Source of the DNA: a virus
DNA: 64,000 bases
Virus record (IMG/VR): IMGVR_UViG_3300032245_001860
Coordinates: 1 to 64,000 of that record
Direction: 5' to 3' (one strand)
The notes beneath the pieces were generated by a model. That model was given only the letters and a program-made list of their open reading frames with translations, had not been told where the DNA came from and ran no database searches. The position numbers were made by a program, and so were the translations under genes. Of this stretch, positions 1 to 64,000 are shown piece by piece. How positions within the stretch are numbered: position 1 is the first letter of the stretch; the number at the start of each line of letters is the position of its first letter.

Positions 1-1
1 T

Positions 2-1045
2 GTCAAGCCAGAATCTGATGTACGCCTTCAGGACGCTTCGACCCTGACCAATGGCATGACCCTTACAAAGTCTGGTCTCAATTCGCTTCGGTCATTCACT
101 GACATTCCATCGTCCATGGTTTCGTTCTTGGAAGAGCGTGGGTTTGAAGAAGACTTGACCCGTTTTGTCAATTCCGAATTGAACCGCCGGGAACAAGACT
201 GGTCAAACGATGGCAAGGAATCAAGAGAATTCCGTGTCCGTGTCCGCCAAGATGAGAATGGCAACGATGCTGTACGGGCTGTTGTATCTGGTCGATATGG
301 TGTGATTGATAACCATGAGGCTATGGAAATGATTGCAAATTCTTTGCCTTCATTGTCTGATGCGCTTGCATCCCACATATCCAATGATGGAGATGATATC
401 TTTGGTAACGTGCTTTTACCAGACTACATGAAGAGTGAACCAGACTCTGATTATGGGGTAGGCATTGCATTCCGCAACAGCGAGATTAAGAATTCTACCT
501 TCAACATCTCACCGTTCCTGTTCCGTGCCATCTGCCTTAACGGTATGATTTGGGGTCGGCAGGATTCCAGTATCCAAATTAACCAAAAGCATCTTGGCAA
601 CATTGACCGTGCGGAATTGCAACATAAGGTTAACCATGCCGTCAAGGTTGCATTGACACAAGGCAATGACCTTTTGACTTTGCTTGGACATTCCAAGAAA
701 GTTAAGGTTGACAACCCATTGCAGGTGATTGCACAACTCTCCCGTGATAATGGTATGACCATTGAACAAGGACGTGCATGGCACAAGGGATACTTGGAAT
801 CCCTTGGTGAGGCTAACGGTCAACTACATGACCGTTCTGCATTCGGTATTGTCAACGGTTTGACCCGTTCTGCCCAACTTTACAAGGGTTCTACCCGTGA
901 AAGCATGGAAACAACCGCTTCTTTGATACTTTCACCTGCTATTGATGCAGATTTGCAGGCAATAAGCAAAAGATGGGGCAGAATTGCCGATAATGCATCA
1001 CAATTGAAGGAAAAAGTGGTGCAACAGTACGCTTATATAGGCTAA
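2..1045 (+). CDS. DUF932-like phage protein (5' end outside window)
   Basis: The reading frame is open from base 2, so the true start lies upstream of the window; the first internal ATG is at 56. The segment 'VSGRYGVIDNHEAMEMI' matches the core of the DUF932 / 'phage-plasmid-like protein' family, which usually reads V(S/N)xRYxxxxNxEAF. Proteins of that family are about 300-350 residues, so most of the gene is here. Its molecular role is unknown; it is common on phages and plasmids. A perfect 13-bp stem-loop follows the stop, and the next gene has its own promoter. Confidence 0.75.
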   Translation, partial: VKPESDVRLQDASTLTNGMTLTKSGLNSLRSFTDIPSSMVSFLEERGFEEDLTRFVNSELNRREQDWSNDGKESREFRVRVRQDENGNDAVRAVVSGRYGVIDNHEAMEMIANSLPSLSDALASHISNDGDDIFGNVLLPDYMKSEPDSDYGVGIAFRNSEIKNSTFNISPFLFRAICLNGMIWGRQDSSIQINQKHLGNIDRAELQHKVNHAVKVALTQGNDLLTLLGHSKKVKVDNPLQVIAQLSRDNGMTIEQGRAWHKGYLESLGEANGQLHDRSAFGIVNGLTRSAQLYKGSTRESMETTASLILSPAIDADLQAISKRWGRIADNASQLKEKVVQQYAYIG

Positions 1046-1065
1046 AACCTGCATAAGTGACACTA

Positions 1066-1100
1066 AATCCCCTTATAACACGCTTATAAGGGGATTATTC
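1066..1100 (+). terminator. Stem-loop after the DUF932-like gene
   Basis: Perfect 13-bp stem AATCCCCTTATAA / TTATAAGGGGATT with a 5-nt loop, followed by a weak T-rich stretch. Probable transcription end. Confidence 0.6.
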
Positions 1101-1131
1101 TACTTAAATAATTTATTTGCAGCTCCTCCCC

Positions 1132-1157
1132 TTGGGGTGGTAGACCTACCACCCCAA
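1132..1157. repeat. Intergenic stem-loop, copy 1 of 26
   Basis: Arms TTGGGGTGGTAG / CTACCACCCCAA (12 bp, perfect) around AC. It sits between the DUF932 stem-loop and the rIIA promoter. Confidence 0.9.
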
Positions 1158-1186
1158 AATATCCATGTCAAATAAAATAATTTTTC

Positions 1187-1214
1187 TTGCATCCCTTGTA
1201 TGAGGTGATATAAT
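1187..1214 (+). promoter_or_regulatory. Promoter of rIIA-like gene
   Basis: TTGCAT, 16-nt spacer, TATAAT. An A/T block (TGTCAAATAAAA then AATTTTTC) lies immediately upstream. The same block recurs downstream of most stem-loop copies and resembles an UP element. Confidence 0.7.
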
Positions 1215-1233
1215 TCAGATTGAGGAAACCACT

Positions 1234-3219
1234 ATGATAGTTGATGACATGAGAGCCACAGTTTTGGTCAATGGAACGATGACAGAATCGTTCTTTACTG
1301 TAAAGCAAGAGAACCTTGCACATATCTTTTCTATTCTACGCAACAATTTGTATTCTGATAAGGCTGGCGCAATCATCCGTGAATATTGCACAAATGCCTA
1401 TGATGCTCACGTTCAAGCTGGCATCAAAGATACTCCAATTTCAATCAAGTGTCCAACATCATTCCACCAATTGCTTTGCATTCGTGACTATGGTTATGGT
1501 TTGTCAGAAGATGAGATTTTCAACATCTATGCATCCTATGGTGAATCCACAAAGCGTAACACAAATGACCAAGTAGGAATGATGGGTTTGGGTTCCAAGT
1601 CTGCATTCTCTTACACTGATTCATTCACCATCATATCTTACAATCAAGGTATGCAGAAAAATTACCTTGCATACATTGATGATTCTGGCATTGGTAAGGT
1701 CATGAAGGTAGAAGAGAATCCAACCACTGAGACTGGAATTGAAATTCAAATTCCTGTAGCACGTTTTGATTGTTACAAGTTTGAGAATGCCATCACCAAA
1801 CAATTGAAATTTTTCAGTCCAAAGCCTGTTATCAATCTCGCATATGTCCAAAGGTCTTTAGAAGAGAATCTCAATATTCACATCCATGGTGATGGGTACG
1901 ATATCATCAATTCCTACGACACACATTTTGTTGTGATGGGGAATGTTGCATATCCTTTTACCACTGAGACATTTGAGAATCACCCGCATTTCAAAGATGC
2001 AATTAACAGCTTAACTGAACATTCATTAAAAATTGTTCTGTATGCAAAGATAGGTGATGTAATACCATCTGCTTCCCGTGAATCTCTTGACTTATGTGAG
2101 AAGACCATCAATTGGATTGGTAATGCGTTAATCAATGTATCTGATGACGTTAAGCAAAACCTTGTCAGCCAAATGGATGCTTCCGACACAATCTGGAATA
2201 CAAAAGTAAGATTCTCAAATCTGAAATCCAAATTCCAAAGATTATTGACTGGCTACACAAAAGATGGCATTCTGTGTGATTCAAACCAGACTGATGTACC
2301 AAAGATTCCACTCATCACCGCCAAGAGACTGAATGAGAATAAGTTTGAGACTGTTGAGAAAATTTACAATACATCCCGGACTGTAATCTATGTTAGTAAA
2401 GGTGACGTAACATCTGGCTCAATCAAAAAGCGGATTAAGTTGGACAATCATTCATCTGATTTGTTGTATGCTGTTGAATGCAAAGATAGAGCCACATACA
2501 ATGAATTTATCAATCATCCTGAAATCATCGGCGCAAACATCATAGACCTTGCGACAATTGAACTACCAAAGATTGAACGTGAGAAAACAGCCTCCAATCA
2601 TGATGCTTATCAGTTTGTAGGTGACAGATATAACAATCAACCAAGAGATGCATGGCAAAAGACCCGTGTTAATTTCAAACTTGGAACAGGCGTATACATC
2701 AAGATTAGCAATTATAATGTCGAAGGCTTCTCTCCACATATGATGTACAAGGTACTTGAATCTCTTAAGGACTTGGGACATGAAATCACCTTGTATGGCA
2801 TTCGAGATAGTGATTCATCAAAATTGGGTGCTGGCTGGAAACACCTTAAAGTTTACGTGCAAGAGGTCATAGATAATTTGCCACAATCATTCAAGGATAG
2901 TGCTTCCAGAGGTTACATCCATGATTATATTGATATTGATACACGCTCTTTGTACGATTCATTTGCTCACTTAGATAATGACCCATTCAACTTTAAGGAC
3001 ATTGTAGACTTTGATAACTACAATTATGATGACACTAAAGCAATTCAAACGATAAGTTTGTTCATTAACTGTAATTTCAGATATGATTTGACAAAAGAGA
3101 AGCAAATTGTCAATGAATTGAAAGAATTACGGTCAAAGTATCCCTTAATTAAGTATACACAGATACATAGCGGTTCAATACCGTACATTAAGGAGTACAT
3201 TGAGGCTATGAACAGGTAG
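1234..3219 (+). CDS. rIIA: rIIA-like GHKL ATPase
   Basis: 661 residues with an N-terminal GHKL (histidine-kinase/Hsp90-type) ATP-binding fold. Visible motifs are the N box REYCTNAYDAH (residues 49-59, N54 and D57), the G1 box DYGYG (85-89) and the G2 box GMMGLGSKSAF (about 115-125). This layout matches phage T4 rIIA and its relatives, which protect infection against exclusion systems and are probably membrane-associated. The next gene is rIIB-like, which supports the call. A short GAGGAA precedes the ATG, and the gene has its own promoter. The ATPase motifs are seen directly; the role is known only from T4 relatives. Confidence 0.85.
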   Translation: MIVDDMRATVLVNGTMTESFFTVKQENLAHIFSILRNNLYSDKAGAIIREYCTNAYDAHVQAGIKDTPISIKCPTSFHQLLCIRDYGYGLSEDEIFNIYASYGESTKRNTNDQVGMMGLGSKSAFSYTDSFTIISYNQGMQKNYLAYIDDSGIGKVMKVEENPTTETGIEIQIPVARFDCYKFENAITKQLKFFSPKPVINLAYVQRSLEENLNIHIHGDGYDIINSYDTHFVVMGNVAYPFTTETFENHPHFKDAINSLTEHSLKIVLYAKIGDVIPSASRESLDLCEKTINWIGNALINVSDDVKQNLVSQMDASDTIWNTKVRFSNLKSKFQRLLTGYTKDGILCDSNQTDVPKIPLITAKRLNENKFETVEKIYNTSRTVIYVSKGDVTSGSIKKRIKLDNHSSDLLYAVECKDRATYNEFINHPEIIGANIIDLATIELPKIEREKTASNHDAYQFVGDRYNNQPRDAWQKTRVNFKLGTGVYIKISNYNVEGFSPHMMYKVLESLKDLGHEITLYGIRDSDSSKLGAGWKHLKVYVQEVIDNLPQSFKDSASRGYIHDYIDIDTRSLYDSFAHLDNDPFNFKDIVDFDNYNYDDTKAIQTISLFINCNFRYDLTKEKQIVNELKELRSKYPLIKYTQIHSGSIPYIKEYIEAMNR

Positions 3220-3244
3220 GTTTCCTCAAATAATACCTGTTCAG

Positions 3245-3272
3245 AAGGGTGGAGCTTTTCCACCCTTTTTTT
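3245..3272 (+). terminator. rIIA terminator
   Basis: Stem AAGGGTGGA / TCCACCCTT with a 5-nt loop, followed by a T-run. Confidence 0.85.
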
Positions 3273-3289
3273 ATTTGTCAACCCAGATG

Positions 3290-3313
3290 TGGGGTGGTAG
3301 TCTTACCACCCCA
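3290..3313. repeat. Intergenic stem-loop, copy 2 of 26
   Basis: Arms TGGGGTGGTA / TACCACCCCA around GTCT. It is flanked by TTTATTTGTCA on the left and TTGCAAATAAAA on the right, which extends the inverted symmetry. Confidence 0.9.
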
Positions 3314-3363
3314 ATGAGACAGATTGCAAATAAAATAAATTTTCCTATATAAAAAATATTTTG

Positions 3364-3393
3364 TTGCAGTGGTATAAAGAGATATGGTATGAT
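3364..3393 (+). promoter_or_regulatory. Promoter of rIIB-like gene
   Basis: TTGCAG, 18-nt spacer, TATGAT, about 30 nt before the start codon. Confidence 0.45.
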
Positions 3394-3422
3394 TCTCTGT
3401 TAGCAAATTAATGGAGAGAAAA

Positions 3423-4613
3423 ATGGATAATATACCAGTCATTCACAACACCGACCCAGTATCAGGGTCTCTAACTGTATTTCTTGATGGCAAGCAATAC
3501 AAGATTTTTGTATCTGAGCCAAATTTCCAATCTGCTCTTACCGCATATAAAAGCAAAGACTGGGAATCTCTTCGCAATATTGTAAACCCTGCTGAAGCCT
3601 TCAAGAAACTCTATGCCAAATATGAGCAGATTGAGGTTAAGGATGGCAATGTCTTTGTCAGCGGTGAACCAATCTCTACCCTTGTCGCAAACCGAATCCT
3701 TGATTACTTGTCAATGGAACTTGACTGTGTCCCTGTATTCAAGTTTATCACCAAGTTGAATTTGAATCCAAGTAAACGTGCAGTCGATGAACTGTACACC
3801 TTCCTTGAGCATAAGTTCTTGCCAATCACTGAGAATGGTAATTTTCTTGCTTACAAGGCTTTACGCTCGGACTACACCGATGTTCACACTGGTAAATTTT
3901 TAAACACTGTAGATTCGGTGTTGGAAATGCCACGGAACAAAGTGGATGATAACAAAGAGGTAGGATGTTCTTACGGCTTCCATGCTGGCACTCTTGAATA
4001 CGCCAGAGATTTCCGACCTTCCAATGGTAAGTTGGTTGTAGTGGAAATCAACCCAGCAGATGTGGTTTCGATTCCGACTGATTGTCAATGTCAGAAATTG
4101 CGTACCTGCAAGTACAAGGTTCATTCCGAGTATGAGGTTCCGCTTGAAGACCTCACCTATGAATCACGCTACACCACAGAGTATGATGATGATGTAGACC
4201 GAGAATGGGATGATGATGGTAAATTTGCCTGTTCTGGTTGTGGATGGAATCGCCATATGTGTGAAGAGTGCGACTATTGTGTGGATTGTTGCGACTGTCC
4301 ACAAGATGATAATGGTTATGAAGAACCCGAAGGTGGCTGTATGGGTGACCCTGATGCACCAAAAATAGAAATACAGCTCGAATTGAATCTTGATAATAAG
4401 ATGACCTCAAATTGGGCAGATGCGAGATTTCAATATCTTGTAATGTTGCCTTGGCTTTATGCTCATCAACGTCCTGCTGTAGCCAATGCCTTGAGGCGAT
4501 TTTATGCTGATGTTGATGACCAGAATAAAATAAATCCTATATTTGCTATCCTTAAGCAATTCACATCTGATGAGGATGCTTATAAGATTTACAAGGAATT
4601 CACAAATTCATAA
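3423..4613 (+). CDS. rIIB: rIIB-like protein with cysteine-rich insert
   Basis: 396 residues. The central part carries the rIIB signatures: FLEHKFLPITENGNFLAYKA, then GKFLNTVDSVLEMPRNKVDD, then YGFHAGTLEYA, then VVVEINPADVVSIPTD. T4 rIIB works with rIIA against exclusion, and the two genes are adjacent here too. A cysteine-rich segment after the core (CSGCGWNRHMCEECDYCVDC, then CDCP) could bind zinc and is not part of T4 rIIB as I know it. ATG 3423 is chosen over the in-frame ATG at 3411 because GGAG lies 6 nt before it. Confidence 0.85.
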   Translation: MDNIPVIHNTDPVSGSLTVFLDGKQYKIFVSEPNFQSALTAYKSKDWESLRNIVNPAEAFKKLYAKYEQIEVKDGNVFVSGEPISTLVANRILDYLSMELDCVPVFKFITKLNLNPSKRAVDELYTFLEHKFLPITENGNFLAYKALRSDYTDVHTGKFLNTVDSVLEMPRNKVDDNKEVGCSYGFHAGTLEYARDFRPSNGKLVVVEINPADVVSIPTDCQCQKLRTCKYKVHSEYEVPLEDLTYESRYTTEYDDDVDREWDDDGKFACSGCGWNRHMCEECDYCVDCCDCPQDDNGYEEPEGGCMGDPDAPKIEIQLELNLDNKMTSNWADARFQYLVMLPWLYAHQRPAVANALRRFYADVDDQNKINPIFAILKQFTSDEDAYKIYKEFTNS

Positions 4614-4633
4614 GAATTGTGATTTGTCAAGAG

Positions 4634-4664
4634 TATCCCCGGAGAAATCTGGGGATATTTTTTT
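4634..4664 (+). terminator. rIIB terminator
   Basis: TATCCCC / GGGGATA with inner GGA / TCT around GAAA, then a T7 run. Confidence 0.85.
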
Positions 4665-4680
4665 ATTTGAAGCTTTACCC

Positions 4681-4706
4681 TTGGGGTGATAATATTATCA
4701 CCCCAA
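4681..4706. repeat. Intergenic stem-loop, copy 3 of 26
   Basis: Fully symmetric: arms TTGGGGTGATAAT / ATTATCACCCCAA. This is the commonest version, with nine copies sharing the same core. Confidence 0.9.
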
Positions 4707-4802
4707 ATCTTTCATTAAATAACAAAAATAAATGTTTCAAACTGGCTTATTTTAGATATAATATGATAGAGTTTGATATCCAACAAAGGGGATAAAAAAA
4801 TA

Positions 4803-5423
4803 GTGGAACAAAAGTATGTGAATGAAGTACTTGGTGCAATAGGAGAAAAAGTAGTATCCAGCACCAAAGATTTAGATTTTGAAGCAGCGAAGGCTTTTGC
4901 GGATATAGGTTTATTGATTAAGAATTTTAATCATTTGAATATGCCTAAATTTCCTGAAACAATAGATTTAAAGAATGAAGACCACATCAATCTTAATCTT
5001 CCAGTTTCAAATCTTCAATTAGCATTGGAAGATTTGTTACCTAAGCAAGAATCTACTCCAGTTAAAAAAACATCACGACAAAGGACATCTACTAAGAGAA
5101 AACCACGTCGAAATATGGTATTTGGAGTTAGTGAATTAGAGACAGAAAATTTTATCATTGCTTGCCTACAAAAAACCAATGGCAAAGGAATGGGAAATGA
5201 GATAGCTGATACATTTGGTGAACACTATAAATCTCAATTCACTGAAGATGATTTGTCAATATCAGAGTTTCCTGACAACAATGGTAAATCATTAACCAGA
5301 CGAATCATGTGGAGACAAAGGTTCTTTTATGTTGTTTCTTCCATGCGTAAAAGAAACATTATTGTAAGCAGCACCCCAAATTTCTATGTTTTACATGAAG
5401 ATTATCTCTTGAGTAAGGTATAA
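4803..5423 (+). CDS. Unknown protein, possible winged-helix C-terminus
   Basis: 206 residues from a GTG start that follows AAAGGGG by 11 nt; a TTG at 4773 is the alternative. Around residues 95-110 there is a very basic linker (KKTSRQRTSTKRKPRRN). The C-terminal 100 residues (FIIACLQKTNGKGMGNEIADTF and onward) have the rhythm of a small helical DNA-binding domain. I do not recognise the family; a DNA-binding role is inference from the basic linker. A TATAAT lies 40 nt upstream of the GTG. Confidence 0.6.
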   Translation: MEQKYVNEVLGAIGEKVVSSTKDLDFEAAKAFADIGLLIKNFNHLNMPKFPETIDLKNEDHINLNLPVSNLQLALEDLLPKQESTPVKKTSRQRTSTKRKPRRNMVFGVSELETENFIIACLQKTNGKGMGNEIADTFGEHYKSQFTEDDLSISEFPDNNGKSLTRRIMWRQRFFYVVSSMRKRNIIVSSTPNFYVLHEDYLLSKV

Positions 5424-5449
5424 TGTATATGTTGCTGGTAATCACAAAC

Positions 5450-5478
5450 TTGCCAGCAACATATTTTGATGGTATAAT
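5450..5478 (+). promoter_or_regulatory. tRNA operon promoter embedded in a stem-loop
   Basis: TTGCCA, 17-nt spacer, TATAAT. The -35 box is part of the 3' arm of a stem (TATGTTGCTGG / CCAGCAACATA) that follows the upstream gene. The expected start point is within 1-2 nt of the mature tRNA-Leu 5' end. Confidence 0.7.
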
Positions 5479-5485
5479 AGATTAT

Positions 5486-5566
5486 CCTCCGGTGGTGGAA
5501 CGGTATACACGACGGACTTAAAATCCGTTGGCGCAAGCCTTACGAGTTCGAATCTCGTCTGGAGGA
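5486..5566 (+). tRNA. tRNA-Leu (anticodon UAA)
   Basis: Cloverleaf with acceptor CCTCCGG / CTGGAGG and discriminator A, a TGGTGGAA D-arm start as in bacterial tRNA-Leu, anticodon stem ACGGA / TCCGT with loop CTTAAAA, a long variable arm, and T-arm ACGAG-TTCGAAT-CTCGT. No CCA is encoded. Confidence 0.95.
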
Positions 5567-5570
5567 CTTT

Positions 5571-5642
5571 GGGTTGGTAGCTCAGTGGTAGAGCAGTGCC
5601 CTTTTAAGGCATTGGTCGTGGGTTCAAATCCCACCCAACCCA
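5571..5642 (+). tRNA. tRNA-Lys (anticodon UUU)
   Basis: Acceptor GGGTTGG / CCAACCC plus discriminator A, D-arm GCTC / GAGC, anticodon loop CTTTTAA, T-arm GTGGG-TTCAAAT-CCCAC. It lies 4 nt after tRNA-Leu, so the two are co-transcribed. Confidence 0.95.
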
Positions 5643-5718
5643 TTTCACTTGGATTGTTTCATGCCTTTCTTACCAAGTGAAAACCAATCCCCCTCTTTCA
5701 GGCAGAGGGGGATTTCCT
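5643..5718 (+). terminator. tRNA operon 3' hairpins and terminator
   Basis: Two hairpins in series. TTTCACTTGG / CCAAGTGAAA starts right after the tRNA-Lys. AATCCCCCTCT / AGAGGGGGATT at 5686-5714 follows and ends in T-rich sequence. Confidence 0.75.
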
Positions 5719-5724
5719 TATTTA

Positions 5725-5748
5725 TGGGGTTATAATATTATAACCCCA
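5725..5748. repeat. Intergenic stem-loop, copy 4 of 26
   Basis: Arms TGGGGTTATAAT / ATTATAACCCCA. The G-C pair of the common version is replaced by T-A on both arms. Confidence 0.9.
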
Positions 5749-5769
5749 AGATCTTGTTCTAAATAAAAT

Positions 5770-5798
5770 TTGCACAGATTTAATTTATGTGATATAAA
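5770..5798 (+). promoter_or_regulatory. Promoter of the 5804 operon
   Basis: TTGCAC, 17-nt spacer, TATAAA, then AAGGAT before the ATG. Confidence 0.6.
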
Positions 5799-5803
5799 AG
5801 GAT

Positions 5804-6295
5804 ATGGAAAACACTACTATTGTTCCCACATTTGAGATTCATGTCCAGTTTAGTTGGAAATATCCCGGCAAGCCTTTTAAAAATATAGTCAAGGATGGCT
5901 ATATTCAATCTATTAATACAGAAGACAAATTGATTGCCGAAGAGTTTATCAATACCTTTGTCAGCAACTATGAGATTGGTATTTGTGAAGTGAAGGATAT
6001 GAAAATTCTATCCATCAAGAGAGTATTTACTTTTGATGAATGGGTGGAGAAATACAAGCCAATTCAGAATCATATAGAAGAATCAAGCACATTTGAGGGC
6101 TATGCTTTCGAGACATATGGTGAAGAGTTTGATTTCGTATGCAATCAATCTCCAGACAAAATTTGGACATTGAGAAACTTAGGTCATCGAGAAGTTATTA
6201 CATTTGGCTTGGGATGGGTTGACAGAGACTTTTATTTTGTCACTGAGAAGCCATGTGAAAAAGAAGATGAATTGAAACAAATCGTTGTGATATAA
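5804..6295 (+). CDS. Unknown 163-residue protein
   Basis: First gene of a three-gene run (5804, 6310, 6657) that leads into tRNA-Ser. It is an acidic soluble protein with no membrane segment and no motif I recognise. An aromatic C-terminal part (FGLGWVDRDFYFVTEKP) suggests a compact beta-rich fold. Confidence 0.6.
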   Translation: MENTTIVPTFEIHVQFSWKYPGKPFKNIVKDGYIQSINTEDKLIAEEFINTFVSNYEIGICEVKDMKILSIKRVFTFDEWVEKYKPIQNHIEESSTFEGYAFETYGEEFDFVCNQSPDKIWTLRNLGHREVITFGLGWVDRDFYFVTEKPCEKEDELKQIVVI

Positions 6296-6309
6296 TTTGA
6301 GGAAACAAA

Positions 6310-6651
6310 ATGGGACTTGATAATTTTTGGAAGAAGAACCCAGATGAATTTGGTATTGTTAAAGCTAAGTTGAAAGTTTGTGGTTCAATGCTAAATGATG
6401 ATGATGATGAAAACTATTCATTTCGTGGCAAAGTATATTCTAATATAATTCAAGATGTTTCTATGGTTAATCTTTATGATGATATAATACCTCATGAAAC
6501 AGTGAAACAGATAGCAGATGATTTGGAATCTGTAACATTCATTCCAGAGTACATTGTTCATTATGACATTGAAGAAGATGAGTTTATAGACCTTGCCAAG
6601 ATGTTCAGACTCCATGCTGATGCTGGTCATTATCTTGTAAGTAGTTGGTGA
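6310..6651 (+). CDS. Unknown acidic protein, 113 residues
   Basis: It starts 15 nt after the previous stop with GAGGAA 7 nt before the ATG. It is rich in D/E, including a run of five aspartates near residue 31. No recognised domain. Confidence 0.6.
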   Translation: MGLDNFWKKNPDEFGIVKAKLKVCGSMLNDDDDENYSFRGKVYSNIIQDVSMVNLYDDIIPHETVKQIADDLESVTFIPEYIVHYDIEEDEFIDLAKMFRLHADAGHYLVSSW

Positions 6652-6656
6652 AAAAT

Positions 6657-6860
6657 ATGCCCCAAGATACATTAAATTATTTATCTGAAAAAACCGAGCA
6701 TGATTTGTTAGTCATACTTGAAGGATTTCGAATGCTTTTGGCTGATGCTGAATTGTTTGATATGTTAGCTGAAAAGTTAGATTACAATGATGATTGTCTA
6801 ATGGAATTGAGAGATGATGTTCAAAATTATCTTGAAGATGTTCTTGTAGATGTGGTATAA
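6657..6860 (+). CDS. Unknown small acidic protein, 67 residues
   Basis: ATG 6657 follows GGTG by 6 nt and lies 5 nt after the previous stop. In-frame TTG/GTG at 6645/6648 are less likely. Mostly helical and acidic; no recognised family. Confidence 0.5.
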   Translation: MPQDTLNYLSEKTEHDLLVILEGFRMLLADAELFDMLAEKLDYNDDCLMELRDDVQNYLEDVLVDVV

Positions 6861-6870
6861 TTAGTTTGTT

Positions 6871-6955
6871 GGAGAGGTGGCTGAGTGGTCGATAGCGACT
6901 GTCTTGAAAACAGTTAACGTGAAAGCGTTCGCAGGTTCGAATCCTGTCCTCTCCT
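6871..6955 (+). tRNA. tRNA-Ser (anticodon UGA)
   Basis: Acceptor GGAGAGG / CCTCTCC, anticodon stem CTGT / ACAG with loop CTTGAAA, a long variable arm typical of Ser, T-arm GCAGG-TTCGAAT-CCTGT. The discriminator is U, where bacterial tRNA-Ser normally has G. It starts 10 nt after the preceding stop codon. Confidence 0.92.
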
Positions 6956-6968
6956 TTTTTAAAACACC

Positions 6969-7274
6969 ATGACTAAAGAACAAGCAGAAGAAATTAAAAC
7001 AACAATAGATGGTTTTAATAAGCTTTATCATCCTATAACTTTGTCTTTTGATATGTATAGAAATCCAAAAGAAGACCATGATGATAATTGGTTTGTCACT
7101 ATTGTTTATCATGTTACTCCAGATGATTGGTTTACTTTTGTTAGCTTAAGTTTTAATTTTGAAATGGTATCAGATAAGCTTAAAGGATATCAGTTTGCTT
7201 TGGAAGCAGTGCAAGCATATCAAGAAGAATATGGAAATTTAAAATTTTCTCATTCTGGCTTGCCTTTGGGGTAG
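6969..7274 (+). CDS. Unknown protein, 101 residues
   Basis: Follows tRNA-Ser by 13 nt and probably shares its transcript. Aromatic-rich (DDNWFVTIVYHVTPDDWFTF), which suggests a small beta-sheet protein. No recognised domain. Confidence 0.55.
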   Translation: MTKEQAEEIKTTIDGFNKLYHPITLSFDMYRNPKEDHDDNWFVTIVYHVTPDDWFTFVSLSFNFEMVSDKLKGYQFALEAVQAYQEEYGNLKFSHSGLPLG

Positions 7275-7302
7275 GAGTCAATATTGAAACAGAATGAGAG
7301 CT

Positions 7303-7339
7303 ATCCCCCAGTTTAGTAGTGTTTTCTGGGGGATTTTTT
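7303..7339 (+). terminator. Terminator
   Basis: ATCCCCCAG / CTGGGGGAT with a 14-nt loop and a T-run. Confidence 0.85.
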
Positions 7340-7344
7340 ATGCA

Positions 7345-7368
7345 TGGGGTTATAATATTATAACCCCA
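7345..7368. repeat. Intergenic stem-loop, copy 5 of 26
   Basis: Same T-A version as copy 4 (TGGGGTTATAAT / ATTATAACCCCA). Confidence 0.9.
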
Positions 7369-7390
7369 ATTCTCTTACTCAAAATAAAAT

Positions 7391-7417
7391 TTGCATTTCA
7401 AGATATTGTGATATAAT
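7391..7417 (+). promoter_or_regulatory. Promoter of the 7439 operon
   Basis: TTGCAT, 15-nt spacer, TATAAT. Confidence 0.55.
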
Positions 7418-7438
7418 GAGCCATCAGAGGTAAATACA

Positions 7439-7816
7439 ATGTCGAAATCTATCAATGTTGTTTATATTGAAACTCCACGTCATGGCTATCTCAAGGTAGA
7501 TGGTGATGATGTTCGTGCAAGAAATATCAGTCAATCATTTTCAGACTATTCTTATTATGATGAAGACAATGATATTTTTTATCTTGAAGAAGACCGTGAT
7601 GCTTCAATGTTTTCTAAGCGATGTGAACTTGATGGTGTTACAACAATAGAAACAGATGAATACATGGATTCTGATGAAGAAGCAAAAAATATCCTTTGCC
7701 ATAATGATGCTCTTGGCGGTGATGTGGGATATTTTGGCGAACTTGAACAAAACCATGTAGGATTAGAAAAATTCTTCAGTGACGAAGATGATGATGACGA
7801 AGAAGATGAAGAGTAA
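7439..7816 (+). CDS. Unknown protein with polyacidic tail
   Basis: 125 residues ending in an almost pure D/E tail (FFSDEDDDDEEDEE). AGAGG precedes the ATG. Acidic tails of this kind occur on DNA-mimic and protein-binding small phage proteins, but no fold can be assigned here. Confidence 0.6.
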   Translation: MSKSINVVYIETPRHGYLKVDGDDVRARNISQSFSDYSYYDEDNDIFYLEEDRDASMFSKRCELDGVTTIETDEYMDSDEEAKNILCHNDALGGDVGYFGELEQNHVGLEKFFSDEDDDDEEDEE

Positions 7817-7835
7817 AATCTTTTCATTTTTAGAA

Positions 7836-7949
7836 ATGGTGTATTTTATGATTTATTTCCTAATTGCTATCATTGCTGGTATCATACTTTATCCATTGTC
7901 TTTTCTTATTAAAAAAGAGCATTACGAAGAAAGTGGATATGATGTATGA
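7836..7949 (+). CDS. Small membrane protein, 37 residues
   Basis: One hydrophobic helix (FMIYFLIAIIAGIILYPLSF) followed by a charged tail (IKKEHYEESGYDV). Its TGA overlaps the ATG of the next gene as ATGA, a strong sign of translational coupling. Confidence 0.55.
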   Translation: MVYFMIYFLIAIIAGIILYPLSFLIKKEHYEESGYDV

Positions 7950-8176
7950 AATATGTGCTTTATGAAGTGACAGAAAATTATGATGTAGTAATCAAATTAT
8001 CTTTTGAGAATCACACATATTTAAATGCTTTTATTGAACAGCATACAACAGAAAAATCATATGAGCCAAAATTTCTTGTATTAGAATTTGATTCAAATGA
8101 TGATATTGAATATCTTTCTGAATATCAAGGAACTGAACAAAAAAGTCGAAAATATGTGGCGAAGATTATAGATTAA
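7946..8176 (+). CDS. Unknown protein, 76 residues
   Basis: Coupled by ATGA overlap to the small membrane protein. No recognised domain. Just after its stop begins a non-coding structured stretch. Confidence 0.55.
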   Translation: MKYVLYEVTENYDVVIKLSFENHTYLNAFIEQHTTEKSYEPKFLVLEFDSNDDIEYLSEYQGTEQKSRKYVAKIID

Positions 8177-8189
8177 AGGTATTATTAGT

Positions 8190-8311
8190 TTGTTCAAGAT
8201 GTCTTCAGCATCAAGAACAAAATCCAGAAGGTGGTGCTTCTGGAAAACCATGAGAAGGATGTATCTAAACCTCCTTTGCCAGTTCGTATCTCCTTGGTAC
8301 ATTCTTCTCAT
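8190..8311 (+). ncRNA. Candidate structured RNA upstream of tRNA-Met
   Basis: No gene fits here, but three successive stems do. The first is TTGTTC...GAACAA with an imperfect 12-bp extension (8190-8220). The second is perfect, TCCAGAAG / CTTCTGGA (8223-8244). The third is a 16-bp stem, ATGAGAAGGATGTATC / GGTACATTCTTCTCAT (8250-8265 with 8296-8311), with two G-U pairs. The wobbles pair only in a plus-strand transcript, which fits the neighbouring plus-strand genes. It may be a leader processed together with the tRNAs. Function unknown. Confidence 0.45.
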
Positions 8312-8315
8312 GATT

Positions 8316-8383
8316 TGGTGGATAGCTTAAGTAGAGCAGAGGAACATAAGCCTTTGATATGGGTGCAAATCCCATTCCACCTT
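8316..8383 (+). pseudogene. Degenerate tRNA-like sequence
   Basis: Near-cloverleaf: acceptor TGGTGGA / TCCACCT with one end mismatch, TA at positions 8-9, D-stem GCTT / GAGC, T-arm ATGGG-TGCAAAT-CCCAT. The D-loop is too short and lacks GG, the anticodon loop is 8 nt with no U33, and the T-loop has TG instead of TT. Most likely a decayed tRNA. Confidence 0.35.
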
Positions 8384-8385
8384 TT

Positions 8386-8458
8386 GGGCGATTAGCTTAA
8401 TGGTTAAAGCAGGGGACTCATAATCCCTTGAGTGGGGGTTCGAGTCCCTCATCGCCCA
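8386..8458 (+). tRNA. tRNA with CAU anticodon (Met or Ile2)
   Basis: Acceptor GGGCGAT / ATCGCCC plus A, D-arm GCTT / AAGC, anticodon loop CTCATAA, T-arm GGGGG-TTCGAGT-CCCTC. Sequence alone does not decide between elongator Met and lysidine-modified Ile. The perfect first acceptor pair (G-C) argues against an initiator tRNA. Confidence 0.93.
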
Positions 8459-8497
8459 TTGTTTCTGGTTGGTTGGTGTTTTGCATGTCCTATCTCT

Positions 8498-8543
8498 TCC
8501 CTCCATTAAAATTTCCAGAGAGAAATTATGGAGGGATTTTTTT
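8498..8543 (+). terminator. Terminator after tRNA-Met
   Basis: TCCCTCCAT / ATGGAGGGA with an inner A/T stem, then T7. Confidence 0.8.
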
Positions 8544-8558
8544 ATTTGAAAATCGAGC

Positions 8559-8584
8559 TTGGGGTGATTGAATAATCACCCCAA
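8559..8584. repeat. Intergenic stem-loop, copy 6 of 26
   Basis: Arms TTGGGGTGATT / AATCACCCCAA around GAAT. Confidence 0.9.
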
Positions 8585-8632
8585 TATTTCGAGATAAAAC
8601 ATACCACAATTGCCAGTTAAAGAATAAATTAG

Positions 8633-8661
8633 TTGATATAAATACACGCATTAGGTATACT
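8633..8661 (+). promoter_or_regulatory. Promoter of the 8712 gene
   Basis: TTGATA, 17-nt spacer, TATACT. The 5' UTR then carries a small GTGAT-GAAA-ATCAC hairpin at 8669-8682. Confidence 0.6.
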
Positions 8662-8711
8662 ATATTACGTGATGAAAATCACACAATGACAAAAGAAAGT
8701 CCTACAATAAA

Positions 8712-9071
8712 ATGTCAATTGTTCATGAAATGCAGGTAGCGGTTCAGGAACAGAAGCGTCATCGTGGTAACCCTAAATTGGGCGTTTCTCTTCCTTATTC
8801 TGTTGTGAGAGAAGCAATAAAATCACATCAATTCAAAAACTTCAAGCAATATCAGGATTGGGTTCGTGAGAATAATCCTGAAGGTTTTCCATTACATCCC
8901 AAGATGACCTACTCAAGGAAGAATGAATGGATAAGCAAGGCTCATTTTCTTGGTAAAACAGAAGACATCACTCCAGAGATTGTCGCACAAGAAGATAAGA
9001 CCATTGAAACCCCGATTGCTTTTGGTGGATTGAGACGTATTATAAGGCAAATACTGGGGATAAGCAAGTGA
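8712..9071 (+). CDS. Small protein with integrase-repeat-like motif
   Basis: 119 residues. Residues 25-80 contain Y..WVRENNPEGFPLHP...Y....EW....HFLG, the pattern of the short 'integrase repeat' units (W..x.P..P...Y....W.g..dFLG) found in phage and environmental proteins. The next gene has the same layout. Biochemical role unknown; a DNA-related role is a guess from the family name only. Confidence 0.55.
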   Translation: MSIVHEMQVAVQEQKRHRGNPKLGVSLPYSVVREAIKSHQFKNFKQYQDWVRENNPEGFPLHPKMTYSRKNEWISKAHFLGKTEDITPEIVAQEDKTIETPIAFGGLRRIIRQILGISK

Positions 9072-9076
9072 TTCTA

Positions 9077-9104
9077 AAGGGGAGAGTAAAATCTCCCCTT
9101 TTTT
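9077..9104 (+). terminator. Terminator
   Basis: AAGGGGAGA / TCTCCCCTT with a 6-nt loop and T-run. Confidence 0.85.
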
Positions 9105-9120
9105 ATTTGTCATGGCAAGC

Positions 9121-9144
9121 TGGGGTGATAATATTATCACCCCA
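9121..9144. repeat. Intergenic stem-loop, copy 7 of 26
   Basis: TGGGGTGATAAT / ATTATCACCCCA. Confidence 0.9.
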
Positions 9145-9195
9145 AAAGAGAACAAATAATTTTAATTTTTTGTACCTAATTCTTTTACCAATCTC

Positions 9196-9224
9196 TTGCA
9201 AGTTATACTACATTATGTTATTAT
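9196..9224 (+). promoter_or_regulatory. Promoter of the 9270 gene
   Basis: TTGCAA, 17-nt spacer, TATTAT. Confidence 0.6.
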
Positions 9225-9269
9225 TAGTCAGTGGTTGATAAACAAAAACAATCAATCAAGGAGAAGAAG

Positions 9270-9782
9270 TTGAAAAGTACGCTTTCACTTTCAGATGCTA
9301 TGAGCATCATTGTTGGTTCAAAGATTCGCTACAAGTCAGAGTATGAGAAGTTTGTTAGAGATAACAACCTCAAGGAAATCGGTTTACCTCTCTACCCTGT
9401 TATCTCTTACGGTAGTGCATTTCCGGGCTGGGATGCATTCCTTGGCAATCCAGAAGGCACAGCGAAAGCCACTGTTTCTGCTATAAGAGTCAACTCAGCA
9501 AACAACTCTAAGTTCTGGAAGAAATCATTAACACATACTGGTGTTTCTAAGCCAAAGTCATCATACCAGAAGCCTCAACCTGTAGTTGTTGTTCAAGATA
9601 TGAGTATGGCAAATATTCTCCAGACTCTTCACAATGATTTTGGAATTGCTTTGCCAACCTTGTATCGTTTGAATGAAGAAGCCAAACAAACCTCATTAAT
9701 GAAGGTCGAAGCAATCAATGAAACCCTTACTGTCCTATTGAAGATAGCAATAGAGAAAAGTAACACTAAAGTCAAGGTCTGA
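9270..9782 (+). CDS. Integrase-repeat-like protein, 170 residues
   Basis: The N-terminal half (Y..FVRDNNL.EIGLPLYPVISYGSAFPGW.AFLG) carries the same short motif as the gene at 8712, so the two are probably diverged paralogues. The C-terminal half is predicted helical. TTG 9270 is chosen because a full AAGGAG lies 6 nt before it; the in-frame GTG at 9231 has no ribosome site. Confidence 0.55.
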   Translation: MKSTLSLSDAMSIIVGSKIRYKSEYEKFVRDNNLKEIGLPLYPVISYGSAFPGWDAFLGNPEGTAKATVSAIRVNSANNSKFWKKSLTHTGVSKPKSSYQKPQPVVVVQDMSMANILQTLHNDFGIALPTLYRLNEEAKQTSLMKVEAINETLTVLLKIAIEKSNTKVKV

Positions 9783-9785
9783 TAC

Positions 9786-9813
9786 TTGACAAACCTCATT
9801 CGTTGACTATAAT
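9786..9813 (+). promoter_or_regulatory. Promoter overlapping the upstream terminator
   Basis: TTGACA, 16-nt spacer, TATAAT. The -10 box enters the first arm of the terminator hairpin at 9811-9845. Confidence 0.65.
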
Positions 9814-9845
9814 AGTATTGCAGTTCGCTGTAATACTATTTTTTT
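9811..9845 (+). terminator. UUCG-loop terminator
   Basis: 13-bp stem AATAGTATTGCAG / CTGTAATACTATT (one G-U) closed by TTCG and followed by a T-run. It ends the 9270 transcript. Confidence 0.85.
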
Positions 9846-9856
9846 ATAGGTATGTA

Positions 9857-10078
9857 ATGAAGAAGATTCATATTTCCAATTTCAGGAAGAAGCATGGTGT
9901 AGAGTTGTTTGCACAAGTGTCAGAAGCAGTCAAGAAGTCTAACTGCGATAGTCATGTAATGAAGAATTCCTTTGTAAACATTTCAAAGATTATTCAACAG
10001 CTACCAGAAAATGAAATCAAAACCAAGTTTGTGAATTGGGCCTCAGGTTATGATTTCGCTGTTATTGATGTAGTGTAA
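9857..10078 (+). CDS. Small basic protein, 73 residues
   Basis: Starts at ATG 9857 (MKKIHISNFRKKHGVELF). An upstream in-frame start at 9803 would run through the terminator hairpin and is rejected. Helical with a basic N-terminus; no recognised family. Confidence 0.5.
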   Translation: MKKIHISNFRKKHGVELFAQVSEAVKKSNCDSHVMKNSFVNISKIIQQLPENEIKTKFVNWASGYDFAVIDVV

Positions 10079-10097
10079 TTTATTTACAAGATCTTCA

Positions 10098-10121
10098 TGG
10101 GGTGGTAAGATTACCACCCCA
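10098..10121. repeat. Intergenic stem-loop, copy 8 of 26
   Basis: Arms TGGGGTGGTAA / TTACCACCCCA around GA. Confidence 0.9.
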
Positions 10122-10162
10122 TTTTTCTATGTCAAATAAATTTTTATGTGATACAATGTGCT

Positions 10163-10387
10163 ATGAACAAACTTATGCATCTTACCAGTGAATTAGATTC
10201 GCACATCAGTATGGTTGATTTTTTTGAAACCCTTGAGAAATGTCATGAGTATGGCAAAGTGATAGTTCAAGACAAGCAAGGACAAAATTATAAAATTCAT
10301 TCTGTACAGGAAGATGACAATCTCAATACTATCTTGATGATAGTACCAGAGTATAATCCAGATGAAGATGAAGATTGGGAAGAATGA
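10163..10387 (+). CDS. Unknown acidic protein, 74 residues
   Basis: ATG 10163 lies 5 nt after a TACAAT -10 box (10152-10157), so the mRNA is probably leaderless. A GTG at 10148 overlaps the -10 box and is rejected. The acidic C-terminus (YNPDEDEDWEE) resembles other small proteins of this module. Confidence 0.5.
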   Translation: MNKLMHLTSELDSHISMVDFFETLEKCHEYGKVIVQDKQGQNYKIHSVQEDDNLNTILMIVPEYNPDEDEDWEE

Positions 10388-10644
10388 AACCTATTACAAT
10401 AAGAAAAACATTAGCCAGATTTGCTTTTTATGCAAGTGAAATTAAATCAGGTAAAGAACATAAGATGATATTGGAATCTATGGATTTTACTGAAGATGAT
10501 TTCCAATATATGATAGAGCAATCATTGAAAATCGCTAACAGTGATGATTATGATTTAGATGTTGTTCTCACTGACCACACGCACAAAAGTCCTATTGGTG
10601 GATGTTATATTTCAAAAGATGGTACCAATCTTGCATGGTTGTAA
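10384..10644 (+). CDS. Unknown protein, 86 residues
   Basis: ATGA overlap with the previous stop indicates coupling. Helical N-terminus, and a C-terminal segment HTHKSPIGGCYISKDG. No recognised domain. Confidence 0.5.
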   Translation: MKPITIRKTLARFAFYASEIKSGKEHKMILESMDFTEDDFQYMIEQSLKIANSDDYDLDVVLTDHTHKSPIGGCYISKDGTNLAWL

Positions 10645-10658
10645 TTTTTGTGTATAAA
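10631..10658 (+). promoter_or_regulatory. Promoter of candidate small RNA
   Basis: TTGCAT, 16-nt spacer, TATAAA. It overlaps the end of the preceding gene. Confidence 0.5.
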
Positions 10659-10664
10659 AAATTC

Positions 10665-10757
10665 AACGCAGATGACATTCCCCTTTCTTCATCTGCCAGT
10701 GTTGTACAGGTCTGCAACACAACAAAACAGGCAAGAATCCTCCACTTGCCTGTTTTT
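10665..10757 (+). ncRNA. Candidate small RNA of about 93 nt
   Basis: Three tandem hairpins with no plausible reading frame: GCAGATGA / TCATCTGC, then GTGTTG / CAACAC, then AAACAGGCAAG / CTTGCCTGTTT followed by T's (an intrinsic terminator at 10725-10757). The promoter upstream would start transcription just before the first hairpin. Confidence 0.5.
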
Positions 10758-10759
10758 AT

Positions 10760-10788
10760 TTGACTATTCCAGTATACAACGATATAAT
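10760..10788 (+). promoter_or_regulatory. Promoter of the 10795 operon
   Basis: TTGACT, 17-nt spacer, TATAAT; it ends 6 nt before the start codon. Confidence 0.75.
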
Positions 10789-10794
10789 GGTTAT

Positions 10795-11190
10795 ATGAAA
10801 ATCGCTATTAGTGCTTTTTCCAATCAAGAAGACTTGACTGCATTTTTTGTCATTGATTGCAGTAACAGTTTGCATTTAGACTTGGAAGATTTTATCTCTA
10901 ATCATAAATCTGAAGAATTTATGTCTTTCAAAACTGATGATGTTTATTTAATTACCGGAACATATCATTATCTGAGAAAAAAAGTAAGTTTTTCTGAAAT
11001 CTTTAAAAATCAATACACAAACAAAGTGACTGATTTCAATTATTCAAAGAAGCAACCTGAATCAATCAAGATTTATGCAAATCGTTTTTTGTGCTATTTT
11101 TATGCTGAAAAAGATGGCATTGTATACCAATCTCATGATATGACAGTAGATATAGTTAAAGATTGGTGCAAGGAGTTAGTAGTTGTCTGA
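10795..11190 (+). CDS. Unknown protein, 131 residues
   Basis: ATG 10795 sits exactly 6 nt after the -10 box, so a leaderless message is expected. First gene of a three-gene overlap chain ending in a TPR protein. Aromatic-rich, no recognised motif. Confidence 0.55.
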   Translation: MKIAISAFSNQEDLTAFFVIDCSNSLHLDLEDFISNHKSEEFMSFKTDDVYLITGTYHYLRKKVSFSEIFKNQYTNKVTDFNYSKKQPESIKIYANRFLCYFYAEKDGIVYQSHDMTVDIVKDWCKELVVV

Positions 11191-11512
11191 CCAAGTATGG
11201 ATTTATTTTTCAAAGACTGGCACAGGATATGAAATCAAAGGTTCTGATGCTATTTCTGGATTTGATGCATTTATAAACATGGATGGTACATATCTTGTTG
11301 AGTATTGCTATTCTGACTTGAAAGACTCAATGCATTTCTTTATCTATGAATGGGATAATTCTCAAAAGAAACGCAGAACAGTTTTTGAGGGATATCAAAG
11401 ACAAAACATCCTTGTGAACTTTGCCAAGAATGTTCATGTTTGTCATAATGTTAGACAAGCAATCTACAAAGAATACATGATGGATTTGGAAGAACAAGAT
11501 GCAAACTCGTGA
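11183..11512 (+). CDS. Unknown protein, 109 residues (TTG start)
   Basis: Starts at TTG 11183 with a full AAGGAG 7 nt before it, inside the end of the previous gene. Beta-rich pattern. No recognised family. Confidence 0.55.
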   Translation: MSDQVWIYFSKTGTGYEIKGSDAISGFDAFINMDGTYLVEYCYSDLKDSMHFFIYEWDNSQKKRRTVFEGYQRQNILVNFAKNVHVCHNVRQAIYKEYMMDLEEQDANS

Positions 11513-12011
11513 ACAGAGACTTAAGTATTTAAATAAAACCATAGACACACTTTGGCATGGTGTTCAAGAAACAAAGACTGGTGATTATCCAAAGATTGTC
11601 AACCTGTATAAAGAAGTGCTGAAAATCGAACCAAAAGACAGAGATGCTTGGGAAAATATGGTTTGGTTGATGTGGAGCTTGGCTATTAATAATAAAGATA
11701 CTGCTTGGCTTTTAGAGGCTGAAAAGTTTGTAAAAAGATATCTTTCTATTATGCCAAATGGATACCGTTCTTATGAATATGTTGGTATGTTTTATCGCTC
11801 AATGATAAAAGATGAAAAGTTAGCGGTGAGATATTATGAATCTGCAATTAGATGGAAAGATGCTCCAAAGAGCACTCATCATTCTCTTATTAACTTGTGC
11901 GTTAAATCTAATGACAAAATAAAAGCCATTGGGTATTGCAAAATGACTCTTGCCAGATTCCCCAATGACCCTTATACGAAATCGAAACTACAATCTTTAC
12001 TTAAGAATTAA
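11499..12011 (+). CDS. TPR-like helical repeat protein
   Basis: 170 residues built of helix pairs with the TPR spacing, for example LYKEVLKIEPKDRDAWENM, AEKFVKRYLSIMPNGYRSYE, AVRYYESAIRWKDAPKSTHH and AIGYCKMTLARFPNDPYTKS, each about 34-37 residues apart with a proline turn. Such proteins are protein-binding scaffolds; the partner is unknown. It overlaps the preceding gene by 14 nt and the convergent gene by 15 nt. Confidence 0.65.
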   Translation: MQTREQRLKYLNKTIDTLWHGVQETKTGDYPKIVNLYKEVLKIEPKDRDAWENMVWLMWSLAINNKDTAWLLEAEKFVKRYLSIMPNGYRSYEYVGMFYRSMIKDEKLAVRYYESAIRWKDAPKSTHHSLINLCVKSNDKIKAIGYCKMTLARFPNDPYTKSKLQSLLKN

Positions 12012-12368
12012 TTTTTCATATGGAATTGAAATAGGAGCACCTTGGGTCTTTCCATCTTTTAAGCGGATAACAACAACATAAACTTTACCATTATGTCTGT
12101 AATCATCAAGAACGCTACCTGTTTCAATTTCTTTATGTTTATCGAGCCATGTAATTTGCTTTCCAACATCAATGATTCTGTCTTCGTTTCGAGCTATTAA
12201 CTCAGAATGAAGCATAGCATTTTTTGTTTTCAATTCATTTACATCTTCGTCTAACTTATTGTTTAACTCTATCAGGTTATTATTATTGTCTTTGAGATTT
12301 GTGTACATTAATGCCAACACGCCACAAAGAAATAATAACAAAGTGAACAATATACTCATTACTATCAT
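11997..12368 (-). CDS. Membrane-anchored coiled-coil protein
   Basis: 123 residues. N-terminal membrane helix (MSILFTLLLFLCGVLALMY), then a coiled coil of about 45 residues (NNLIELNNKLDEDVNELKTK and onward), then a small C-terminal domain. The topology resembles phage spanin or Rz-type proteins, but no lysis genes are adjacent, so that is only a possibility. A strong AGGAGG precedes the start. Confidence 0.55.
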   Translation of the reverse strand: MIVMSILFTLLLFLCGVLALMYTNLKDNNNNLIELNNKLDEDVNELKTKNAMLHSELIARNEDRIIDVGKQITWLDKHKEIETGSVLDDYRHNGKVYVVVIRLKDGKTQGAPISIPYEKLILK

Positions 12369-12400
12369 TTTATCCGCCTCCTAAATTGTATTATACTCAT

Positions 12401-12670
12401 ATGAAAGAAATAATAACTGCAATAGCCAAAAATGGAACCTTTAAGGAAAATAAGATCCTTAGGCCTCATCTCATGGACAGGTTAGGTTTGAGATTAATTT
12501 TTCCTGAAGGCGCACAATGTATTCTCTGGACTAATGGTAGAAAATATTACGCCAGGTGTGAAGCTTTTGGTTCTTTATTTACTGTAAACATTCCACAAAA
12601 AATAGGTGATGATATCTGGTTAAGATTCAAAACTCAATTTGAAGGAAATTATTCTTATGAGGACATTTGA
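12401..12670 (+). CDS. Unknown protein, 89 residues
   Basis: ATG 12401 lies 3 nt after a TATACT box, again a near-leaderless arrangement, divergent from the coiled-coil gene. Mixed alpha/beta; no recognised motif. Confidence 0.5.
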   Translation: MKEIITAIAKNGTFKENKILRPHLMDRLGLRLIFPEGAQCILWTNGRKYYARCEAFGSLFTVNIPQKIGDDIWLRFKTQFEGNYSYEDI

Positions 12671-12694
12671 TGGGGTGATAATATTATCACCCCA
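12671..12694. repeat. Intergenic stem-loop, copy 9 of 26
   Basis: TGGGGTGATAAT / ATTATCACCCCA. It follows the upstream stop codon directly, with no separate terminator. Confidence 0.9.
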
Positions 12695-12723
12695 AGATCC
12701 TTTTAGCAAATAATTAATTTTTC

Positions 12724-12752
12724 TTGCATCAGTATACCATTTGTGATATAAA
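12724..12752 (+). promoter_or_regulatory. Promoter of the 12775 gene
   Basis: TTGCAT, 17-nt spacer, TATAAA, with an AATTAATTTTTC block upstream. Confidence 0.65.
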
Positions 12753-12774
12753 AGAGTATCGAAAGGTTACTACA

Positions 12775-13116
12775 ATGAACAAGAACGAAATCATCTCCAA
12801 GTTTATGTCTATTGTCGAAAAGCACGTTGATGCTATTGACAACACTGCTCAAGCAAAAGTCAATTATAACAATGCTTCTTTCGCATTAACTGACAAAGTA
12901 AATGCAATCTATCTAAACCATGATTCAAAAGAACTTGGTAGCAATGCAGAAATTCGTGGTGCTAAAATTGCATCTTTGACCAGTGCAGAACAACAAGCAA
13001 TTCGTACACTGGAAAACGAACTTGAAATTGCTCGTGCTAAGGAAGCCAGAACCAAAGCAGAAGTAGAGCAAATGAAGTACATTATTCGTGCTTTAGAAGC
13101 CAAAGCAGAAGCCTAA
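12775..13116 (+). CDS. Helical protein, 113 residues
   Basis: Starts at ATG 12775 (MNKNEIISKFMSIVEKH). Almost entirely helical, with a C-terminal coiled coil rich in A/E/K (ELEIARAKEARTKAEVEQMK). No recognised family. Confidence 0.6.
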   Translation: MNKNEIISKFMSIVEKHVDAIDNTAQAKVNYNNASFALTDKVNAIYLNHDSKELGSNAEIRGAKIASLTSAEQQAIRTLENELEIARAKEARTKAEVEQMKYIIRALEAKAEA

Positions 13117-13142
13117 TCACAAGGGGGATTGAAAAATCCCCC

Positions 13143-13171
13143 TTGACATACTTAATTATATCAGGTATCAT
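13143..13171 (+). promoter_or_regulatory. Leaderless-type promoter of the 13178 gene
   Basis: TTGACA, 17-nt spacer, TATCAT, 6 nt, ATG. The -35 box lies in the 3' arm of a CAAGGGGGATT / AATCCCCCTTG hairpin with a GAAA loop. Confidence 0.75.
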
Positions 13172-13177
13172 TAACCC

Positions 13178-13450
13178 ATGAAGAAACCACATATCCTTAT
13201 TGAGCGTTTTCAGCCAACAACAGACAACACCATTTATCAGGTGTACTTTGCTAATGGCTCATCAAAAACAATCCTCTCTTCCAGTCCTTTCAAACAAGGT
13301 GCATATCAGAATGCTCACCGTGAAGCAAAGAAGAACAATGTTCCCTTGTATGAAACGTACTATGTAAAAACCATTGACCGAAATGGCTTTGAGAGCATCG
13401 TTCCTACCAAAGTTGTTGAAGTACCATTGGAGAAAACAACAACCAACTAA
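13178..13450 (+). CDS. Unknown basic protein, 90 residues
   Basis: No ribosome site; the ATG coincides with the predicted +1. Beta-strand-rich (NTIYQVYFANGSSKTIL), basic. No recognised domain. Confidence 0.6.
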   Translation: MKKPHILIERFQPTTDNTIYQVYFANGSSKTILSSSPFKQGAYQNAHREAKKNNVPLYETYYVKTIDRNGFESIVPTKVVEVPLEKTTTN

Positions 13451-13454
13451 TCAC

Positions 13455-13486
13455 ATCCCTTGGCTTTTGTCAAGGGATATTTTTTA
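13455..13486 (+). terminator. Terminator
   Basis: ATCCCTTG / CAAGGGAT, then ATTTTTT. The same stem sequence is reused in minus-strand terminators at 17.9, 24.2, 25.0 and 25.7 kb. Confidence 0.8.
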
Positions 13487-13503
13487 TTTGTCAAGCTCTC
13501 CCT

Positions 13504-13527
13504 TGGGGTGGTAATCTTACCACCCCA
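13504..13527. repeat. Intergenic stem-loop, copy 10 of 26
   Basis: Arms TGGGGTGGTAA / TTACCACCCCA around TC. The flanks TTTATTTGTCA and TGTCAAATAAA are themselves inverted repeats. Confidence 0.9.
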
Positions 13528-13556
13528 TTTTATTTTGTCAAATAAATTAATTTTTG

Positions 13557-13584
13557 TTGCAAGGTTAGTATATTGTGATATACT
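13557..13584 (+). promoter_or_regulatory. Promoter of the 13606 gene
   Basis: TTGCAA, 16-nt spacer, TATACT. Confidence 0.65.
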
Positions 13585-13605
13585 TTTATGTGTAAGGAGA
13601 TGGAG

Positions 13606-13917
13606 ATGGAACTTTCGATTCGTGGTATATTGACAGCCAACTTTGAGTTGACAATTGATGAAGCAGATTTTTCTGATGCTTGTGAGAGTGTAGAACTTGA
13701 CCCAGAAAAGTTCAAGAAATTCACTTTCGCACAATGGCAAAAACTCCGTGATGCTTTGATTGACACCACTTGCAACATGGAAAGTGAAATTGACTATGTG
13801 GAAATCCATGAGCAAAACACTGTGTCTGTGGATGAGATTCACATTGATGACACTGACAACATGACCATTGTGACTTATCAACATGATGGTAAAGTAGATT
13901 CAGTAGATATCCAATAA
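13606..13917 (+). CDS. Unknown acidic protein, 103 residues
   Basis: Three in-frame ATGs lie at 13588, 13600 and 13606. The last is chosen because AAGGAG is 6 nt before it. Acidic alpha/beta protein with a beta-rich C-terminus (VEIHEQNTVSVDEIHI). No recognised family. Confidence 0.55.
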   Translation: MELSIRGILTANFELTIDEADFSDACESVELDPEKFKKFTFAQWQKLRDALIDTTCNMESEIDYVEIHEQNTVSVDEIHIDDTDNMTIVTYQHDGKVDSVDIQ

Positions 13918-13957
13918 AGAAAGGATGGGTGGGATTTTCCCACCCTACTTTAATCAA

Positions 13958-14128
13958 ATGTTCTTTGATGATTATCCTATAGTAATCTGGTTTGTTCGCA
14001 AAATCAAAAACAGTTATTGTTTATATGATTCTTGTGGGCAACTTGTAATGCGACGAGATGAAAAAAGAAAAAAAGACATATACCAATACTGTGAAGATAA
14101 TGGTATTGATTTACAAGAAGAATTCTAA
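13958..14128 (+). CDS. Unknown small protein, 56 residues
   Basis: ATG 13958 is preferred over 13925 because the earlier start would place the GGGTGGGA / TCCCACCC hairpin (the probable end of the previous transcript) inside the gene. Short beta-hairpin followed by a basic helix. Weak support. Confidence 0.4.
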   Translation: MFFDDYPIVIWFVRKIKNSYCLYDSCGQLVMRRDEKRKKDIYQYCEDNGIDLQEEF

Positions 14129-14149
14129 CCAGCTCAGACTGGTTTTTTT
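14127..14149 (+). terminator. Terminator
   Basis: AACCAG / CTGGTT with a 6-nt loop, T-run. Confidence 0.7.
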
Positions 14150-14164
14150 ATTTGACAAGTGAAT

Positions 14165-14190
14165 CTGGGGTGATAATATTATCACCCCAG
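14165..14190. repeat. Intergenic stem-loop, copy 11 of 26 (convergent site)
   Basis: CTGGGGTGATAAT / ATTATCACCCCAG. It lies between converging genes, so it has no promoter next to it. This shows the stem-loop can exist without the promoter part. Confidence 0.9.
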
Positions 14191-14198
14191 AGGGTGGA

Positions 14199-14813
14199 TT
14201 ACCCACCCTCTTTTATAAAATCTTTTGAAATTACTTGATTGAACTTTCTTGGGTCATACCAGAAACATCCAAAACAAGTACCAAGATAGTTTTCGTTACC
14301 TGTAATCCAACCAGCAGAATAACCTAATCTTCTTGCATCATACCTTTTGTTTGTTTGTTCGCAGATATTACAATGTGTTCTTTTTGTATCATTGCAAGTT
14401 TTGTGTAAAGGTTGAAAATCATCTTCTTTTTGTTTGCTGATGTCTTCGTAAGTCTCAGGTGAATATCTACCATCCTTATGGTCACATTCTATTCGAGCGG
14501 CAGAATCTACAATTCTACATCTTTGTTTTTTTATGGATTTTCTAATATCACTTCGTATATTAGATTCTTTAGATTTATCTACAAAGCCATCAAGTTTTAT
14601 TGCAGTAAGTTTTCCACCAACAATAGTTTTTCTCAAAACATAGTCTTTGAGAGGCCCTCTGTCATCTTGTGCCCAACTACCATTTGTTGTATGGAAACTT
14701 ACACCAAAGTGATTCTGCAACTCTTCGAATGTTATCCATTCAGTTATTCCATCAACAGGCTTCGCATATTCAAAAAACATACGACCATATTCTGCTGGTT
14801 TTAGATTAGCCAT
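14199..14813 (-). CDS. HNH-type restriction endonuclease (probable)
   Basis: 204 residues. The centre has an HNH/zinc layout: C99, C110-D111-H112 (IECDHKDGR), then FQPLHKTCND (H137, C140, N141) and C148-x2-C151; a later TCFGCFWYD adds C180/C183. The DH and N residues fit a beta-beta-alpha-Me catalytic site. It overlaps the DNA methyltransferase gene by 8 nt, the usual order of a type II restriction-modification pair, so cleavage of unmodified DNA at the methyltransferase site is the inferred role. It could instead be a free-standing HNH nuclease. Confidence 0.7.
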   Translation of the reverse strand: MANLKPAEYGRMFFEYAKPVDGITEWITFEELQNHFGVSFHTTNGSWAQDDRGPLKDYVLRKTIVGGKLTAIKLDGFVDKSKESNIRSDIRKSIKKQRCRIVDSAARIECDHKDGRYSPETYEDISKQKEDDFQPLHKTCNDTKRTHCNICEQTNKRYDARRLGYSAGWITGNENYLGTCFGCFWYDPRKFNQVISKDFIKEGG

Positions 14814-15510
14814 TTAGTTTACCGATTCTTTCTGTTGCTTTTGTAAAGTATGTTTCGTCCAACTCACAGCCAATGAATTTACGTTTGGTGTTATGACAAG
14901 CCACAGCACAAGAAGCAGAGCCAGCAAAACAATCCAAAACTAAATCACCTTCATTGGAATGTTTAGTAATTAAAGCTTGAAGTAGATTGAGAGGCTTTTG
15001 GGTAGGATGGAATCTATCTCTTTCATGACAGATTGCAAATTCATATATACCCTTATCATATTCGGAATGAAATGTTGGTTTCGAGCCTTTGATTGCAGTG
15101 AGAGCAATTTCTCTTGAATTAGTGAGGTAATTGATTTTCGAATTGATTGGAACTGGATTTGTCTTGACCCATTCTATAAATCTCAACTGCTTAAACTTAG
15201 CATCTTCAATCCATTTTTTAAGTGTTTCAATTTTCCAAAGGTCATAGAAACAAATAATCGTTCCACCGGGTTTTAGAATGCGATAACATTCTTCCATTAC
15301 CTTATCAAGAGCAAAAATCTCATTGTCCCATTCTCCAAACTCGTAGGACATTTTGAATCTTTCCACACCTTTTTCACCACAAGATTCAAAACCTGTAGGG
15401 CGAGAAATTGTATATGGTGGGTCAATCAAAACAAGATTGACACTTTTATCTTCTACTGTTGGCAAAAAATCCAAACAAGATTGATTTACCAGAGATATGT
15501 TTTCATTCAT
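14806..15510 (-). CDS. Beta-class DNA methyltransferase (N6-A or N4-C)
   Basis: 234 residues. Motif IV DPPY is at residues 30-33, the target-recognition region lies between, and the SAM-binding motif I (LVLDCFAGSAS) is near residue 195 after HPTQKPLNLLQ. This is the beta-class order of amino-methyltransferases. It is transcribed before the nuclease, which protects the DNA first. The ATG lies 5 nt after TATAAT, so the message is probably leaderless. Target sequence unknown. Confidence 0.88.
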   Translation of the reverse strand: MNENISLVNQSCLDFLPTVEDKSVNLVLIDPPYTISRPTGFESCGEKGVERFKMSYEFGEWDNEIFALDKVMEECYRILKPGGTIICFYDLWKIETLKKWIEDAKFKQLRFIEWVKTNPVPINSKINYLTNSREIALTAIKGSKPTFHSEYDKGIYEFAICHERDRFHPTQKPLNLLQALITKHSNEGDLVLDCFAGSASCAVACHNTKRKFIGCELDETYFTKATERIGKLNG

Positions 15511-15572
15511 AATGAATTATACCATACGATATAGGATGCAAGAAATTAATTTTTTTATTTGACATCTGATCT

Positions 15573-15596
15573 TGGGGTGATAATATTATCACCCCA
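15573..15596. repeat. Intergenic stem-loop, copy 12 of 26
   Basis: TGGGGTGATAAT / ATTATCACCCCA. It overlaps the last codons of the small basic gene at 15589. Confidence 0.9.
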
Positions 15597-15759
15597 TAAA
15601 TAAAGAATCGCCAGAACTTTTATCCTGGCGATTTTTGTGCTTATCTTTTCGAGTGTATTTAGTTTTATCTTTAAACACTATGGGTCTTTGCCTACTTGCT
15701 CGCATCATTTCTGTTCCTGATGCAAGATTCAGCTCCTCAACATACTTTCTCTTTTTCAT
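15589..15759 (-). CDS. Small basic protein, 56 residues
   Basis: MKKRKYVEELNLASGTEMMR then a lysine/arginine-rich tail (FKDKTKYTRKDKHKNR). AGGAG lies 6 nt before the ATG and the start overlaps the upstream gene by 23 nt, both typical of real coupled genes. The last codons run through a CGCCAG / CTGGCG hairpin and into the stem-loop, so the natural stop may be part of the regulatory unit. Function unknown. Confidence 0.55.
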   Translation of the reverse strand: MKKRKYVEELNLASGTEMMRASRQRPIVFKDKTKYTRKDKHKNRQDKSSGDSLFMG

Positions 15760-16033
15760 TTTGAACTCCTATCCAGCCATATGTTTCTGAGTGGTTTTTA
15801 AAATCTTCCACTAACTTATAGTATTCATTCTCGTATATTGTATACAAAGACTTGAATCTTTTTTGGTATTTTGTTTCTGATAATCTTTTTGCCATGTATT
15901 TGACAGTAGTACTACATAAATCCTCTGACATGGTAAAGCCTGTAATATCTTGCACTAAAATTTCATAATGATGAAAATGATTCCATTGCCCTAAACAATC
16001 ACCATTAGAAGTCATCCAGAAAACTTTCTTCAT
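15737..16033 (-). CDS. Unknown protein, 98 residues
   Basis: ATG at 16033 (MKKVFWMTSNGDCLGQW) with GGGAG 8 nt before it. Helical C-terminus. No recognised family. Confidence 0.55.
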   Translation of the reverse strand: MKKVFWMTSNGDCLGQWNHFHHYEILVQDITGFTMSEDLCSTTVKYMAKRLSETKYQKRFKSLYTIYENEYYKLVEDFKNHSETYGWIGVQNEKEKVC

Positions 16034-16050
16034 CTCTGCTCTCCCACTAC

Positions 16051-16079
16051 AATATACCAAACTATACACAAATCTGCAA
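16051..16079 (-). promoter_or_regulatory. Minus-strand promoter of the 16033 operon
   Basis: TTGCAG, 17-nt spacer, TATATT. Confidence 0.65.
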
Positions 16080-16107
16080 CAAAATTAATTTATTTGACAT
16101 TATGTCT

Positions 16108-16131
16108 TGGGGTGATAATATTATCACCCCA
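16108..16131. repeat. Intergenic stem-loop, copy 13 of 26 (divergent site)
   Basis: TGGGGTGATAAT / ATTATCACCCCA, between divergent operons. Confidence 0.9.
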
Positions 16132-16196
16132 GATTCAATATTTGTCCATAAAATAATATAATGATACAATAGGTCATCAACTATAAGGAGATTCTT

Positions 16197-16574
16197 GTGT
16201 TTGACCCATCCAACATTGTCAACCCAGAGTATTGGTTTGACAAGCCGCTTATATATACAAACCATGCCAGAGAAAGATGTTTAGAACGTGCAATATTGTT
16301 TTATGATTTTATTCCGATAAATTCTAAACTTATGGATTGCGAAAAAGATAACAACAATAACATCACTTTTTTATGTTTCAAGATAAATGAACGAGGAGAT
16401 TGTTTTATTGTAACTCATGATGGTGTGGTAATTACAGTGTTCAACTGCCATGATAGAGGTTTTAATAAATACACTCATAGAAAGAACTTAAGAAGGCAAC
16501 ATAAGAATAATCTGATTGCTTATTTTGGAGATAGCACACACAGATTAATCCCAAGGAAATTTGCCAAGAGATGA
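16197..16574 (+). CDS. Unknown protein with HARERCLER motif
   Basis: 125 residues from GTG 16197, with AAGGAG 6 nt before it. Near residue 22 the string YTNHARERCLERAI resembles the HA.ERM.ERgI pattern of DUF4258 and related RelE-fold small proteins, and a VTHDGVVITVF strand follows. A toxin-like RNase fold is possible, but catalytic residues cannot be confirmed. Confidence 0.5.
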   Translation: MFDPSNIVNPEYWFDKPLIYTNHARERCLERAILFYDFIPINSKLMDCEKDNNNNITFLCFKINERGDCFIVTHDGVVITVFNCHDRGFNKYTHRKNLRRQHKNNLIAYFGDSTHRLIPRKFAKR

Positions 16575-16581
16575 GGACAAA

Positions 16582-16884
16582 ATGAATATAAATCTTACTG
16601 AATTTGGAGACTGTATAGTTGTTAGAGGTACATATAAAGAAACTGGCCATTTGTCTGTTTTGATTACAGATTTAGAAAATAAAGTATTGGCACAAATTTC
16701 AAAAGATTTACCTAATGCATCTACATTATCTGAGGATGAATTTTATTTTGATTCAAAAGAATACAGTGGTTTATCTTCTCAACTTTTAGCGTTACCAGAG
16801 TTTACAAAAACTACAAGGAAAACTAAATCTTCAAGTTTGTTTGATGATACTGTTTATTATATTTGGAAATTTACTGGAGCATAA
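16582..16884 (+). CDS. Unknown protein, 100 residues
   Basis: Starts at ATG 16582 with GAGG upstream, 7 nt after the previous stop. Part of the same operon. It shares the arrangement 'DLPNASTLSEDEFYFDSKE...ALPEF' with the minus-strand gene at 19431 ('NLPDTDIEPREFHFNSND...LNSGHF'), so the two are probably paralogues. Confidence 0.55.
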   Translation: MNINLTEFGDCIVVRGTYKETGHLSVLITDLENKVLAQISKDLPNASTLSEDEFYFDSKEYSGLSSQLLALPEFTKTTRKTKSSSLFDDTVYYIWKFTGA

Positions 16885-16885
16885 A

Positions 16886-16915
16886 AAAATCCCTCTTCGG
16901 AGGGATTTTTCTTTT
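16886..16915. terminator. Shared bidirectional terminator
   Basis: AAAATCCCTC-TTCG-GAGGGATTTTT, between converging genes. Confidence 0.85.
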
Positions 16916-17120
16916 AACTGTACTTTATATTCTCTACTAAAACATAAAACTCCATGGGTGTTTTGTTCAATACATTACACAACTTAACCAAGTTTTTAGA
17001 ACTTGGAATCCTCTGACCTGATAACCAGCTACTAACATGAGGCTGAGAAGTGCCTACTCTTTCTGCTATTTCCTTCTGAGTTAAACCATTCTGTAGTTCC
17101 GATATAAAAAATCTTTTCAC
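16914..17120 (-). CDS. XRE-family HTH regulator, 68 residues
   Basis: Residues 10-60 are a Cro/CI-type helix-turn-helix (LTQKEIAERVGTSQPHVSSW, then LSGQRIPSSKNLVKLC). GTG 17120 is preferred because GGAGG lies 8 nt upstream. It binds DNA; target unknown. It diverges from a close paralogue at 17276 with one stem-loop copy between the two, as in a Cro/CI switch. Confidence 0.85.
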   Translation of the reverse strand: MKRFFISELQNGLTQKEIAERVGTSQPHVSSWLSGQRIPSSKNLVKLCNVLNKTPMEFYVLVENIKYS

Positions 17121-17179
17121 ATTACAAACCTCCAAGCATAATAATACCACAATATACCACTGTAGACAAATATTATTTA

Positions 17180-17203
17180 TGGGGTGATAATATTATCACC
17201 CCA
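17180..17203. repeat. Intergenic stem-loop, copy 14 of 26 (between two HTH genes)
   Basis: TGGGGTGATAAT / ATTATCACCCCA. A minus promoter (TTGTCT-N17-TATTAT) and a plus TATAAT lie on either side. Confidence 0.9.
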
Positions 17204-17275
17204 AGCTGAGTAAATAAAGTAAATTCCATTATGACATATGTGATATAATTGGATATCAAAGACTGGGAGAATCAA

Positions 17276-17488
17276 ATGGATAAAAGGATGGAAGTTATCA
17301 TCTTACAAAAAGGTATGACACAAAAAGAGATAGCAGAGAGAGTGGGAGTACATCAACCCAAAGTTTCAGAATGGCTTAGAGGAGTAAGAATTCCAAATTC
17401 GAAGTTATTATATAAACTTGCTGAAGTCTTAGAAGAAGAACCAGCAGTGTTAGTAGATAAGTTAAAGCAAATATCAGAGTTAGAATAG
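17276..17488 (+). CDS. XRE-family HTH regulator, 70 residues
   Basis: MTQKEIAERVGVHQPKVSEW followed by LRGVRIPNSKLLYKLAEVLE, a full HTH_3 domain closely similar to the divergent gene at 16914. ATG 17276 follows GGGAG by 6 nt. Two paralogous repressors facing apart over a shared operator region suggest a bistable or mutually repressing pair (inference). Confidence 0.85.
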   Translation: MDKRMEVIILQKGMTQKEIAERVGVHQPKVSEWLRGVRIPNSKLLYKLAEVLEEEPAVLVDKLKQISELE

Positions 17489-17514
17489 AAAATCCCCCAG
17501 AAATGGGGGATTTT
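17489..17514. terminator. Bidirectional terminator
   Basis: AAAATCCCCC / GGGGGATTTT around AGAAAT. Confidence 0.8.
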
Positions 17515-17517
17515 AGT

Positions 17518-17790
17518 TTAGTCCATGATTACGCTGAGTCTGTCTTCTTTTGTCTTTATATGACCAGAAAACCAGCCATTTTTAGAAGGCTCAATCTCAG
17601 ACACAGATTCAACCAGATTCAATTGGTGCTTGTACACCTCTTCAAGTGATACAATCTGCTGTTGGATGTTTTCTGCTATTGCTTTGTTTATTGCAAGCAT
17701 CTCAATCTTGATATCTTGAAGAGCGACAATCTGATTGCGAGTTGACAAAAGAATCTCACGAAGCCTGTCCGAATTTTTAGTAGTTCTCAT
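17518..17790 (-). CDS. Coiled-coil protein, 90 residues
   Basis: ATG 17790 with AAGGAGG 5 nt upstream. Heptad-like helix through residues 5-65 (LREILLSTRNQIVALQDIKI and onward). No recognised family. Confidence 0.55.
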   Translation of the reverse strand: MRTTKNSDRLREILLSTRNQIVALQDIKIEMLAINKAIAENIQQQIVSLEEVYKHQLNLVESVSEIEPSKNGWFSGHIKTKEDRLSVIMD

Positions 17791-17869
17791 AACTACCTCC
17801 TTATGATAGAAGTATATCACAATATACAAGCCTCACCACTAAATTAATAATTTATTTTTGTATTGAATC

Positions 17870-17893
17870 TGGGGTTATAATATTATAACCCCA
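17870..17893. repeat. Intergenic stem-loop, copy 15 of 26
   Basis: TGGGGTTATAAT / ATTATAACCCCA. Confidence 0.9.
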
Positions 17894-17910
17894 AGAGCTA
17901 TTATGCAAAT

Positions 17911-17944
17911 AAAAAAATATCCCTTGACTTTCGTCAAGGGATAT
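17911..17944 (-). terminator. Minus-strand terminator
   Basis: ATATCCCTTGAC / GTCAAGGGATAT with a 4-nt loop and, on the minus strand, a T7 run. Confidence 0.85.
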
Positions 17945-17955
17945 GGTTGTGGAGT

Positions 17956-18156
17956 TTAGTAATCGTCTCCGTCATAACCACCATAGTCTTCATCGGTTCC
18001 GAAACCAGCAGAAGCCAATGCATCAGCATCCATCCAAGATTCATCCTCATAAGGCTCATCGCATTCCTGTTCTTCAAAGTCCTCTTCCCAATCTCTTGGG
18101 TCGAGGTCAACGCTTGGGAAAATTCTTGCTTCCAGTTCTGCTTCAGTGTAATCCAT
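17956..18156 (-). CDS. Very acidic small protein, 66 residues
   Basis: MDYTEAELEARIFPSVDLDP then a nearly all-acidic stretch ending EDYGGYDGDDY. GGAG lies 6 nt before the ATG. The charge pattern would suit a DNA mimic or inhibitor, but no family is recognised. Confidence 0.55.
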   Translation of the reverse strand: MDYTEAELEARIFPSVDLDPRDWEEDFEEQECDEPYEDESWMDADALASAGFGTDEDYGGYDGDDY

Positions 18157-18176
18157 CTCTATCTCCTTACTCCTAA

Positions 18177-18204
18177 AGTATACCACATTATACTGAGGTG
18201 TCAA
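18177..18204 (-). promoter_or_regulatory. Minus promoter of the 18156 gene
   Basis: TTGACA, 16-nt spacer, TATACT; it overlaps the end of the upstream gene. Confidence 0.7.
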
Positions 18205-18538
18205 CTGTATCCCAGCCAGCTGGAGCACCTTTCTTCCAATCAATTTCTTTTGTATCATTCCAAGTTGCAGGGCAATTAGATTCTACGAATAAAGCAAAGT
18301 CTGATGCCTCTTCGTCATCTCTAAGGTAATATACTACCGCTTCGTAGTATGACCCGTAATCGCTACCATCTTCACGCTTAATGCCAAACCAAGCACCTTC
18401 AGGAACATTAAGAAATATGTCCTTGAGCATCTGTACATACTTGCGAACCTCTGCTACATGAGCAGAATAATCATGCATATCCACACATTCTTCTTCGCAT
18501 GGGTTTGGTCCAAGGTAAAACCAGTTCTTTTTATCCAT
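18188..18538 (-). CDS. Unknown protein, 116 residues
   Basis: Leaderless type: TTGAAC-N16-TATACT (18545-18572), six bases, ATG. Contains EGAWFGIKREDGSDYGSYYE. Soluble alpha/beta; no recognised domain. Confidence 0.6.
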   Translation of the reverse strand: MDKKNWFYLGPNPCEEECVDMHDYSAHVAEVRKYVQMLKDIFLNVPEGAWFGIKREDGSDYGSYYEAVVYYLRDDEEASDFALFVESNCPATWNDTKEIDWKKGAPAGWDTVDTSV

Positions 18539-18600
18539 GACGTAAGTATACCATAATATACTACCTGTTCAAGAAAAATTAATTTATTTGACAAAATTAT

Positions 18601-18626
18601 TTGGGGTGATTTTTATATCACCCCAA
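18601..18626. repeat. Intergenic stem-loop, copy 16 of 26
   Basis: Arms TTGGGGTGAT / ATCACCCCAA around TTTTAT. Confidence 0.9.
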
Positions 18627-18706
18627 AAAAAGCCCAGCAATAAATTACTGAGCTTTTTCTGAAGGAGTTTGAAATGAATAACAAGTTGAAAATGAAAGGT
18701 TCAACA
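18624..18706 (-). ncRNA. Candidate small RNA with exposed anti-Shine-Dalgarno
   Basis: Minus-strand unit with promoter TTGACA-N16-TATACT at 18712-18739. The RNA is about 80 nt: a first hairpin GTTGAA / TTCAAC (18685-18705), a single-stranded stretch containing CTCCTT (complement of AAGGAG, 18662-18667), then the terminator AGCTCAGTAA / TTGCTGGGCT with two G-U pairs and T7. The wobbles pair only in the minus transcript. This is the classic hairpin-seed-terminator layout of bacterial small RNAs. A 20-codon frame beginning near the 5' end is the alternative. Confidence 0.5.
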
Positions 18707-18711
18707 TGTTA

Positions 18712-18739
18712 AGTATACCTGTTTTTCAAATAATGTCAA
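18712..18739 (-). promoter_or_regulatory. Promoter of candidate small RNA
   Basis: TTGACA, 16-nt spacer, TATACT, partly inside the hairpin CAAGGGGAA / TTCCCCTTG that follows the 18762 gene. Confidence 0.6.
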
Positions 18740-18761
18740 GGGGAATTTCTTCCCCTTGTTT

Positions 18762-19088
18762 TTAGTTTAATTTAGATGATTGGCAAATTATGCATTTACC
18801 AATAATGCCTACCTCATCAGTACCGTATGCCTCACGGTACATATTGGTGGCAATCATATTCACTACAGGATATGCTCTAAGCAATGCCTCTTCGTCGCAA
18901 ATAAGAATCAAGTCATCCTTAAGATTTACCACTTGGATAAGTTCACAACCTAATGCTTCGTATAGGGAATCAAGCGTAAACTCACCCTTGTATTCATAAA
19001 CGTCACGACTTGGCGTGATAACAAATGACTTGCCAGATTTAATCTGGTCAAGCATCACATTCAAAGCCAACACTGGAAGTCCAATCAT
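18762..19088 (-). CDS. Unknown protein, 108 residues
   Basis: ATG 19088 (MIGLPVLALNVMLDQIKSGK) with GAGG 6 nt before it; an in-frame GTG at 19100 is less likely. The C-terminus has CIICQSS. No recognised family. Confidence 0.55.
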   Translation of the reverse strand: MIGLPVLALNVMLDQIKSGKSFVITPSRDVYEYKGEFTLDSLYEALGCELIQVVNLKDDLILICDEEALLRAYPVVNMIATNMYREAYGTDEVGIIGKCIICQSSKLN

Positions 19089-19110
19089 CGTATACCTCAC
19101 TTACAGAATA

Positions 19111-19138
19111 AGTATACCAGATTATATCAGCGATGCAA
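19111..19138 (-). promoter_or_regulatory. Minus promoter of the 19088 gene
   Basis: TTGCAT, 16-nt spacer, TATACT. Confidence 0.7.
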
Positions 19139-19166
19139 ATTTATTTAATTATTTGACAAAAGGATC

Positions 19167-19190
19167 TGGGGTGATAATATTATCACCCCA
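19167..19190. repeat. Intergenic stem-loop, copy 17 of 26
   Basis: TGGGGTGATAAT / ATTATCACCCCA. TTTGACA flanks it on the promoter side. Confidence 0.9.
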
Positions 19191-19198
19191 AGGTACAG

Positions 19199-19429
19199 TT
19201 AATAACCGTACCAAGGAATAATTTTTTCTGAAAAAACAAAGAGCTGGACTTCATCATTGACTACTTTATATCTCATAATGCAATAATTACTACCACATTG
19301 ACAAAAAGGCGCCCAAGCATTCCATCCTAAACAATCAGGCAGACAGGCATCACTCTCAAAGTGATGCCATTTCTCTTCAGCCAAAAGTTCAGAATATTTC
19401 TTGAGAAATTCATGGCGGTAAGTTCTCAA
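19199..19429 (-). CDS. Unknown cysteine-containing protein, 76 residues
   Basis: TTG 19429 follows GAGGG by 5 nt and the upstream stop by 1 nt; a TTG at 19444 is the alternative. Cysteines C..DC.GW......FC.C...YC may bind a metal. Last gene of a three-gene operon. Confidence 0.5.
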   Translation of the reverse strand: MRTYRHEFLKKYSELLAEEKWHHFESDACLPDCLGWNAWAPFCQCGSNYCIMRYKVVNDEVQLFVFSEKIIPWYGY

Positions 19430-19430
19430 A

Positions 19431-19736
19431 TTATCCCTCAACAATTTCTACATGGTCTTTGAGTCTGAACACTGGATATTCACACCAACCTGATTGATGT
19501 GATTTGCCTGTGTCTTCAAAATGTCCAGAATTCAAAACTTCTTCTTTCATGGAGCCAGCATCATTACTGTTAAAATGAAACTCTCTTGGCTCAATGTCTG
19601 TGTCTGGAAGGTTAGCTGAGATTTTTACAAGTGGCATACCATCTTGAAACAATTGGATGCCGACATGACCATTGGTATATCTACCAATCTTTGCAGTAGC
19701 CCAACCATATCTTGTAATGAGTTCAATTTTTTGCAT
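19431..19736 (-). CDS. Unknown protein, 101 residues
   Basis: Coupled to the previous gene by TAATG overlap. Same layout as the plus-strand gene at 16582 (see there), so a probable paralogue. No recognised domain. Confidence 0.55.
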   Translation of the reverse strand: MQKIELITRYGWATAKIGRYTNGHVGIQLFQDGMPLVKISANLPDTDIEPREFHFNSNDAGSMKEEVLNSGHFEDTGKSHQSGWCEYPVFRLKDHVEIVEG

Positions 19737-19981
19737 TATACTAACTGCTCCATGTTTTCTTTTGCTCTGTTAAAGATAGTATACCAGTCAATAGTAGCCC
19801 ATGCAGAATAAAACATATCCCTGCCATATAAATTCATGTCTTCTGGTTTGCAAAAATCTTTAATCTGAAACTTAATAAATTCTTCGCTATTTCCTTTATT
19901 CAACATCTCAACAATTGTTTCCATATGAAGGACATTGACAGACCAAGTAGCCTGATTCTTCCAGCCGTTGTAATCGCTCAT
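19736..19981 (-). CDS. NGW.N..TW-type phage protein, 81 residues
   Basis: The N-terminus YNGWKNQATWSVNVLH is the hallmark of a widespread family of small phage/plasmid proteins (NGWTNyeTW.v.l). Function unknown. The start codon is six bases after TATACT (19988-19993), so the operon mRNA is probably leaderless. Confidence 0.65.
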   Translation of the reverse strand: MSDYNGWKNQATWSVNVLHMETIVEMLNKGNSEEFIKFQIKDFCKPEDMNLYGRDMFYSAWATIDWYTIFNRAKENMEQLV

Positions 19982-20043
19982 AGGAAAAGTATATCATAAT
20001 ATACCAACGATGCTACAAATATTTAATTATTTGACAAATTATT

Positions 20044-20069
20044 TTGGGGTGGTAATAATACCACCCCAA
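20044..20069. repeat. Intergenic stem-loop, copy 18 of 26
   Basis: Arms TTGGGGTGGTA / TACCACCCCAA around ATAA. Confidence 0.9.
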
Positions 20070-20083
20070 TTTGATGATGATAA

Positions 20084-20112
20084 ATAAAAAAGAGGGAGCT
20101 TTTGCTCCCTTT
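20084..20112 (-). terminator. Minus-strand terminator
   Basis: AGGGAGC / GCTCCCT with a 4-nt loop and a T-run on the minus strand. Confidence 0.8.
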
Positions 20113-20168
20113 CACTACTTTTTTTTCCGCTCTTCTTTTTTCTCTTGGAAACAATCTTCACAGGCTCC

Positions 20169-20267
20169 CTACCACCTGTTAGTCTCCTCCCATCTCCAAC
20201 ATCTACCTTCACCTGCTCCAACATAGCAAGCACAATAACAACATTGTTTTCCATACTTGTTTTTCAT
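20169..20267 (-). CDS. Tiny cysteine-rich protein, 32 residues (start uncertain)
   Basis: MKNKYGKQCCYCACYVGAGE then GRCWRWEETNRW. GGAGG lies 5 nt before the ATG and a good promoter (TTGACA-N17-TATATT, 20284-20312) is upstream. An overlapping frame starting at ATG 20254 (MENNVVIVLAML...) is longer but has no ribosome site and runs through the terminator and the stem-loop. Only one of the two is likely real. Confidence 0.4.
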   Translation of the reverse strand: MKNKYGKQCCYCACYVGAGEGRCWRWEETNRW

Positions 20268-20283
20268 AACTACCTCCAAAGTA

Positions 20284-20312
20284 AATATACCAGTATATAC
20301 TTCAGATGTCAA
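20284..20312 (-). promoter_or_regulatory. Minus promoter of the 20267 gene
   Basis: TTGACA, 17-nt spacer, TATATT. Confidence 0.75.
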
Positions 20313-20322
20313 GAAAATTTAT

Positions 20323-20667
20323 CTACTTTGCGTAATCTATGCTTTGGAATGTTGACTGCTTGAACATATCTGCTATCTTGTATGCCTCTGAAAGAAATGC
20401 ATAGATAGCACTTGAAAGAACCAAAAAACTACTTTGGTCATATGTCAGGTCTTTTGGCAAGATTTGATAGCACTGTTCATTTCCATTATTGAGAAATGTA
20501 TAAACTGTGCCTGAAATCTGCAATTTTTGTTTATTATATTGAACTTGAATTTGTCCAACATCATGAGTAATGACTAATACTAAATCTTGAGTGGCAAAAG
20601 AATCTATTGATTCTTTAACAAATGTTTCAGAGTCATAAATAAACTTTGCATTATTACTGTAAATCAT
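20323..20667 (-). CDS. Unknown protein, 114 residues
   Basis: TAATG overlap with the preceding gene. Beta-rich centre (DLVLVITHDVGQIQVQYNKQ). No recognised family. Last gene of the 21193 operon. Confidence 0.55.
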   Translation of the reverse strand: MIYSNNAKFIYDSETFVKESIDSFATQDLVLVITHDVGQIQVQYNKQKLQISGTVYTFLNNGNEQCYQILPKDLTYDQSSFLVLSSAIYAFLSEAYKIADMFKQSTFQSIDYAK

Positions 20668-20981
20668 TAGATTACTCTTCTCTTTTCATTCTCATCAGCG
20701 TTACTTATCATACAGCACAAAAAATAATAAAACAATACTGCAAAACAAGCAAGCATACCATTACTAAACAACCAGTATGCGGTTTTGCCATCACCTGTAA
20801 AAATCCACTCAAACAAACCATACACCAATGAAAGAGGAGTGGCACAAGCAAGAATGGTAAGAATGTTTTTCAATACTTTCAGACCTGTTGTGGTGTAAAG
20901 TCTCATATGGGCAAAAAAGACAAGCAATCCGCCACCCCAAACCACAACATACAATAATCTATTAACCATATCTAAAGTCAT
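20667..20981 (-). CDS. Polytopic small membrane protein, 104 residues
   Basis: Three hydrophobic stretches, near residues 8-25 (VVVWGGGLLVFFAHM), 37-57 and 70-90 (GMLACFAVLFYYFLCCMI). GGAGG lies 4 nt before ATG 20981, which overlaps the upstream stop as ATGA. Role unknown. Confidence 0.6.
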   Translation of the reverse strand: MTLDMVNRLLYVVVWGGGLLVFFAHMRLYTTTGLKVLKNILTILACATPLSLVYGLFEWIFTGDGKTAYWLFSNGMLACFAVLFYYFLCCMISNADENEKRRVI

Positions 20982-21193
20982 CCTGCTACCTCCCAATTTT
21001 CTGCCATTACATCTTCTGTCTTCAGAGTATAATATGCCCAATTAACTACATCACCATTTGAAAAAATAATCTTGAATTTCAATCGCTCATTTTCTAACTT
21101 GACAAATAGAATTGTGCTTTTATGTTCATATGGTTTTGTTCTTGTGATTGTTTGACCATCACGTAATGCTGGTAATACCTGTTCAAGTTTCAT
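20978..21193 (-). CDS. DUF2829 / Tad2-like small protein
   Basis: 71 residues: MKLEQVLPALRDGQTITR at the start and TLKTEDVMAENWEV at the end match the DUF2829 pattern (m.f.eAl.alk.Gk.vtR ... t.eDilAeDWev). In that family Tad2 sequesters the signal molecule of the Thoeris defence system. This copy is shorter than usual and its middle is diverged, so the activity is uncertain. Leaderless: six bases between TATACT and ATG. Confidence 0.6.
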   Translation of the reverse strand: MKLEQVLPALRDGQTITRTKPYEHKSTILFVKLENERLKFKIIFSNGDVVNWAYYTLKTEDVMAENWEVAG

Positions 21194-21199
21194 GATTAG

Positions 21200-21227
21200 A
21201 GTATACCATAGTATACTATCGTTGCAA
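21200..21227 (-). promoter_or_regulatory. Leaderless-type minus promoter
   Basis: TTGCAA, 16-nt spacer, TATACT, 6 nt, ATG 21193. Confidence 0.75.
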
Positions 21228-21255
21228 CAAAAATTAATTTATTTGACAAGATTAT

Positions 21256-21281
21256 TTGGGGTGGTATTATTACCACCCCAA
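21256..21281. repeat. Intergenic stem-loop, copy 19 of 26
   Basis: Arms TTGGGGTGGTA / TACCACCCCAA around TTAT. Confidence 0.9.
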
Positions 21282-21318
21282 AAAGAAAACCCCAAGATAA
21301 ATTTCCTGGGGTTTTATA

Positions 21319-21579
21319 TTATGCTTCTACGTTTACATACTTGGCTTCGGGATACCAGTGTTGAACCATCAGGACAGCTTCTTTTGGTTCCTGATCATCA
21401 AGATTATTTACAAAGTCTTTCAACAATGTAAAAAACTTGTATCTGGAAACCAATGTCAATGAAGTGTTTTCATCACCTGTAGTGAACTTTTCCAAAAACT
21501 GTTCCTGTTCATCATCACCCAATTCAATACTTTCAAAGATATATGAAGCATTCCAATAACCAACAGTTTCAACCGCCAT
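21319..21579 (-). CDS. Unknown acidic protein, 86 residues
   Basis: GAGGTG precedes the ATG and TAATG couples it to the tiny membrane gene upstream. Helical and acidic; no recognised family. Confidence 0.55.
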   Translation of the reverse strand: MAVETVGYWNASYIFESIELGDDEQEQFLEKFTTGDENTSLTLVSRYKFFTLLKDFVNNLDDQEPKEAVLMVQHWYPEAKYVNVEA

Positions 21580-21668
21580 TATTTCACCTCAACTTTCTTT
21601 GACAACATTCCAAATGCGATAGACAACAACGCCAAAGTTACAAGCACAGACATTACAATACTATCCAT
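21579..21668 (-). CDS. Tiny membrane protein, 29 residues
   Basis: MDSIVMSVLVTLALLSIAFG then MLSKKVEVK: one membrane helix and a basic end. GAGGAGG lies 7 nt before the ATG, and TAATG overlaps occur at both ends, so translation is well supported despite its size. Confidence 0.6.
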   Translation of the reverse strand: MDSIVMSVLVTLALLSIAFGMLSKKVEVK

Positions 21669-21886
21669 TACTTTGCCTCCTCTGCAAACGGGTCACCAAT
21701 CTCATCCTGTTCATCAAAAGCCTTGCCAATCGCTTCCAACTCTGCATCAAGTTTTGCAAGGTCTTCGGTAATCCAAGCCAACCTTTGTTCTGGTGTTGCA
21801 ATCTCGACTGAAAGAGAGGCTGAAACTTGGCACTTGAATGCCGTCTTTGCTACTTCACACTTGATAATGTAATCTTGATATGTCAT
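21668..21886 (-). CDS. Unknown acidic helical protein, 72 residues
   Basis: ATG 21886 (MTYQDYIIKCEVAKTAFKCQ) with AAGGGG upstream. First gene of a three-gene operon. Acidic helical C-terminus. Confidence 0.55.
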   Translation of the reverse strand: MTYQDYIIKCEVAKTAFKCQVSASLSVEIATPEQRLAWITEDLAKLDAELEAIGKAFDEQDEIGDPFAEEAK

Positions 21887-21907
21887 CTCTATCCCCTTAC
21901 ACTTAGA

Positions 21908-21935
21908 AGTATACCACAATATACTACCATTGCAA
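21908..21935 (-). promoter_or_regulatory. Minus promoter of the 21886 operon
   Basis: TTGCAA, 16-nt spacer, TATACT. Confidence 0.75.
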
Positions 21936-21963
21936 GAAAAATTAATTTATTTGACAAAATACT

Positions 21964-21989
21964 TTGGGGTGATATCAATATCACCCCAA
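21964..21989. repeat. Intergenic stem-loop, copy 20 of 26
   Basis: Arms TTGGGGTGATAT / ATATCACCCCAA around CA. Confidence 0.9.
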
Positions 21990-21999
21990 ATAACAAATA

Positions 22000-22028
22000 A
22001 ACCCCCAAGAAAATTCTTAGGGGGTTTA
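22000..22028 (-). terminator. Terminator of the non-coding stretch
   Basis: ACCCCC-AAGAA / TTCTT-A-GGGGGT with one irregularity; T-rich sequence on the minus side. Confidence 0.6.
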
Positions 22029-22049
22029 TTTGATGGTTACACTATAGAG

Positions 22050-22162
22050 GATTGATTTGTGGTTAGCTGGACTTCAACCAGTACGGAACACAAGGGCAGT
22101 TCTTTCGATGGTCTCTGCCTCCGATGTTATCCTTGTCCTTAAAGGAGCATGATACCCAACCA
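22050..22162 (-). ncRNA. Candidate structured RNA B
   Basis: No gene fits 22030-22326. Promoter TTGACG-N17-TATAAT (22169-22197) starts an RNA whose 5' end (GTGGTT) pairs with AACCAC at its 3' end; on DNA the full arms are TGATTTGTGGTT / AACCACAAATCA. Inside lie ACAAGG / CCTTGT, GGCAG / CTGCC and a 7-nt-loop hairpin CTGG-TTGAAGT-CCAG. It is followed by the terminator at 22000-22028. Similarity to a known RNA class was not recognised. Confidence 0.5.
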
Positions 22163-22168
22163 CAAATC

Positions 22169-22197
22169 ATTATACTTGGAGATATTGTTTGCGTCAA
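22169..22197 (-). promoter_or_regulatory. Promoter of candidate RNA B
   Basis: TTGACG, 17-nt spacer, TATAAT. Confidence 0.65.
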
Positions 22198-22199
22198 TA

Positions 22200-22330
22200 G
22201 TCTCCAAGGTTTCAGTAAAAGATTGTGGACTAAACCACTCCAAGGTTGCTACCCTTATTTGGACTACGCAATTAGTCCGAGCCGTTCTGGTCTTTTACTG
22301 GATGAAGGTTGCTAATTACTTCAACCTTAC
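22200..22330 (-). ncRNA. Candidate structured RNA A
   Basis: Promoter TTGACA-N17-TATTAT (22337-22365) reads into a stretch with hairpin AAGGTTG / CAACCTT at its 5' end, then a closing stem CAGTAAAAGA / TCTTTTACTG (22213-22222 with 22291-22300) that encloses GGACTA / TAGTCC and GTGG / CCAC hairpins, a multi-branched fold. A further strong hairpin (CTTGGAGA-TATTG / CAATAGTCTCCAAG) overlaps the promoter of RNA B. Confidence 0.5.
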
Positions 22331-22797
22331 TTTGTTATAATACTGGAATAATCTTCGTTTGTCAAGGAGTAGACTGGAAGAAATTCCTTAACTAATTTCC
22401 ATCCTTGTTCTTCATGGGCAAAATCTAAGACCCACCATTGACCACCAGAATAAAGATAATAAAAGTCAGCCATAGTAGAATAGAAAGGTTTCATCCATTC
22501 ATCCAGTGAGACAACCTCAGCAATGACTTCTGATGAATCCTCTCCACGGTCTCTGCCATATGCTACACATACATAGGCTTGAGGCTTATCGAAAGAATGC
22601 TCACCTGTAGGATTGAGATTTTGAGCCAATTGTGAAAGGTCACCAAGCTCTAAGAGTGCATCAATATTTTCTTCAGTGTTATAATACTCTACAAGAGTTT
22701 CACCTACACCACCCTCAATATATCCATCCCAATGACAATAAATTTGTTTGATTGTGCCATCAGGTAACATTTTGCCGATTCTTGAATTGGTTGCCAT
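22327..22797 (-). CDS. Widespread phage protein of the 'MATxSxIG' family
   Basis: 156 residues. MATNSRIGKMLPDGTIKQIY then CHWDGYIEGGVGETLVEYYN, later HSFDKPQAYV and AYGRDRGE. This string of motifs (CHWDGY, LL..Y.t......L..lGdls, YGRDRGE) is typical of a conserved small protein found in many phages; its role is not known. GGAG lies 7 nt before the ATG. Confidence 0.7.
   Translation of the reverse strand: MATNSRIGKMLPDGTIKQIYCHWDGYIEGGVGETLVEYYNTEENIDALLELGDLSQLAQNLNPTGEHSFDKPQAYVCVAYGRDRGEDSSEVIAEVVSLDEWMKPFYSTMADFYYLYSGGQWWVLDFAHEEQGWKLVKEFLPVYSLTNEDYSSIITK
22337..22365 (-). promoter_or_regulatory. Promoter of candidate RNA A
   Basis: TTGACA, 17-nt spacer, TATTAT, inside the last codons of the 22327 gene. 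Confidence 0.65.
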
Positions 22798-22824
22798 GAT
22801 TGTTCTCCGTTATATTATATCAGG

Positions 22825-23079
22825 TTATTTCCACATATTTTTAGGCTTGGTAGACCTTTCACCGGGCATATAGAATTTCTTAATCTTATTCTTGTTGTAT
22901 GTCCAGCGTCCAACCAATTCGCCTAAGGGATTTTCATCAGTAGCCTTGTAAATAGCAAAATACCAGCCTTCAAGCGCATATTTCTTTGCTGTTTCCTTAG
23001 CCTGAATCAAAGTGGTGCAAGGCGTTAAAGATTTGGTTTTATCCCAAGTTTCGCCGATAACGATTCTGTATAGTGTCAT
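22825..23079 (-). CDS. Unknown basic protein, 84 residues
   Basis: Leaderless type: TTGCAT-N16-TATACT (23086-23113), six bases, ATG. Basic C-terminus (KNKIKKFYMPGERSTKPKNM). No recognised family. Confidence 0.55.
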   Translation of the reverse strand: MTLYRIVIGETWDKTKSLTPCTTLIQAKETAKKYALEGWYFAIYKATDENPLGELVGRWTYNKNKIKKFYMPGERSTKPKNMWK

Positions 23080-23142
23080 AGGTTAAGTATATCAGTTTAT
23101 ATCAAAAATGCAAGGAAAATTATTTTATTTGACATAAAAAAA

Positions 23143-23166
23143 TGGGGTGGTTTTTATACCACCCCA
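23143..23166. repeat. Intergenic stem-loop, copy 21 of 26
   Basis: Arms TGGGGTGGT / ACCACCCCA around TTTTAT. Confidence 0.9.
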
Positions 23167-23211
23167 AAATCCTGCCAACAATATAAATTATTAGCAGGAT
23201 AGAACTTTTTT

Positions 23212-23448
23212 CTAATTTACTCCAGTTTCCAGTCTGACGGAATATGATTTGTTTTTAGCCCATTGCATTCCAAACAAATCAAAAATTCCAATTACTAATA
23301 ACGCAATATGCCATTCTTCAAACTGACTATGAATATCAACTACACTGCCAAAAGTAAATTTGGTGTTTTCATAAAAGATTGAAAACATCAGAGCTGCAAC
23401 AAAAACCTGAACATACAAACATAACTTTTCATAACTCTTTAACTTCAT
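23212..23448 (-). CDS. Small membrane protein, 78 residues
   Basis: Two membrane helices (LCLYVQVFVAALMFSIFY and WHIALLVIGIFDLFGM). ATG 23448 with GGAG 7 nt upstream. Role unknown. Confidence 0.55.
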   Translation of the reverse strand: MKLKSYEKLCLYVQVFVAALMFSIFYENTKFTFGSVVDIHSQFEEWHIALLVIGIFDLFGMQWAKNKSYSVRLETGVN

Positions 23449-23503
23449 AACTTTTCTCCTACACAGGTAGTATACCACAATATACTACCTGTGTTAATTA
23501 ATT

Positions 23504-24025
23504 TTAAGGAAGATTTGCGACAAAGTCACTCAGGAAGGAATCGTAATTTCTTTTAGAGTTATCCTTAAGAATACGCTCTATGGTCATGCGACTTTCGAGT
23601 AATTTGTAATGGGAATCATTGTTTTGTTTTTCGATGAGTTTTTCGATGGATTCTTTAAGCTCTTCTGACTTAACATAGAATGAAGCATCAATATCATCCA
23701 GTGTTGCGATAAAGTCTTCAGCAACCAAACCACCATGTTGAGATTTCTTGCCATGAGAGAGACGAGCAACCTCAGTAACAGGAACAAGCATCCAATCAAT
23801 CTTAGAATCAAGTGTGCCAATTCCAAGCAGATGAATTGCCATGTTGATAGTTTCCATCTGATTGAAGTTTTGCACAGAACTGTTAAGGTCAGTTACAGAA
23901 ACTTTCAATTGATAATCTTCACCATTGTAAACAAAATATTTAATCTTGTTCTTGATAATAAGAGAGTCACCCAAAATTTCTTTGAGCGATTCAAGACCAT
24001 AAGTGTTAATGCTTCGGTTTTTCAT
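23504..24025 (-). CDS. Unknown protein, 173 residues
   Basis: ATG 24025 lies six bases after TACAAT (TTGCGC-N17-TACAAT, 24032-24060), leaderless type. Alpha/beta N-terminal half, helical acidic C-terminal half. No recognised family. Confidence 0.6.
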   Translation of the reverse strand: MKNRSINTYGLESLKEILGDSLIIKNKIKYFVYNGEDYQLKVSVTDLNSSVQNFNQMETINMAIHLLGIGTLDSKIDWMLVPVTEVARLSHGKKSQHGGLVAEDFIATLDDIDASFYVKSEELKESIEKLIEKQNNDSHYKLLESRMTIERILKDNSKRNYDSFLSDFVANLP

Positions 24026-24061
24026 AACTGGATTGTATCTCACTTTATATCAGAGCGCAAG

Positions 24062-24113
24062 AAAAAAAGACCAGATATTTCTACCTGGTCTGAATGAAAG
24101 ACAAACTATGAGC
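24062..24113 (-). ncRNA. Candidate small RNA of about 52 nt
   Basis: A complete transcription unit with no gene: promoter TTGCAT-N16-TATAAT (24120-24147) next to a stem-loop copy, then about 25 unpaired bases, then terminator AGACCAG / CTGGTCT with T7. It may be a decoy or regulatory RNA, or what remains after loss of a gene from the cassette. Confidence 0.45.
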
Positions 24114-24119
24114 ACACTT

Positions 24120-24147
24120 ATTATATCAAAATATATTTATCATGCAA
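24120..24147 (-). promoter_or_regulatory. Promoter of candidate 52-nt RNA
   Basis: TTGCAT, 16-nt spacer, TATAAT. Confidence 0.65.
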
Positions 24148-24167
24148 ATTAATTTATTTCTTTATTC

Positions 24168-24191
24168 TGGGGTTATAATATTATAACCCCA
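24168..24191. repeat. Intergenic stem-loop, copy 22 of 26
   Basis: TGGGGTTATAAT / ATTATAACCCCA. Confidence 0.9.
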
Positions 24192-24208
24192 TGAGCTGTT
24201 TCGCAAAT

Positions 24209-24241
24209 AAAAAAATATCCCTTGACAAGTGCCAAGGGATG
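24209..24241 (-). terminator. Minus-strand terminator
   Basis: ATCCCTTG / CAAGGGAT pair with a T-run on the minus strand. Confidence 0.8.
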
Positions 24242-24254
24242 TGATAGTGGAGTT

Positions 24255-24851
24255 TTAGTCTTTGAAGCGGTCTGCGTTGGTCTCGATGACTCGCTTGGCT
24301 TCCGCTACCGTCATGAGGTCAATCAATGCTTTTTCAATGACCTTTTCCATCTGTTCAATTTCAAAGTCACCATTCTTTGTGTAGATGGCGTTTGTGCCGT
24401 ATCGGGTTGTATTGAATCCGACATTGTTCTTGAAATTGTTTACCACAATATGGAAATTGCGGATGAGGTCTTCGTACACTTCATCATTGTTTGAGGAGAT
24501 GAAGGTAAGGTGCGTAAAGTGTTGATTCTTGCGGTCACGGGTATTCTCATACCAGTAATTCTTGTGGAACCACTTGCGAGATGCGTCTGAACCCTTCTCG
24601 GCATGAATGCGGGTAACCAAGAGAATTGGCGTACCATTGTAAGAGAACAAGTAATCGCCAGTATGCTTGAAATCTAAAATACCCAAGCCACCATCAAACA
24701 TATCTGCGGTAATCTTGTTTGTGCCTGTGAGAAGGCTGTTAAGTTCATTGTACTTTGTTACCAGTACGCTGTTGACAACAAACAAGCTATCTTGTTGAGC
24801 CTGAGATTGAGGGGTTGTTGCACCGTGAGAACCAATTTGAATACCTTGCAT
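24255..24851 (-). CDS. Unknown protein, 198 residues
   Basis: AAGGAGG lies 6 nt before the ATG, and the promoter is TTGCAC-N16-TATACT (24871-24898). The G+C content looks higher than in neighbouring genes. Central beta-rich part (YLFSYNGTPILLVTRIHAEK, then THLTFISSNNDEVY) and a helical C-terminus. No recognised family. Confidence 0.65.
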   Translation of the reverse strand: MQGIQIGSHGATTPQSQAQQDSLFVVNSVLVTKYNELNSLLTGTNKITADMFDGGLGILDFKHTGDYLFSYNGTPILLVTRIHAEKGSDASRKWFHKNYWYENTRDRKNQHFTHLTFISSNNDEVYEDLIRNFHIVVNNFKNNVGFNTTRYGTNAIYTKNGDFEIEQMEKVIEKALIDLMTVAEAKRVIETNADRFKD

Positions 24852-24927
24852 CGTATTCCTCCTTGTTGATAGTATACCACATTATCAACCCTGTGCAAGA
24901 AAAAACTTTTTATTTGACAGGTGATTT

Positions 24928-24953
24928 TTGGGGTGGTACAACTACCACCCCAA
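24928..24953. repeat. Intergenic stem-loop, copy 23 of 26
   Basis: Arms TTGGGGTGGTA / TACCACCCCAA around CAAC. Confidence 0.9.
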
Positions 24954-25071
24954 TCCAGGCTTTGTAAATAAAAAAATATTTTTTATTTTTTCTTGACAAA
25001 AACCTGGAAAGATGGTAGCTGAAAAATATATTAAAGCATCCCTTGACTTTCATCAAGGGATGTGGTGCAGG

Positions 25072-25539
25072 TCAGGCGCATACCTCACGTTTGCGCAGAA
25101 CATTAACCAATCTGCTGTTTTCCGCTTCAATGTCACCTCTTGAGATAAGGTTCTTAATTGCATTCTCAGGCGTATCATCGCACAGGTTAGAATGAATCTC
25201 AAGAGTGTTACCGAAACTGTAAAGGTATTGAATTGGGAAGCGATACAGTTGATTGTGTACACGCTCTCGCATTGAATCAGAGAAAGGTTGATAATACATA
25301 CGGTCTTCCTTGCCGTTTCCAAGTTTGGCATATGCCATTGCCTTTCCAACGGATTGAAAGAACTCCAAAGCCCAAAGGAAGGTATCGACAATGCCTTCAT
25401 ATGCAAAGACATACAGTTCGCTTGAATTCCAAGCGCAGGCAATACAATCCTGCCCGTTGGCTGTTCGACCTACAAAGAGAGACTTGACCGACGATGATTG
25501 GAAATTCTTGATTTCCCAGAGGTGCATAGTGTTTTCCAT
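25072..25539 (-). CDS. Unknown protein, 155 residues
   Basis: Leaderless type: TTGCGA-N18-TATATT (25546-25575), six bases, ATG. Starts MENTMHLWEIKNFQSSSVKS. Mixed alpha/beta. No recognised family. A CATCCCTTGA / TCAAGGGATG hairpin follows the stop. Confidence 0.6.
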   Translation of the reverse strand: MENTMHLWEIKNFQSSSVKSLFVGRTANGQDCIACAWNSSELYVFAYEGIVDTFLWALEFFQSVGKAMAYAKLGNGKEDRMYYQPFSDSMRERVHNQLYRFPIQYLYSFGNTLEIHSNLCDDTPENAIKNLISRGDIEAENSRLVNVLRKREVCA

Positions 25540-25662
25540 GGCTTAAATATACCACCTTATACCAGCAGTTCGCAAGTAATTAGGTGTGAAAAAATACACT
25601 AAAAATAAATTTGACAAACTGAAAAAAGTGTGATAGAAAAATATTTAATTTGACATTTTTTC

Positions 25663-25686
25663 TGGGGTGGTATTTGTACCACCCCA
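25663..25686. repeat. Intergenic stem-loop, copy 24 of 26
   Basis: Arms TGGGGTGGTA / TACCACCCCA around TTTG. Confidence 0.9.
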
Positions 25687-25718
25687 ATTGAGGCTTTGCA
25701 AAATAAAAAAATAAATTT

Positions 25719-25747
25719 AAAAATCCCTTGACATCTGCCAAGGGATA
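25719..25747 (-). terminator. Minus-strand terminator
   Basis: ATCCCTTG / CAAGGGAT with T5 on the minus strand. Confidence 0.75.
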
Positions 25748-25757
25748 TGGTAGCTGT

Positions 25758-25952
25758 CTACTCTGCGTAGATTTTTAGTTGATTGGTTTCAGGAATAAAC
25801 CTTGTTTCAAATTCATCATTGTTGATGAAATCTGCAATTTTTGCATTGAATTCTTCTTCGGTCATACCTTCTGTGTAACCAAGGTCAGACATGGAGAGTT
25901 CCCAGAATCGATTGGTAGAAAAGGTGAGTTCTACTTGTGTATCTTTGTTCAT
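25758..25952 (-). CDS. Unknown acidic protein, 64 residues
   Basis: Leaderless type: TTGACA-N18-TAATAT (25959-25988), six bases, ATG. Small alpha/beta protein; no recognised family. Confidence 0.55.
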   Translation of the reverse strand: MNKDTQVELTFSTNRFWELSMSDLGYTEGMTEEEFNAKIADFINNDEFETRFIPETNQLKIYAE

Positions 25953-26023
25953 GTCTATATATTACAGTATAAAGTGGTATGATGTCAAATTTATTAATGT
26001 AAGAATTAATAACTAATTAGCCC

Positions 26024-26052
26024 TTGCATCTGATTATATAAAGTGGTATATT
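26024..26052 (+). promoter_or_regulatory. Leaderless-type promoter of the 26059 gene
   Basis: TTGCAT, 17-nt spacer, TATATT, 6 nt, ATG. Confidence 0.75.
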
Positions 26053-26058
26053 ATGTAC

Positions 26059-26247
26059 ATGAACGATATGTACCGACCAACAGCCTACGTCATCGAAGCC
26101 GGTATGCAAAAAGCATATGTGCTAATCCTCCACAGAATCATCAAGAACAGCATCAAGAATAAATTTGTTCTTGCTGAAGCAGACCGCATACTTGAAGAAT
26201 CAAACACTGCCTATGAACGTGCAAAGGCTAAAGCAATAGAGATGTAG
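26059..26247 (+). CDS. Small helical protein, 62 residues
   Basis: MNDMYRPTAYVIEAGMQKAY and onward, all helix. The start at 26059 rather than the in-frame ATG 26053 follows the promoter spacing. Confidence 0.55.
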   Translation: MNDMYRPTAYVIEAGMQKAYVLILHRIIKNSIKNKFVLAEADRILEESNTAYERAKAKAIEM

Positions 26248-26304
26248 GCTCTATCATATAACCAGAGTTTTGTCAAGTAAAAAATTATTTTATTTGATAA
26301 AACT

Positions 26305-26330
26305 TTGGGGTGGTTTGTGTACCACCCCAA
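26305..26330. repeat. Intergenic stem-loop, copy 25 of 26
   Basis: Arms TTGGGGTGGT / ACCACCCCAA around TTGTGT. Confidence 0.9.
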
Positions 26331-26369
26331 AACCCCTAATGCAATATAAATTTTACATTAGGGGTTTTT
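26329..26369. terminator. Bidirectional terminator
   Basis: AAAACCCCTAATG / CATTAGGGGTTTT, directly adjoining stem-loop copy 25. Confidence 0.8.
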
Positions 26370-26374
26370 ATTTA

Positions 26375-26521
26375 CTAAGGGTAAAGTATGTAACCTACTA
26401 AACCATAACGACGTAGACAATGTGTAATTCCTGCCATGGAATTCGTTGTTGCCAATAGCTCACCATTTGGGTGATATAACTCATACAGCATATTTCTGTA
26501 TTTGACTGTGCCTGTTTTCAT
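26375..26521 (-). CDS. Small protein, 48 residues
   Basis: MKTGTVKYRNMLYELYHPNG then ELLATTNSMAGITHCLRRYG. The -10 box TATAAT (26531-26536) places the predicted transcript start 3 nt before ATG 26521; a GTG at 26530 is too close to the box. The sentence-like strand 'YELYHPNGELLATT' is a typical beta-hairpin. Function unknown. Confidence 0.5.
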   Translation of the reverse strand: MKTGTVKYRNMLYELYHPNGELLATTNSMAGITHCLRRYGLVGYILYP

Positions 26522-26549
26522 AACAGGCACATTATATCATTTTAGAATG

Positions 26550-26753
26550 TTACTTGGCAACAATTCCCCTTTGTGTATAGAATTTACTTCCATCATTGAG
26601 AATCCACTCTGTGTTATATTGGCGAGCATACTTCTCACCCAGTTCTTGTGCATTGCTACCAGATGCAAGCAACAATCCATTCCGGAATGCAGAGAATTTC
26701 ATCTTTGGCATATTGGTGACAAAGGTAACAATAATCTTGTCTGTAGTGTTCAT
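26550..26753 (-). CDS. Small protein, 67 residues
   Basis: ATG 26753 lies six bases after TATACT (TTGTTT-N16-TATACT, 26760-26787), leaderless type. Contains NGLLLASGSNAQELGEKYAR. No recognised family. Confidence 0.55.
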   Translation of the reverse strand: MNTTDKIIVTFVTNMPKMKFSAFRNGLLLASGSNAQELGEKYARQYNTEWILNDGSKFYTQRGIVAK

Positions 26754-26812
26754 GTCAATAGTATACCACAATATACTATCTAAACAAATTAAATTAACTT
26801 GCTGTGGATCCA

Positions 26813-26840
26813 TTGCAATCGTTATATAAGATGGTATACT
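26813..26840 (+). promoter_or_regulatory. Leaderless-type promoter
   Basis: TTGCAA, 16-nt spacer, TATACT, 6 nt, ATG 26847. Confidence 0.75.
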
Positions 26841-26846
26841 TACTCT

Positions 26847-26930
26847 ATGAACATAATCATCTCCATCATCGGCATCATCTTGAGTGCTATTCTATTGCTG
26901 GGTACTATCACAATCAACAAAGAAAAGTAA
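26847..26930 (+). CDS. Tiny membrane protein, 27 residues
   Basis: MNIIISIIGIILSAILLLGT then ITINKEK: one membrane helix, basic end. Own promoter, no ribosome site. Confidence 0.5.
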   Translation: MNIIISIIGIILSAILLLGTITINKEK

Positions 26931-26931
26931 T

Positions 26932-26959
26932 TTGCAAAGTCTATATAAGGTGGTATACT
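26932..26959 (+). promoter_or_regulatory. Leaderless-type promoter
   Basis: TTGCAA, 16-nt spacer, TATACT, 6 nt, ATG 26966. About 40 nt of near-identical sequence (ATATAAG-TGGTATACTTA) repeats the promoter of the preceding gene. Confidence 0.75.
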
Positions 26960-26965
26960 TAACCT

Positions 26966-27136
26966 ATGAACGAAAACGATGACCCAATGTTTACAATGTT
27001 CGTCTCCCAAGCCCTTCAGGAACTTGCCAAACAAAAGCCTGATGTGTCGCAAGAAGACCTCTACGAAGAGGCTATTGAACTTGCATACGAGCGATGGGAT
27101 TCCTACTGCGAATCACAATACTTTCAGGGAGAGTAA
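26966..27136 (+). CDS. Small acidic protein, 56 residues
   Basis: MNENDDPMFTMFVSQALQEL followed by an acidic helix (EDLYEEAIELAYERWDSYCE). Leaderless. Function unknown. Confidence 0.55.
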   Translation: MNENDDPMFTMFVSQALQELAKQKPDVSQEDLYEEAIELAYERWDSYCESQYFQGE

Positions 27137-27199
27137 AATCTCCCTACCACACAATCTCTTTCTTGTCAAATTAAATTATTTTATTTTCAAGAAAGGGAT

Positions 27200-27223
27200 T
27201 GGGGTGATAATATTATCACCCCA
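27200..27223. repeat. Intergenic stem-loop, copy 26 of 26 (convergent, last copy)
   Basis: TGGGGTGATAAT / ATTATCACCCCA. A CTTTCTTG / CAAGAAAG hairpin lies just left of it. No copy occurs in the remaining 36.8 kb. Confidence 0.9.
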
Positions 27224-27237
27224 TAATACAAGATATA

Positions 27238-27276
27238 ATAAAAAAAAGACCAGACAAATAAATCATCTGGTCTATA
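27238..27276 (-). terminator. Minus-strand terminator
   Basis: AGACCAGA / TCTGGTCT with a T-run on the minus side; same stem as the terminator of the 52-nt RNA at 24.06 kb. Confidence 0.75.
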
Positions 27277-27313
27277 AAAAGTACCTTTTAGAAAGATAAC
27301 CAATGTATCAACA

Positions 27314-27442
27314 CTATTCTACCCAATCATCGTTATCTCTGCAAGGTTTTCCCCATGATTTTATTGTCAAAGTCATAAGAAGACCGAAGCCGATAAAACT
27401 AACAGCGCAAATGATGATGATAGCGTGTACAATAGGGTTCAT
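27314..27442 (-). CDS. Small membrane protein, 42 residues
   Basis: MNPIVHAIIIICAVSFIGFG, then a basic and acidic tail. Leaderless type: TTGACA-N17-TATCAT (27449-27477), six bases, ATG. Confidence 0.55.
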   Translation of the reverse strand: MNPIVHAIIIICAVSFIGFGLLMTLTIKSWGKPCRDNDDWVE

Positions 27443-27522
27443 GTTTATATGATATGGTATATTTGCTGGGTTGTCAATTAAATACCAGTATAATTGCCTA
27501 TAGCGAAATAAGGAGAAAGGAT

Positions 27523-27798
27523 ATGGAAATCAAAGAAAATCCAACAGAACAAATACAAGATTTAGACCCATTACCAGAAGTATTTTTGTTTGTTAATGTT
27601 CTTACTGGTAGACATGCACAAACAACTGATACAAATAAGTTAGCTGTGTTTAAAAATGAGAATGTAGCAAGAATATGGGAAGAAAAATCTAAAGCATTGA
27701 AAGGTATGGTGGGTTATTGGGCTGCTTGGAAAGAAATGTTAGACATAGCCAAGAAACAAACAGGTGGTCAATATGAATACTTTGGAACTGGTAACTAA
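27523..27798 (+). CDS. Unknown protein, 91 residues
   Basis: MEIKENPTEQIQDLDPLPEV. ATG 27523 follows AAGGAGAAAGGAT. First gene of a three-gene overlapping run. Helical C-terminus. Confidence 0.55.
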   Translation: MEIKENPTEQIQDLDPLPEVFLFVNVLTGRHAQTTDTNKLAVFKNENVARIWEEKSKALKGMVGYWAAWKEMLDIAKKQTGGQYEYFGTGN

Positions 27799-27889
27799 TG
27801 GTCTGTTGGTTGCTTTTATAATATGGTTTGTAGTATTTAGTTATATGGTGGGAAAAAATAAGAAAGATGACGATAGTAAACAAGACTGA
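27773..27889 (+). CDS. Small membrane protein, 38 residues
   Basis: MNTLELVTNGLLVAFIIWFV then FSYMVGKNKKDDDSKQD: one membrane helix and a charged tail. It overlaps both neighbours by about 25 nt, a typical phage arrangement. Confidence 0.5.
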   Translation: MNTLELVTNGLLVAFIIWFVVFSYMVGKNKKDDDSKQD

Positions 27890-28223
27890 CCACGTAGTAG
27901 CTTTGTGGGTAAATGATGCCTGGACTACTATTATGCCTTATGGTTTGTGTTCTAAGCTAAAAGAAGAAAAGCAGCTAATAGAAACAAGAAATGGTGTAAC
28001 ATTGAAGAAGCTTATAGTTCATGGGGTTATAGAGTTGCCTGATAGAAAACCAGATACTATATATATTGTTGAGCCAGAAGTTGCCCGATATGTTTGGAAG
28101 TCATCTTATAGAGAAGATGTATGTTATTTAGATAATCCAGTAGTAAGAGATGATAAATACAGAACCTTAGCTGCTATGTCTCTTGTTTGTTTTCATGAAG
28201 TATTATTATCTTATTGCTTGTAG
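27867..28223 (+). CDS. Unknown protein, 118 residues
   Basis: MTIVNKTDHVVALWVNDAWT. Contains LPDRKPDTIYIVEPEVARYV, a strand-rich segment. Last gene before the module boundary at 28.2 kb. No recognised family. Confidence 0.6.
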   Translation: MTIVNKTDHVVALWVNDAWTTIMPYGLCSKLKEEKQLIETRNGVTLKKLIVHGVIELPDRKPDTIYIVEPEVARYVWKSSYREDVCYLDNPVVRDDKYRTLAAMSLVCFHEVLLSYCL

Positions 28224-28392
28224 GGGGTAGTTAAAAACACTTGACGGGGGGTACTTAAACTTTTGGGTCCCATATGGATCCGCACCCCCTATCAAAAAAA
28301 GGCCATAGGTGGAGAAATCGTCAGCTATATTTTTAAAATCACATAGGGGGTATACTATTTTTTTCGAATTCTCAAAAAAGTAACCATCCTTT
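28224..28392. other. Module boundary with G5-tract repeats
   Basis: No gene. GGGGGTAGTTAAA (28223-28235), GGGGGTACTTAAA (28247-28259), an inverted CACCCCCTAT (28283-28292) and GGGGGTATACTA (28346-28357) lie here; a fifth copy is at 28813. They mark the switch from the stem-loop module to the later region. Confidence 0.6.
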
Positions 28393-28395
28393 TTA
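28346..28395. repeat. Left direct repeat bracketing the HNH gene
   Basis: GGGGGT, a T-run, then AACCATCCTTTTT, 36 nt from the first G to the AACCATCC, the same spacing as at 28813-28862. Confidence 0.6.
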
Positions 28396-28788
28396 TCTAT
28401 AACTTGCTACTAAATTTTCTGCATATTTTACTACTGTTTCATTTCTTAGATATATATGTTGTTTTCTGTGACAATTAGCACATAACATCATACATTTATC
28501 TAATTCGTTTTTGACATCTTCCCATTTACGTGATTCTATCTTGTCGCCAAGTTCAAAAGATTTATTATTTCTGTCAATATGATGAAAATCAAACATTTCA
28601 AGATCATCAATTGTTTTTCTTTCAATACCACAAATTTCGCATTTGTTATTTTTGTAATTTGATGCTGATATTCTTCTTGCAAGTCTTTTTGATTTTCTTT
28701 TGCAAATGATACATAGTTGAATAGCATCTGTTTTATGTTTTATTTCCCTATTGCAACATTTACAAAAAGAATTATAATAAACTATCAT
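28393..28788 (-). CDS. HNH endonuclease, probable homing-type
   Basis: 131 residues. Two N-terminal CxxC pairs (C9/C12 and C26/C29), then C50/C53, the catalytic FHHID (H69-H70), and C103-x2-C106-H107 to H111 (MLCANCHRKQH). A small zinc-bound HNH nuclease of the kind that moves as a free-standing homing gene. It sits inside a direct repeat, with no ribosome-site-led operon around it. Confidence 0.88.
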   Translation of the reverse strand: MIVYYNSFCKCCNREIKHKTDAIQLCIICKRKSKRLARRISASNYKNNKCEICGIERKTIDDLEMFDFHHIDRNNKSFELGDKIESRKWEDVKNELDKCMMLCANCHRKQHIYLRNETVVKYAENLVASYR

Positions 28789-28812
28789 ATCTATTTTTTA
28801 CAGAAACTATAT

Positions 28813-28862
28813 GGGGGTGGTTAATTTTTTTTGATTTTGCCCAGAAATAACCATCCTTTTTT
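28813..28862. repeat. Right direct repeat bracketing the HNH gene
   Basis: GGGGGTGGTTAA, a T-run, then AACCATCCTTTTTT; here the AACCATCC is the first arm of a complete terminator. Confidence 0.6.
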
Positions 28863-28873
28863 GGATGGTTATA
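28849..28873. terminator. Terminator
   Basis: AACCATCC-TTTTTT-GGATGGTT, downstream of the minus-strand 28879 gene. Confidence 0.75.
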
Positions 28874-28878
28874 TTTAT

Positions 28879-30405
28879 TTAATTAATTTGATTACCATTT
28901 TCGTCTAATAATGGCAGGTTATATTTTGCTGCTAAATCTTCCGCAGACATTATTTGATCAAATTTTGTAGCAGATTCATTTCCATAACTTTTTACAATTG
29001 CTATAGGTTTCCAGTTTACTAAAACAAATTCATTAAATTCATCTTCAATAAAATCTTTTTCATCTACTATAAGAGGTAATCTATCTGTCCATCTCATTTG
29101 TCTTTGTCTTGGAGCAAAAACATATTGATTTGTTTGTAGGTCATGGTTTGCTGCTAATGTAACGTGTCCTTTTAGCATTATTCCAGCATTGCCCACCCAT
29201 CTATTTTTGTATGGTGGTTTTTTGTAAGCTATGCATGACATTTCTACATTTGACAGATTCATTCTTGGATCTAATTTTGAAGCTTGTCCATAATGTATAT
29301 ATGTAAGAGAGTTTAAGAATTCTCTATTAGCTTTTTGGTTCCATGTAGCTTTGATGTCATGCATTACATCTCTTTGATCTTCTACCATACCGGGTTGAAA
29401 TTTTTCATTCCATTCTTTTAATTTATCTTCACCGGCCCATTCTGCAGTGTTATCAGGTTGTTTAGTAGTGTTTTGTGTATCTGGTAGTGCAGCTATCTTG
29501 ATTTGATTTGTAATTTGATCAGCTAATTCTAACAATCCATTTTCATCTAAATTATTAGCTATTTTAATTAGTGATGCAATGATTTGTTTTTTCTTTATAT
29601 TTTTTGCAACTGAGGTTTTTTGTAAATTTTCTATTTCTTCTTCTGTTGGTGTTAGGTAATCTTTTAGTTCTTCGTGAGCATTTAATTTATCTTCATACCT
29701 TGGTTTATATGCTCTTTCTGCATCATAAATTTCTGTTTCATTTGTCCATTGTTGTTCAAGCCATTCGTTCATGGCTTGCACTTCGGATCTGAATTCTGTA
29801 GGTAATATTTCACTTATTTTGAGTAGTGCAGGAAGAACACGTCTTATATTAGTTTTATTTGTATCTCTATAAACACTTTTAAGTTTTTTGAATTCTCTTC
29901 TTAGTCTATATGTTAATGCAAACTCGCCTTTTTCAATCATTTCTTTGAATTGATCTTTGAGTCTTGTGTTGCCTTCTTTCTTGGTAAATATATAATCATG
30001 AAGAAGATTGACAAACTTTGGAGAATCGATTAGTAGGTCTTGAAAATCATTATTAATATGTCCAGTGCCTTCATAGTCTCTTATAACGTCTGCAAAGAAT
30101 TTATCAGGTGTCCAGTCAATTTTAGTTTCTGGAAAAAATGGTAATTTGACTTTTGGTAATGGTTTTCCATATCCTGCAACATCTTGGTATAGTGTTTCTA
30201 ATAAATTTTGTGGTGGTAATGGTTCTAAATAATTTCTTTTTAAGTCATAAGTTCCAGGATGGTCAAGTCTTTGTGGAGGTAAGTTGAGGATAGCAAGTCT
30301 TGTAGCAAGATTTTGTATTTCATCACTATATCTGTATTGTTCTTGTTGATCAAGAGTATCAGAAATATCATATAAATTAGCTATTACTTGTCTATTATTC
30401 ATCAT
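28879..30405 (-). CDS. Large tagged protein of unknown function, 508 residues
   Basis: Two copies of the recurring helix-hairpin tag: near the N-terminus (QVIANLYDISDTLDQQEQYR) and near residue 275 (IIASLIKIANNLDENGLLEL, then ADQI). The region after the second tag (about 330-500) looks like a separate globular domain. I recognise no enzyme motif. The internal tag may mean an old fusion of two tagged genes. The start overlaps the next upstream gene by 4 nt. Confidence 0.65.
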   Translation of the reverse strand: MMNNRQVIANLYDISDTLDQQEQYRYSDEIQNLATRLAILNLPPQRLDHPGTYDLKRNYLEPLPPQNLLETLYQDVAGYGKPLPKVKLPFFPETKIDWTPDKFFADVIRDYEGTGHINNDFQDLLIDSPKFVNLLHDYIFTKKEGNTRLKDQFKEMIEKGEFALTYRLRREFKKLKSVYRDTNKTNIRRVLPALLKISEILPTEFRSEVQAMNEWLEQQWTNETEIYDAERAYKPRYEDKLNAHEELKDYLTPTEEEIENLQKTSVAKNIKKKQIIASLIKIANNLDENGLLELADQITNQIKIAALPDTQNTTKQPDNTAEWAGEDKLKEWNEKFQPGMVEDQRDVMHDIKATWNQKANREFLNSLTYIHYGQASKLDPRMNLSNVEMSCIAYKKPPYKNRWVGNAGIMLKGHVTLAANHDLQTNQYVFAPRQRQMRWTDRLPLIVDEKDFIEDEFNEFVLVNWKPIAIVKSYGNESATKFDQIMSAEDLAAKYNLPLLDENGNQIN

Positions 30406-30806
30406 TGATCCAACTTATCGTCTAAATCTCTTGCGCTATCAAAATCCATATTTTCTACAAGTAATGAAGATATTTTGTTTCCAGCTTCTTGTAGATTTTG
30501 TATTAGATCTCTTCTATGATAATAAAACATAGAGTCATCAGGGCCTTCTTCATTTTCAAGCAATTCTGGTAATGAATTTGCGGTATTGATGATTGTTAGG
30601 ATTTGTGATTTTAGGTTATCTAAAATCACATCAACATTACTAAAATCTTGTTGTATTTCTGGTTTTTGATCACCTGGCATAATAATATCGTCAGGAGAAA
30701 CATCATAAGCTAATTTAGTAAGAGAATTAGCTTCTTTATAATAGCCAGAATTATCAAGTGTATTTGCTATTTTAATTAGTGATGATACTATTTGTTTATT
30801 ATTCAT
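30402..30806 (-). CDS. Tagged protein, 134 residues
   Basis: N-terminal tag QIVSSLIKIANTLDNSGYYK then EANSLTKLAYD, followed by an acidic region and a C-terminal helical part ending DFDSARDLDDKLDQ. Start at 30806 (MNNKQ), matching the tagged N-termini of its neighbours. Confidence 0.6.
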   Translation of the reverse strand: MNNKQIVSSLIKIANTLDNSGYYKEANSLTKLAYDVSPDDIIMPGDQKPEIQQDFSNVDVILDNLKSQILTIINTANSLPELLENEEGPDDSMFYYHRRDLIQNLQEAGNKISSLLVENMDFDSARDLDDKLDQ

Positions 30807-30814
30807 TTTATTAT

Positions 30815-30846
30815 AGAAACAAGTGGTAAGTAAAATTACCACTTGT
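30815..30846. other. Stem-loop between tagged genes
   Basis: AAGTGGTAA / TTACCACTT with a 6-nt loop; the T-run lies on the plus side, so it is a poor terminator for the minus-strand operon and may act in RNA processing. Confidence 0.5.
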
Positions 30847-30860
30847 TTTTGTTATTTAAA

Positions 30861-31325
30861 TTATCTTAAAGAATTCATTATTTGATTTTTAATTTCTTCG
30901 TATCTATTTTTTTGTTCTCTATTCATTGTCATATTTTCTGCAACTAAATCATCTAAATCTCTGAACACATCTCCCATTTCTGAATGAGTTGGGTTATTGT
31001 AATCTTTGGAGTAATCTTCACGCAGTTTGTCAGCAGGATGATTTCCATGCATATCCATCATACTGCTAATTTCATCTAATCCATTTGAAAGATCCATAGT
31101 TGAATCATTTTCATCTTCGCCATATCCACAGTCAAAACATACACCATCTTCATCAAGATATTCACCACAATCTGGGCAGATACCATAATCTTCTGTGTTA
31201 TATTCATCGTCCTTAGCGATTCTTGACATCACTTTTGTCACTGTGTTGGCTTCTGTAAAAAGGCCAGTATTATCGAGTTCATTTGCGATCTTGTTTAAGG
31301 ATGCAACTATTTGTCTTTTGTTCAT
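30861..31325 (-). CDS. Tagged protein with zinc ribbon, 154 residues
   Basis: N-terminal tag QIVASLNKIANELDNTGLFT then EANTVTKV, followed at about residues 50-70 by a zinc ribbon (CPDCGEYLDEDGVCFDCGYG). The C-terminal half is helical. ATG 31325 with AAGGA upstream. Function unknown. Confidence 0.65.
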   Translation of the reverse strand: MNKRQIVASLNKIANELDNTGLFTEANTVTKVMSRIAKDDEYNTEDYGICPDCGEYLDEDGVCFDCGYGEDENDSTMDLSNGLDEISSMMDMHGNHPADKLREDYSKDYNNPTHSEMGDVFRDLDDLVAENMTMNREQKNRYEEIKNQIMNSLR

Positions 31326-31404
31326 ATTTTTTTCCTTTTGAGAGGGGTTCATTATATTTTTACAATTATAGAAAAGTAATCCCTTTCTCTTTTATAATTA
31401 GGAT

Positions 31405-31641
31405 ATGTTTTTAATTTTTGGTGTTGAGTTTTTGACATATACATTTTTTGCTTACACTTCTGAAAATTTTGTAGCTTGGTTTTTGTATATTTTATGTTTA
31501 TGGATAAGTGGTTATTATTGTTGGAAGTATATTTTTGAGAAAGTGAAAACATATAGGTTGGCTTATGTATTTTTATCTAATATTATTTTTTCATTTATAT
31601 TAGTGTGTAAGCTTCTTGATATGTGGTACTCAAATTTATAA
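31405..31641 (+). CDS. Membrane protein, 78 residues
   Basis: Two or three membrane helices (VAWFLYILCLWISGYYCW and VFLSNIIFSFILVCKLLD). TATAAT and AGGA lie just upstream of the ATG. Role unknown. Confidence 0.5.
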   Translation: MFLIFGVEFLTYTFFAYTSENFVAWFLYILCLWISGYYCWKYIFEKVKTYRLAYVFLSNIIFSFILVCKLLDMWYSNL

Positions 31642-31726
31642 ACATCTTGTATCAATTAGAACCGCCATTTATAGGCTAAATAGTGAAAAAAGTTGCGACG
31701 GATTGTAGATGACGCAGTAGATAAAT

Positions 31727-31760
31727 AAAAAAGAGGGGCAAAAACCCCTCTTTTTTATTT
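31727..31760 (+). terminator. Terminator
   Basis: AAAAAGAGGGG / CCCCTCTTTTTT around CAAAAA. Confidence 0.85.
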
Positions 31761-31794
31761 ATAGTATGCGGCAGATAGTTTGTACAAGAAGAAT

Positions 31795-32730
31795 ATGGAT
31801 CAAACAAAAAGAGTGTTGATTAATGTTCAAAATAATATAAGCATTTACATTGAATTATTAAACGCAATAGAAGCAAATATTTTAGCAATTGATAAAGATG
31901 GTAATGAATCAAGAAAAAAGTTTGAAGATTCAATTTCTTATGTTAGTGGTAATCATAAGTTTAAAATGAAGTATGCTGATTTTTGCAATTTGTTATTGAA
32001 AAATAATCAATCTCTTTCTTTGAATTTGATAATTGAAAGAGCTGAAAAGTGCAATAAGACAATTATATTTTATCATGGCAAAAATAAGAAAAATGAGCAA
32101 GTTTGGGGAGTCAAGTGTTTGTTGTGTGGGCATGAGGCTAAAAAGTTTGCAAGATGGTTTAATCAATGTTCTGGTTGCAATAATTTATATAAAGTCACTT
32201 GTCATGATGAATTTATAGTTGCAGCGAATGAAAAACATATAAATAAATATTTATATGATGATCTTTACATAAATGCTGTTACTAAAATAAATATTTTTTG
32301 CACTATGTGTAAAACATTTTTCAAGCAAACACCTCACAATCATTTAAAAGGAACAGGTTGTCCTAAGTGTAAAATATCCAAAGGCGAATTAAGGATAGAA
32401 AAATACTTAATTAAGAGAAAAAGAAATTATACTTGGCAAAAAGATTTTGATGATTTGAGACATAAACTTAAATTGAAACTTGATTTTTTTTGTCCTGATG
32501 AAAAAACTATAATTGAGTTTGATGGTGAAGGGCATTATCTTCTTTCTTTTTATATTGCCAAGAGAGTGAAAGATCCTGAAAAAGCTTTGAGAGAAGTAAA
32601 ATTAAGGGATGAAATAAAAAATGCTTGGGCAAAAGCAAATGGTTACACAATTATTAGGATACCATATTGGGATTTTGATAGAATTGAAGAGATATTAGAT
32701 GCGCATTTTGAGGGAAAATATGCAAAGTAA
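31795..32730 (+). CDS. Zinc-finger / Vsr-like endonuclease
   Basis: 311 residues. Residues about 100-200 hold CxxC pairs of zinc fingers (CLLCGHEAKKFARWFNQCSG, CTMCKTFF, CPKC). The C-terminal third is a PD-(D/E)XK-like nuclease resembling Vsr and the EDxHD homing endonucleases: KLKLDFFCPDEKTIIEFDGE, GHY, then a K-rich helix and WAKANGYTIIRIPYWDF. It nicks or cuts DNA; in phages such genes are mostly homing nucleases. It stands alone behind a terminator. Confidence 0.8.
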   Translation: MDQTKRVLINVQNNISIYIELLNAIEANILAIDKDGNESRKKFEDSISYVSGNHKFKMKYADFCNLLLKNNQSLSLNLIIERAEKCNKTIIFYHGKNKKNEQVWGVKCLLCGHEAKKFARWFNQCSGCNNLYKVTCHDEFIVAANEKHINKYLYDDLYINAVTKINIFCTMCKTFFKQTPHNHLKGTGCPKCKISKGELRIEKYLIKRKRNYTWQKDFDDLRHKLKLKLDFFCPDEKTIIEFDGEGHYLLSFYIAKRVKDPEKALREVKLRDEIKNAWAKANGYTIIRIPYWDFDRIEEILDAHFEGKYAK

Positions 32731-32944
32731 AGAAGTGTATCAAGGTTTAAGTTTTGTAAATAATTTTATTGCGCTTGTTAATATTTTAATATGGCGAGAT
32801 TTATTTTTAATGTTTTTGTGTGGGTTTAATTGTTGTGTATTTGCTTTAAAAATATATTACCCCAATCATACAACAACAAAAGTTATTAGTACAGTTGGGG
32901 CAATTACAATATTTTTAGTATTTGCTTTTAGAATATTTTTCTAA
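32720..32944 (+). CDS. Small membrane protein, 74 residues
   Basis: Two membrane segments (DLFLMFLCGFNCCVFAL and VGAITIFLVFAFRIFF). ATG 32720 with GAGGG 5 nt upstream, overlapping the nuclease gene by 11 nt. Confidence 0.55.
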   Translation: MQSKEVYQGLSFVNNFIALVNILIWRDLFLMFLCGFNCCVFALKIYYPNHTTTKVISTVGAITIFLVFAFRIFF

Positions 32945-33286
32945 TTATTTATTTGTATGTCTGGATTTTAACTTTTGTTGGATATGTCTTTCATCTACAC
33001 CTTTATTTGTAGAGTCCACCATAAATCCAAGAGGTTGATCATATGAACCTCTTCTTGAATATAATCCAGCTTTGTCTAAAAGATCTTCAAAAAACTCATC
33101 ATATTCATTATGATGTAATTTTTTAAGTCTATCTTGAATATGTTCAGTCACTTCATCATGATATTTATTTAGACCATCTTGAAGTGTTTCATAAGTTTCT
33201 TCAGTTCTCACTTCTTCAAGTTGTTCTTCTTTATTATCCATTCTTTCTTTTTGTTGTAATAATGCAGTTTTTATAAATTTAGCCAT
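32945..33286 (-). CDS. Acidic helical protein, 113 residues
   Basis: MAKFIKTALLQQKERMDNKE, then a charged helix. GAGGTG 5 nt before the ATG. No recognised family. Confidence 0.55.
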   Translation of the reverse strand: MAKFIKTALLQQKERMDNKEEQLEEVRTEETYETLQDGLNKYHDEVTEHIQDRLKKLHHNEYDEFFEDLLDKAGLYSRRGSYDQPLGFMVDSTNKGVDERHIQQKLKSRHTNK

Positions 33287-33525
33287 AAGAATCACCTCTT
33301 CTTAATTATTCTTTTTCTTTTTCCAATAATACTTTGAGTCGAACCTCATTTGTATAAATTTGGTATGTTATATTCTTTCATTTTATTTATAAAATTTCTT
33401 TTATTTTTGATTTTATCTTTTTCAGCATTGTTTATTTTGTCTATGGCAATGATCTCTAATTATATTTGTCAAGGGCTTTTAGATTCGGATTATGAATAAA
33501 ACTATAGTTTTTTAGGAGAAAAAAA
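33287..33525. other. AT-rich gap
   Basis: About 240 nt with no supported gene. A TTGTCA and AGGAG near its right end serve the 33526 gene. Nothing else is clear. Confidence 0.5.
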
Positions 33526-33894
33526 ATGAAAGATGTAATTGCAAAGTTATTAAAAACTGCGAATGATTTAGATGCTATTGGTATGTTCAGTGATGCTAAT
33601 TCTTTAACAAGGTTAGCTTATGATTTTAACAATCCAGAAAAAGAAGAGATAGTGGATGATTCTTTTGTCAATGCGGATGAGCATGAAGAGTTGATGAGAG
33701 TATTAGATGAGATGTCTAACTCTGGCGAAATCGATGACACTCAAGTTCAGCATATTATGGAAATTATTCAAGAAGGCAATCCATCAGCTCATTCTTGGGA
33801 AAAAGAAGAGTTAGTAGATGATTCATTAGCTATGGATATGCCAGTAAAGCAATTTTCAGATAAGAAGAAAAATTACAGTATCAAGGTTTTATAA
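33526..33894 (+). CDS. Tagged acidic protein, 122 residues
   Basis: N-terminal tag DVIAKLLKTANDLDAIGMFS then DANSLTRLAYDF. The rest is acidic and likely unstructured. AGGAG precedes the ATG. First gene of a five-gene chain with the three giant paralogues. Confidence 0.65.
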   Translation: MKDVIAKLLKTANDLDAIGMFSDANSLTRLAYDFNNPEKEEIVDDSFVNADEHEELMRVLDEMSNSGEIDDTQVQHIMEIIQEGNPSAHSWEKEELVDDSLAMDMPVKQFSDKKKNYSIKVL

Positions 33895-34139
33895 TGAATA
33901 GAAATTTTGTTATTTTTGATGTAAGTGAAATTCCATTAATTGATTTTACTACAGTTATGGAAACTTCTCCAGATACATTGAGATTGTCAGTCGATGGCAC
34001 TAAAACATTTGTCAAGTGGGAAAATGAAGAACCTGCTTGTATTTCTCTTTTAACTACAAAAACACAAATTTATTCCTACGAAGAAATTTTAGAAATTTTA
34101 GCTGGACCTGAATGGACTCCAGTTATGCCTCCAGTGTAA
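33894..34139 (+). CDS. Unknown protein, 81 residues
   Basis: TAATG overlap with the tagged gene before it. Beta-strand-rich (NRNFVIFDVSEIPLIDFTTV). No recognised family. Confidence 0.55.
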   Translation: MNRNFVIFDVSEIPLIDFTTVMETSPDTLRLSVDGTKTFVKWENEEPACISLLTTKTQIYSYEEILEILAGPEWTPVMPPV

Positions 34140-34140
34140 A

Positions 34141-37134
34141 ATGAAAAAATTAAGTTATAGAATTGTAATATCTGGTATCAAAGAAGATATTGAAGCGCTT
34201 TGCAAACATATTGGCTTTACTGATCCTGAATATATAAAAGTTGTTAGGCAAAAAGTTGATGACTACAAAGGTTATCAAGTTTTTGCTGCTTGGTTATATA
34301 TTAGGGATGTTGAACCTGAATCATATGTTGTTGCATTGAATAAATATGTTAAAGCCAGACAATTAGATCCTTCAAAAATAAAAGTCACTAAAGATGCTGT
34401 TTCTATTAATGACAATGTTTTTAAGGATAAAATTGAGCTTACTGAATATATCCATTCTACATTCCCCATTATGCAAGTTGAGCAAAAAAAAGATAATGAG
34501 GAAGTAAAAAGCGAAGATCCAGTAATTGTCAACAAAGATAATTCTATAAAAATATATGAAGTTAATAGTGCAGATGATGGTAGAAGATTAGTTGGTGATG
34601 ACACTTCTTGGTGTATTGGGTACAAAGGCCCAAGTAATATGTGGCAGGGTTATAGAGACACCAAAGAATCTTCATTTTTTATTGTTTTTGATAATAATCC
34701 TCCTACTCCTGATCAAAGAAAAGTTGCGATTGATTTTACTTTTAGAGGTGTAGAACTTACTGATATACCTAATCGCACAGGTACACAATTGACTAATGGT
34801 ATGGATTGGGATGCTTATTCTAATTATCTTAAAAGTAGAGGGATTAATTTAGAAGCAAAAAGAGTTAATCCTAATACTGGTCAAGAAGAAAAGATACTTC
34901 AAAATAAACCTGTATCTCCTGAAGAAAAAATTCAAAAAGCAACATTTTCTACTGTAAATATGACTTCTGCCAGAATATTAGAAAAAAATACTGTTATGTT
35001 ATGGCAGTCTGGTAAATGCGAAATATATACGGGTACTCTTAACAGAAATTTTTTAGTTGAGCACGTTTTTCCTAAAGACCCAAAACAAACTTATCTTCAA
35101 TATCCTGATGACCGCACTGATTTTTTGATTACTATTGACAATCCAGATGCTATTTATTACACAGCAAGATGGATGTCTCAAGGAAAACCATTTACAGATG
35201 AAATATTAACATTTCTTATGAAATCTGTTGGTGGTGAAGATGTTTTATCAAAATTCTTAAACTCTGGCGCTGAAGTTCAAGACTCTCAATACAAAATTAT
35301 AAGAGAAAATAAAAGCTTATGGAAAACATACATAAGAACACAAATAATTAAGGCTGAGCAAACTGGGTACTATACACTTCCTTTTGAATATTTCAAAGAC
35401 TTAATGAATTCTGGCAACGATAAACTGATTACATATTATTTATCACTTGGCCTTAATGCAAGCCGAGAATTTGATGTCAAATTATTAAGAGATGAATTTC
35501 CAAATTACCTAAAATTATTATTGATGAGTTCGATGGGAGAAAATAAATCAAATCAATTTGCTCCATCAGTGCAACAAATAATAGTTGATACAAAAGATAA
35601 AGAAATTATTCAAAAATTTGTTCAAGTAGCAACAAATGTAACACCAGATATTGCCTCACAAATACAATCTGATCCAGAATTGTTTTTATTTTATAGTAAA
35701 GCTAATTTGGCGAAACCAGGCAGGAATGCATTTTTTGGTGAATTGGGCAATAAAATGGTTGATGCTGTTTTGAGATCTGGTGATAGAGAAGCAGTAAAAA
35801 AGGCAGCTCTTGGTAGGGGCTTTGAATATCGTGATTTTGCCCTGGCTAAAGAAATGGGTGTTTATGATGAAGCAAAGTTATCCATTTTAAATCCTAATAC
35901 TGTTGATCCAGATATATATCAATTATATGATCCTTCCAATCCTTATGATGTGTCATTAGTAGAGCAAATTCAAGATGTAAATGTTTTATCTTATTTGCAT
36001 CCTGAGTGGAGATCAAATTCAAAAGTTTCGATGGCTAATGCAATAATTAATTTTGAAAATAGACCTCATTCTCAAGAAAAACCAATACCTGATTCTGTTT
36101 ATGAACTAATGTTATATTTGATCAATGACAGTGATTATATGGCTTTTATAAGTCAATATGAATTAAGCGAAAGTGAACAAAATAAACTCAAATCTCTTTA
36201 TTCAGAATTGCAAAATTCATTAAAAAATCCAGAATTTGTAAAAACCTTTTTTACCAATTTCCAATTGATTAAGGGCAATACTCCTGGAATCAGTAGAATG
36301 TTTTCAATGATATATAATAATGTATCCGATGTTTTAAATATTCTACCGAGTGAAGCTTTATCAATTCCAGAAGTAAAAGAATATATTGAAGAGTATATAG
36401 AAGATATTAAATTTGAAAGTCTTTTAAAACATATTGATGTACCTTGGTTGTATGAAGAATTTGTGGAAAGTTGCGCTAAAGACCAAGACTTCTTAAGGCA
36501 AAAATTTAATGATTTTTACAATAAAGACAAAGAATTTGCTTTCCATTTTTTAGGTGATTGTTTTGAAAAACAAAAACCAGATTTAGGTTATTTTATTGCT
36601 ATTCCAGTGAACGTAAAAATTAAGGTAGCTTCTATTTATTTTGAAATTTATCCTGACGAAAAAGAAAGTGAAGAGACCTTAAAAAATAATTTTTTTGATT
36701 CTTTACTGATGAATAAAGGAAATAGAAGTTCTATCACTGAACAGCTTTACATATTAAGAAATTTTCCTAAATTATTCTATTATAAAATAGTACATGGTCT
36801 TCTTATGTTAAGATACATTTATCCAGAAATAAGATCTGCATTAAGACAAATGTATCCTAATATAGCCAATTTAATTCTTCAATATGAAACTGAAACAAAA
36901 TATGGAAGTGATTATTTTGATGAAAATACTGAAGAAGTAATGAGAGGGAAAAGACCAGATGAAGTTGAACCAGAACAACAAGATACATTCTATGATGGTC
37001 CCTCTGAAGAAGATTGGCCAAAGCAAGCTTCAATAAAACTTATGGTAAAAGTTGCCCAAAAACTTGATTTAAAAAAGAAATATAAGTTAGCAGATAAGTT
37101 TACAAATATATTGAGAAAATACAATGTTCAATAA
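34141..37134 (+). CDS. Giant tandem paralogue 1, 997 residues
   Basis: N-terminal domain (about 1-110) with a conserved AAWLYIRD and IHSTFP. Core (about 140-260): IYEVNSADDGRRLVGDDTSW, C, then Y....SNMWQGYR, FFIVFDNNPPTPDQRKVAID and LTDIPNRTG. The long C-terminal part is helical and ends with the tag LMVKVAQKLDLKKKYKLADK. The W-C..Y / D...P / beta-strand order is reminiscent of the PcfJ core (HC..Y / D...P / TIEI) seen in two genes at 44-47.7 kb, but I cannot assign a known fold. Possibly a virion or injected protein (inference). Confidence 0.7.
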   Translation: MKKLSYRIVISGIKEDIEALCKHIGFTDPEYIKVVRQKVDDYKGYQVFAAWLYIRDVEPESYVVALNKYVKARQLDPSKIKVTKDAVSINDNVFKDKIELTEYIHSTFPIMQVEQKKDNEEVKSEDPVIVNKDNSIKIYEVNSADDGRRLVGDDTSWCIGYKGPSNMWQGYRDTKESSFFIVFDNNPPTPDQRKVAIDFTFRGVELTDIPNRTGTQLTNGMDWDAYSNYLKSRGINLEAKRVNPNTGQEEKILQNKPVSPEEKIQKATFSTVNMTSARILEKNTVMLWQSGKCEIYTGTLNRNFLVEHVFPKDPKQTYLQYPDDRTDFLITIDNPDAIYYTARWMSQGKPFTDEILTFLMKSVGGEDVLSKFLNSGAEVQDSQYKIIRENKSLWKTYIRTQIIKAEQTGYYTLPFEYFKDLMNSGNDKLITYYLSLGLNASREFDVKLLRDEFPNYLKLLLMSSMGENKSNQFAPSVQQIIVDTKDKEIIQKFVQVATNVTPDIASQIQSDPELFLFYSKANLAKPGRNAFFGELGNKMVDAVLRSGDREAVKKAALGRGFEYRDFALAKEMGVYDEAKLSILNPNTVDPDIYQLYDPSNPYDVSLVEQIQDVNVLSYLHPEWRSNSKVSMANAIINFENRPHSQEKPIPDSVYELMLYLINDSDYMAFISQYELSESEQNKLKSLYSELQNSLKNPEFVKTFFTNFQLIKGNTPGISRMFSMIYNNVSDVLNILPSEALSIPEVKEYIEEYIEDIKFESLLKHIDVPWLYEEFVESCAKDQDFLRQKFNDFYNKDKEFAFHFLGDCFEKQKPDLGYFIAIPVNVKIKVASIYFEIYPDEKESEETLKNNFFDSLLMNKGNRSSITEQLYILRNFPKLFYYKIVHGLLMLRYIYPEIRSALRQMYPNIANLILQYETETKYGSDYFDENTEEVMRGKRPDEVEPEQQDTFYDGPSEEDWPKQASIKLMVKVAQKLDLKKKYKLADKFTNILRKYNVQ

Positions 37135-39853
37135 TCGTATAGTAGTTGCGCAAGCTGAATTATTAAGACAAATCTTTCTTGCCAAAGAAAAAGATTATAG
37201 TGAGTTTAGAGATTTAGTTCAATCATATCAAGGCCCATATAAACTTTTGTCTGCTTGGTTATTTGCAAGAGATTTTCAAAAACCTCAAGTGGATGATATT
37301 GTTAGACATTTAGATCCATATATCAGAAAAGGTCATTTGAAGCCTGGTGAAATAAATGTTTCACCTAATGCAGTAAAAATCAGAGACAGTCAAGCTTTTG
37401 AGGAAATAGTTCCTTTCACAGATTATATTCATGCGCAATTTCCAGTAGCAACAAAAGAATCTAAAGAACCTGTAAAACAACAAGTTGAAGATATTCCTGT
37501 AGCCACCGGAGATGGAATAAAAATATATCAAATCAATAGTGCAGATGATGGAAGAAGATTAGTTGGCGGCGATACAAAATGGTGTATTGGTTATCCTGGT
37601 CCTAATAATATGTGGCCTCATTATAGACAAAATCAAGCTTCCACATTTTTTGTTGTATATGATGAAAATCCTCCAACTTCTGATCAAAGAAAAGTAGCTA
37701 TTGATTTTACTAAAAATGATATTCTATTAACAGATATACCTAACACAACTGGACATCAATTGTCTAATGGTATGGACTGGGAAGATTATTCTAAATATCT
37801 TATGAAAAAGGGCGTAAATTTAGATGCTACAAGAATAAACCCTGAAACCAATGAAGAAGAAAAGATTTTTCAAAATAAACCAGTTACACCACAAGAAAAA
37901 TTAGTAACTACTTTATTTAATTTGACAAGAAATCAAAGTAAATATCAACCCAATTTAGGTCTTACTCCAGAAGATATAAAAATGTGGTCTACTGGTAAGT
38001 TTCAAATAAGATCTGATATGGAAAACCAAACTGTCATTCAAGCAGATGATAATGATCCAAATTATTTTTATTTTAGAAAAAATTCCAGATCAACTCCAAT
38101 AAATCTTCCAACAGAAGAAGAAATTCCTGGCATAAGCATTTCAAAAGAGCCTATGGATAATCCTTCAGGTGATGGAAGAACCCTATATAGTTCTATCACC
38201 ATAAATACAGATGAAACAAAAACATTTCTATCAAAATTTATTGGTATGGGATGGATTTTACCAGATCCAATATTTGATTATGTTATTGATTTACCTGATG
38301 GCAAAGATATCATAATTCAATATATAGACACAGGATTAAAACTTCCAAAACAGCAACTGGACAAAATAAAAAATGTACCAAGTTTCATAAAAAGCTATGT
38401 TCGTAAACAACTTCAAGCTGTAGAAAGAGCTGGTTCTACAGATTTAGAATTTTTAGAATTTGCAGATCCAAATGACCTAAAAATCAGAAATCAAGTTTTA
38501 GACGCACTTTATTCAAGATATGAAAATCAATCATATGACGATATGAATATTTTCTTTGAAAATACTCCATTAGAATGGTACAAAATACCTCAAATAGGTT
38601 TATTCTTAACAGATAAAACTGATTATATTGATTTCAATGATGAGTTAGCTATAAAAGTTGCCCTTGCTAAAGGTATGTGGTTTTATCTTAATGAAAATCC
38701 AACACTTGAAAATGCTCTAATATATTTGCATGATTTAAATGCTATAAATTCATTTAAAGACAAAGCAATAGCAGAAAAATATCATCCAACATTTTTTGAA
38801 GCTCCTTATTTTTTAGGAGTATGGAAAAAATTGTGGGATAAAGTTCCTGATTCTTTAAAAAAACTTCCTGAACTAAATCAATATAAAGCAGTGGGTGAAT
38901 TTGAACCATATGGTGGTTTACATCTTGAGCAACCATATCCCGGCGATGACATTGAATTATTATATGAAACAGCTGCAATTAATATTTTGGCTGGTAATGC
39001 ACAAAGAACTTATTTATATAAAAATAAACCTGAATTTTGGATGTATTTAATAAAGAATTTTAACAAATTGATGGAAGGTGTTTTCAGGAATATTAATTAT
39101 ATAACTCTTGAATCTGAAACTGATGAAGATGGCAATGATACTGAAACTAAAACTTATAGTAGACATGATCAAAGAGAAAAATTTTTAAAGTATTTTTCTT
39201 ATGCTTTGTCAACTAATATTTTAAGTAATCCTGAAATCATATCAGCTATAAAAGACAATTTTAAGGAAAATGAAACAGATTATATATTATCTGGTTTTAT
39301 GAATGTTCCACAAGTATTAGATTATTTCGTTGAAAAAATAAATACTTTTTCAGATGCATATCAAATAGCTGATTTTAGGTTTTCAAATTTATTTATGAAA
39401 GAAAACCCTATTTTAAGAAAAATTACACAAAATGGTTTTGATGTTGATAATTTCTTAAATGTTACATTTCAGCCTTTGCATCTTATTTATAATGCATACA
39501 AATGGTATCCAGAAATAATTGATAAGATTAGCGATGAAGGTTTCCTTAAAATTTTAAAATCTCCAAGAGACAGTACTATTGCAAGAGAATATTTCAGTTT
39601 CTTGCTTGAAAAAAGACCTAATGTTATATGGACTTTATTTGAAGAAGGTTCAAGAATATTTACCTACGAGCAAAGAGTTTTCCTGACACAAAAGAAAAAA
39701 GAAATGTCTCAACAACCACAAGAACCAATTGAAGAAGAACCTACTACAGCTTTTGTAAAATCAATAGTGAAGGTGGCTAATAAACTTGACAGCAAAAATA
39801 AATACAAGTTAGCGGACAAGTTTACAAATATCTTGAGAAAATACAATGTTTAA
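37124..39853 (+). CDS. Giant tandem paralogue 2, 909 residues
   Basis: Same plan as the gene at 34141: IYQINSADDGRRLVGGDTKW, C, NMWPHYR, FFVVYDENPPTSDQRKVAID, LTDIPNTTG; C-terminal tag SIVKVANKLDSKNKYKLADK. Overlaps gene 1 by 11 nt. The junction sequence (end of one gene with the start MFNNRIVVA of the next) is repeated almost exactly at the next junction, so the array arose by tandem duplication. Confidence 0.7.
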   Translation: MFNNRIVVAQAELLRQIFLAKEKDYSEFRDLVQSYQGPYKLLSAWLFARDFQKPQVDDIVRHLDPYIRKGHLKPGEINVSPNAVKIRDSQAFEEIVPFTDYIHAQFPVATKESKEPVKQQVEDIPVATGDGIKIYQINSADDGRRLVGGDTKWCIGYPGPNNMWPHYRQNQASTFFVVYDENPPTSDQRKVAIDFTKNDILLTDIPNTTGHQLSNGMDWEDYSKYLMKKGVNLDATRINPETNEEEKIFQNKPVTPQEKLVTTLFNLTRNQSKYQPNLGLTPEDIKMWSTGKFQIRSDMENQTVIQADDNDPNYFYFRKNSRSTPINLPTEEEIPGISISKEPMDNPSGDGRTLYSSITINTDETKTFLSKFIGMGWILPDPIFDYVIDLPDGKDIIIQYIDTGLKLPKQQLDKIKNVPSFIKSYVRKQLQAVERAGSTDLEFLEFADPNDLKIRNQVLDALYSRYENQSYDDMNIFFENTPLEWYKIPQIGLFLTDKTDYIDFNDELAIKVALAKGMWFYLNENPTLENALIYLHDLNAINSFKDKAIAEKYHPTFFEAPYFLGVWKKLWDKVPDSLKKLPELNQYKAVGEFEPYGGLHLEQPYPGDDIELLYETAAINILAGNAQRTYLYKNKPEFWMYLIKNFNKLMEGVFRNINYITLESETDEDGNDTETKTYSRHDQREKFLKYFSYALSTNILSNPEIISAIKDNFKENETDYILSGFMNVPQVLDYFVEKINTFSDAYQIADFRFSNLFMKENPILRKITQNGFDVDNFLNVTFQPLHLIYNAYKWYPEIIDKISDEGFLKILKSPRDSTIAREYFSFLLEKRPNVIWTLFEEGSRIFTYEQRVFLTQKKKEMSQQPQEPIEEEPTTAFVKSIVKVANKLDSKNKYKLADKFTNILRKYNV

Positions 39854-42563
39854 TTATCGCATAGTAGTAGCAAATAAAGATTTATTCATTTCAATCTTTA
39901 GATCTGTTGGTAAAGATTACAACAACTATAAAGAAACAATTAATAACTATAATTCTGTTTTCAAATCTATTGCTGCTTGGATGCTTGCAAGAGACTCCAA
40001 TGAATTTGCAATTAACGATATAGTTAGCCATCTTACCGAATATATAAATCGTAAAAAATTAAACCCTGCTAATATCAAAGTATCTATAGCTAATATTGTA
40101 ATTAATGACAAATCTATTCCTGATTTAGAAGAATTATTCAACTATGTCCATGCCACCTTTCCAATAGTAAAGAAACAAGAAGAACAACCAGCTGAAGAAA
40201 TAATAGAACGTACTCCTATTCTCACTGGCGATGGAATACAGATATTCAAAGTAGATAGGGCTCAAGATAGTAAAGAACTTGCAGCTGATACTTCTTGGTG
40301 CATAGCTTATAAAGGCCCAAATAATATGTGGCAAAGCTATAGGAGTAACCAAGCTGCTACTTTCTTCATTGTATGGGATGAAAATCCACCAACACCTAAT
40401 CAAAGAAAAGTGGCTTTGCAATATAATAAAAATAATGTCCAAATCACTGATATTGTAAACAGAACAGGTTTTAATTTAACTAACGACATTACTTTTGAAT
40501 ATCAAGGACAAACTATTACAGGCAGAGATATACCTACTTATCTTACATATTTGAAAAGTAAGGGAGTGGATATTGATGCCACAACTATTAACCCTGAAAC
40601 TGGCCAAGAAGAAAAAATACTTAAAAACAAACCTATCACTCCTGAAGAAGCAATGGAGACAGAGATTGGCGCATATGTAAGATATAATTCTTCAGATATT
40701 AGTGTTGATAATATTAAAAGTTGGGCTACAGGAGAGTTTACTCTTACCATTCCTCAAGGTTTCATCAACAAAGTCCGTGATGGAGAATATCAAGTTTTTA
40801 CTAAAGATAATTACTCTGGAAGAAGTTTTAAAGTTCCTTATGATTTTGTAACTGAAGAAATACCATTTGATGATCACCCCCGGAACGCTTTACCTTTGCC
40901 ATTAAAATCCGTCACTTTTGAATCAGAAAATATAAAAACATACCTTGCCAAATTCATCGGAATGGGATGGATTATGTCTGATGAAATTGTAGATTATTTG
41001 ATGGAAGTTCCTGGTGGTAAAGATTACTTAATTCAATATGTAAATACTGGCTTACAATTACCTAAAAGTCAAGTTGATAAATTAAGCACTAATAAACAAC
41101 TTTTTAATTCCTATTTGAAACAACAACTGACAGCATTCGAATTAGGGCACAACAATGGAGAGTTTTTACAATATATTGATACTGATAATGAAGAAGTAAA
41201 AAATAAAATTCTTGAAAGATATAAGAAAAATTCATTTATCAATATTCCCTTAAAATGGCTTAAAGTATTACCACAAATAGGTGTTTTTAAGTTTACAGGT
41301 CCTAACTTTGATTTTGGAGATGAATTTATAAATCAATTGGCTATTTCTCATGGTAATACTGACATTTATGAACAATTTCCAACTCTTGAAAATACAAAAA
41401 TTTTACTTCAATTTCCTGAAGCAATTGATAAACTAAAACCAAGAGCTGAAGCAGAAGGATATTCTTCAAATGTATTTAGTGAGATTGATCAATTAAGTGA
41501 TTGGACTGTTAGATGGAAATCCGTGCCAGAAATATTTCACGACAATCCTGAATTTCAAATATATAAATCCGCTGCTTTAGCTGGTCAAAATTCATATGAC
41601 AGAATGGATCTCAAGAAACACGAAGGTAATAATCCAGATGATTTCTTATATTACACAATTCTTTTGATGAATGATGAAATACAACATGAAGAAAAAAATT
41701 CTCCGATAATCAAAAACCCTGAATTTTGGAAATTTGCAATTAATAACTTTGATCATTTGATAGATACAGTATTTAAAAAAATCAAAATATGGCATAGAGA
41801 TTTACCTGATAATTTTGATGAAGATAATGATGACGAAGAAAATTTTGATGAAATAGAAGACAAAGATAAACAAAGGGTAGAACTTGCTGGTTTCTTAAAA
41901 AATATGCCACCTGAAATATTCTTCTCCCCTGAAATGGTTGAATTGATCAAGAGCAAGTTTGACCTTGAAATAATAAACAATGCATTAGTAAACTATTTGC
42001 AAAAAGGTTGGAATCTTGACGCATTTTCAGCATACATAAAAGATTTTGCTGATTTAGCTCAGTTTTCTAATTATGGATTTATATTTTTTACTCATCCAAA
42101 TAATTTAATTAAAACATTAGTGAGAGATCATTACGATGAACAAAAATTCTTATATGCTTTGAGTAATTTAGCTGGCTTTAAATCAAGTGTTTTTGTAGAA
42201 CTTACTAAATGGCTTCCAGAATTATTTCTAAAAGTATCTGATGAAGCAATATTGAAAATGCTTACCAATATTCGTGGCACAATACCAAGAGAATTTTTAG
42301 ATCATATCTTAGAATATAAACCAGATTTCATAAAAAAATATTCTGATCGATTAATACCTAAAATGCATTCACAAGATGTATGGTATTATCTTACTGAAGA
42401 ATTGAGAAAACAACAAGAAGAAGCAGATAAAACAATTGAAGAAGAAGATAAGTTTGCTTCTGTAAAAATTATGGTGAAAGTGGCACAAAAGCTTGATATT
42501 AAAAAGAAATATGAGTTAGCAGATAAACTAACTCATATTCTAAAGGTAAAAACCTCTCAATAG
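39846..42563 (+). CDS. Giant tandem paralogue 3, 905 residues
   Basis: Core IFKVDRAQDSKELAADTSWC, NMWQSYR, FFIVWDENPPTPNQRKVALQ, ITDIVNRTG; tag IMVKVAQKLDIKKKYELADK at the C-terminus. Overlaps gene 2 by 8 nt. Beyond the core the three copies share the order of blocks (GMGWI..D, GGKDYLIQYVNTGL, L..P.WIK) while loops differ in length, a pattern of diversification after duplication. Confidence 0.7.
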   Translation: MFNYRIVVANKDLFISIFRSVGKDYNNYKETINNYNSVFKSIAAWMLARDSNEFAINDIVSHLTEYINRKKLNPANIKVSIANIVINDKSIPDLEELFNYVHATFPIVKKQEEQPAEEIIERTPILTGDGIQIFKVDRAQDSKELAADTSWCIAYKGPNNMWQSYRSNQAATFFIVWDENPPTPNQRKVALQYNKNNVQITDIVNRTGFNLTNDITFEYQGQTITGRDIPTYLTYLKSKGVDIDATTINPETGQEEKILKNKPITPEEAMETEIGAYVRYNSSDISVDNIKSWATGEFTLTIPQGFINKVRDGEYQVFTKDNYSGRSFKVPYDFVTEEIPFDDHPRNALPLPLKSVTFESENIKTYLAKFIGMGWIMSDEIVDYLMEVPGGKDYLIQYVNTGLQLPKSQVDKLSTNKQLFNSYLKQQLTAFELGHNNGEFLQYIDTDNEEVKNKILERYKKNSFINIPLKWLKVLPQIGVFKFTGPNFDFGDEFINQLAISHGNTDIYEQFPTLENTKILLQFPEAIDKLKPRAEAEGYSSNVFSEIDQLSDWTVRWKSVPEIFHDNPEFQIYKSAALAGQNSYDRMDLKKHEGNNPDDFLYYTILLMNDEIQHEEKNSPIIKNPEFWKFAINNFDHLIDTVFKKIKIWHRDLPDNFDEDNDDEENFDEIEDKDKQRVELAGFLKNMPPEIFFSPEMVELIKSKFDLEIINNALVNYLQKGWNLDAFSAYIKDFADLAQFSNYGFIFFTHPNNLIKTLVRDHYDEQKFLYALSNLAGFKSSVFVELTKWLPELFLKVSDEAILKMLTNIRGTIPREFLDHILEYKPDFIKKYSDRLIPKMHSQDVWYYLTEELRKQQEEADKTIEEEDKFASVKIMVKVAQKLDIKKKYELADKLTHILKVKTSQ

Positions 42564-42576
42564 AGAGGTTTTTTAT
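42547..42576. terminator. Bidirectional terminator
   Basis: AAAACCTCTC-AATA-GAGAGGTTTT between converging genes. Confidence 0.85.
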
Positions 42577-42938
42577 TATCGAAGTGGTTTTACTTGTTCT
42601 ACGTTTTTAGCAACAGTAGAAGCCCATTTTTCAGCTAATTTTTGAGCTGAAGAATTGTGAACCTTTGCATCAGATTTAGTAACAGATACTAAAACCTTGT
42701 CACCTACCAATACACACCATGTATTGTTCACCTTCTTGACATTTACATCAGAAGCTTTTACATCTGCATTCAAGCAAAGAGCATTGAAACGATCATAGAG
42801 ATCATCTAATCTTTTGCCATCATCTACAACAGAAAGATATCTTACACCACTAAATGAAAGTGATCTAACATATTTCACTGAACTTCCCATTGTATTTAGA
42901 CTGCATACAGCCAATAAACCAATCATTAGAGTTTTCAT
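42576..42938 (-). CDS. Secreted protein, 120 residues
   Basis: Signal peptide MKTLMIGLLAVCSLNTMGSS, then a small basic alpha/beta domain (NNTWCVLVGDKVLVSVTKSD). Exported; next to the endolysin, so an envelope-related role is possible. No recognised family. Confidence 0.6.
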   Translation of the reverse strand: MKTLMIGLLAVCSLNTMGSSVKYVRSLSFSGVRYLSVVDDGKRLDDLYDRFNALCLNADVKASDVNVKKVNNTWCVLVGDKVLVSVTKSDAKVHNSSAQKLAEKWASTVAKNVEQVKPLR

Positions 42939-42975
42939 ATTTTTATTTTACCTCTTATATTTTTATTTGCAAATT

Positions 42976-43938
42976 TTAATCAATATTTTCAGCTACAAGT
43001 TCAGCTCTATTTGTCCAGCCTTTTCCATATATATCTGCTTGTTCATCAGATTTATACCTATGGATCTGTGCATCAAGAATTTGCTTCGTAAATGTTTTAT
43101 CATCTTTTTTGCATTTTGACCAGATAGCAGCAAGAGTTTTAGGACCCATAAAACCAGTTTGTTCAATATTTAATAATCTTTGAACAAATCTAATTGAATC
43201 TTGTGGGCCATCAGTTAAAGCCATTGACATCATAGCTTTAGCAACATTATGAGGAAGTTGATCACCTTTTATCACTCCCCAAAATAATTTTCTATAAATT
43301 TTCAATGCTCTTGTCTTTGATATCTTAAAGACATCAGAAGACTTGATTTTGTTCTGTTTTGCCCAATCATTATATGTTCTTTGGGTGATGCCAAAATTAG
43401 TTCTACCGCCTCTATCTGATTTTTCATCAGTTTTTCCACCTTCAAGATTTAACATCAACTTCATTGTTTCGTCAAAATTGCCTTTAGGTAACTGTGAAGC
43501 TTTGAATGGTTCAGGTTTTTTTACTTCTTGCTCTTTTACAGGTTCAAATTTAGGTCTTGGAGCAGGTTGAACTCTTCTGCGTAATCTTTTTTGAACAGGT
43601 TTTTCTACTGGGGTTTCAATTTGTTTTGGAGCTGGTTTTGCTTGTGGCTTGACATATGTATCTTCAACAAATTCAGAATCTTCCCCATATTGATCCATGA
43701 AAGCTTGTTGGTCCATCATTCTTTGTTCAGCAGCAGGAGGTTTAGTTGGTAAAGGACTGACAACATTCCCTAAAGTTCCAATACCAACTGCTAATGGAAG
43801 TGCTTTTAAGAAATCAACAGGTCTGAAAGTTTTTTCGCCAGCTAATTTTATAAGTTGATCAAGATTGTCTGCTGTTTGAAAATCTCCAATATCATCGTAG
43901 ATTCTTGCAGCAATTCTTATATTATTTACAGAGGTCAT
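42976..43938 (-). CDS. GH108-type endolysin with N-terminal tag
   Basis: 320 residues. Residues 5-32 are the recurring tag (NIRIAARIYDDIGDFQTADN). A proline/lysine-rich linker runs to about 150. The C-terminal domain has LEGGK (E166), DRGGRTNFGITQRTY (175-189) and NVAKAMMSMALTDGP, typical of GH108 N-acetylmuramidases, with the PG_binding_3 end (RFVQRLLNI......GPKTLAAI). It cuts peptidoglycan. The tag suggests a virion-borne lysin rather than, or as well as, a free one (inference). Confidence 0.85.
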   Translation of the reverse strand: MTSVNNIRIAARIYDDIGDFQTADNLDQLIKLAGEKTFRPVDFLKALPLAVGIGTLGNVVSPLPTKPPAAEQRMMDQQAFMDQYGEDSEFVEDTYVKPQAKPAPKQIETPVEKPVQKRLRRRVQPAPRPKFEPVKEQEVKKPEPFKASQLPKGNFDETMKLMLNLEGGKTDEKSDRGGRTNFGITQRTYNDWAKQNKIKSSDVFKISKTRALKIYRKLFWGVIKGDQLPHNVAKAMMSMALTDGPQDSIRFVQRLLNIEQTGFMGPKTLAAIWSKCKKDDKTFTKQILDAQIHRYKSDEQADIYGKGWTNRAELVAENID

Positions 43939-43962
43939 AAAGTAATTTTACTTTTATGAGCC

Positions 43963-44130
43963 TTACTTACCTCTTGATCCGCTTCTTCTGATTTGTGGCT
44001 TTAAGGCATTTGAATTAGCTTTTTGATTATTGTTTGTATTTAAGGGTAAAGCTTTTTCATTAACATTATTTTGAAATTTAGCCAAGAGTTTTTCTTGCTC
44101 TGGTGATAATAAAGATTTGCGATTCGCCAT
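43963..44130 (-). CDS. Small basic protein, 55 residues
   Basis: MANRKSLLSPEQEKLLAKFQ, ending in a basic disordered tail (KPQIRRSGSRGK). AAGGA lies upstream. No recognised family. Confidence 0.5.
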   Translation of the reverse strand: MANRKSLLSPEQEKLLAKFQNNVNEKALPLNTNNNQKANSNALKPQIRRSGSRGK

Positions 44131-44134
44131 TGAA

Positions 44135-45868
44135 TTAGTTTCCTTTTTTATAGTTTTTATTATTATACACACCTGCATAGGCCCAATTTTCATCTTTATC
44201 AGTCATTGGCCTTTCAGTGAGCTTGTCTATTGTTTGATTGTTATTTTCTTCTATTTCGTGTTTAGGAGCAAATAATCTTAATTGTGATCTGTTATTTTCT
44301 ATTTGTTTTTCATGAAGATCAAGAAGTGGTTGTGTTTTTAAGAACGGGATTATTTCATCATCACTGTAGAAATTTTTTCTATATCCACTTGGTATTCTAA
44401 AATCATTGCCTGTCTTTTCTTTATATTGAAATGCAAATTTACTTTTCTCAAAGAAATTTTCTATTTTATTTGCCACTAAAAAATAAAGATATTCAGGTTG
44501 TTTTTGATACCAAGACATGAATGGTTCTTTTGATTCTGAATCTTTATATTTTTCTTTTGCTTCTTCAAACTTTTTTGTAGCTGTTTCAAGTACACCATTG
44601 ACATCTAAATATCTTTCAAAATTGTGTGTAGTAAATGATTTTTTTAATGCTAATTCTGCTTTGTGTTCTAATGCAGTGTAGAAAGTGTTAGCGTAATCAT
44701 CAAGAGGATAATCTTCTATTGTATATGCTTCATTATCCCAATTAAATGCACTACCTGATCTTTGTAATCCATCATGCATTTCACTAATTGCAGCATCTAT
44801 AATATCTGGAATATGTGAGCCATAAAGATTTGATTCAGCGAATTGTTCATGATTCCAAACAGGAGATATAATTCCAAATCTGTTAAAATCTTCTGTTACA
44901 TCATCATCAATAGCATCATATTCTGATTCATCTGGGCCATAAATAGATTCTGTTATAGCGTATCCAATTTGATCAGGTTCATATGTCCAATAAATTCTTT
45001 CTTGCCAATCTTCAAAATGATCAGCTACAGGATTTATATTAGATTGTTTTTTGATATCTTCTCTGTCGTCAAAAAATTCTCTAATTTTTTCCACTAAATC
45101 ATCATCTTCAACTTTAGCATTATTTGGGCCCTTGATTTGAATTACTTTATCACCTTGTATTTCAATTGTTGCTTTAGGTTGATTTTGTGGATCTCTTAAG
45201 GAATAGATTCTTGAATGTCCTCTTCTCACTGCATCCCAATATCCAGCAACACAGTGATGCATTTTTGCACCTTCAACATCAAGATCATTTTCTGATTTGA
45301 CATTTACCATATTCCAACCATCAGGATATGCCATTACTACTTCTCGGTCAGCTGGATTGTAAAATTTACCTCCACCTTTACCTATAAGTATTTGCTCCCA
45401 TTCATCTGTGTCTTCAACCACTTGTTCCCAGGACTTCAATCCAAGATTATAATCAGGGTCATTTGTTTCAATATTGTTGACAAAATCTTGCATATGGAGA
45501 GCTTGTTCTAAAAAATTAGCATGCTCACCATTCATACCACCTGAAGGAATATTATGATCATATTCACCATTAGGTTTTTGAGGTTGTATTCTCCAGCCTT
45601 TTAATTTATGAAATAACCAGTTTTTAAATCTTTCATTTGTGAAGTTGTCTAATATGAATTTTTCTTCTCTTGTTGGTCTATTTTGACTTGAAAGATTTTC
45701 TAATTCTTGCAATGTGATATTTGGATTTTGTTTGATTGCGCCTAACATTTTACCTTTGGCAGCATTATCAAATTTGGGGTCAGAAAAAACAGCTAAAATA
45801 GATTCATTTATGCCTTGAGTTCTAAGCTTTTCTACTTCATCTTGTAAACTTGCAAATCTGTACCACAT
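44135..45868 (-). CDS. PcfJ-like protein with MWY N-terminus, 577 residues
   Basis: Begins MWYRFASLQ. Residues about 210-290: SENDLDVEGAKMHHCVAGYW, then RGHSRIYSLRDPQNQPKATI, EIQGDKVIQIKGPNN. This is the PcfJ-like pattern (HCV..Y...G...I.SLR....P..TiEi), known from conjugative and phage proteins of unknown activity. The next gene is a paralogue. Large helical C-terminus. Confidence 0.75.
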   Translation of the reverse strand: MWYRFASLQDEVEKLRTQGINESILAVFSDPKFDNAAKGKMLGAIKQNPNITLQELENLSSQNRPTREEKFILDNFTNERFKNWLFHKLKGWRIQPQKPNGEYDHNIPSGGMNGEHANFLEQALHMQDFVNNIETNDPDYNLGLKSWEQVVEDTDEWEQILIGKGGGKFYNPADREVVMAYPDGWNMVNVKSENDLDVEGAKMHHCVAGYWDAVRRGHSRIYSLRDPQNQPKATIEIQGDKVIQIKGPNNAKVEDDDLVEKIREFFDDREDIKKQSNINPVADHFEDWQERIYWTYEPDQIGYAITESIYGPDESEYDAIDDDVTEDFNRFGIISPVWNHEQFAESNLYGSHIPDIIDAAISEMHDGLQRSGSAFNWDNEAYTIEDYPLDDYANTFYTALEHKAELALKKSFTTHNFERYLDVNGVLETATKKFEEAKEKYKDSESKEPFMSWYQKQPEYLYFLVANKIENFFEKSKFAFQYKEKTGNDFRIPSGYRKNFYSDDEIIPFLKTQPLLDLHEKQIENNRSQLRLFAPKHEIEENNNQTIDKLTERPMTDKDENWAYAGVYNNKNYKKGN

Positions 45869-45871
45869 AGT

Positions 45872-47680
45872 TTAAGCCTTGTTCGCCAATCTAAATCTTT
45901 TATTATTGAATGAATATCTCCACTCATTCACGCCTTCAGTAAATAATTTTTGCTGTTGTCTTCTACTTAAGAAATCTTGGTAATAATCTTCTGTTCCTCT
46001 ATACAATGCTTCACTTGGAGTAACTGGTGAAACATCTAAATTAATAGATAGTTTATTTGCAATATCATAAAACTCTTTTGGCATATTGTTTCTTATATAG
46101 GTATACAAAGCTCTATAAAAATAAACAGGATAAACATCATAAATATTTTCATATTCTTTGAGTTGATGATAACCTCTTGAATCTGGCCTCTCATATGGTT
46201 GATTTGCTAATTCATTTATTTCATCATCACTCATATTTTCAAGATTTAATTTGACAGGTTTGTTTCCAGGATTAAATTCTTCACTTACTGCTGCTTCTTT
46301 ATAATCTCTAATTTTTTCTAATTCTTCTGAGAGAGCTTCTTTGTATTTATGTCTTATATCATCTATATTAAGACCGCTTATTATAATTTCTCTGTTTGTT
46401 CCTAAAGTACCAACTTGAGATGCATAGTCCTTAATTTTTTCTAAATCTTTACGAATATACATATCGCCAAGTAAAGAAATTAATTCATCAAATCTATCAT
46501 CATCAGGTATTTCTTGATAAGTTTTATAATAACCAGCATTATCTACCCCGACTTGACTGATTAAATATTCAACTGGCAAGTCTCTGTAAAGGTCATCATA
46601 ATCTCTTTCAATTGGCCTGTAACGAACACCCAATTCGTCAGTCATTGTTTCATCATTTTCAGGATTTAAATAATCTGCAATTGCATACAAAGCATCTTGT
46701 TCAGACATATTCTGATTCAGGTTCAGGTCTTCATTGAGATCATGTTTAGAATAAAAATTATTTTGTTCAATCCAGTAAAGAGCTAATTTTTTATACTCTG
46801 GTTTGGGTGGTTTATTGCCTTTGCCTTGAATTTGCTTTACTTTGTCAGGCAATCCTATTTCTATAGTAACATGTGGTTTGTTTGATTCATCTCTTAAAGA
46901 ATAAGTGTCGCTAATGCCTTGTTCATATAAGCCATGGTAATTATTTGTGCCTGTACAGTGACCCATATTTTGACCTTCAGCATCAAAATCTCTTTCTTGG
47001 GTAAGTTTGACCATCATCCAATCATTGTATTCTTCAGGTAATCCTAAAGATTTAACTGTCTGTGCATCAAAAATCATTACTACATTTGGGTCAACTATTT
47101 TGCCATTTTCTTTCTTGATTTTAGAATATGTTGCACCTGGTTCTTGATTACTTAATTCTTCATGCCATATTTCACTGGCTCTACTTGCTTGATCTAAATT
47201 CATAGAAAAAATATTGAATCTTGGGTTTTCACTTACATATTCAACATACCAATCTAAAATATGATAAAGCTCATTTGTAACACCGATAATTGGTCCTATA
47301 GCAATATGTGAAAATTTAGGATAACTGAATTTTTCTGGGTCATGTTGATTTGGTCTGTAAGAAGGTAAAGCTACTCTTTCAACCCATTTATAAAAATTAG
47401 CTTTTTGTTCTTCGGAAATATTCATTCCTGATAATCTTGTGTCTAAATCTGCTAATAATCTTAATTCGTCATTAGATACTTTTTGTAATTGATTAGTTTG
47501 GAATTTGCCTTGTAATTCATCCCAAGGCATAAGAGGATTTTGCATCAAGGCTCCAATATATTTACCTCTTAATGGTATATCGGTCATTGCTTGTAGGTTA
47601 TCAATTGTGTCATCGCTTACACCTTTAGATTTAAGTGTTTCAAAAGCTCGTTCTACGTTTTGTGCAAGTCTATACCACAT
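45872..47680 (-). CDS. PcfJ-like protein with MWY N-terminus, 602 residues
   Basis: Begins MWYRLAQNV. Core: QERDFDAEGQNMGHCTGTNN then YSLRDESNKPHVTIEIGLPD and VKQIQGKGNKP, a PcfJ-like motif series. It shares the N-terminal ~50 residues' pattern (L...G.....L......P..GKYIGAL.QNP....) with the gene after it. Probable duplication. Function unknown. Confidence 0.75.
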   Translation of the reverse strand: MWYRLAQNVERAFETLKSKGVSDDTIDNLQAMTDIPLRGKYIGALMQNPLMPWDELQGKFQTNQLQKVSNDELRLLADLDTRLSGMNISEEQKANFYKWVERVALPSYRPNQHDPEKFSYPKFSHIAIGPIIGVTNELYHILDWYVEYVSENPRFNIFSMNLDQASRASEIWHEELSNQEPGATYSKIKKENGKIVDPNVVMIFDAQTVKSLGLPEEYNDWMMVKLTQERDFDAEGQNMGHCTGTNNYHGLYEQGISDTYSLRDESNKPHVTIEIGLPDKVKQIQGKGNKPPKPEYKKLALYWIEQNNFYSKHDLNEDLNLNQNMSEQDALYAIADYLNPENDETMTDELGVRYRPIERDYDDLYRDLPVEYLISQVGVDNAGYYKTYQEIPDDDRFDELISLLGDMYIRKDLEKIKDYASQVGTLGTNREIIISGLNIDDIRHKYKEALSEELEKIRDYKEAAVSEEFNPGNKPVKLNLENMSDDEINELANQPYERPDSRGYHQLKEYENIYDVYPVYFYRALYTYIRNNMPKEFYDIANKLSINLDVSPVTPSEALYRGTEDYYQDFLSRRQQQKLFTEGVNEWRYSFNNKRFRLANKA

Positions 47681-47797
47681 GTGTCTTATTCCTCAATATA
47701 CAAATTATTATAAGAATTTAGCTTACGAACCTGTAATTAATCAATTTTTCATTTTTGGTGCGTATAATAGAGTACTTGTGAAAGGAAAAATAAAAAA

Positions 47798-48097
47798 ATG
47801 AACAAGATTTTAGTTTCTATTGCAGCTTTTATGGTTGTACTTGGTGTAGTATTCGCTCAAAGTCCTGGTGGATTTCAAGATCCACAAGAGGCACCACGTC
47901 CAGGTCAAGTTCCAACATTTGGTGGTGGACGAAATGGTGGAAATGGTGGTGGTGTAGTTGTTACAGCAAATGAAAAGTATCTTTTTGTTGTTACAGGTGG
48001 CACTATCTATAAGTATGATGTTGATAGCATGATCCTAAAGGGTAGAACAGAGGTGCCATCTAACCAAAATCGTAGACCTGAAAGACCAAATAACTAA
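47798..48097 (+). CDS. Secreted host-like protein, 99 residues
   Basis: Signal peptide MNKILVSIAAFMVVLGVVFA, then a Gly/Pro/Asn-rich linker and one beta-unit (EKYLFVVTGGTIYKYDVDSM). Small secreted proteins of this type, with a 'YVFVVxGxTLYxxDxxxL' strand pair, occur in Armatimonadota and Planctomycetota-like bacteria. The gene precedes the prepilin; both may have been taken from the host. Confidence 0.6.
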   Translation: MNKILVSIAAFMVVLGVVFAQSPGGFQDPQEAPRPGQVPTFGGGRNGGNGGGVVVTANEKYLFVVTGGTIYKYDVDSMILKGRTEVPSNQNRRPERPNN

Positions 48098-48103
48098 ACA
48101 AAT

Positions 48104-48136
48104 AAAGAGTGGAAAAATCTTCCACTCTTTATTATT
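48104..48136 (+). terminator. Terminator
   Basis: AAAGAGTGGAA / TTCCACTCTTT, then T-rich. Confidence 0.8.
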
Positions 48137-48216
48137 TAACATTCACTTAACATAACTTGTTAATAAATACATAATAATAATTGTGTTTGCAGACTTTTCT
48201 TTCAAAGGTTTATAAA

Positions 48217-49116
48217 ATGAAAAAAGCTTTTACCTTAATTGAACTTCTCGTAGTTATTGCCATCATTGCTATTTTGGCTGCTATTCTCTTCCCTGTCTTC
48301 GCTCAGGCTCGTGATAAGGCTCGTGGTGCTTCTTGTCTTTCCAACCTTAAGCAAATCGGAACATCCACCATGATGTATGTTCAAGATTACGATGAGAGCT
48401 ATTATCCTCACCGCTTCAACTGCCGTGATGCATCTGGTGCTTTCCAAGTTTGCCCTCAATATGTTGGCGATCCTGCTGCTGCAGCCTATGATTCTAACTC
48501 TTCAATGCGTTATTATTGGGTTTACTTGCTTCAACCATATGTAAAGAACTACCAACTGTTTAAGTGTCCAAGTAATCCAACAGCATTTGTCCCTGGCGAC
48601 AAGGCGAAGGTTAACTTCAACGCTCCAGGTGCCCTCGGAACAAACTATGGTGGACAGAACTCATATGGTCACAATGATGCTTGGATGAGCCCTGCAGGTG
48701 CTTTCGCTGATGCAAGTGGCAACCCAGCAACTGTTGCTGGTGCAAGTGTTTCCCGTCCAGCTGGTGTTATTCTTGTCACTGATGCATCTTATTATGGTGT
48801 TGTTCCTGACATTATGAACGAATCAGGTCTCCTTGAAACCAACAAGTTTACAGCTGATGAACTTGCTGCAATCCAAAACTATGTCAATGGTCAAGGTTCT
48901 CAATACAAGTCTTACTGGAAAAACCTTGGTAATGGGGGCTGGAGTGCAAATGGCGGAACTGTAACTGCTGCTACTGCTCTTTCAAGAATGTCTGGTCGTC
49001 ACACTGGTGTCTTGAATGCAATCTTTGTTGATGGACATGCTAAGGCTGTTCAATATAAGAAGGCTGTTGGTGACCTTTGTCTGTGGACTACTGCCGAGTA
49101 TGCTGGCTGTAACTAA
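48217..49116 (+). CDS. Prepilin-type (DUF1559-like, H-X9-DG) protein
   Basis: 299 residues. KKA^[16 protein letters not shown] is a type IV prepilin leader (cleavage before F5, conserved E9), followed by [16 protein letters not shown] and [20 protein letters not shown]. The C-terminus [20 protein letters not shown] is the H-X9-DG signature. This is a pseudopilin family typical of Armatimonadota/Planctomycetota. The gene is visibly richer in G+C than its neighbours, which suggests recent transfer from the host. Role on a phage is unknown. Start 48217 follows AAAGG. Confidence 0.85.
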
Positions 49117-49129
49117 TCTTTAGTTACTC

Positions 49130-49160
49130 AAAAAAGAGAGGAGAAATCCTCTCTTTTTTT
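49130..49160 (+). terminator. Terminator
   Basis: AAAAAGAGAGGA-GAAA-TCCTCTCTTTTT. Confidence 0.85.
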
Positions 49161-49177
49161 ATTAGTATAAAAAGAAT

Positions 49178-49903
49178 ATGGAAAAATTAAGAGGTTTGTT
49201 AATTTTAAGAGGAACAAGTTTTCGGCATAAGAATACAACAGGTCATTGGAAATCAGTATATCAACAAATTGCCTGTACACTGAGCCATCTTAAGTTAGTC
49301 AAAACTACAATAAAAAAATATGGCTGTAATTTTGATATTGCATTAGATACATTAAGCACACCTTACGATCTAATTATATTATTTATCTTGAGAAAGTATT
49401 TAGTTTACAGAAACATCATGTCCTGGCCTGATTACAGTCAGATAGATGGAATATTGAGATTTTTCTGTCAAATAGAATCAAAACTGTTTGAATATGATTT
49501 TATTTTAATTGCTCGAAACGATATTATTTTATTTGATGAATTTATTAATAAATTTAATCCTAATGATGATAAAATTAAGTTTCCTTTCATTCATTCTTAC
49601 AGAACAAGAAGAGTTTATGGAACAAGTGAGTTTCCTATAGTTGGAGATGCTTTCATGTATTTTCCAAAAAAATATTTCTTCACATTAGCTATAATCAACA
49701 TAATTGCTTCTGGATTTCACATGCATGATATTGTTCACTTGATGAAAGAAGCAAACTTTGATTTTGAATTTGATGTATATTGTAATACCTATCATGATAC
49801 AAACTCAGAACTTGAATGGAATCCTTTATATAAGATGAGTGGCAGACCTCAATCTAAAGTAATTGGCTCTGATTTAAATTTGAAATATCCAGAAGATTTT
49901 TAA
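49178..49903 (+). CDS. Glycosyltransferase-like paralogue 1, 241 residues
   Basis: Starts MEKLRGLLILRGTSFR, contains FILIARNDIILFDEF, DAFMYFPKKYF, MHDIVH and a C-terminal YHDTNSELEWNPLYKMSGRP. It has two close relatives at 57473 and 58228. The 'vvRND' after a run of hydrophobic residues and the later H/D residues fit a GT-A type transferase, and the surrounding genes are glycan genes. No specific substrate can be named. Confidence 0.6.
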   Translation: MEKLRGLLILRGTSFRHKNTTGHWKSVYQQIACTLSHLKLVKTTIKKYGCNFDIALDTLSTPYDLIILFILRKYLVYRNIMSWPDYSQIDGILRFFCQIESKLFEYDFILIARNDIILFDEFINKFNPNDDKIKFPFIHSYRTRRVYGTSEFPIVGDAFMYFPKKYFFTLAIINIIASGFHMHDIVHLMKEANFDFEFDVYCNTYHDTNSELEWNPLYKMSGRPQSKVIGSDLNLKYPEDF

Positions 49904-49962
49904 TCCAATATGTCAAAAAAACGATAAGATTATCCTATTTTTTTATTGGTATAATATGCAAA

Positions 49963-50820
49963 ATGAGTAACATAAAACTTGGATTGTCAGGATGCAAAAT
50001 TGAGTTGCTATCAAAAAATATAATAAGAAAGCACTCCAAGGATTTATCTTACAATGCAAGATTAGTTTCTCAAGCAAATAAACAAAAATATTTTAATAGC
50101 TTATATATACCAAACATAAGTTCGCCTCAAGTTTATTCTATAAATCAAAATAATTTATATTATTTTGATATGGAATATTGTACTGGTAAGAACTATTTTC
50201 AATTTTTAGACAATTGTTCAATTAAAGACTCTCAGGATATTTTATGTACACTTTTTCGATATTTTGACTTTATAATAAATAACTCTCAACCGCTTGAATA
50301 TAACTACGTTAAGGATAAAATTATCCAAAAACTGCAATCTTTAGCCTCAAAAAGTGAGTATTCAAAAATTATAAATTGTATTATTGAGACGTATGATGAG
50401 TTAGGCATTAATAATGTAAGAAGTTCTTTTTGCCATGGAGATTTGACTTTTAGCAACATTTTATTTTCTAAAGGCCACATCTACTTTATAGATTTTTTGG
50501 ACTCTTTTATTGATTCTTATTATATTGATTTTGCAAAAGTAAAACAAGATATTTATTATCACTGGGCTATCAATATCAATCATGATGAATCTTTGAGAAT
50601 TTTGCAAAACTTTTCTTTCTTTTGGTATAATATATGTGAAAGATACAGTGAAATTATATCTTCAGAAACATTTGATTTATTTGATTTCTTAAACCTAATT
50701 AGAATAGAGCCCTACGCAAATGAAACACATCGTGAAATCTTGAGACACTGTATAAGAAAACACAAGTATTATGTCAACTTTAATAGTACCAATGGCAGGT
50801 CAGTCATCCAGATTTCCTAA
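49963..50820 (+). CDS. APH/choline-kinase-fold phosphotransferase
   Basis: 285 residues with the catalytic loop FCHGDLTFSNIL (H158, D160, N165) and the metal-binding IDFLDSF (D177). Such kinases phosphorylate small amino alcohols or sugars; beside a nucleotidyltransferase it would prepare a glycan decoration. Overlaps the next gene by 50 nt. TATAAT lies just upstream. Confidence 0.75.
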   Translation: MSNIKLGLSGCKIELLSKNIIRKHSKDLSYNARLVSQANKQKYFNSLYIPNISSPQVYSINQNNLYYFDMEYCTGKNYFQFLDNCSIKDSQDILCTLFRYFDFIINNSQPLEYNYVKDKIIQKLQSLASKSEYSKIINCIIETYDELGINNVRSSFCHGDLTFSNILFSKGHIYFIDFLDSFIDSYYIDFAKVKQDIYYHWAININHDESLRILQNFSFFWYNICERYSEIISSETFDLFDFLNLIRIEPYANETHREILRHCIRKHKYYVNFNSTNGRSVIQIS

Positions 50821-51829
50821 TAGTAGACCGAAATGGATGTTGTCTCATCCAGTAACTAAAACTTACATGGTTTTAGAATCTATTTCAGGCATTAATTTAG
50901 ATTTTTTCGATAAGATTATTTTTGTTGTCTTGAGAGAACAAATTGAAAAATATGATGTTTTGCCTTTTTTCAATAAAGAATTATCAAAACTCGGATTACA
51001 AGATAAGAGTGAAATTTGCATTCTCGATAAACAAACCAAATCCCAGTCAGAAACAGTAGCTAATGCAATTAAAATTCACAATATTAAAGGTTTTATTTAC
51101 ATCAAAGATTGTGATAGTTTTTTCAAGGTAAAACTTACAGAGAAGAAAAATCTTGTTTCGTATTTTGATTTACACAATATTAAATATATAAATGCAATTT
51201 CTAAAAGTTATATTGATATTGATTCAAATCATAAAATTATAAATATTGTTGAAAAAAAGATTATAAGTACTTATTTCAATGTTGGCGGTTATGCTTTTGA
51301 GAATGCTGAGGAATTTTTGAGTCATTTTCAAAAAATAAACTCTTTTGAAAAAGAATGTTTTATTTCTAATGTCATTTACGAAATGATGCTTTCAAATAAT
51401 GATTTTCATGGACTTCTGACTACAGACTATATTGACTGGGGAACTTCAGAAGATTGGGAAAATTATACTAAAAAATTCAAAACATTATTTGTAGATCTTG
51501 ATGGAACTTTAGTTCAAAATTCTTCACATTTGATCCCTCCCAGTATTGGTGAAGGACTACCATTATTGAAAAATATTGAAACTCTCAGGAAGCTTTACAA
51601 AGATAAAAAAACCTATGTTGTAATAACTACTTCAAGACCAGAAGAATTTTATAAAGAGACTATTCAAGAACTATCAAGAAACAACATTCCGTTTGACAAA
51701 TTAATTATGGGATTGCCACATTCCCAAAGAATTATAATTAATGACTTTGCGAATTCTAACAAATATCCGTCATGTTCTGCCATAAATGTTCCGAGAAATA
51801 GTGAGACACTTGAGGATTTCCTAAAATGA
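50771..51829 (+). CDS. Sugar nucleotidyltransferase-HAD fusion
   Basis: 352 residues. The N-terminal part has the nucleotidyltransferase opening LIVPMAGQSSRFPNSRPKWM (G..SRF...PKwml) and later VNAI-type strands to DWGTSEDW (about residue 222). The C-terminal 120 residues are a HAD phosphatase (LFVDLDGTLVQN, then VVITTSRPEEFY). Two consecutive reactions of one pathway in one chain. Typical of capsule or lipopolysaccharide gene clusters. Confidence 0.8.
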   Translation: MSTLIVPMAGQSSRFPNSRPKWMLSHPVTKTYMVLESISGINLDFFDKIIFVVLREQIEKYDVLPFFNKELSKLGLQDKSEICILDKQTKSQSETVANAIKIHNIKGFIYIKDCDSFFKVKLTEKKNLVSYFDLHNIKYINAISKSYIDIDSNHKIINIVEKKIISTYFNVGGYAFENAEEFLSHFQKINSFEKECFISNVIYEMMLSNNDFHGLLTTDYIDWGTSEDWENYTKKFKTLFVDLDGTLVQNSSHLIPPSIGEGLPLLKNIETLRKLYKDKKTYVVITTSRPEEFYKETIQELSRNNIPFDKLIMGLPHSQRIIINDFANSNKYPSCSAINVPRNSETLEDFLK

Positions 51830-52830
51830 AAATATTGATTACTGGGGCTGCTGGTGGTATTGGTTCTCTAATATGTGAATCCTTGGGTGAACATTTTGAA
51901 TTAGTTTTGGTTGATAACTTTAGAAATGGATTTCGTGAAAATTTACCAAATCATTGCATTCATGAAATTGATATTTGTTCAAAAGAATTTATTGATCTAA
52001 CAAAAAATGTTAAACCTGATGTTATATTGCATTTAGCAGCTATCACATCTCTGCCAGATTGTGAGTCAAATAAATCAGAGTGTATTCAAGTAAATGTCAA
52101 TGGGACTGTAAATGTTTTAGAGGCAGCCAGACATGCAAATGTGGAAAAAATAATCTTTGCTTCTACATCAGCTGTTTATGAAAACAATTTATCAACTGAA
52201 TCTCCTTTTATTGAAAGTTTACAAGTAAGTCCATTATTGTTTTATAGTTTGTCTAAAAAGATGGCTGAAGATGTTTGCAATTCATATATAAAAAATTATG
52301 ATATGAATATTATTACATTAAGATTTTTCAATATTTTTGGACCAAATCAAGATACTAAAAGGAAATCCCCTCCTTTACTTAATTATTTGGTCAAAAGTGT
52401 TATTGATCAAGTTCAACCAGTTTTACATTCAGATGGAAAGCAAGAAAGAGACTATGTATCGGCATATGATTTAGTTGAGTTGATTAAGACTATTTTACAA
52501 AATGATACTTTTGAAAGTGATTGTTACAATGTAGCATCAGGTGCAACTTTGTCTGTCAAAGATATTGTTCATTTTGTCGAAGTTTCTTTAGGTACTAAAG
52601 TAAATCCAATTTTCAGATCTCCAAGTATGTTGTGGGACAACTATCCTGCATTGTTTGAAACCAATAAGCCTCTTAATAAAAACGTTATAAGTAAAGAAGC
52701 AAACAAATTTAGTCTTGGTTGCAACAAAAAACTTTTCAAAAAATTTGGATGGAAGCCTACTACTGAATTTCAAAAAGAATTTGAAAAAGTTATAATAAAA
52801 TTGTCTGAGAGAATAAAAAATGAAGATTGA
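51826..52830 (+). CDS. NAD-dependent sugar epimerase/dehydratase
   Basis: 334 residues, extended SDR family: GAAGGIG (7-13) Rossmann loop, VILHLAA, ASTSAVYENN, YSLSKKMAED (catalytic Y-x3-K) and RFFNIFGPNQD. GalE/UDP-sugar-4-epimerase-like. Overlaps the previous stop by 4 nt. It would supply a nucleotide sugar for the transferases downstream. Confidence 0.88.
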   Translation: MKILITGAAGGIGSLICESLGEHFELVLVDNFRNGFRENLPNHCIHEIDICSKEFIDLTKNVKPDVILHLAAITSLPDCESNKSECIQVNVNGTVNVLEAARHANVEKIIFASTSAVYENNLSTESPFIESLQVSPLLFYSLSKKMAEDVCNSYIKNYDMNIITLRFFNIFGPNQDTKRKSPPLLNYLVKSVIDQVQPVLHSDGKQERDYVSAYDLVELIKTILQNDTFESDCYNVASGATLSVKDIVHFVEVSLGTKVNPIFRSPSMLWDNYPALFETNKPLNKNVISKEANKFSLGCNKKLFKKFGWKPTTEFQKEFEKVIIKLSERIKNED

Positions 52831-53671
52831 CATTTTGATGCAAGGTAGATTTCATGACTACACTTTTGATTTTGCATACGATTATGCTGATTTAGATTAC
52901 GTTAATAAAGTAATTATTTCTACTTGGAAAAATCATAATGAACCATTTACCTGGCTTGAATCACATCCTAAGATAGAATATGTATTTTCTGAAGATGTTG
53001 ACTTTGCTGCAGACAACAGAAATAGACAAATTTATAGCACTCTTGCTGGATTAAGGAAATGTAAATCTGAGTTTACATTGAAAACAAGGACAGACCAATT
53101 CATATACCTTAAGTGTATTGACAAACTTGTAGATTTTTATGACAAACATAAAGAACCAGTGATGCACTATCACGACAATCCCTCTATGCCTCACAATAGA
53201 ATGTGCGTAGCTGGGATGTATAAAACTTATCCTTATTGTCCAAGAGACCACTTTATGTTAGGTAATACAAAAGACTTAATTGAATTCTTTGATATCCCTT
53301 TAGATTATCAATTCCAATTTACCCCAGAGAGACAAAAAGAATTTAATGAAAAAGGAAGAGTAATGCTTGAAGACTTCGAGTGGAACACAAGATGTGAAGT
53401 CTATATGGGCGCTTGGTATTGTGCAAAATTTGACAAAAGGGTATATAATCATTTATGGAATTATAAAAAATATCTTACAGATTTAGCTCCTAACTTGCAT
53501 GAGTCAATAGATCTATCAAAAGAAATAGTTACCAAAATCATGAAACCATTTCCAAGACAAGGCGTAGACTTTATGTGGCCATCGCACGGAATCAAAAATT
53601 ATTATTATGATTATCAAGCTGAACATGGTCAATTTTGGGCAGAAGATGATTCTGAATGGAACAAAGATTAA
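52820..53671 (+). CDS. WavE-like glycosyltransferase
   Basis: 283 residues. NRQIYSTLAGLRKCKSEFTL then KTRTDQF (R-x-R/D-D) and DHFMLGNTKDLIEFFDIPLD follow the WavE family (lipopolysaccharide core biosynthesis), which reads R..Qi.St..Gl.......lK.RsD. Overlaps the epimerase by 11 nt. Confidence 0.8.
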   Translation: MKIDILMQGRFHDYTFDFAYDYADLDYVNKVIISTWKNHNEPFTWLESHPKIEYVFSEDVDFAADNRNRQIYSTLAGLRKCKSEFTLKTRTDQFIYLKCIDKLVDFYDKHKEPVMHYHDNPSMPHNRMCVAGMYKTYPYCPRDHFMLGNTKDLIEFFDIPLDYQFQFTPERQKEFNEKGRVMLEDFEWNTRCEVYMGAWYCAKFDKRVYNHLWNYKKYLTDLAPNLHESIDLSKEIVTKIMKPFPRQGVDFMWPSHGIKNYYYDYQAEHGQFWAEDDSEWNKD

Positions 53672-54891
53672 TGAAAAAATATTTATCAATGGGATCACAT
53701 TATGTATCTGATTTCATTAAGAATGAAAACGAATACAATAGAGAAAAATATTCATTAGATTTATATTTTGATGAAAGTATTGGTGCATTAAGACTCAATG
53801 AAACAGCTCCTCATGACACAATGTGGGGTACTTATTGGTATAGATCTGGTATCAATGAGTCTATGCCATTAGAACTTAAAAGTATTGTTGAGCAGGTTAC
53901 TAAACGAGTAAAACACAATTCTGGTGACATTTGGCTTGACATTGCCTGTAATGATGGGACAATGTTTAAATTTATTCCTGATTCTTTCACTAAAATTGGA
54001 ATAGATCCAAGTGATGATTCTTATTACTCTGAGTCATCAAAATTGGCCACTGTGGTACAAGATTATTTTTCATATGAAGCTTACAATAAGACAGGTTTTG
54101 CTGATCAAAAATGTAAGATTATTACATCCATAGCAATGTTTTATGATTTGGAAAATCCTCATATTTTCATCAAAGATATTTGCAGAATCTTAGACAATGA
54201 TGGAGTGTGGGTTATGCAACTTTCATACACCCCATTGATGTTAAAGCAAATGGCTTTTGACAATATCTGTCACGAACATGTATATTACTATTCTTTGCAA
54301 AGCTTGAAGAATTTATTTGAACAACATGATCTTAAAATAGTTGATGCTGAAATCAATGACGCTAATGGTGGTAGTGTTAGAGTTTATATCCAAAAAAATA
54401 CAGCTTCATTAACAAGTTTTGGAACAGCTCATTTAAGAGATGTATGTGAATTCAAAATCAATGCATTATTGGATTATGAATTGAAACATTACGACATAAC
54501 TTCAGAAGAAAATTGGATTAGATTTTCAGAAAAACTCCATGATCTTAAGAATCAAACTGTTGATTTCATAAAAAAAGAAAAAGAATTAGGCAAGAAGATT
54601 TATGGATATGGAGCTTCTACAAAAGGTAATACTTTATTGCAATTTTATGGTTTAGATCATAATCATATTGATGCAATAGCAGAAAGGTCACCATATAAGT
54701 TTGGTTTGAAAACTGTGGGTTCTAACATCCCAATTGTTTCTGAATCTGAAATGAGGGCTGCAAAACCTGATTATTTACTTATTTTGCCTTGGTGTTTTGT
54801 TTCTGAATTTGTAGAAAGAGAAAAAGAATTCTTGGAAAATGGAGGCAAATTTATTGTCCCATGTCCAGATTTTCAAATAATAGGATTATAA
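53671..54891 (+). CDS. Class I methyltransferase with C-methyltransferase C-terminus
   Basis: 406 residues. The SAM-binding domain has WLDIACNDGTMFKFIP and a QLSYTPLMLKQMAFDNICHE segment. The C-terminal domain IYGYGASTKGNTLLQFYGLD to SEMRAAKPDYLLILPW matches the C-methyltransferase C-terminal domain (PF08484-type) of nucleotide-sugar methylases. The Cys-rich N-terminal zinc domain usual in this group is missing. ATG 53671 overlaps the previous stop as TAATG; ATG 53656 is the alternative. Confidence 0.85.
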   Translation: MKKYLSMGSHYVSDFIKNENEYNREKYSLDLYFDESIGALRLNETAPHDTMWGTYWYRSGINESMPLELKSIVEQVTKRVKHNSGDIWLDIACNDGTMFKFIPDSFTKIGIDPSDDSYYSESSKLATVVQDYFSYEAYNKTGFADQKCKIITSIAMFYDLENPHIFIKDICRILDNDGVWVMQLSYTPLMLKQMAFDNICHEHVYYYSLQSLKNLFEQHDLKIVDAEINDANGGSVRVYIQKNTASLTSFGTAHLRDVCEFKINALLDYELKHYDITSEENWIRFSEKLHDLKNQTVDFIKKEKELGKKIYGYGASTKGNTLLQFYGLDHNHIDAIAERSPYKFGLKTVGSNIPIVSESEMRAAKPDYLLILPWCFVSEFVEREKEFLENGGKFIVPCPDFQIIGL

Positions 54892-54892
54892 T

Positions 54893-55513
54893 ATGAAGAA
54901 TGTATTTTATGATGGTGATGGTCCTGTTGGTGAATACTTGAGGAACAATTATTTTTTAGATTATGATTACAAAGGTATTTTGCTTGAAGTAGGTGGGGGA
55001 CATCCAGAACAGTATTCATTTTCTAAACATTTTATTGACAATGGCTGGAGAGGTATTATTTTCGAACCAAATCCAAAATATGCTCAAATGCATAGAGAAT
55101 TGGGAAATGAAATTTATCAAGTAGCAGTTTCGACCAAAGATGAAGAAAATGTAGATTTTCAAATATTAACAAAATTTGGTGATTTTGAAATGTCTGGTAG
55201 TGCGTTAAGTGTCAAATATCAAAATGAATTTTCACCAGGTACAACAGTAAGTTCAATCAAGGTTGATGTAATAACACTAAATTCTTTTTTTGAAAAAAAT
55301 AATCTAAAAGAAGTTGACATTATCTCAGTTGACACCGAAGGATGGGAATTAGAAGTCATGGAAGGCTTTGATACATCTAAATATTATTCAAGATTTGTTG
55401 TCTTGGAAAATTTGAAATATAGTCCAAAGTATAATAAATTTATGAGAGAAAAAGGATATAAACTCCTTACAAATTTGGGTATTAACTATATTTACGAATT
55501 TGTAAAAAAATAA
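54893..55513 (+). CDS. FkbM-family methyltransferase
   Basis: 206 residues. GILLEVGGGHPEQYSFSKHF, GWRGIIFEPNPKY (FEP acidic loop) and VDIISVDTEGWELEVMEGFD (the FkbM D.EG.E) are clear. O-methylates sugars or similar groups. Last gene of the glycan run; a terminator follows. Confidence 0.85.
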   Translation: MKNVFYDGDGPVGEYLRNNYFLDYDYKGILLEVGGGHPEQYSFSKHFIDNGWRGIIFEPNPKYAQMHRELGNEIYQVAVSTKDEENVDFQILTKFGDFEMSGSALSVKYQNEFSPGTTVSSIKVDVITLNSFFEKNNLKEVDIISVDTEGWELEVMEGFDTSKYYSRFVVLENLKYSPKYNKFMREKGYKLLTNLGINYIYEFVKK

Positions 55514-55524
55514 TCATTACAATA

Positions 55525-55552
55525 AAAAACCCTCCTTTCGGAGGGTTTTTTA
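55525..55552. terminator. Bidirectional terminator
   Basis: AAAAACCCTCC-TTTC-GGAGGGTTTTTT. Confidence 0.85.
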
Positions 55553-55876
55553 TCTTTTATAAGCTCTAATACTTTTTATCTTATTATCTTCATCAAACTC
55601 TAAAATATCAACTACAAAAAGCTGAGTATTACTATTGATCAAAATATCAATTTCTGCAAATACATTTTTATCATTAGATCCAATTCTTTTTACTAATATA
55701 TTTACAGATTGAACAGAATCAAATAAGTTTTTATTTGCAGATAATACTTGTTCTTTTCCATCAAAAAATAAAGGCTCCCAATCTGCGAGAGTAACATCAT
55801 CTGAGTAAAGTTCAGAAAGTTTTTCTAAATCTTTATTAGAGAATGCTTCAAAATAATTACAAGCTTTTTCAATCAT
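55550..55876 (-). CDS. NTF2/SnoaL-like protein, 108 residues
   Basis: MIEKACNYFEAFSNKDLEKL, SELYSDDVTLADWEPLFFDG and FVVDILEFDEDNKIKSIRAY: the helix-strand order of SnoaL-like ligand-binding or isomerase domains. Overlaps the upstream gene by 8 nt. Substrate unknown. Confidence 0.7.
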   Translation of the reverse strand: MIEKACNYFEAFSNKDLEKLSELYSDDVTLADWEPLFFDGKEQVLSANKNLFDSVQSVNILVKRIGSNDKNVFAEIDILINSNTQLFVVDILEFDEDNKIKSIRAYKR

Positions 55877-56267
55877 AAATTGTTTCCTTTAGTGAATAAA
55901 ATTCAAGATAATCATCAACTTTATTAACAACATCACAGCAAGTACTATAAAAATCTTCCAAAGAAAACTCAACTAATGAATCAAGTCTCAAGGTGTCAAT
56001 AATTTCAGATAAATTATATGGAGGTGGGATGTCTTTCATATCCTTTGGCTTCCAACAATTATCTTTGTCTAAAATATATTCTCTATTGTATTCAGATAAT
56101 GAAAATGCATGAATAGCATCTTCACAGTTGTCATCAAAATATTCATATTGTTCATCTAATCTTTGAGTGCGTAAAAGTGTTTTAAAATCTTTCTCTGAAA
56201 AGATTCGATCATTAAAAACCATACATTCGATAAAGATATATGAAAGAAATTCAATTTTCTCTTGCAT
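55869..56267 (-). CDS. Unknown protein, 132 residues
   Basis: ATG 56267 (MQEKIEFLSYIFIECMVFND). Acidic and helical. An upstream start would overlap the divergent RusA gene. No recognised family. Confidence 0.5.
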   Translation of the reverse strand: MQEKIEFLSYIFIECMVFNDRIFSEKDFKTLLRTQRLDEQYEYFDDNCEDAIHAFSLSEYNREYILDKDNCWKPKDMKDIPPPYNLSEIIDTLRLDSLVEFSLEDFYSTCCDVVNKVDDYLEFYSLKETIYD

Positions 56268-56301
56268 GATTTTATTATACCTTGCTCTGTATAAAGTTAC
56301 T

Positions 56302-56670
56302 ATGCAAAAAACTTCATGCATTGTCCATAAACCCTTTTCTGCAAATCAAATGTATGTTCCAATAGCTCGTGGAAAAATGATTAAGTCCAGAAAATACAAT
56401 GCATGGATAGATAAAAATCTTCCTTTGATGAAAGAAGAAATGTTACCAGCTTATCAGTTTCCAATAAATGTAGAATTACTTGTTATGGCTAATCATTTAT
56501 GGAGAATGAAAAATGATTCTGATAACTTAGTAAAACCATTAATTGATCTTTTAGTTAGAGCTGAAATCATTCCTGATGACACCTCAAGATATATTGAAAA
56601 TGTACATATAAGGTATTTATACATTCCGGGCGATCCAATGGTAAGAATTTCATATGAACCTGTGGAATAA
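56302..56670 (+). CDS. RusA-like Holliday junction resolvase
   Basis: 122 residues from ATG 56302. NDSDNLVKPLIDLL followed by IIPDDTSRYIENV gives D72, D74, K78 and D93, the same spacing as the catalytic D70/D72/K76/D91 of E. coli RusA. Resolves branched DNA before packaging. Earlier in-frame starts (56167) run antisense through the divergent gene. Confidence 0.82.
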   Translation: MQKTSCIVHKPFSANQMYVPIARGKMIKSRKYNAWIDKNLPLMKEEMLPAYQFPINVELLVMANHLWRMKNDSDNLVKPLIDLLVRAEIIPDDTSRYIENVHIRYLYIPGDPMVRISYEPVE

Positions 56671-56679
56671 ATAAATACT

Positions 56680-57456
56680 ATGTGGTATAGACTTTCCAAA
56701 AAAATTATCAAAGCAGAAGACGAAAAAGATCCATTAGGTATAAGTGAAATTAAACCTACTCAAATTTCTGATGACCCATATATAAAGAAACTCAATTCAT
56801 TGATCAAGTCTGGGCTAATGACAGAGTCAGAATTTTTTGATGAACTTATATTAGAAAGACCTGATTTGATGCAAAGTATGGTTTCAACATCAAATATTCC
56901 TAATGATCAAGAAATAGATAGAATAGTTTCACATGTTAAAAGTCAAGGTGTTAAAGTAAATGCAAAAGACAGAGATGCTTTGGCTAAATTTTACGATATA
57001 ACAGCATATGTATATATTGATTTCATAAAAGAACTCGAAACAAATTTTTCTTTTATCTTGAGAAATTTAGCAAGCAAAAATTTATTGCCACAACAATATT
57101 TTAACAATATAGATGATCATGATGCTGGAATGTTATTAGGAGAGTTGATAGAACCATCAACAATTGAACAGTATCTTTCAAGAGAATATCTTGAGTTAAG
57201 ATCTGCTGGTATTGATATTAATGAAGCAATAAAAATGATTTCTGATGGTGATTTTAGCACAATAGAAGAAGCATTTAATGATTTCATTGAAAGATATATT
57301 TCTGTATTAGCTCAAAAAGTTACAAGAGCTACAGGCGTTCAATATCATGAAGAAGATATTGCAAGAAAATTTGAAGAAAAACAAATTAATTTAGACAATT
57401 TAAATTTTACAGTTGAAGATACATTAGCGGAACTTTATTACATATATAAGAATTGA
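56680..57456 (+). CDS. MWY-tagged protein, 258 residues
   Basis: Begins MWYRLSKKI, the same opening as the two PcfJ-like proteins and the Nudix-HAD protein. The rest is helical and acidic (EDEKDPLGISEIKPTQISDD; LGELIEPSTIEQYLSREYLE). No enzyme motif. Ten nt after rusA. Confidence 0.6.
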   Translation: MWYRLSKKIIKAEDEKDPLGISEIKPTQISDDPYIKKLNSLIKSGLMTESEFFDELILERPDLMQSMVSTSNIPNDQEIDRIVSHVKSQGVKVNAKDRDALAKFYDITAYVYIDFIKELETNFSFILRNLASKNLLPQQYFNNIDDHDAGMLLGELIEPSTIEQYLSREYLELRSAGIDINEAIKMISDGDFSTIEEAFNDFIERYISVLAQKVTRATGVQYHEEDIARKFEEKQINLDNLNFTVEDTLAELYYIYKN

Positions 57457-57472
57457 TTGTACAATTGCCTTT

Positions 57473-58195
57473 ATGAAGGGTTTAATTTTATTTCGAGGAT
57501 TGACTTTTAGAGGTTTTGGCAAAAGTAGAGATATTGATTTATCTGATCATTCTTATTCTAATCAATTAAGTGCAACAAAATCGCACGTTTCTTTAGTTAA
57601 GCATCTTGAATCACAAGGTCATGAAATAGATGTTGCATTTGATACTGTTGAATGCGAAAAAACTTACGATCTTATAAGATTGTTTGGTTCCAATCTTAAA
57701 TATTACGCACTTAAAAATGTAATAGATTTAGATATGCAATTTTCTTTTTATAGATCTGTAAGAAGTTTAGAACCAATTTTCTTTTATGTTGATTATGATT
57801 TCTTTTTAGTTGTTAGAAACGACTTAATGTTCAAAGAAAATTTTTTTGAAATGTTTGATCCCAGTTGCCAAGAGTTGAAATTTATTTCTGTTTTGTGGCA
57901 TATAAATAGAAAAACTGAAAATAATAATCCAAGAGTTAATGATTGTGTGTTCTTTTTTCCCAAAAAATATTTTCACCTAATCAGTTCAATACCTGAACCT
58001 GGTGGGTGCGATTTTCACAACATTTTAGATAATTGGAATAAGCCTGAAAATAAATTAAACTTTAATTTTTATTTAGATAGATATCATGATTCAAACACTC
58101 ATTTAGACTGGAATCCTCTATACAAATTAGTAAATAGACCTGAGGCTGATAAGCAATTTAGTGATCCTAATTTGAAATACCCAGATGATTTTTAA
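57473..58195 (+). CDS. Glycosyltransferase-like paralogue 2, 240 residues
   Basis: MKGLILFRGLTFRGFGKSRD, QLSATKSHVSLVKHLESQGH, DFFLVVRNDLMFKENFFEMF, RVNDCVFFFPKKYF, YHDSNTHLDWNPLYKLVNRP. About half identical by eye to the next gene. See the entry at 49178. Confidence 0.65.
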   Translation: MKGLILFRGLTFRGFGKSRDIDLSDHSYSNQLSATKSHVSLVKHLESQGHEIDVAFDTVECEKTYDLIRLFGSNLKYYALKNVIDLDMQFSFYRSVRSLEPIFFYVDYDFFLVVRNDLMFKENFFEMFDPSCQELKFISVLWHINRKTENNNPRVNDCVFFFPKKYFHLISSIPEPGGCDFHNILDNWNKPENKLNFNFYLDRYHDSNTHLDWNPLYKLVNRPEADKQFSDPNLKYPDDF

Positions 58196-58227
58196 TTGTT
58201 TGAAACCTTAATTGTACAAAAGACTTT

Positions 58228-58950
58228 ATGAAGGGTTTAATTTTATTTCGTGGTTTGACTTTTAGAGAGTTTGATTCAAAGAGAAGGTTTGCAGAATCTT
58301 TAGAATCATATAATAATCAAATAAGTGCAACACTTTCTCATGTGAAATTTGTCAAGCATTTAAAATCTCAAGGTCATGATATTGATGTTGCATTTGACAC
58401 TATTCAAACACAACATACTACCGACTTAACTAATTTATTTGAAGATAATCTAAAATTTTGTTCTTTGAAAAATGTTATGGACGTTCATACACATTATTCA
58501 CTTTATAGAGCTGTAACTAACCTTGAGCCTGTGTTTTATAATGTGTTTTATGATTTTTTTGTCATTGTAAGAAATGATATGTTTTTGAAAGATCAATTTT
58601 TCGAAGTTTTTAACCCTGATGATGATAAATTAAAATTTATGTCCATCACATGGTACAAACATAGAAAAACACCTAAAAACAATCCAAGAGTCAATGATTG
58701 TATGTTTTTTATACCACGACAATATTTCAATATTATGAGATTTTTGCCAACTGATCCTGGGTCAGATCATCATGATATTTTAGATATTTGGTTAAAGGAA
58801 TTTCCAAAATTAGAATTCGATTGTTATCTTAAGGGGTATTTTGATTCTAATACAAAAAATGACCAAAACCCTCTTTATAAATTAGTAGACAGACCTGAAG
58901 CTCAAAATCAGGATAGTGACCCAAATCTTAAGTTTCCAGATGATTTCTAA
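58228..58950 (+). CDS. Glycosyltransferase-like paralogue 3, 240 residues
   Basis: Same plan: MKGLILFRGLTFREF, DFFVIVRNDMFLKDQFFEVF, RVNDCMFFIPRQYF, FDSNTKNDQNPLYKLVDRPE. Direct tandem duplicate of the preceding gene; even the short leader before the ATG is repeated. Confidence 0.65.
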   Translation: MKGLILFRGLTFREFDSKRRFAESLESYNNQISATLSHVKFVKHLKSQGHDIDVAFDTIQTQHTTDLTNLFEDNLKFCSLKNVMDVHTHYSLYRAVTNLEPVFYNVFYDFFVIVRNDMFLKDQFFEVFNPDDDKLKFMSITWYKHRKTPKNNPRVNDCMFFIPRQYFNIMRFLPTDPGSDHHDILDIWLKEFPKLEFDCYLKGYFDSNTKNDQNPLYKLVDRPEAQNQDSDPNLKFPDDF

Positions 58951-59198
58951 TTTCTCAACATTCTTTCTATTGCTATTTGCTTTGATGTCTTAACTGGTCT
59001 GTGTGGAAAACTTTGCTTCATACTGGATAAAGTATATAAAGCTTTATGACATAGCTCTTGTTGTTGAATTACTGCGCTTTGAAGTTCTTTTGCTCTTTGA
59101 TCAGGTCCAGCTTGATACCCAAAGCCATAACCTATCACACCGAAGGCAAAACAACTGAATACAAATATAGGTAAATTCTTCAAAAATTGATTCTTCAT
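58947..59198 (-). CDS. Membrane-anchored small protein, 83 residues
   Basis: N-terminal membrane helix (LPIFVFSCFAFGVIGYGFGY) and a basic helical tail. GGAG precedes ATG 59198. Role unknown. Confidence 0.6.
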   Translation of the reverse strand: MKNQFLKNLPIFVFSCFAFGVIGYGFGYQAGPDQRAKELQSAVIQQQELCHKALYTLSSMKQSFPHRPVKTSKQIAIERMLRN

Positions 59199-59213
59199 CA
59201 TTTTCTCCAATTA

Positions 59214-59244
59214 AAAAAGCCCTATCCATTTTAGGATAGGGCTT
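59214..59244. terminator. Terminator
   Basis: AGCCCTATCC / GGATAGGGCT with a short loop; usable in both directions. Confidence 0.75.
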
Positions 59245-59288
59245 CTGTGCTCTATTTATATAATACAATATTTGAAGAAAAGTTCCTA

Positions 59289-60053
59289 TTAGATTTTAGA
59301 TACTTGAAAATTTTTACCTGTCAATTCTGTATATCTTGCTAATGAAAGTTCAAAATATTCATCGTCAAGTTCGCAACCTTTGAAATTTCTTCCAGTATTA
59401 TCGCAAGCAATCATAACAGAAGCTGCCCCTGAAAATATATCCAGAACAACATCTCCAGGATTTGTGTATGCCTTTATCAATCTTTCTAAGATTTCTAATG
59501 GCTTTTGTGTTGGATGCCAATTACAGTATTCTTTTGAAGTTGTATGATTATTCTTTTCCCATACACAAGTTGGGATAGTGCCTTTTTCATATTCTTTGCC
59601 TGTACGAATATTAATTTTTTGTTTACGAGCTACATTGACATCATCAGCATTAAACAAGAATTGCTTATCTTTTGAATAGCACCAAATATATTCATGCTTT
59701 CTGGCAAAATTCTTTTTTGATCTTCCTCCCCAATTGTAAGACCAAATAATTTCTTCATTACTAAAGAAATTAGGAATTTTATTGAGGATATCAAGTTTAT
59801 ATTTGAGAAATGTGTCATATTTCAGAGTTCCAAAAACACACATCATTCTGTTAGGCTTCAAAACTCTAAAACATTCTTTTGTCCAGAGTTCGCACCAATC
59901 AAGATAATCTTTTTCAGAAGCCCATTGAGAATCCCAACCTTTACCTCCATCATATCCAAGAAAATATGGAGGGTCAGTAAGAATCATATCTACACTGTTA
60001 TCAGGCAATGTCTTGAGATATTGAAGGCAATCAATGTTTTTGTACTCGTGCAT
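59289..60053 (-). CDS. Orphan beta-class DNA methyltransferase
   Basis: 254 residues. DPPY near residue 27 (MILTDPPYFLGYDGG), HPTQKPLEILERLIKAY and VVLDIFSGAASVMIACDNTG (motif I). Amino-methyltransferase of the same class as the one at 14806 but without a nuclease partner, so more likely self-protection or gene control. TATAAT lies 7 nt before the ATG. Confidence 0.88.
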   Translation of the reverse strand: MHEYKNIDCLQYLKTLPDNSVDMILTDPPYFLGYDGGKGWDSQWASEKDYLDWCELWTKECFRVLKPNRMMCVFGTLKYDTFLKYKLDILNKIPNFFSNEEIIWSYNWGGRSKKNFARKHEYIWCYSKDKQFLFNADDVNVARKQKINIRTGKEYEKGTIPTCVWEKNNHTTSKEYCNWHPTQKPLEILERLIKAYTNPGDVVLDIFSGAASVMIACDNTGRNFKGCELDDEYFELSLARYTELTGKNFQVSKI

Positions 60054-60137
60054 AGTTGCTATTATACCATAAGAAGGTTCAATATTTTTAATTGTAGAAA
60101 AAGAATGTAACTGTTTTTCAGATAAGGATTTTTTATC

Positions 60138-61436
60138 ATGGATAGAGATGAACTTGATATTTATTTAGAGCTCGCCAATGAAGCTGAAAATGCTGGCGAT
60201 TATAGAACTGCTGACAAAATTGATGGCATGATTAGAGAAGCGCAAGCTGGCGTAATGGAAAGATTGAGAAGAAGACTCAGAAATACCAAACTCCCAAGTG
60301 AAAGACGTGAGCTTGAAAGACAAATTCGCCAAACAACAAATGGACCTTCCTTTGTTGATAGATTTATGAGAAGACAACCGTCATTTTCTGATGCACAAGC
60401 AACAATTGATGCTGGACAAAACATAAGTGGTGGATTTGAAAAGAAAAATCTTAATATGGATAAATCTTTGCTTGGAAGATTAAGAAATGCTTTTCAATCA
60501 GTTTATTCTCAAGAAATGAAATTGAGAGATCAGTTTCCACAAGCTTTTGAAGCCTGGGATGCTGACATCCGAAGACAAGTCCAGACACAAATTAATGATG
60601 AGATTGCAAAAAGAACACAACATAATGATGCATTAGCTGCTTGGAGAGCTGCAAACCCTGGCAAAGGAGCAACAGCAGCAAATGGCTGGGTTTCTCCTGT
60701 ACCTGCGTATGGGAGCAAAAATAATACTTTTAATTTATCTCCAACTACAGTTGAAGAATATCTAACAAGAAAAAGTATGCTTTCTAAAATAGACGATCCG
60801 AATAATCCATTAGTTACATTAAGAGATGCCCATCTTGATACAATTCAACGTGCAATTGGTCTTGCAAGAGCTGCTGGACACTCAACTCCAAGAGATATTC
60901 TTGCATTTATAGCCTCCGATAGGCAGCTTAGAGGTTTTCTATACGATAACTCTTCTATTACAGATGGTATGGTTAAGGAAGTTATCAGAACTAATTCTCT
61001 TCCAATGAGTGAATTCTGCAATAACTACAAGGCATTCAAGAAAAGAATGTCTCCTGGTGCAGCTTGGTTAATTGGAGCTGCAGTCGCTGGCGGAGTTACA
61101 ACTATAATAAGACCTAAGGGCGAAGATAAAGTTGTTTATGTTCCAGTACCTGGCAAACCTGAAGCCTTAAAGATTGATAATGAATTGGAAGCTGACAGAA
61201 GGAAAGCAAGACAGTTTGACACTCCTATTGCAGATCTTGAAGCATATCTTAATTTTAAGAAATCCAAGGGTGTTTACACACAAGGCAAAACTACTAAGAA
61301 AGAGCTTTACAATATGGCACTTCAAGAAAAGGGTGGGCACTTTGCAAACAACTTAATTCAATATGTATTGAAAAAATATGGATTGTATACACCTGCAGGT
61401 GGTGGAGCCGAGCCAGACGCAGCAATTGGAGTATAA
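60138..61436 (+). CDS. Tagged protein with membrane segment, 432 residues
   Basis: N-terminal tag DIYLELANEAENAGDYRTAD then a basic helix. Middle part soluble and alanine-rich. A membrane-like stretch near residue 305 (PGAAWLIGAAVAGGVTTIIR). The C-terminal domain is basic with GGHFANNLIQYVLKKYG. No recognised family; a virion or injection-related protein is possible. Confidence 0.65.
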   Translation: MDRDELDIYLELANEAENAGDYRTADKIDGMIREAQAGVMERLRRRLRNTKLPSERRELERQIRQTTNGPSFVDRFMRRQPSFSDAQATIDAGQNISGGFEKKNLNMDKSLLGRLRNAFQSVYSQEMKLRDQFPQAFEAWDADIRRQVQTQINDEIAKRTQHNDALAAWRAANPGKGATAANGWVSPVPAYGSKNNTFNLSPTTVEEYLTRKSMLSKIDDPNNPLVTLRDAHLDTIQRAIGLARAAGHSTPRDILAFIASDRQLRGFLYDNSSITDGMVKEVIRTNSLPMSEFCNNYKAFKKRMSPGAAWLIGAAVAGGVTTIIRPKGEDKVVYVPVPGKPEALKIDNELEADRRKARQFDTPIADLEAYLNFKKSKGVYTQGKTTKKELYNMALQEKGGHFANNLIQYVLKKYGLYTPAGGGAEPDAAIGV

Positions 61437-61437
61437 C

Positions 61438-61466
61438 AAAAAACCCCTCAAAAGAGGGGTTTTTTT
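61438..61466. terminator. Bidirectional terminator
   Basis: AAAAAACCCCTC-AAAA-GAGGGGTTTTTT. Confidence 0.85.
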
Positions 61467-61722
61467 ATTTAACTTGTGAAATCTTTAAAAATATTTCATG
61501 TAAAGTTGAAGCTTCTTTTTCAAAACCTTTTTCTTCAAGAGCTGTGATAACTTTATTAAGTTCATTCAAGCTCTTCTTTTTTCTTTTCTTAGTCTTTTTC
61601 TTTTTGAATTTTGACCAAGCTATTGCCCAAGCAATTGATTCTTTTTGTTTATCGCTTTTGTCAGGATAAAATTCAGGATCAGCAATTAAGGCATCATGTA
61701 TTTCGTCAACTTTCTTTGGCAT
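61465..61722 (-). CDS. Basic tagged protein, 85 residues
   Basis: Lysine-rich centre (KFKKKKTKKRKKKSLNELNK) and a C-terminal tag-like helix pair (LNKVITALEEKGFEKEASTL). Likely binds nucleic acid. The N-terminal part (PDKSDKQKESIAWAIAWSKF) resembles the small helix-turn unit of phage ChaB/YxKxxxE-type proteins; not certain. Confidence 0.6.
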   Translation of the reverse strand: MPKKVDEIHDALIADPEFYPDKSDKQKESIAWAIAWSKFKKKKTKKRKKKSLNELNKVITALEEKGFEKEASTLHEIFLKISQVK

Positions 61723-61723
61723 A

Positions 61724-62626
61724 TTATTCTCCTTTCAAAATTTTGATTGCTTTATCAACATCATTTTGAGTCAAGCCTTGTTTGTCTTTTGTTTTTACAA
61801 AGTTAGGGTTGTCAAAATCTTCATCTGTACTTAAATGATCATCATCTAATATCACATAACGCTCAGGTGAATATTCTTTAATTATTTTATTTATTTGTTT
61901 CCATCTGTCATCATGCTCAACTCCACCTTTTTCAGTTGCGCATTCCAATTCACCTTTGAATCCTTTATCTTCAAATATTTTTTGCATTTCTTTGATAGAT
62001 AAAACATTTCTCCAAGCAGATGAAATAACTATAGTAGGATTTACTTCTTCAACTATTTGATTTAATAGTTTGATTTTATCTTTTTGAATATATTTTGAAA
62101 GTTTGCCTTGATCAAAATCTTCTGGATGTTTCATTATATGTAAATGCGGATCTGTATTTAAAACTCCATCACAATCCAAGAATAACATTTTTGTTTGAGA
62201 TGCATAAAGTTTAGAAACAGCTTCTAAAATATGTTTTTTGCCATCCCATAAAATTTCAGGAAGATCATTTACATCAAACCATTTTAAAGCTTCACAATCA
62301 CTATCAGCTACTGGCTCTTTGTCATCTTTGTATTTGTAAGCATAAATATCGCAAAATCTTCCGTCTGATTCTGATTTGAACGATTTTTCAATTGTGTGTA
62401 GTTTTTTCTTTTTAAGCTTAAGATGAGTTTCTTCTTTGATTTCTCTGACAGCTGCTGATTCTGATGACTCTCCTGATTCTATTTTTCCACCAGGTATTGC
62501 ATATTTTGTTGAAGTTTTTTGCTCTAATAAAACTTCAACTTTGTCATCTTCTTTTCTAAATACAATAACACAAGCTACTGATTTGCTGTCACTCATTGTT
62601 CCACTTTGAGCTATTTTGTACCACAT
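61724..62626 (-). CDS. Nudix-HAD fusion with MWY N-terminus
   Basis: 300 residues starting MWYKIAQSG. Nudix box G47-x5-E53-x7-REIKEETHL (the usual final glycine is His). From about residue 146 a HAD domain of the RNA-repair-associated type: LFLDCDGVLNT (D150, D152) and VISSAWR. Nudix part hydrolyses a nucleotide diphosphate compound, HAD part removes a phosphate. Ligand unknown; NAD or RNA-end metabolism is a reasonable guess. Confidence 0.8.
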   Translation of the reverse strand: MWYKIAQSGTMSDSKSVACVIVFRKEDDKVEVLLEQKTSTKYAIPGGKIESGESSESAAVREIKEETHLKLKKKKLHTIEKSFKSESDGRFCDIYAYKYKDDKEPVADSDCEALKWFDVNDLPEILWDGKKHILEAVSKLYASQTKMLFLDCDGVLNTDPHLHIMKHPEDFDQGKLSKYIQKDKIKLLNQIVEEVNPTIVISSAWRNVLSIKEMQKIFEDKGFKGELECATEKGGVEHDDRWKQINKIIKEYSPERYVILDDDHLSTDEDFDNPNFVKTKDKQGLTQNDVDKAIKILKGE

Positions 62627-62696
62627 GCTAATTTTATTCTGCCTTACTTGCTTTTTTTCTTGTTATTGTGTATTATCTAATTTGAGGTGATATAAA

Positions 62697-63305
62697 ATGT
62701 TTGTACCAGAAAGCAGATCCTGGAAAGAATTGTTTGTTTATGAAAGCAATTTGATAGATCCACAACCAGGCTATATAGGAAACTCTCCTGGTTGTCCGAT
62801 GTTTGAAAATCACATGAATGCTATTAATTTTTGCCTAAGTAATGGCTGGGAGTTAAATGAAAATACTCCACTTGACATACATAGATTTTTAACTCGTGGC
62901 ATACCTTTTTTTGAAGATCATAATTCATCAGGTAAATATAGAACAGTGGATGTTTGGATTGGCCATGATTTATGTCCTAATCCTATTTTAATTCCTAATC
63001 TTATGAATCAATGGTTTAAGATTACCAATAAAATGATGAATAGTTTTATTAACAAATGTGGCAATGAATCAGAAGCTCGTAAAATAGCTTGGATTTCGCA
63101 TCATATTTTTGAAACCATACATCCTTTTATAGATGGGAATGGAAGAACTGGTAGGCTTTTATTGGCCAAAATTTTACATGATTTAGGTCATGATCCAATT
63201 GTTGTAAGATTTGATGATAGATTTGAATATTATGATGCTATTCAAAGTTTTAGAGATCAATATTGGACTGGCAAGCAATTCATAATTACTGACTTCGAAA
63301 TGTAA
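62697..63305 (+). CDS. Fic/Doc family protein
   Basis: 202 residues. The Fic motif HPFIDGNGRTGR (142-153) is intact, and SGKYRTVDVWIG fits the conserved strand before it. Fic proteins transfer AMP or other groups from nucleotides to target proteins. An inhibitory (S/T)xxxE(G/N) helix was not seen. Possibly a host-takeover enzyme (inference). Confidence 0.88.
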   Translation: MFVPESRSWKELFVYESNLIDPQPGYIGNSPGCPMFENHMNAINFCLSNGWELNENTPLDIHRFLTRGIPFFEDHNSSGKYRTVDVWIGHDLCPNPILIPNLMNQWFKITNKMMNSFINKCGNESEARKIAWISHHIFETIHPFIDGNGRTGRLLLAKILHDLGHDPIVVRFDDRFEYYDAIQSFRDQYWTGKQFIITDFEM

Positions 63306-63334
63306 AAAACCGGGGTTTTTCCCCGGTTTTTTAT
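63303..63334. terminator. Bidirectional terminator
   Basis: AAAAACCGGGG / CCCCGGTTTTT. Confidence 0.85.
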
Positions 63335-64000
63335 AAGATTCTTACTGGTCCTGAAGATAAGTTGCTTGATGGTGTGCTTGGTGAAGAAATATTTTCATTT
63401 TCATTTTTTTCACCACCTGTAAAATCTTTTACTTTATCTTTGACAAATTTACCAGCTGTTCCAATTTTTTCTTCAATAGCTTGTACTAAATTTTCAAGCA
63501 TACCCTTGTCTTTATTGTCAAGATTCATTTTTTCAATTTCTTTTAATAGTTCAGAAGATTTTTCCACAAGTGTATTTGCAAGATTAATATCTATTTGCTC
63601 TAATGCATCTGACATTTTAGATATTTTATAAGATAAATCTTTTGATTGGAGATAAGCTTTTCCAGTGTTAGAAATATTTCTATACCAAAGATCTTCAGCG
63701 CCTTTTGTAAGTACATTTCCAGCCCCACCAGTTAGACTTCCAACTAATGCTCCAATTGGTCCACCTATAACACCACCAGCTGCACCCCCTGCTAAAGCAC
63801 CAGTAAAAAACTCTCTTAAGTAACCCGGCATTTCTTCTTCAATATTTCCTCTTATTGCCAGTTTTTGAGTTTTTGCATTGTAAACTTTTCTGAAATTAAT
63901 ATTACAAGCAGTTTTTACTGTTTCTTTGCCTTCATCAAACTTTTTCATTCCTTCTTTTGCCAATTCTTTAATTTGATCTGTAAGTTGAGAAACTGTTGGT
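63331..64000 (-). CDS. Glycine-zipper membrane protein (5' end outside window)
   Basis: The frame is open to the window edge (PTVSQLTDQIKELAKEG...), so the listed 63963 start is not the real one. A glycine-rich double helix (GALAGGAAGGVIGGPIGALV) is typical of membrane-inserting or channel-type segments; it is preceded by a basic part and followed by a helical and a disordered Ser-rich end. Possibly a virion protein. Confidence 0.6.
   Translation of the reverse strand, partial: PTVSQLTDQIKELAKEGMKKFDEGKETVKTACNINFRKVYNAKTQKLAIRGNIEEEMPGYLREFFTGALAGGAAGGVIGGPIGALVGSLTGGAGNVLTKGAEDLWYRNISNTGKAYLQSKDLSYKISKMSDALEQIDINLANTLVEKSSELLKEIEKMNLDNKDKGMLENLVQAIEEKIGTAGKFVKDKVKDFTGGEKNENENISSPSTPSSNLSSGPVRIL

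What the first reader, a model, noticed from the sequence alone, without database searches (positions are those of the whole stretch)
34141..42563. Tandem triplication of ~900-1000-residue genes
Three adjacent genes with the same N-domain, W-C..Y core and C-terminal tag, and with near-identical junctions (tag end + MFN(N/Y)RIVVA start, overlapping 8-11 nt). Over 8.4 kb devoted to one diversifying unknown family suggests strong selection, perhaps different targets or hosts.
Basis: partly seen in the sequence, partly recalled or inferred. Interest (0 to 1): 0.7.

Follow-up and report, generated by a model that had tools for sequence, protein, structure and literature searches.

The report
Triplicated tagged jumbo-phage protein family
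A large uncultured bacterial virus carries three side-by-side copies of a large gene from a little-known family of giant-phage proteins, one distant relative of which has been detected in virus particles, and the copies end in a short tag that the virus also attaches to about a dozen other proteins.

Summary
Genes A (34141-37134), B (37124-39853) and C (39846-42563) are true tandem paralogues overlapping by 11 and 8 nt. They share an N-terminal helical domain (30-35% identity), a Trp-Cys core (52-63%), a poorly conserved helical-repeat half (14-34%) and a C-terminal tag of about 33 aa (56-75%). They lie in a 316-kb virus record. Related contigs carry A alone, A+C, or (window only) A+B+C.

In the A-only genomes the tag is a hybrid, A-type at its 5' end and C-type at its 3' end and flank, so copies are lost by recombination between tag-coding repeats. 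dN/dS is below 1 everywhere, so diversifying selection is not supported.

The core belongs to an unnamed W-C domain family of jumbo phages: five clustered copies in Salicola phage SCTP-2, single genes in Pseudomonas phages Paride, MIJ3 and PA5oct. The PA5oct homologue is recorded as a structural protein by ESI-MS/MS. The tag recurs on about 11 other proteins of this phage, including one of two GH108 lysozymes.

Best reading: virion-borne, probably ejected, solenoid proteins addressed by a shared helical tag. Family and duplication are shown; virion location and tag function are inferred.

The parts
34141..37134 (+). Gene A, 997 aa: N-helical domain, W-C core (about residues 130-265), helical-repeat half, C-terminal tag (963-994). 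Present in every relative whose contig covers the locus.
37124..39853 (+). Gene B, 909 aa, extra copy seen only in this virus; overlaps A by 11 nt; sister to the C clade on a long branch.
   Evidence: AlphaFold model
39846..42563 (+). Gene C, 905 aa; overlaps B by 8 nt; orthologues (46-48% identity) directly after A in five relatives, and at a contig edge in L025.
37490..37919 (+). W-C core domain of gene B (about residues 123-265), the best conserved part
   Evidence: family profile
37027..37122 (+). C-terminal tag of A (two-helix motif KVAxKLDxKxKYxLADKxTxIL)
39749..39844 (+). C-terminal tag of B; the codons just after it (N-V) contain the start codon of C
42456..42548 (+). C-terminal tag of C; no downstream start codon
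42553..42574 (+). Intrinsic-terminator-like hairpin CCTCTC-AATA-GAGAGG-TTTTTT overlapping the stop codon of C; not listed by the consensus scan, read directly from the sequence
33526..33894 (+). Small protein (122 aa) with the same tag at its N-terminus, upstream on the same strand
33894..34139 (+). Conserved 81-aa protein immediately upstream of A (62-67% identity in relatives)
42976..43938 (-). GH108 lysozyme (Pfam 1.4e-20) carrying the tag at its N-terminus followed by a long linker
28879..30405 (-). 508-aa protein with the tag inside (274-305)
30402..30842 (-). 146-aa protein with N-terminal tag
30861..31352 (-). 163-aa protein with N-terminal tag
44135..45868 (-). PcfJ-domain protein (PF14284, 7.7e-13), convergent with the array here and in all relatives
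45872..47680 (-). Second PcfJ-domain protein (PF14284, 3.2e-8), paralogue of the previous one

Best explanation
The three genes are tandem paralogues of a jumbo-phage protein family built from an N-terminal helical domain, a conserved alpha/beta W-C domain and a long, variable helical-repeat half. They were made by duplication, and copies are lost by recombination at the tag-coding ends. Shown: homology, architecture, copy-number variation, hybrid tags and purifying selection. Inferred: the proteins are carried in the virion (probably inside the head and ejected with the DNA). The C-terminal two-helix tag, shared with about 11 other proteins of this phage, would be the docking or address module that places them. 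The W-C domain would be the common working part, and the variable solenoid would give each copy its own protein partner. The overlapping starts would couple translation of A, B and C. The chemistry of the W-C domain is not established.
For: Paralogy. Family: a profile of isolated-phage W-C proteins ranks all array members above every other ORF and above all reversed decoys (766 ORF entries plus 766 decoys), E 1.2e-5 to 0.024, next hit 0.68. hhalign gives 73%, E 3e-5, with W-C in register. The array profile finds SCTP2_40 in the 440-kb SCTP-2 genome at E 2.2e-4. Foldseek top hits with probability 1.00 have the lengths (378 and 547 aa) of two of the five clustered SCTP-2 copies. Virion: PA5oct EST35_0205 is 'structural protein, ESI-MS/MS'. 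The convergent neighbour is a PcfJ protein whose YerA41 relative is annotated structural, with a GH108 lysozyme nearby. Tag: 14 sites in the own genome at E<=0.001, on only one of two GH108 copies. Recombination: hybrid tags in A-only genomes; synonymous divergence of the L020 tag is 0.64-1.01 against 0.15-0.26 for the whole gene.
Against: No proteomics exists for this virus. The link to PA5oct is indirect: SCTP2_40 to MIJ3_46 (E 5e-3), then 61% identity; the direct array profile against MIJ3 is only E 0.045, and PA5oct itself is not found. MIJ3 proteomics named only four major proteins, not this one. The array lies about 77 kb from terminase and 88 kb from portal. The tag was not seen in the PA5oct or SCTP-2 homologues, so virion location need not depend on it. 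Tagged proteins include many small ones of unknown location.
Confidence: 0.5

Rival explanations
1. The proteins are made late but stay in the cell, as intracellular scaffolds or inhibitors of host or superinfection factors. The tag then sends proteins to an intracellular phage compartment or a common partner rather than to the virion.
For: The tag is on proteins of many sizes, in clusters away from the head genes. No proteomics for this phage. Array 77-88 kb from terminase and portal.
Against: A family member is a virion protein by ESI-MS/MS in PA5oct. A PcfJ relative of the convergent neighbour is annotated structural in YerA41. One tagged protein lies between terminase and portal (124170-124622).
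Confidence: 0.25
2. They are tail or receptor-binding proteins that diversify to reach different hosts.
For: Variable C half and copy-number variation.
Against: dN/dS well below 1 everywhere; no similarity to fibres, baseplate or adhesins; the variable part is a helical solenoid, not beta-rich.
Confidence: 0.08
3. The extra copies are largely neutral: a duplication-prone locus gains and loses copies through the tag repeats and selection only maintains A.
For: A is in all relatives covering the locus, C is lost in at least one lineage, B is unique. Hybrid tags show deletion by recombination.
Against: C is under purifying selection in several lineages (dN/dS 0.24-0.38, core 0.08-0.17), and B kept a full open frame with an intact core and tag.
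Confidence: 0.12
4. The W-C core is a divergent PcfJ domain, so the array and its convergent PcfJ neighbours are one superfamily.
For: Same order of elements (helix, x-C-x-x-Y, helix, three strands) in both; PcfJ-like viral proteins appear in the core's Foldseek list at ranks 10 and 19; constant adjacency.
Against: No Pfam PcfJ hit in any array member; hhalign of the core or the wide family against PcfJ gives nothing.
Confidence: 0.3

Closest known systems
Unnamed W-C domain proteins of jumbo phages (Salicola phage SCTP-2 genes 34, 37, 40, 45, 46; Pseudomonas phages Paride_0002, MIJ3_00046, PA5oct EST35_0205; Caulobacter phage CcrBL9 gp486)
   Same: G/D-x-x-T-x-W-C-[TI]-[AG] motif followed by F/W-x-x-Y and a strand-rich part; helical N-terminal region; helical or repeat C half in most (DUF4116 repeats in two of the SCTP-2 copies); clustered paralogues in SCTP-2.
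   Different: Array proteins are about twice as long, have the NPPT...RKVA insertion, a long solenoid and the C-terminal tag; only here are the genes tandem and overlapping.
PcfJ-like proteins (PF14284)
   Same: Similar element order around a conserved C-x-x-Y; encoded next door in every relative.
   Different: No significant sequence or profile match.
T4 internal head proteins with a capsid targeting sequence
   Same: A short shared terminal sequence on several phage proteins that would decide packaging.
   Different: The T4 signal is about 10 residues, N-terminal and cut off (general knowledge); this tag is about 33 residues, helical, at either end or internal, with no cleavage site shown.
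SPN3US paralogue families of ejection (head-internal) proteins (PMC10052503)
   Same: Many paralogous head proteins in a giant phage.
   Different: No sequence relation tested; in SPN3US some of these proteins carry cleaved propeptides.
Polyvalent proteins (PMC5512222)
   Same: Large multidomain phage proteins probably packaged and delivered with DNA.
   Different: No known polyvalent enzymatic domain was found here; PcfJ is not mentioned in that paper.

Membership tests
Jumbo-phage W-C domain family | Sequence-profile match to the W-C domain of isolated-phage members | tested here: met
   all array members above all decoys; E 2.2e-4 in SCTP-2
Jumbo-phage W-C domain family | Predicted fold of the core resembles other members | tested here: met
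   probability 1.00 for several targets; identity with SCTP-2 genes inferred from equal lengths only; model pLDDT 75
Jumbo-phage W-C domain family | Virion protein | not testable with these tools
   shown by annotation for PA5oct EST35_0205 only
PcfJ (PF14284) | Score over the Pfam cut-off | tested here: not met
   the two convergent neighbours do pass
PcfJ (PF14284) | Profile-profile similarity to PcfJ neighbours | tested here: not met
DUF4116 repeat proteins | DUF4116 repeats in the C half | tested here: not met
   no Pfam hit in A, B, C; present in SCTP-2 relatives; weak Foldseek hit only
T4-type capsid targeting sequence | Short shared terminal sequence on several proteins | tested here: met
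T4-type capsid targeting sequence | N-terminal and cleaved by the prohead protease | tested here: inconclusive
   tag is C-terminal in the array, N-terminal or internal elsewhere; cleavage not testable
Phage polyvalent proteins | Several known effector enzymatic domains in one chain | tested here: not met
   no known domain
GNAT acetyltransferase fold | Significant fold match | tested here: not met
   best PDB hits are GNATs but E 0.14 or worse, probability 0.28 or less

The most novel reading that the evidence does not exclude
The two-helix tag is a general virion address (or common docking helix pair) of this phage group. Placed at the N-end, C-end or inside otherwise unrelated proteins, it sends them (giant W-C solenoid proteins, a lysozyme, small proteins) into the particle. 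Its repeated coding sequence also drives gain and loss of whole cargo genes.
Probability: 0.35. Interest if true: 0.65.

Novelty: new variant of a known kind. Interest (0 to 1): 0.45.

Why it matters
It ties three unannotated giant genes to an unnamed domain family that is spread over jumbo phages (including the Pseudomonas phages Paride and PA5oct) and that in one case is a mass-spectrometry-identified virion component, so the family can be tested in culturable phages. The tag shared by about fourteen proteins suggests a sorting signal of an uncultured phage group, and the hybrid tags show how copy number changes.

Tried and rejected
Pfam and PHROGs on A, B, C: nothing significant. PDB by sequence: nothing. 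tblastn of B, and of the core, in 50,697 phage records: nothing. Scan of 84,980 prokaryote genomes with the core: nothing. Whole-protein Foldseek: no hit under 1e-3, only ankyrin, DUF4116 and poxvirus helical repeats. Core as a GNAT: weak hits only, rejected. Core as a PcfJ domain: similar layout, but hhalign and Pfam negative. Diversifying selection: rejected by dN/dS below 1. The full-length profile A10 failed to recover the array, whereas the trimmed W-C profile A11 did.

Full report
Observation. The window is the first 64 kb of a 315,852-base virus record. ORFs A 34141-37134, B 37124-39853 and C 39846-42563 are present as described. B matches C over full length (E 3.8e-154) and A over the N-terminal third (E 8e-79) plus the tag. 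No further copy exists in the genome. Identity differs by region: N-domain 30-35%, W-C core 52-63%, C half 14-34%, tag 56-75%. The junctions share TTTACAAATAT-TTGAGAAAATACAATGTT-AAT, so the last codons of A and B (N-V) contain the next start codon. A hairpin CCTCTC-AATA-GAGAGG followed by six T overlaps the stop of C (sequence); the consensus scan did not list it.

Relatives. Nine contigs of IMG/VR carry the family. Three (two of which, L020 and L024, look like the same virus) have A alone. Five have A+C (in L037 A is cut by the contig end). One (L025) shows C at a contig edge. Only the window has A+B+C. A is about 39% and C 46-48% identical to the orthologues; B has none. In the tree A forms one clade and C another, with B as sister to C on a long branch. 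B is therefore either an old copy lost elsewhere or a fast-evolving new one; this is not settled. Because the window, which lies outside the other A sequences in the tree, already has A and C, A-only is best read as a derived loss.

Mechanism of copy loss. In the A-only genomes the tag begins like A (GTGAAAAT) and continues like C (CGCTCAAAAA...AAACTAACCTATATTTTAAGAAAAAAG), followed by the flank that lies after C elsewhere. For L020 the tag region has synonymous divergence of 0.64-1.01 from other A tags while the whole gene has 0.15-0.26. This is what a crossover between the A and C tag-coding repeats would leave.

Selection. Pairwise dN/dS is 0.08-0.20 in the core, about 0.25-0.46 in the C half, and 0.22-0.38 overall among orthologues. 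The C half evolves faster but not above neutrality.

Structure. An AlphaFold model of B from 14 sequences (mean pLDDT 70, pTM 0.49) shows a helical N-domain, an alpha/beta core, a long helical-repeat region (about 363-862) and the tag as two helices (874-887, 893-906, low confidence). The core alone reaches pLDDT 75.

Family. The core model's best viral Foldseek hits (probability 1.00) include A0A248SJT2 (378 aa) and A0A248SJ83 (547 aa). These lengths equal those of SCTP2_40 and SCTP2_46 of Salicola phage SCTP-2; the identification rests on length and my recollection of the accession block. Independently, the array profile searched against the whole SCTP-2 genome hits SCTP2_40 (E 2.2e-4). SCTP-2 has five such genes in 12 kb, two of them matching DUF4116 repeats. 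tblastn leads from SCTP2_40 to Pseudomonas phages MIJ3 and Paride, and from MIJ3_46 to PA5oct EST35_0205 at 61%, recorded as 'structural protein' with note ESI-MS/MS. A profile of these isolated-phage domains ranks all array members first among 766 ORF entries and 766 reversed decoys. hhalign gives 73%, E 3e-5, W-C in register. Direct detection of the Wroclawvirus genes with the array profile is weak (E 0.045 in MIJ3, nothing in PA5oct), so the virion inference is two steps away.

Neighbourhood. In every relative the array is followed convergently by one or two PcfJ-domain proteins. The best annotated phage relative of that neighbour is YerA41_160, labelled structural protein, with a GH108 lysozyme nearby. 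The YerA41 paper reports 63 particle-associated proteins (PMC7354516), but the supplementary list was not readable here. The resemblance between PcfJ and the W-C core is visible by eye only; all profile tests were negative.

Tag. The tag profile finds 14 sites in the own genome and 17 in the 358-kb relative at E<=0.001. In the array it is C-terminal; in most others N-terminal; once internal. Of two GH108 lysozyme genes, one (42976-43938) carries the tag and a long linker, while the other (298506-299138) is compact and untagged. This pairing suggests the tag decides location; the location itself is not shown.

Verdict. A real tandem family, members of a phage-wide but unnamed W-C domain family, most likely virion-borne and ejected. 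The tag is the most original feature. Giant phages with many paralogous ejection proteins are known (SPN3US, PMC10052503), and large packaged multidomain proteins are a described theme (PMC5512222), so the kind is known while this form is new.

Noticed in passing
window 44135-45868, 45872-47680; own genome 66166-67254, 130051-130566, 147687-148322, 240331-240864, 242036-242323, 290962-291414: A second recurrent N-terminal leader, MWY(K/R)xxA, on about 11 otherwise different proteins including both PcfJ-like proteins and one next to the portal gene. The starts of B and C (MFNYRIVVA) resemble it.
   Followed up: partly
window 42976-43938 and own genome 298506-299138: Two GH108 lysozymes, one with the helical tag plus long linker, one compact without it: a natural pair for testing what the tag does.
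   Followed up: partly
window 48181-49116; L020 and L023 8.5-9.7 kb: DUF1559 protein with N-terminal pilin-type methylation motif (typical of Planctomycetota, from general knowledge). It is 85% identical in two relatives whose other genes are mostly about 35-60% identical, and 34-37% in two others: looks like recent allele exchange and hints at the host.
   Followed up: no
own genome 290-301 kb (291435, 292790, 297278, 299092, 299823, 300533): Another paralogous cluster of at least six about 200-260 aa proteins ('LTIIARYNEDIEW...YNKG'), partly in tandem.
   Followed up: no
own genome 130575-132917: The portal ORF (780 aa) has an HNH-endonuclease-like stretch at residues 666-762 (phrog_559, E 1.9e-4), perhaps a fused or inserted homing endonuclease.
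   Followed up: no
window 49178-49903, 57473-58195, 58228-58950: Three 240-aa paralogues, two of them adjacent, related to a protein near the array in L020.
   Followed up: no
own genome 302607-303173: Tagged protein with a C-terminal domain (ARHNCDNPGPRTKAKYWSC) conserved in pelagiphages and roseophages.
   Followed up: partly
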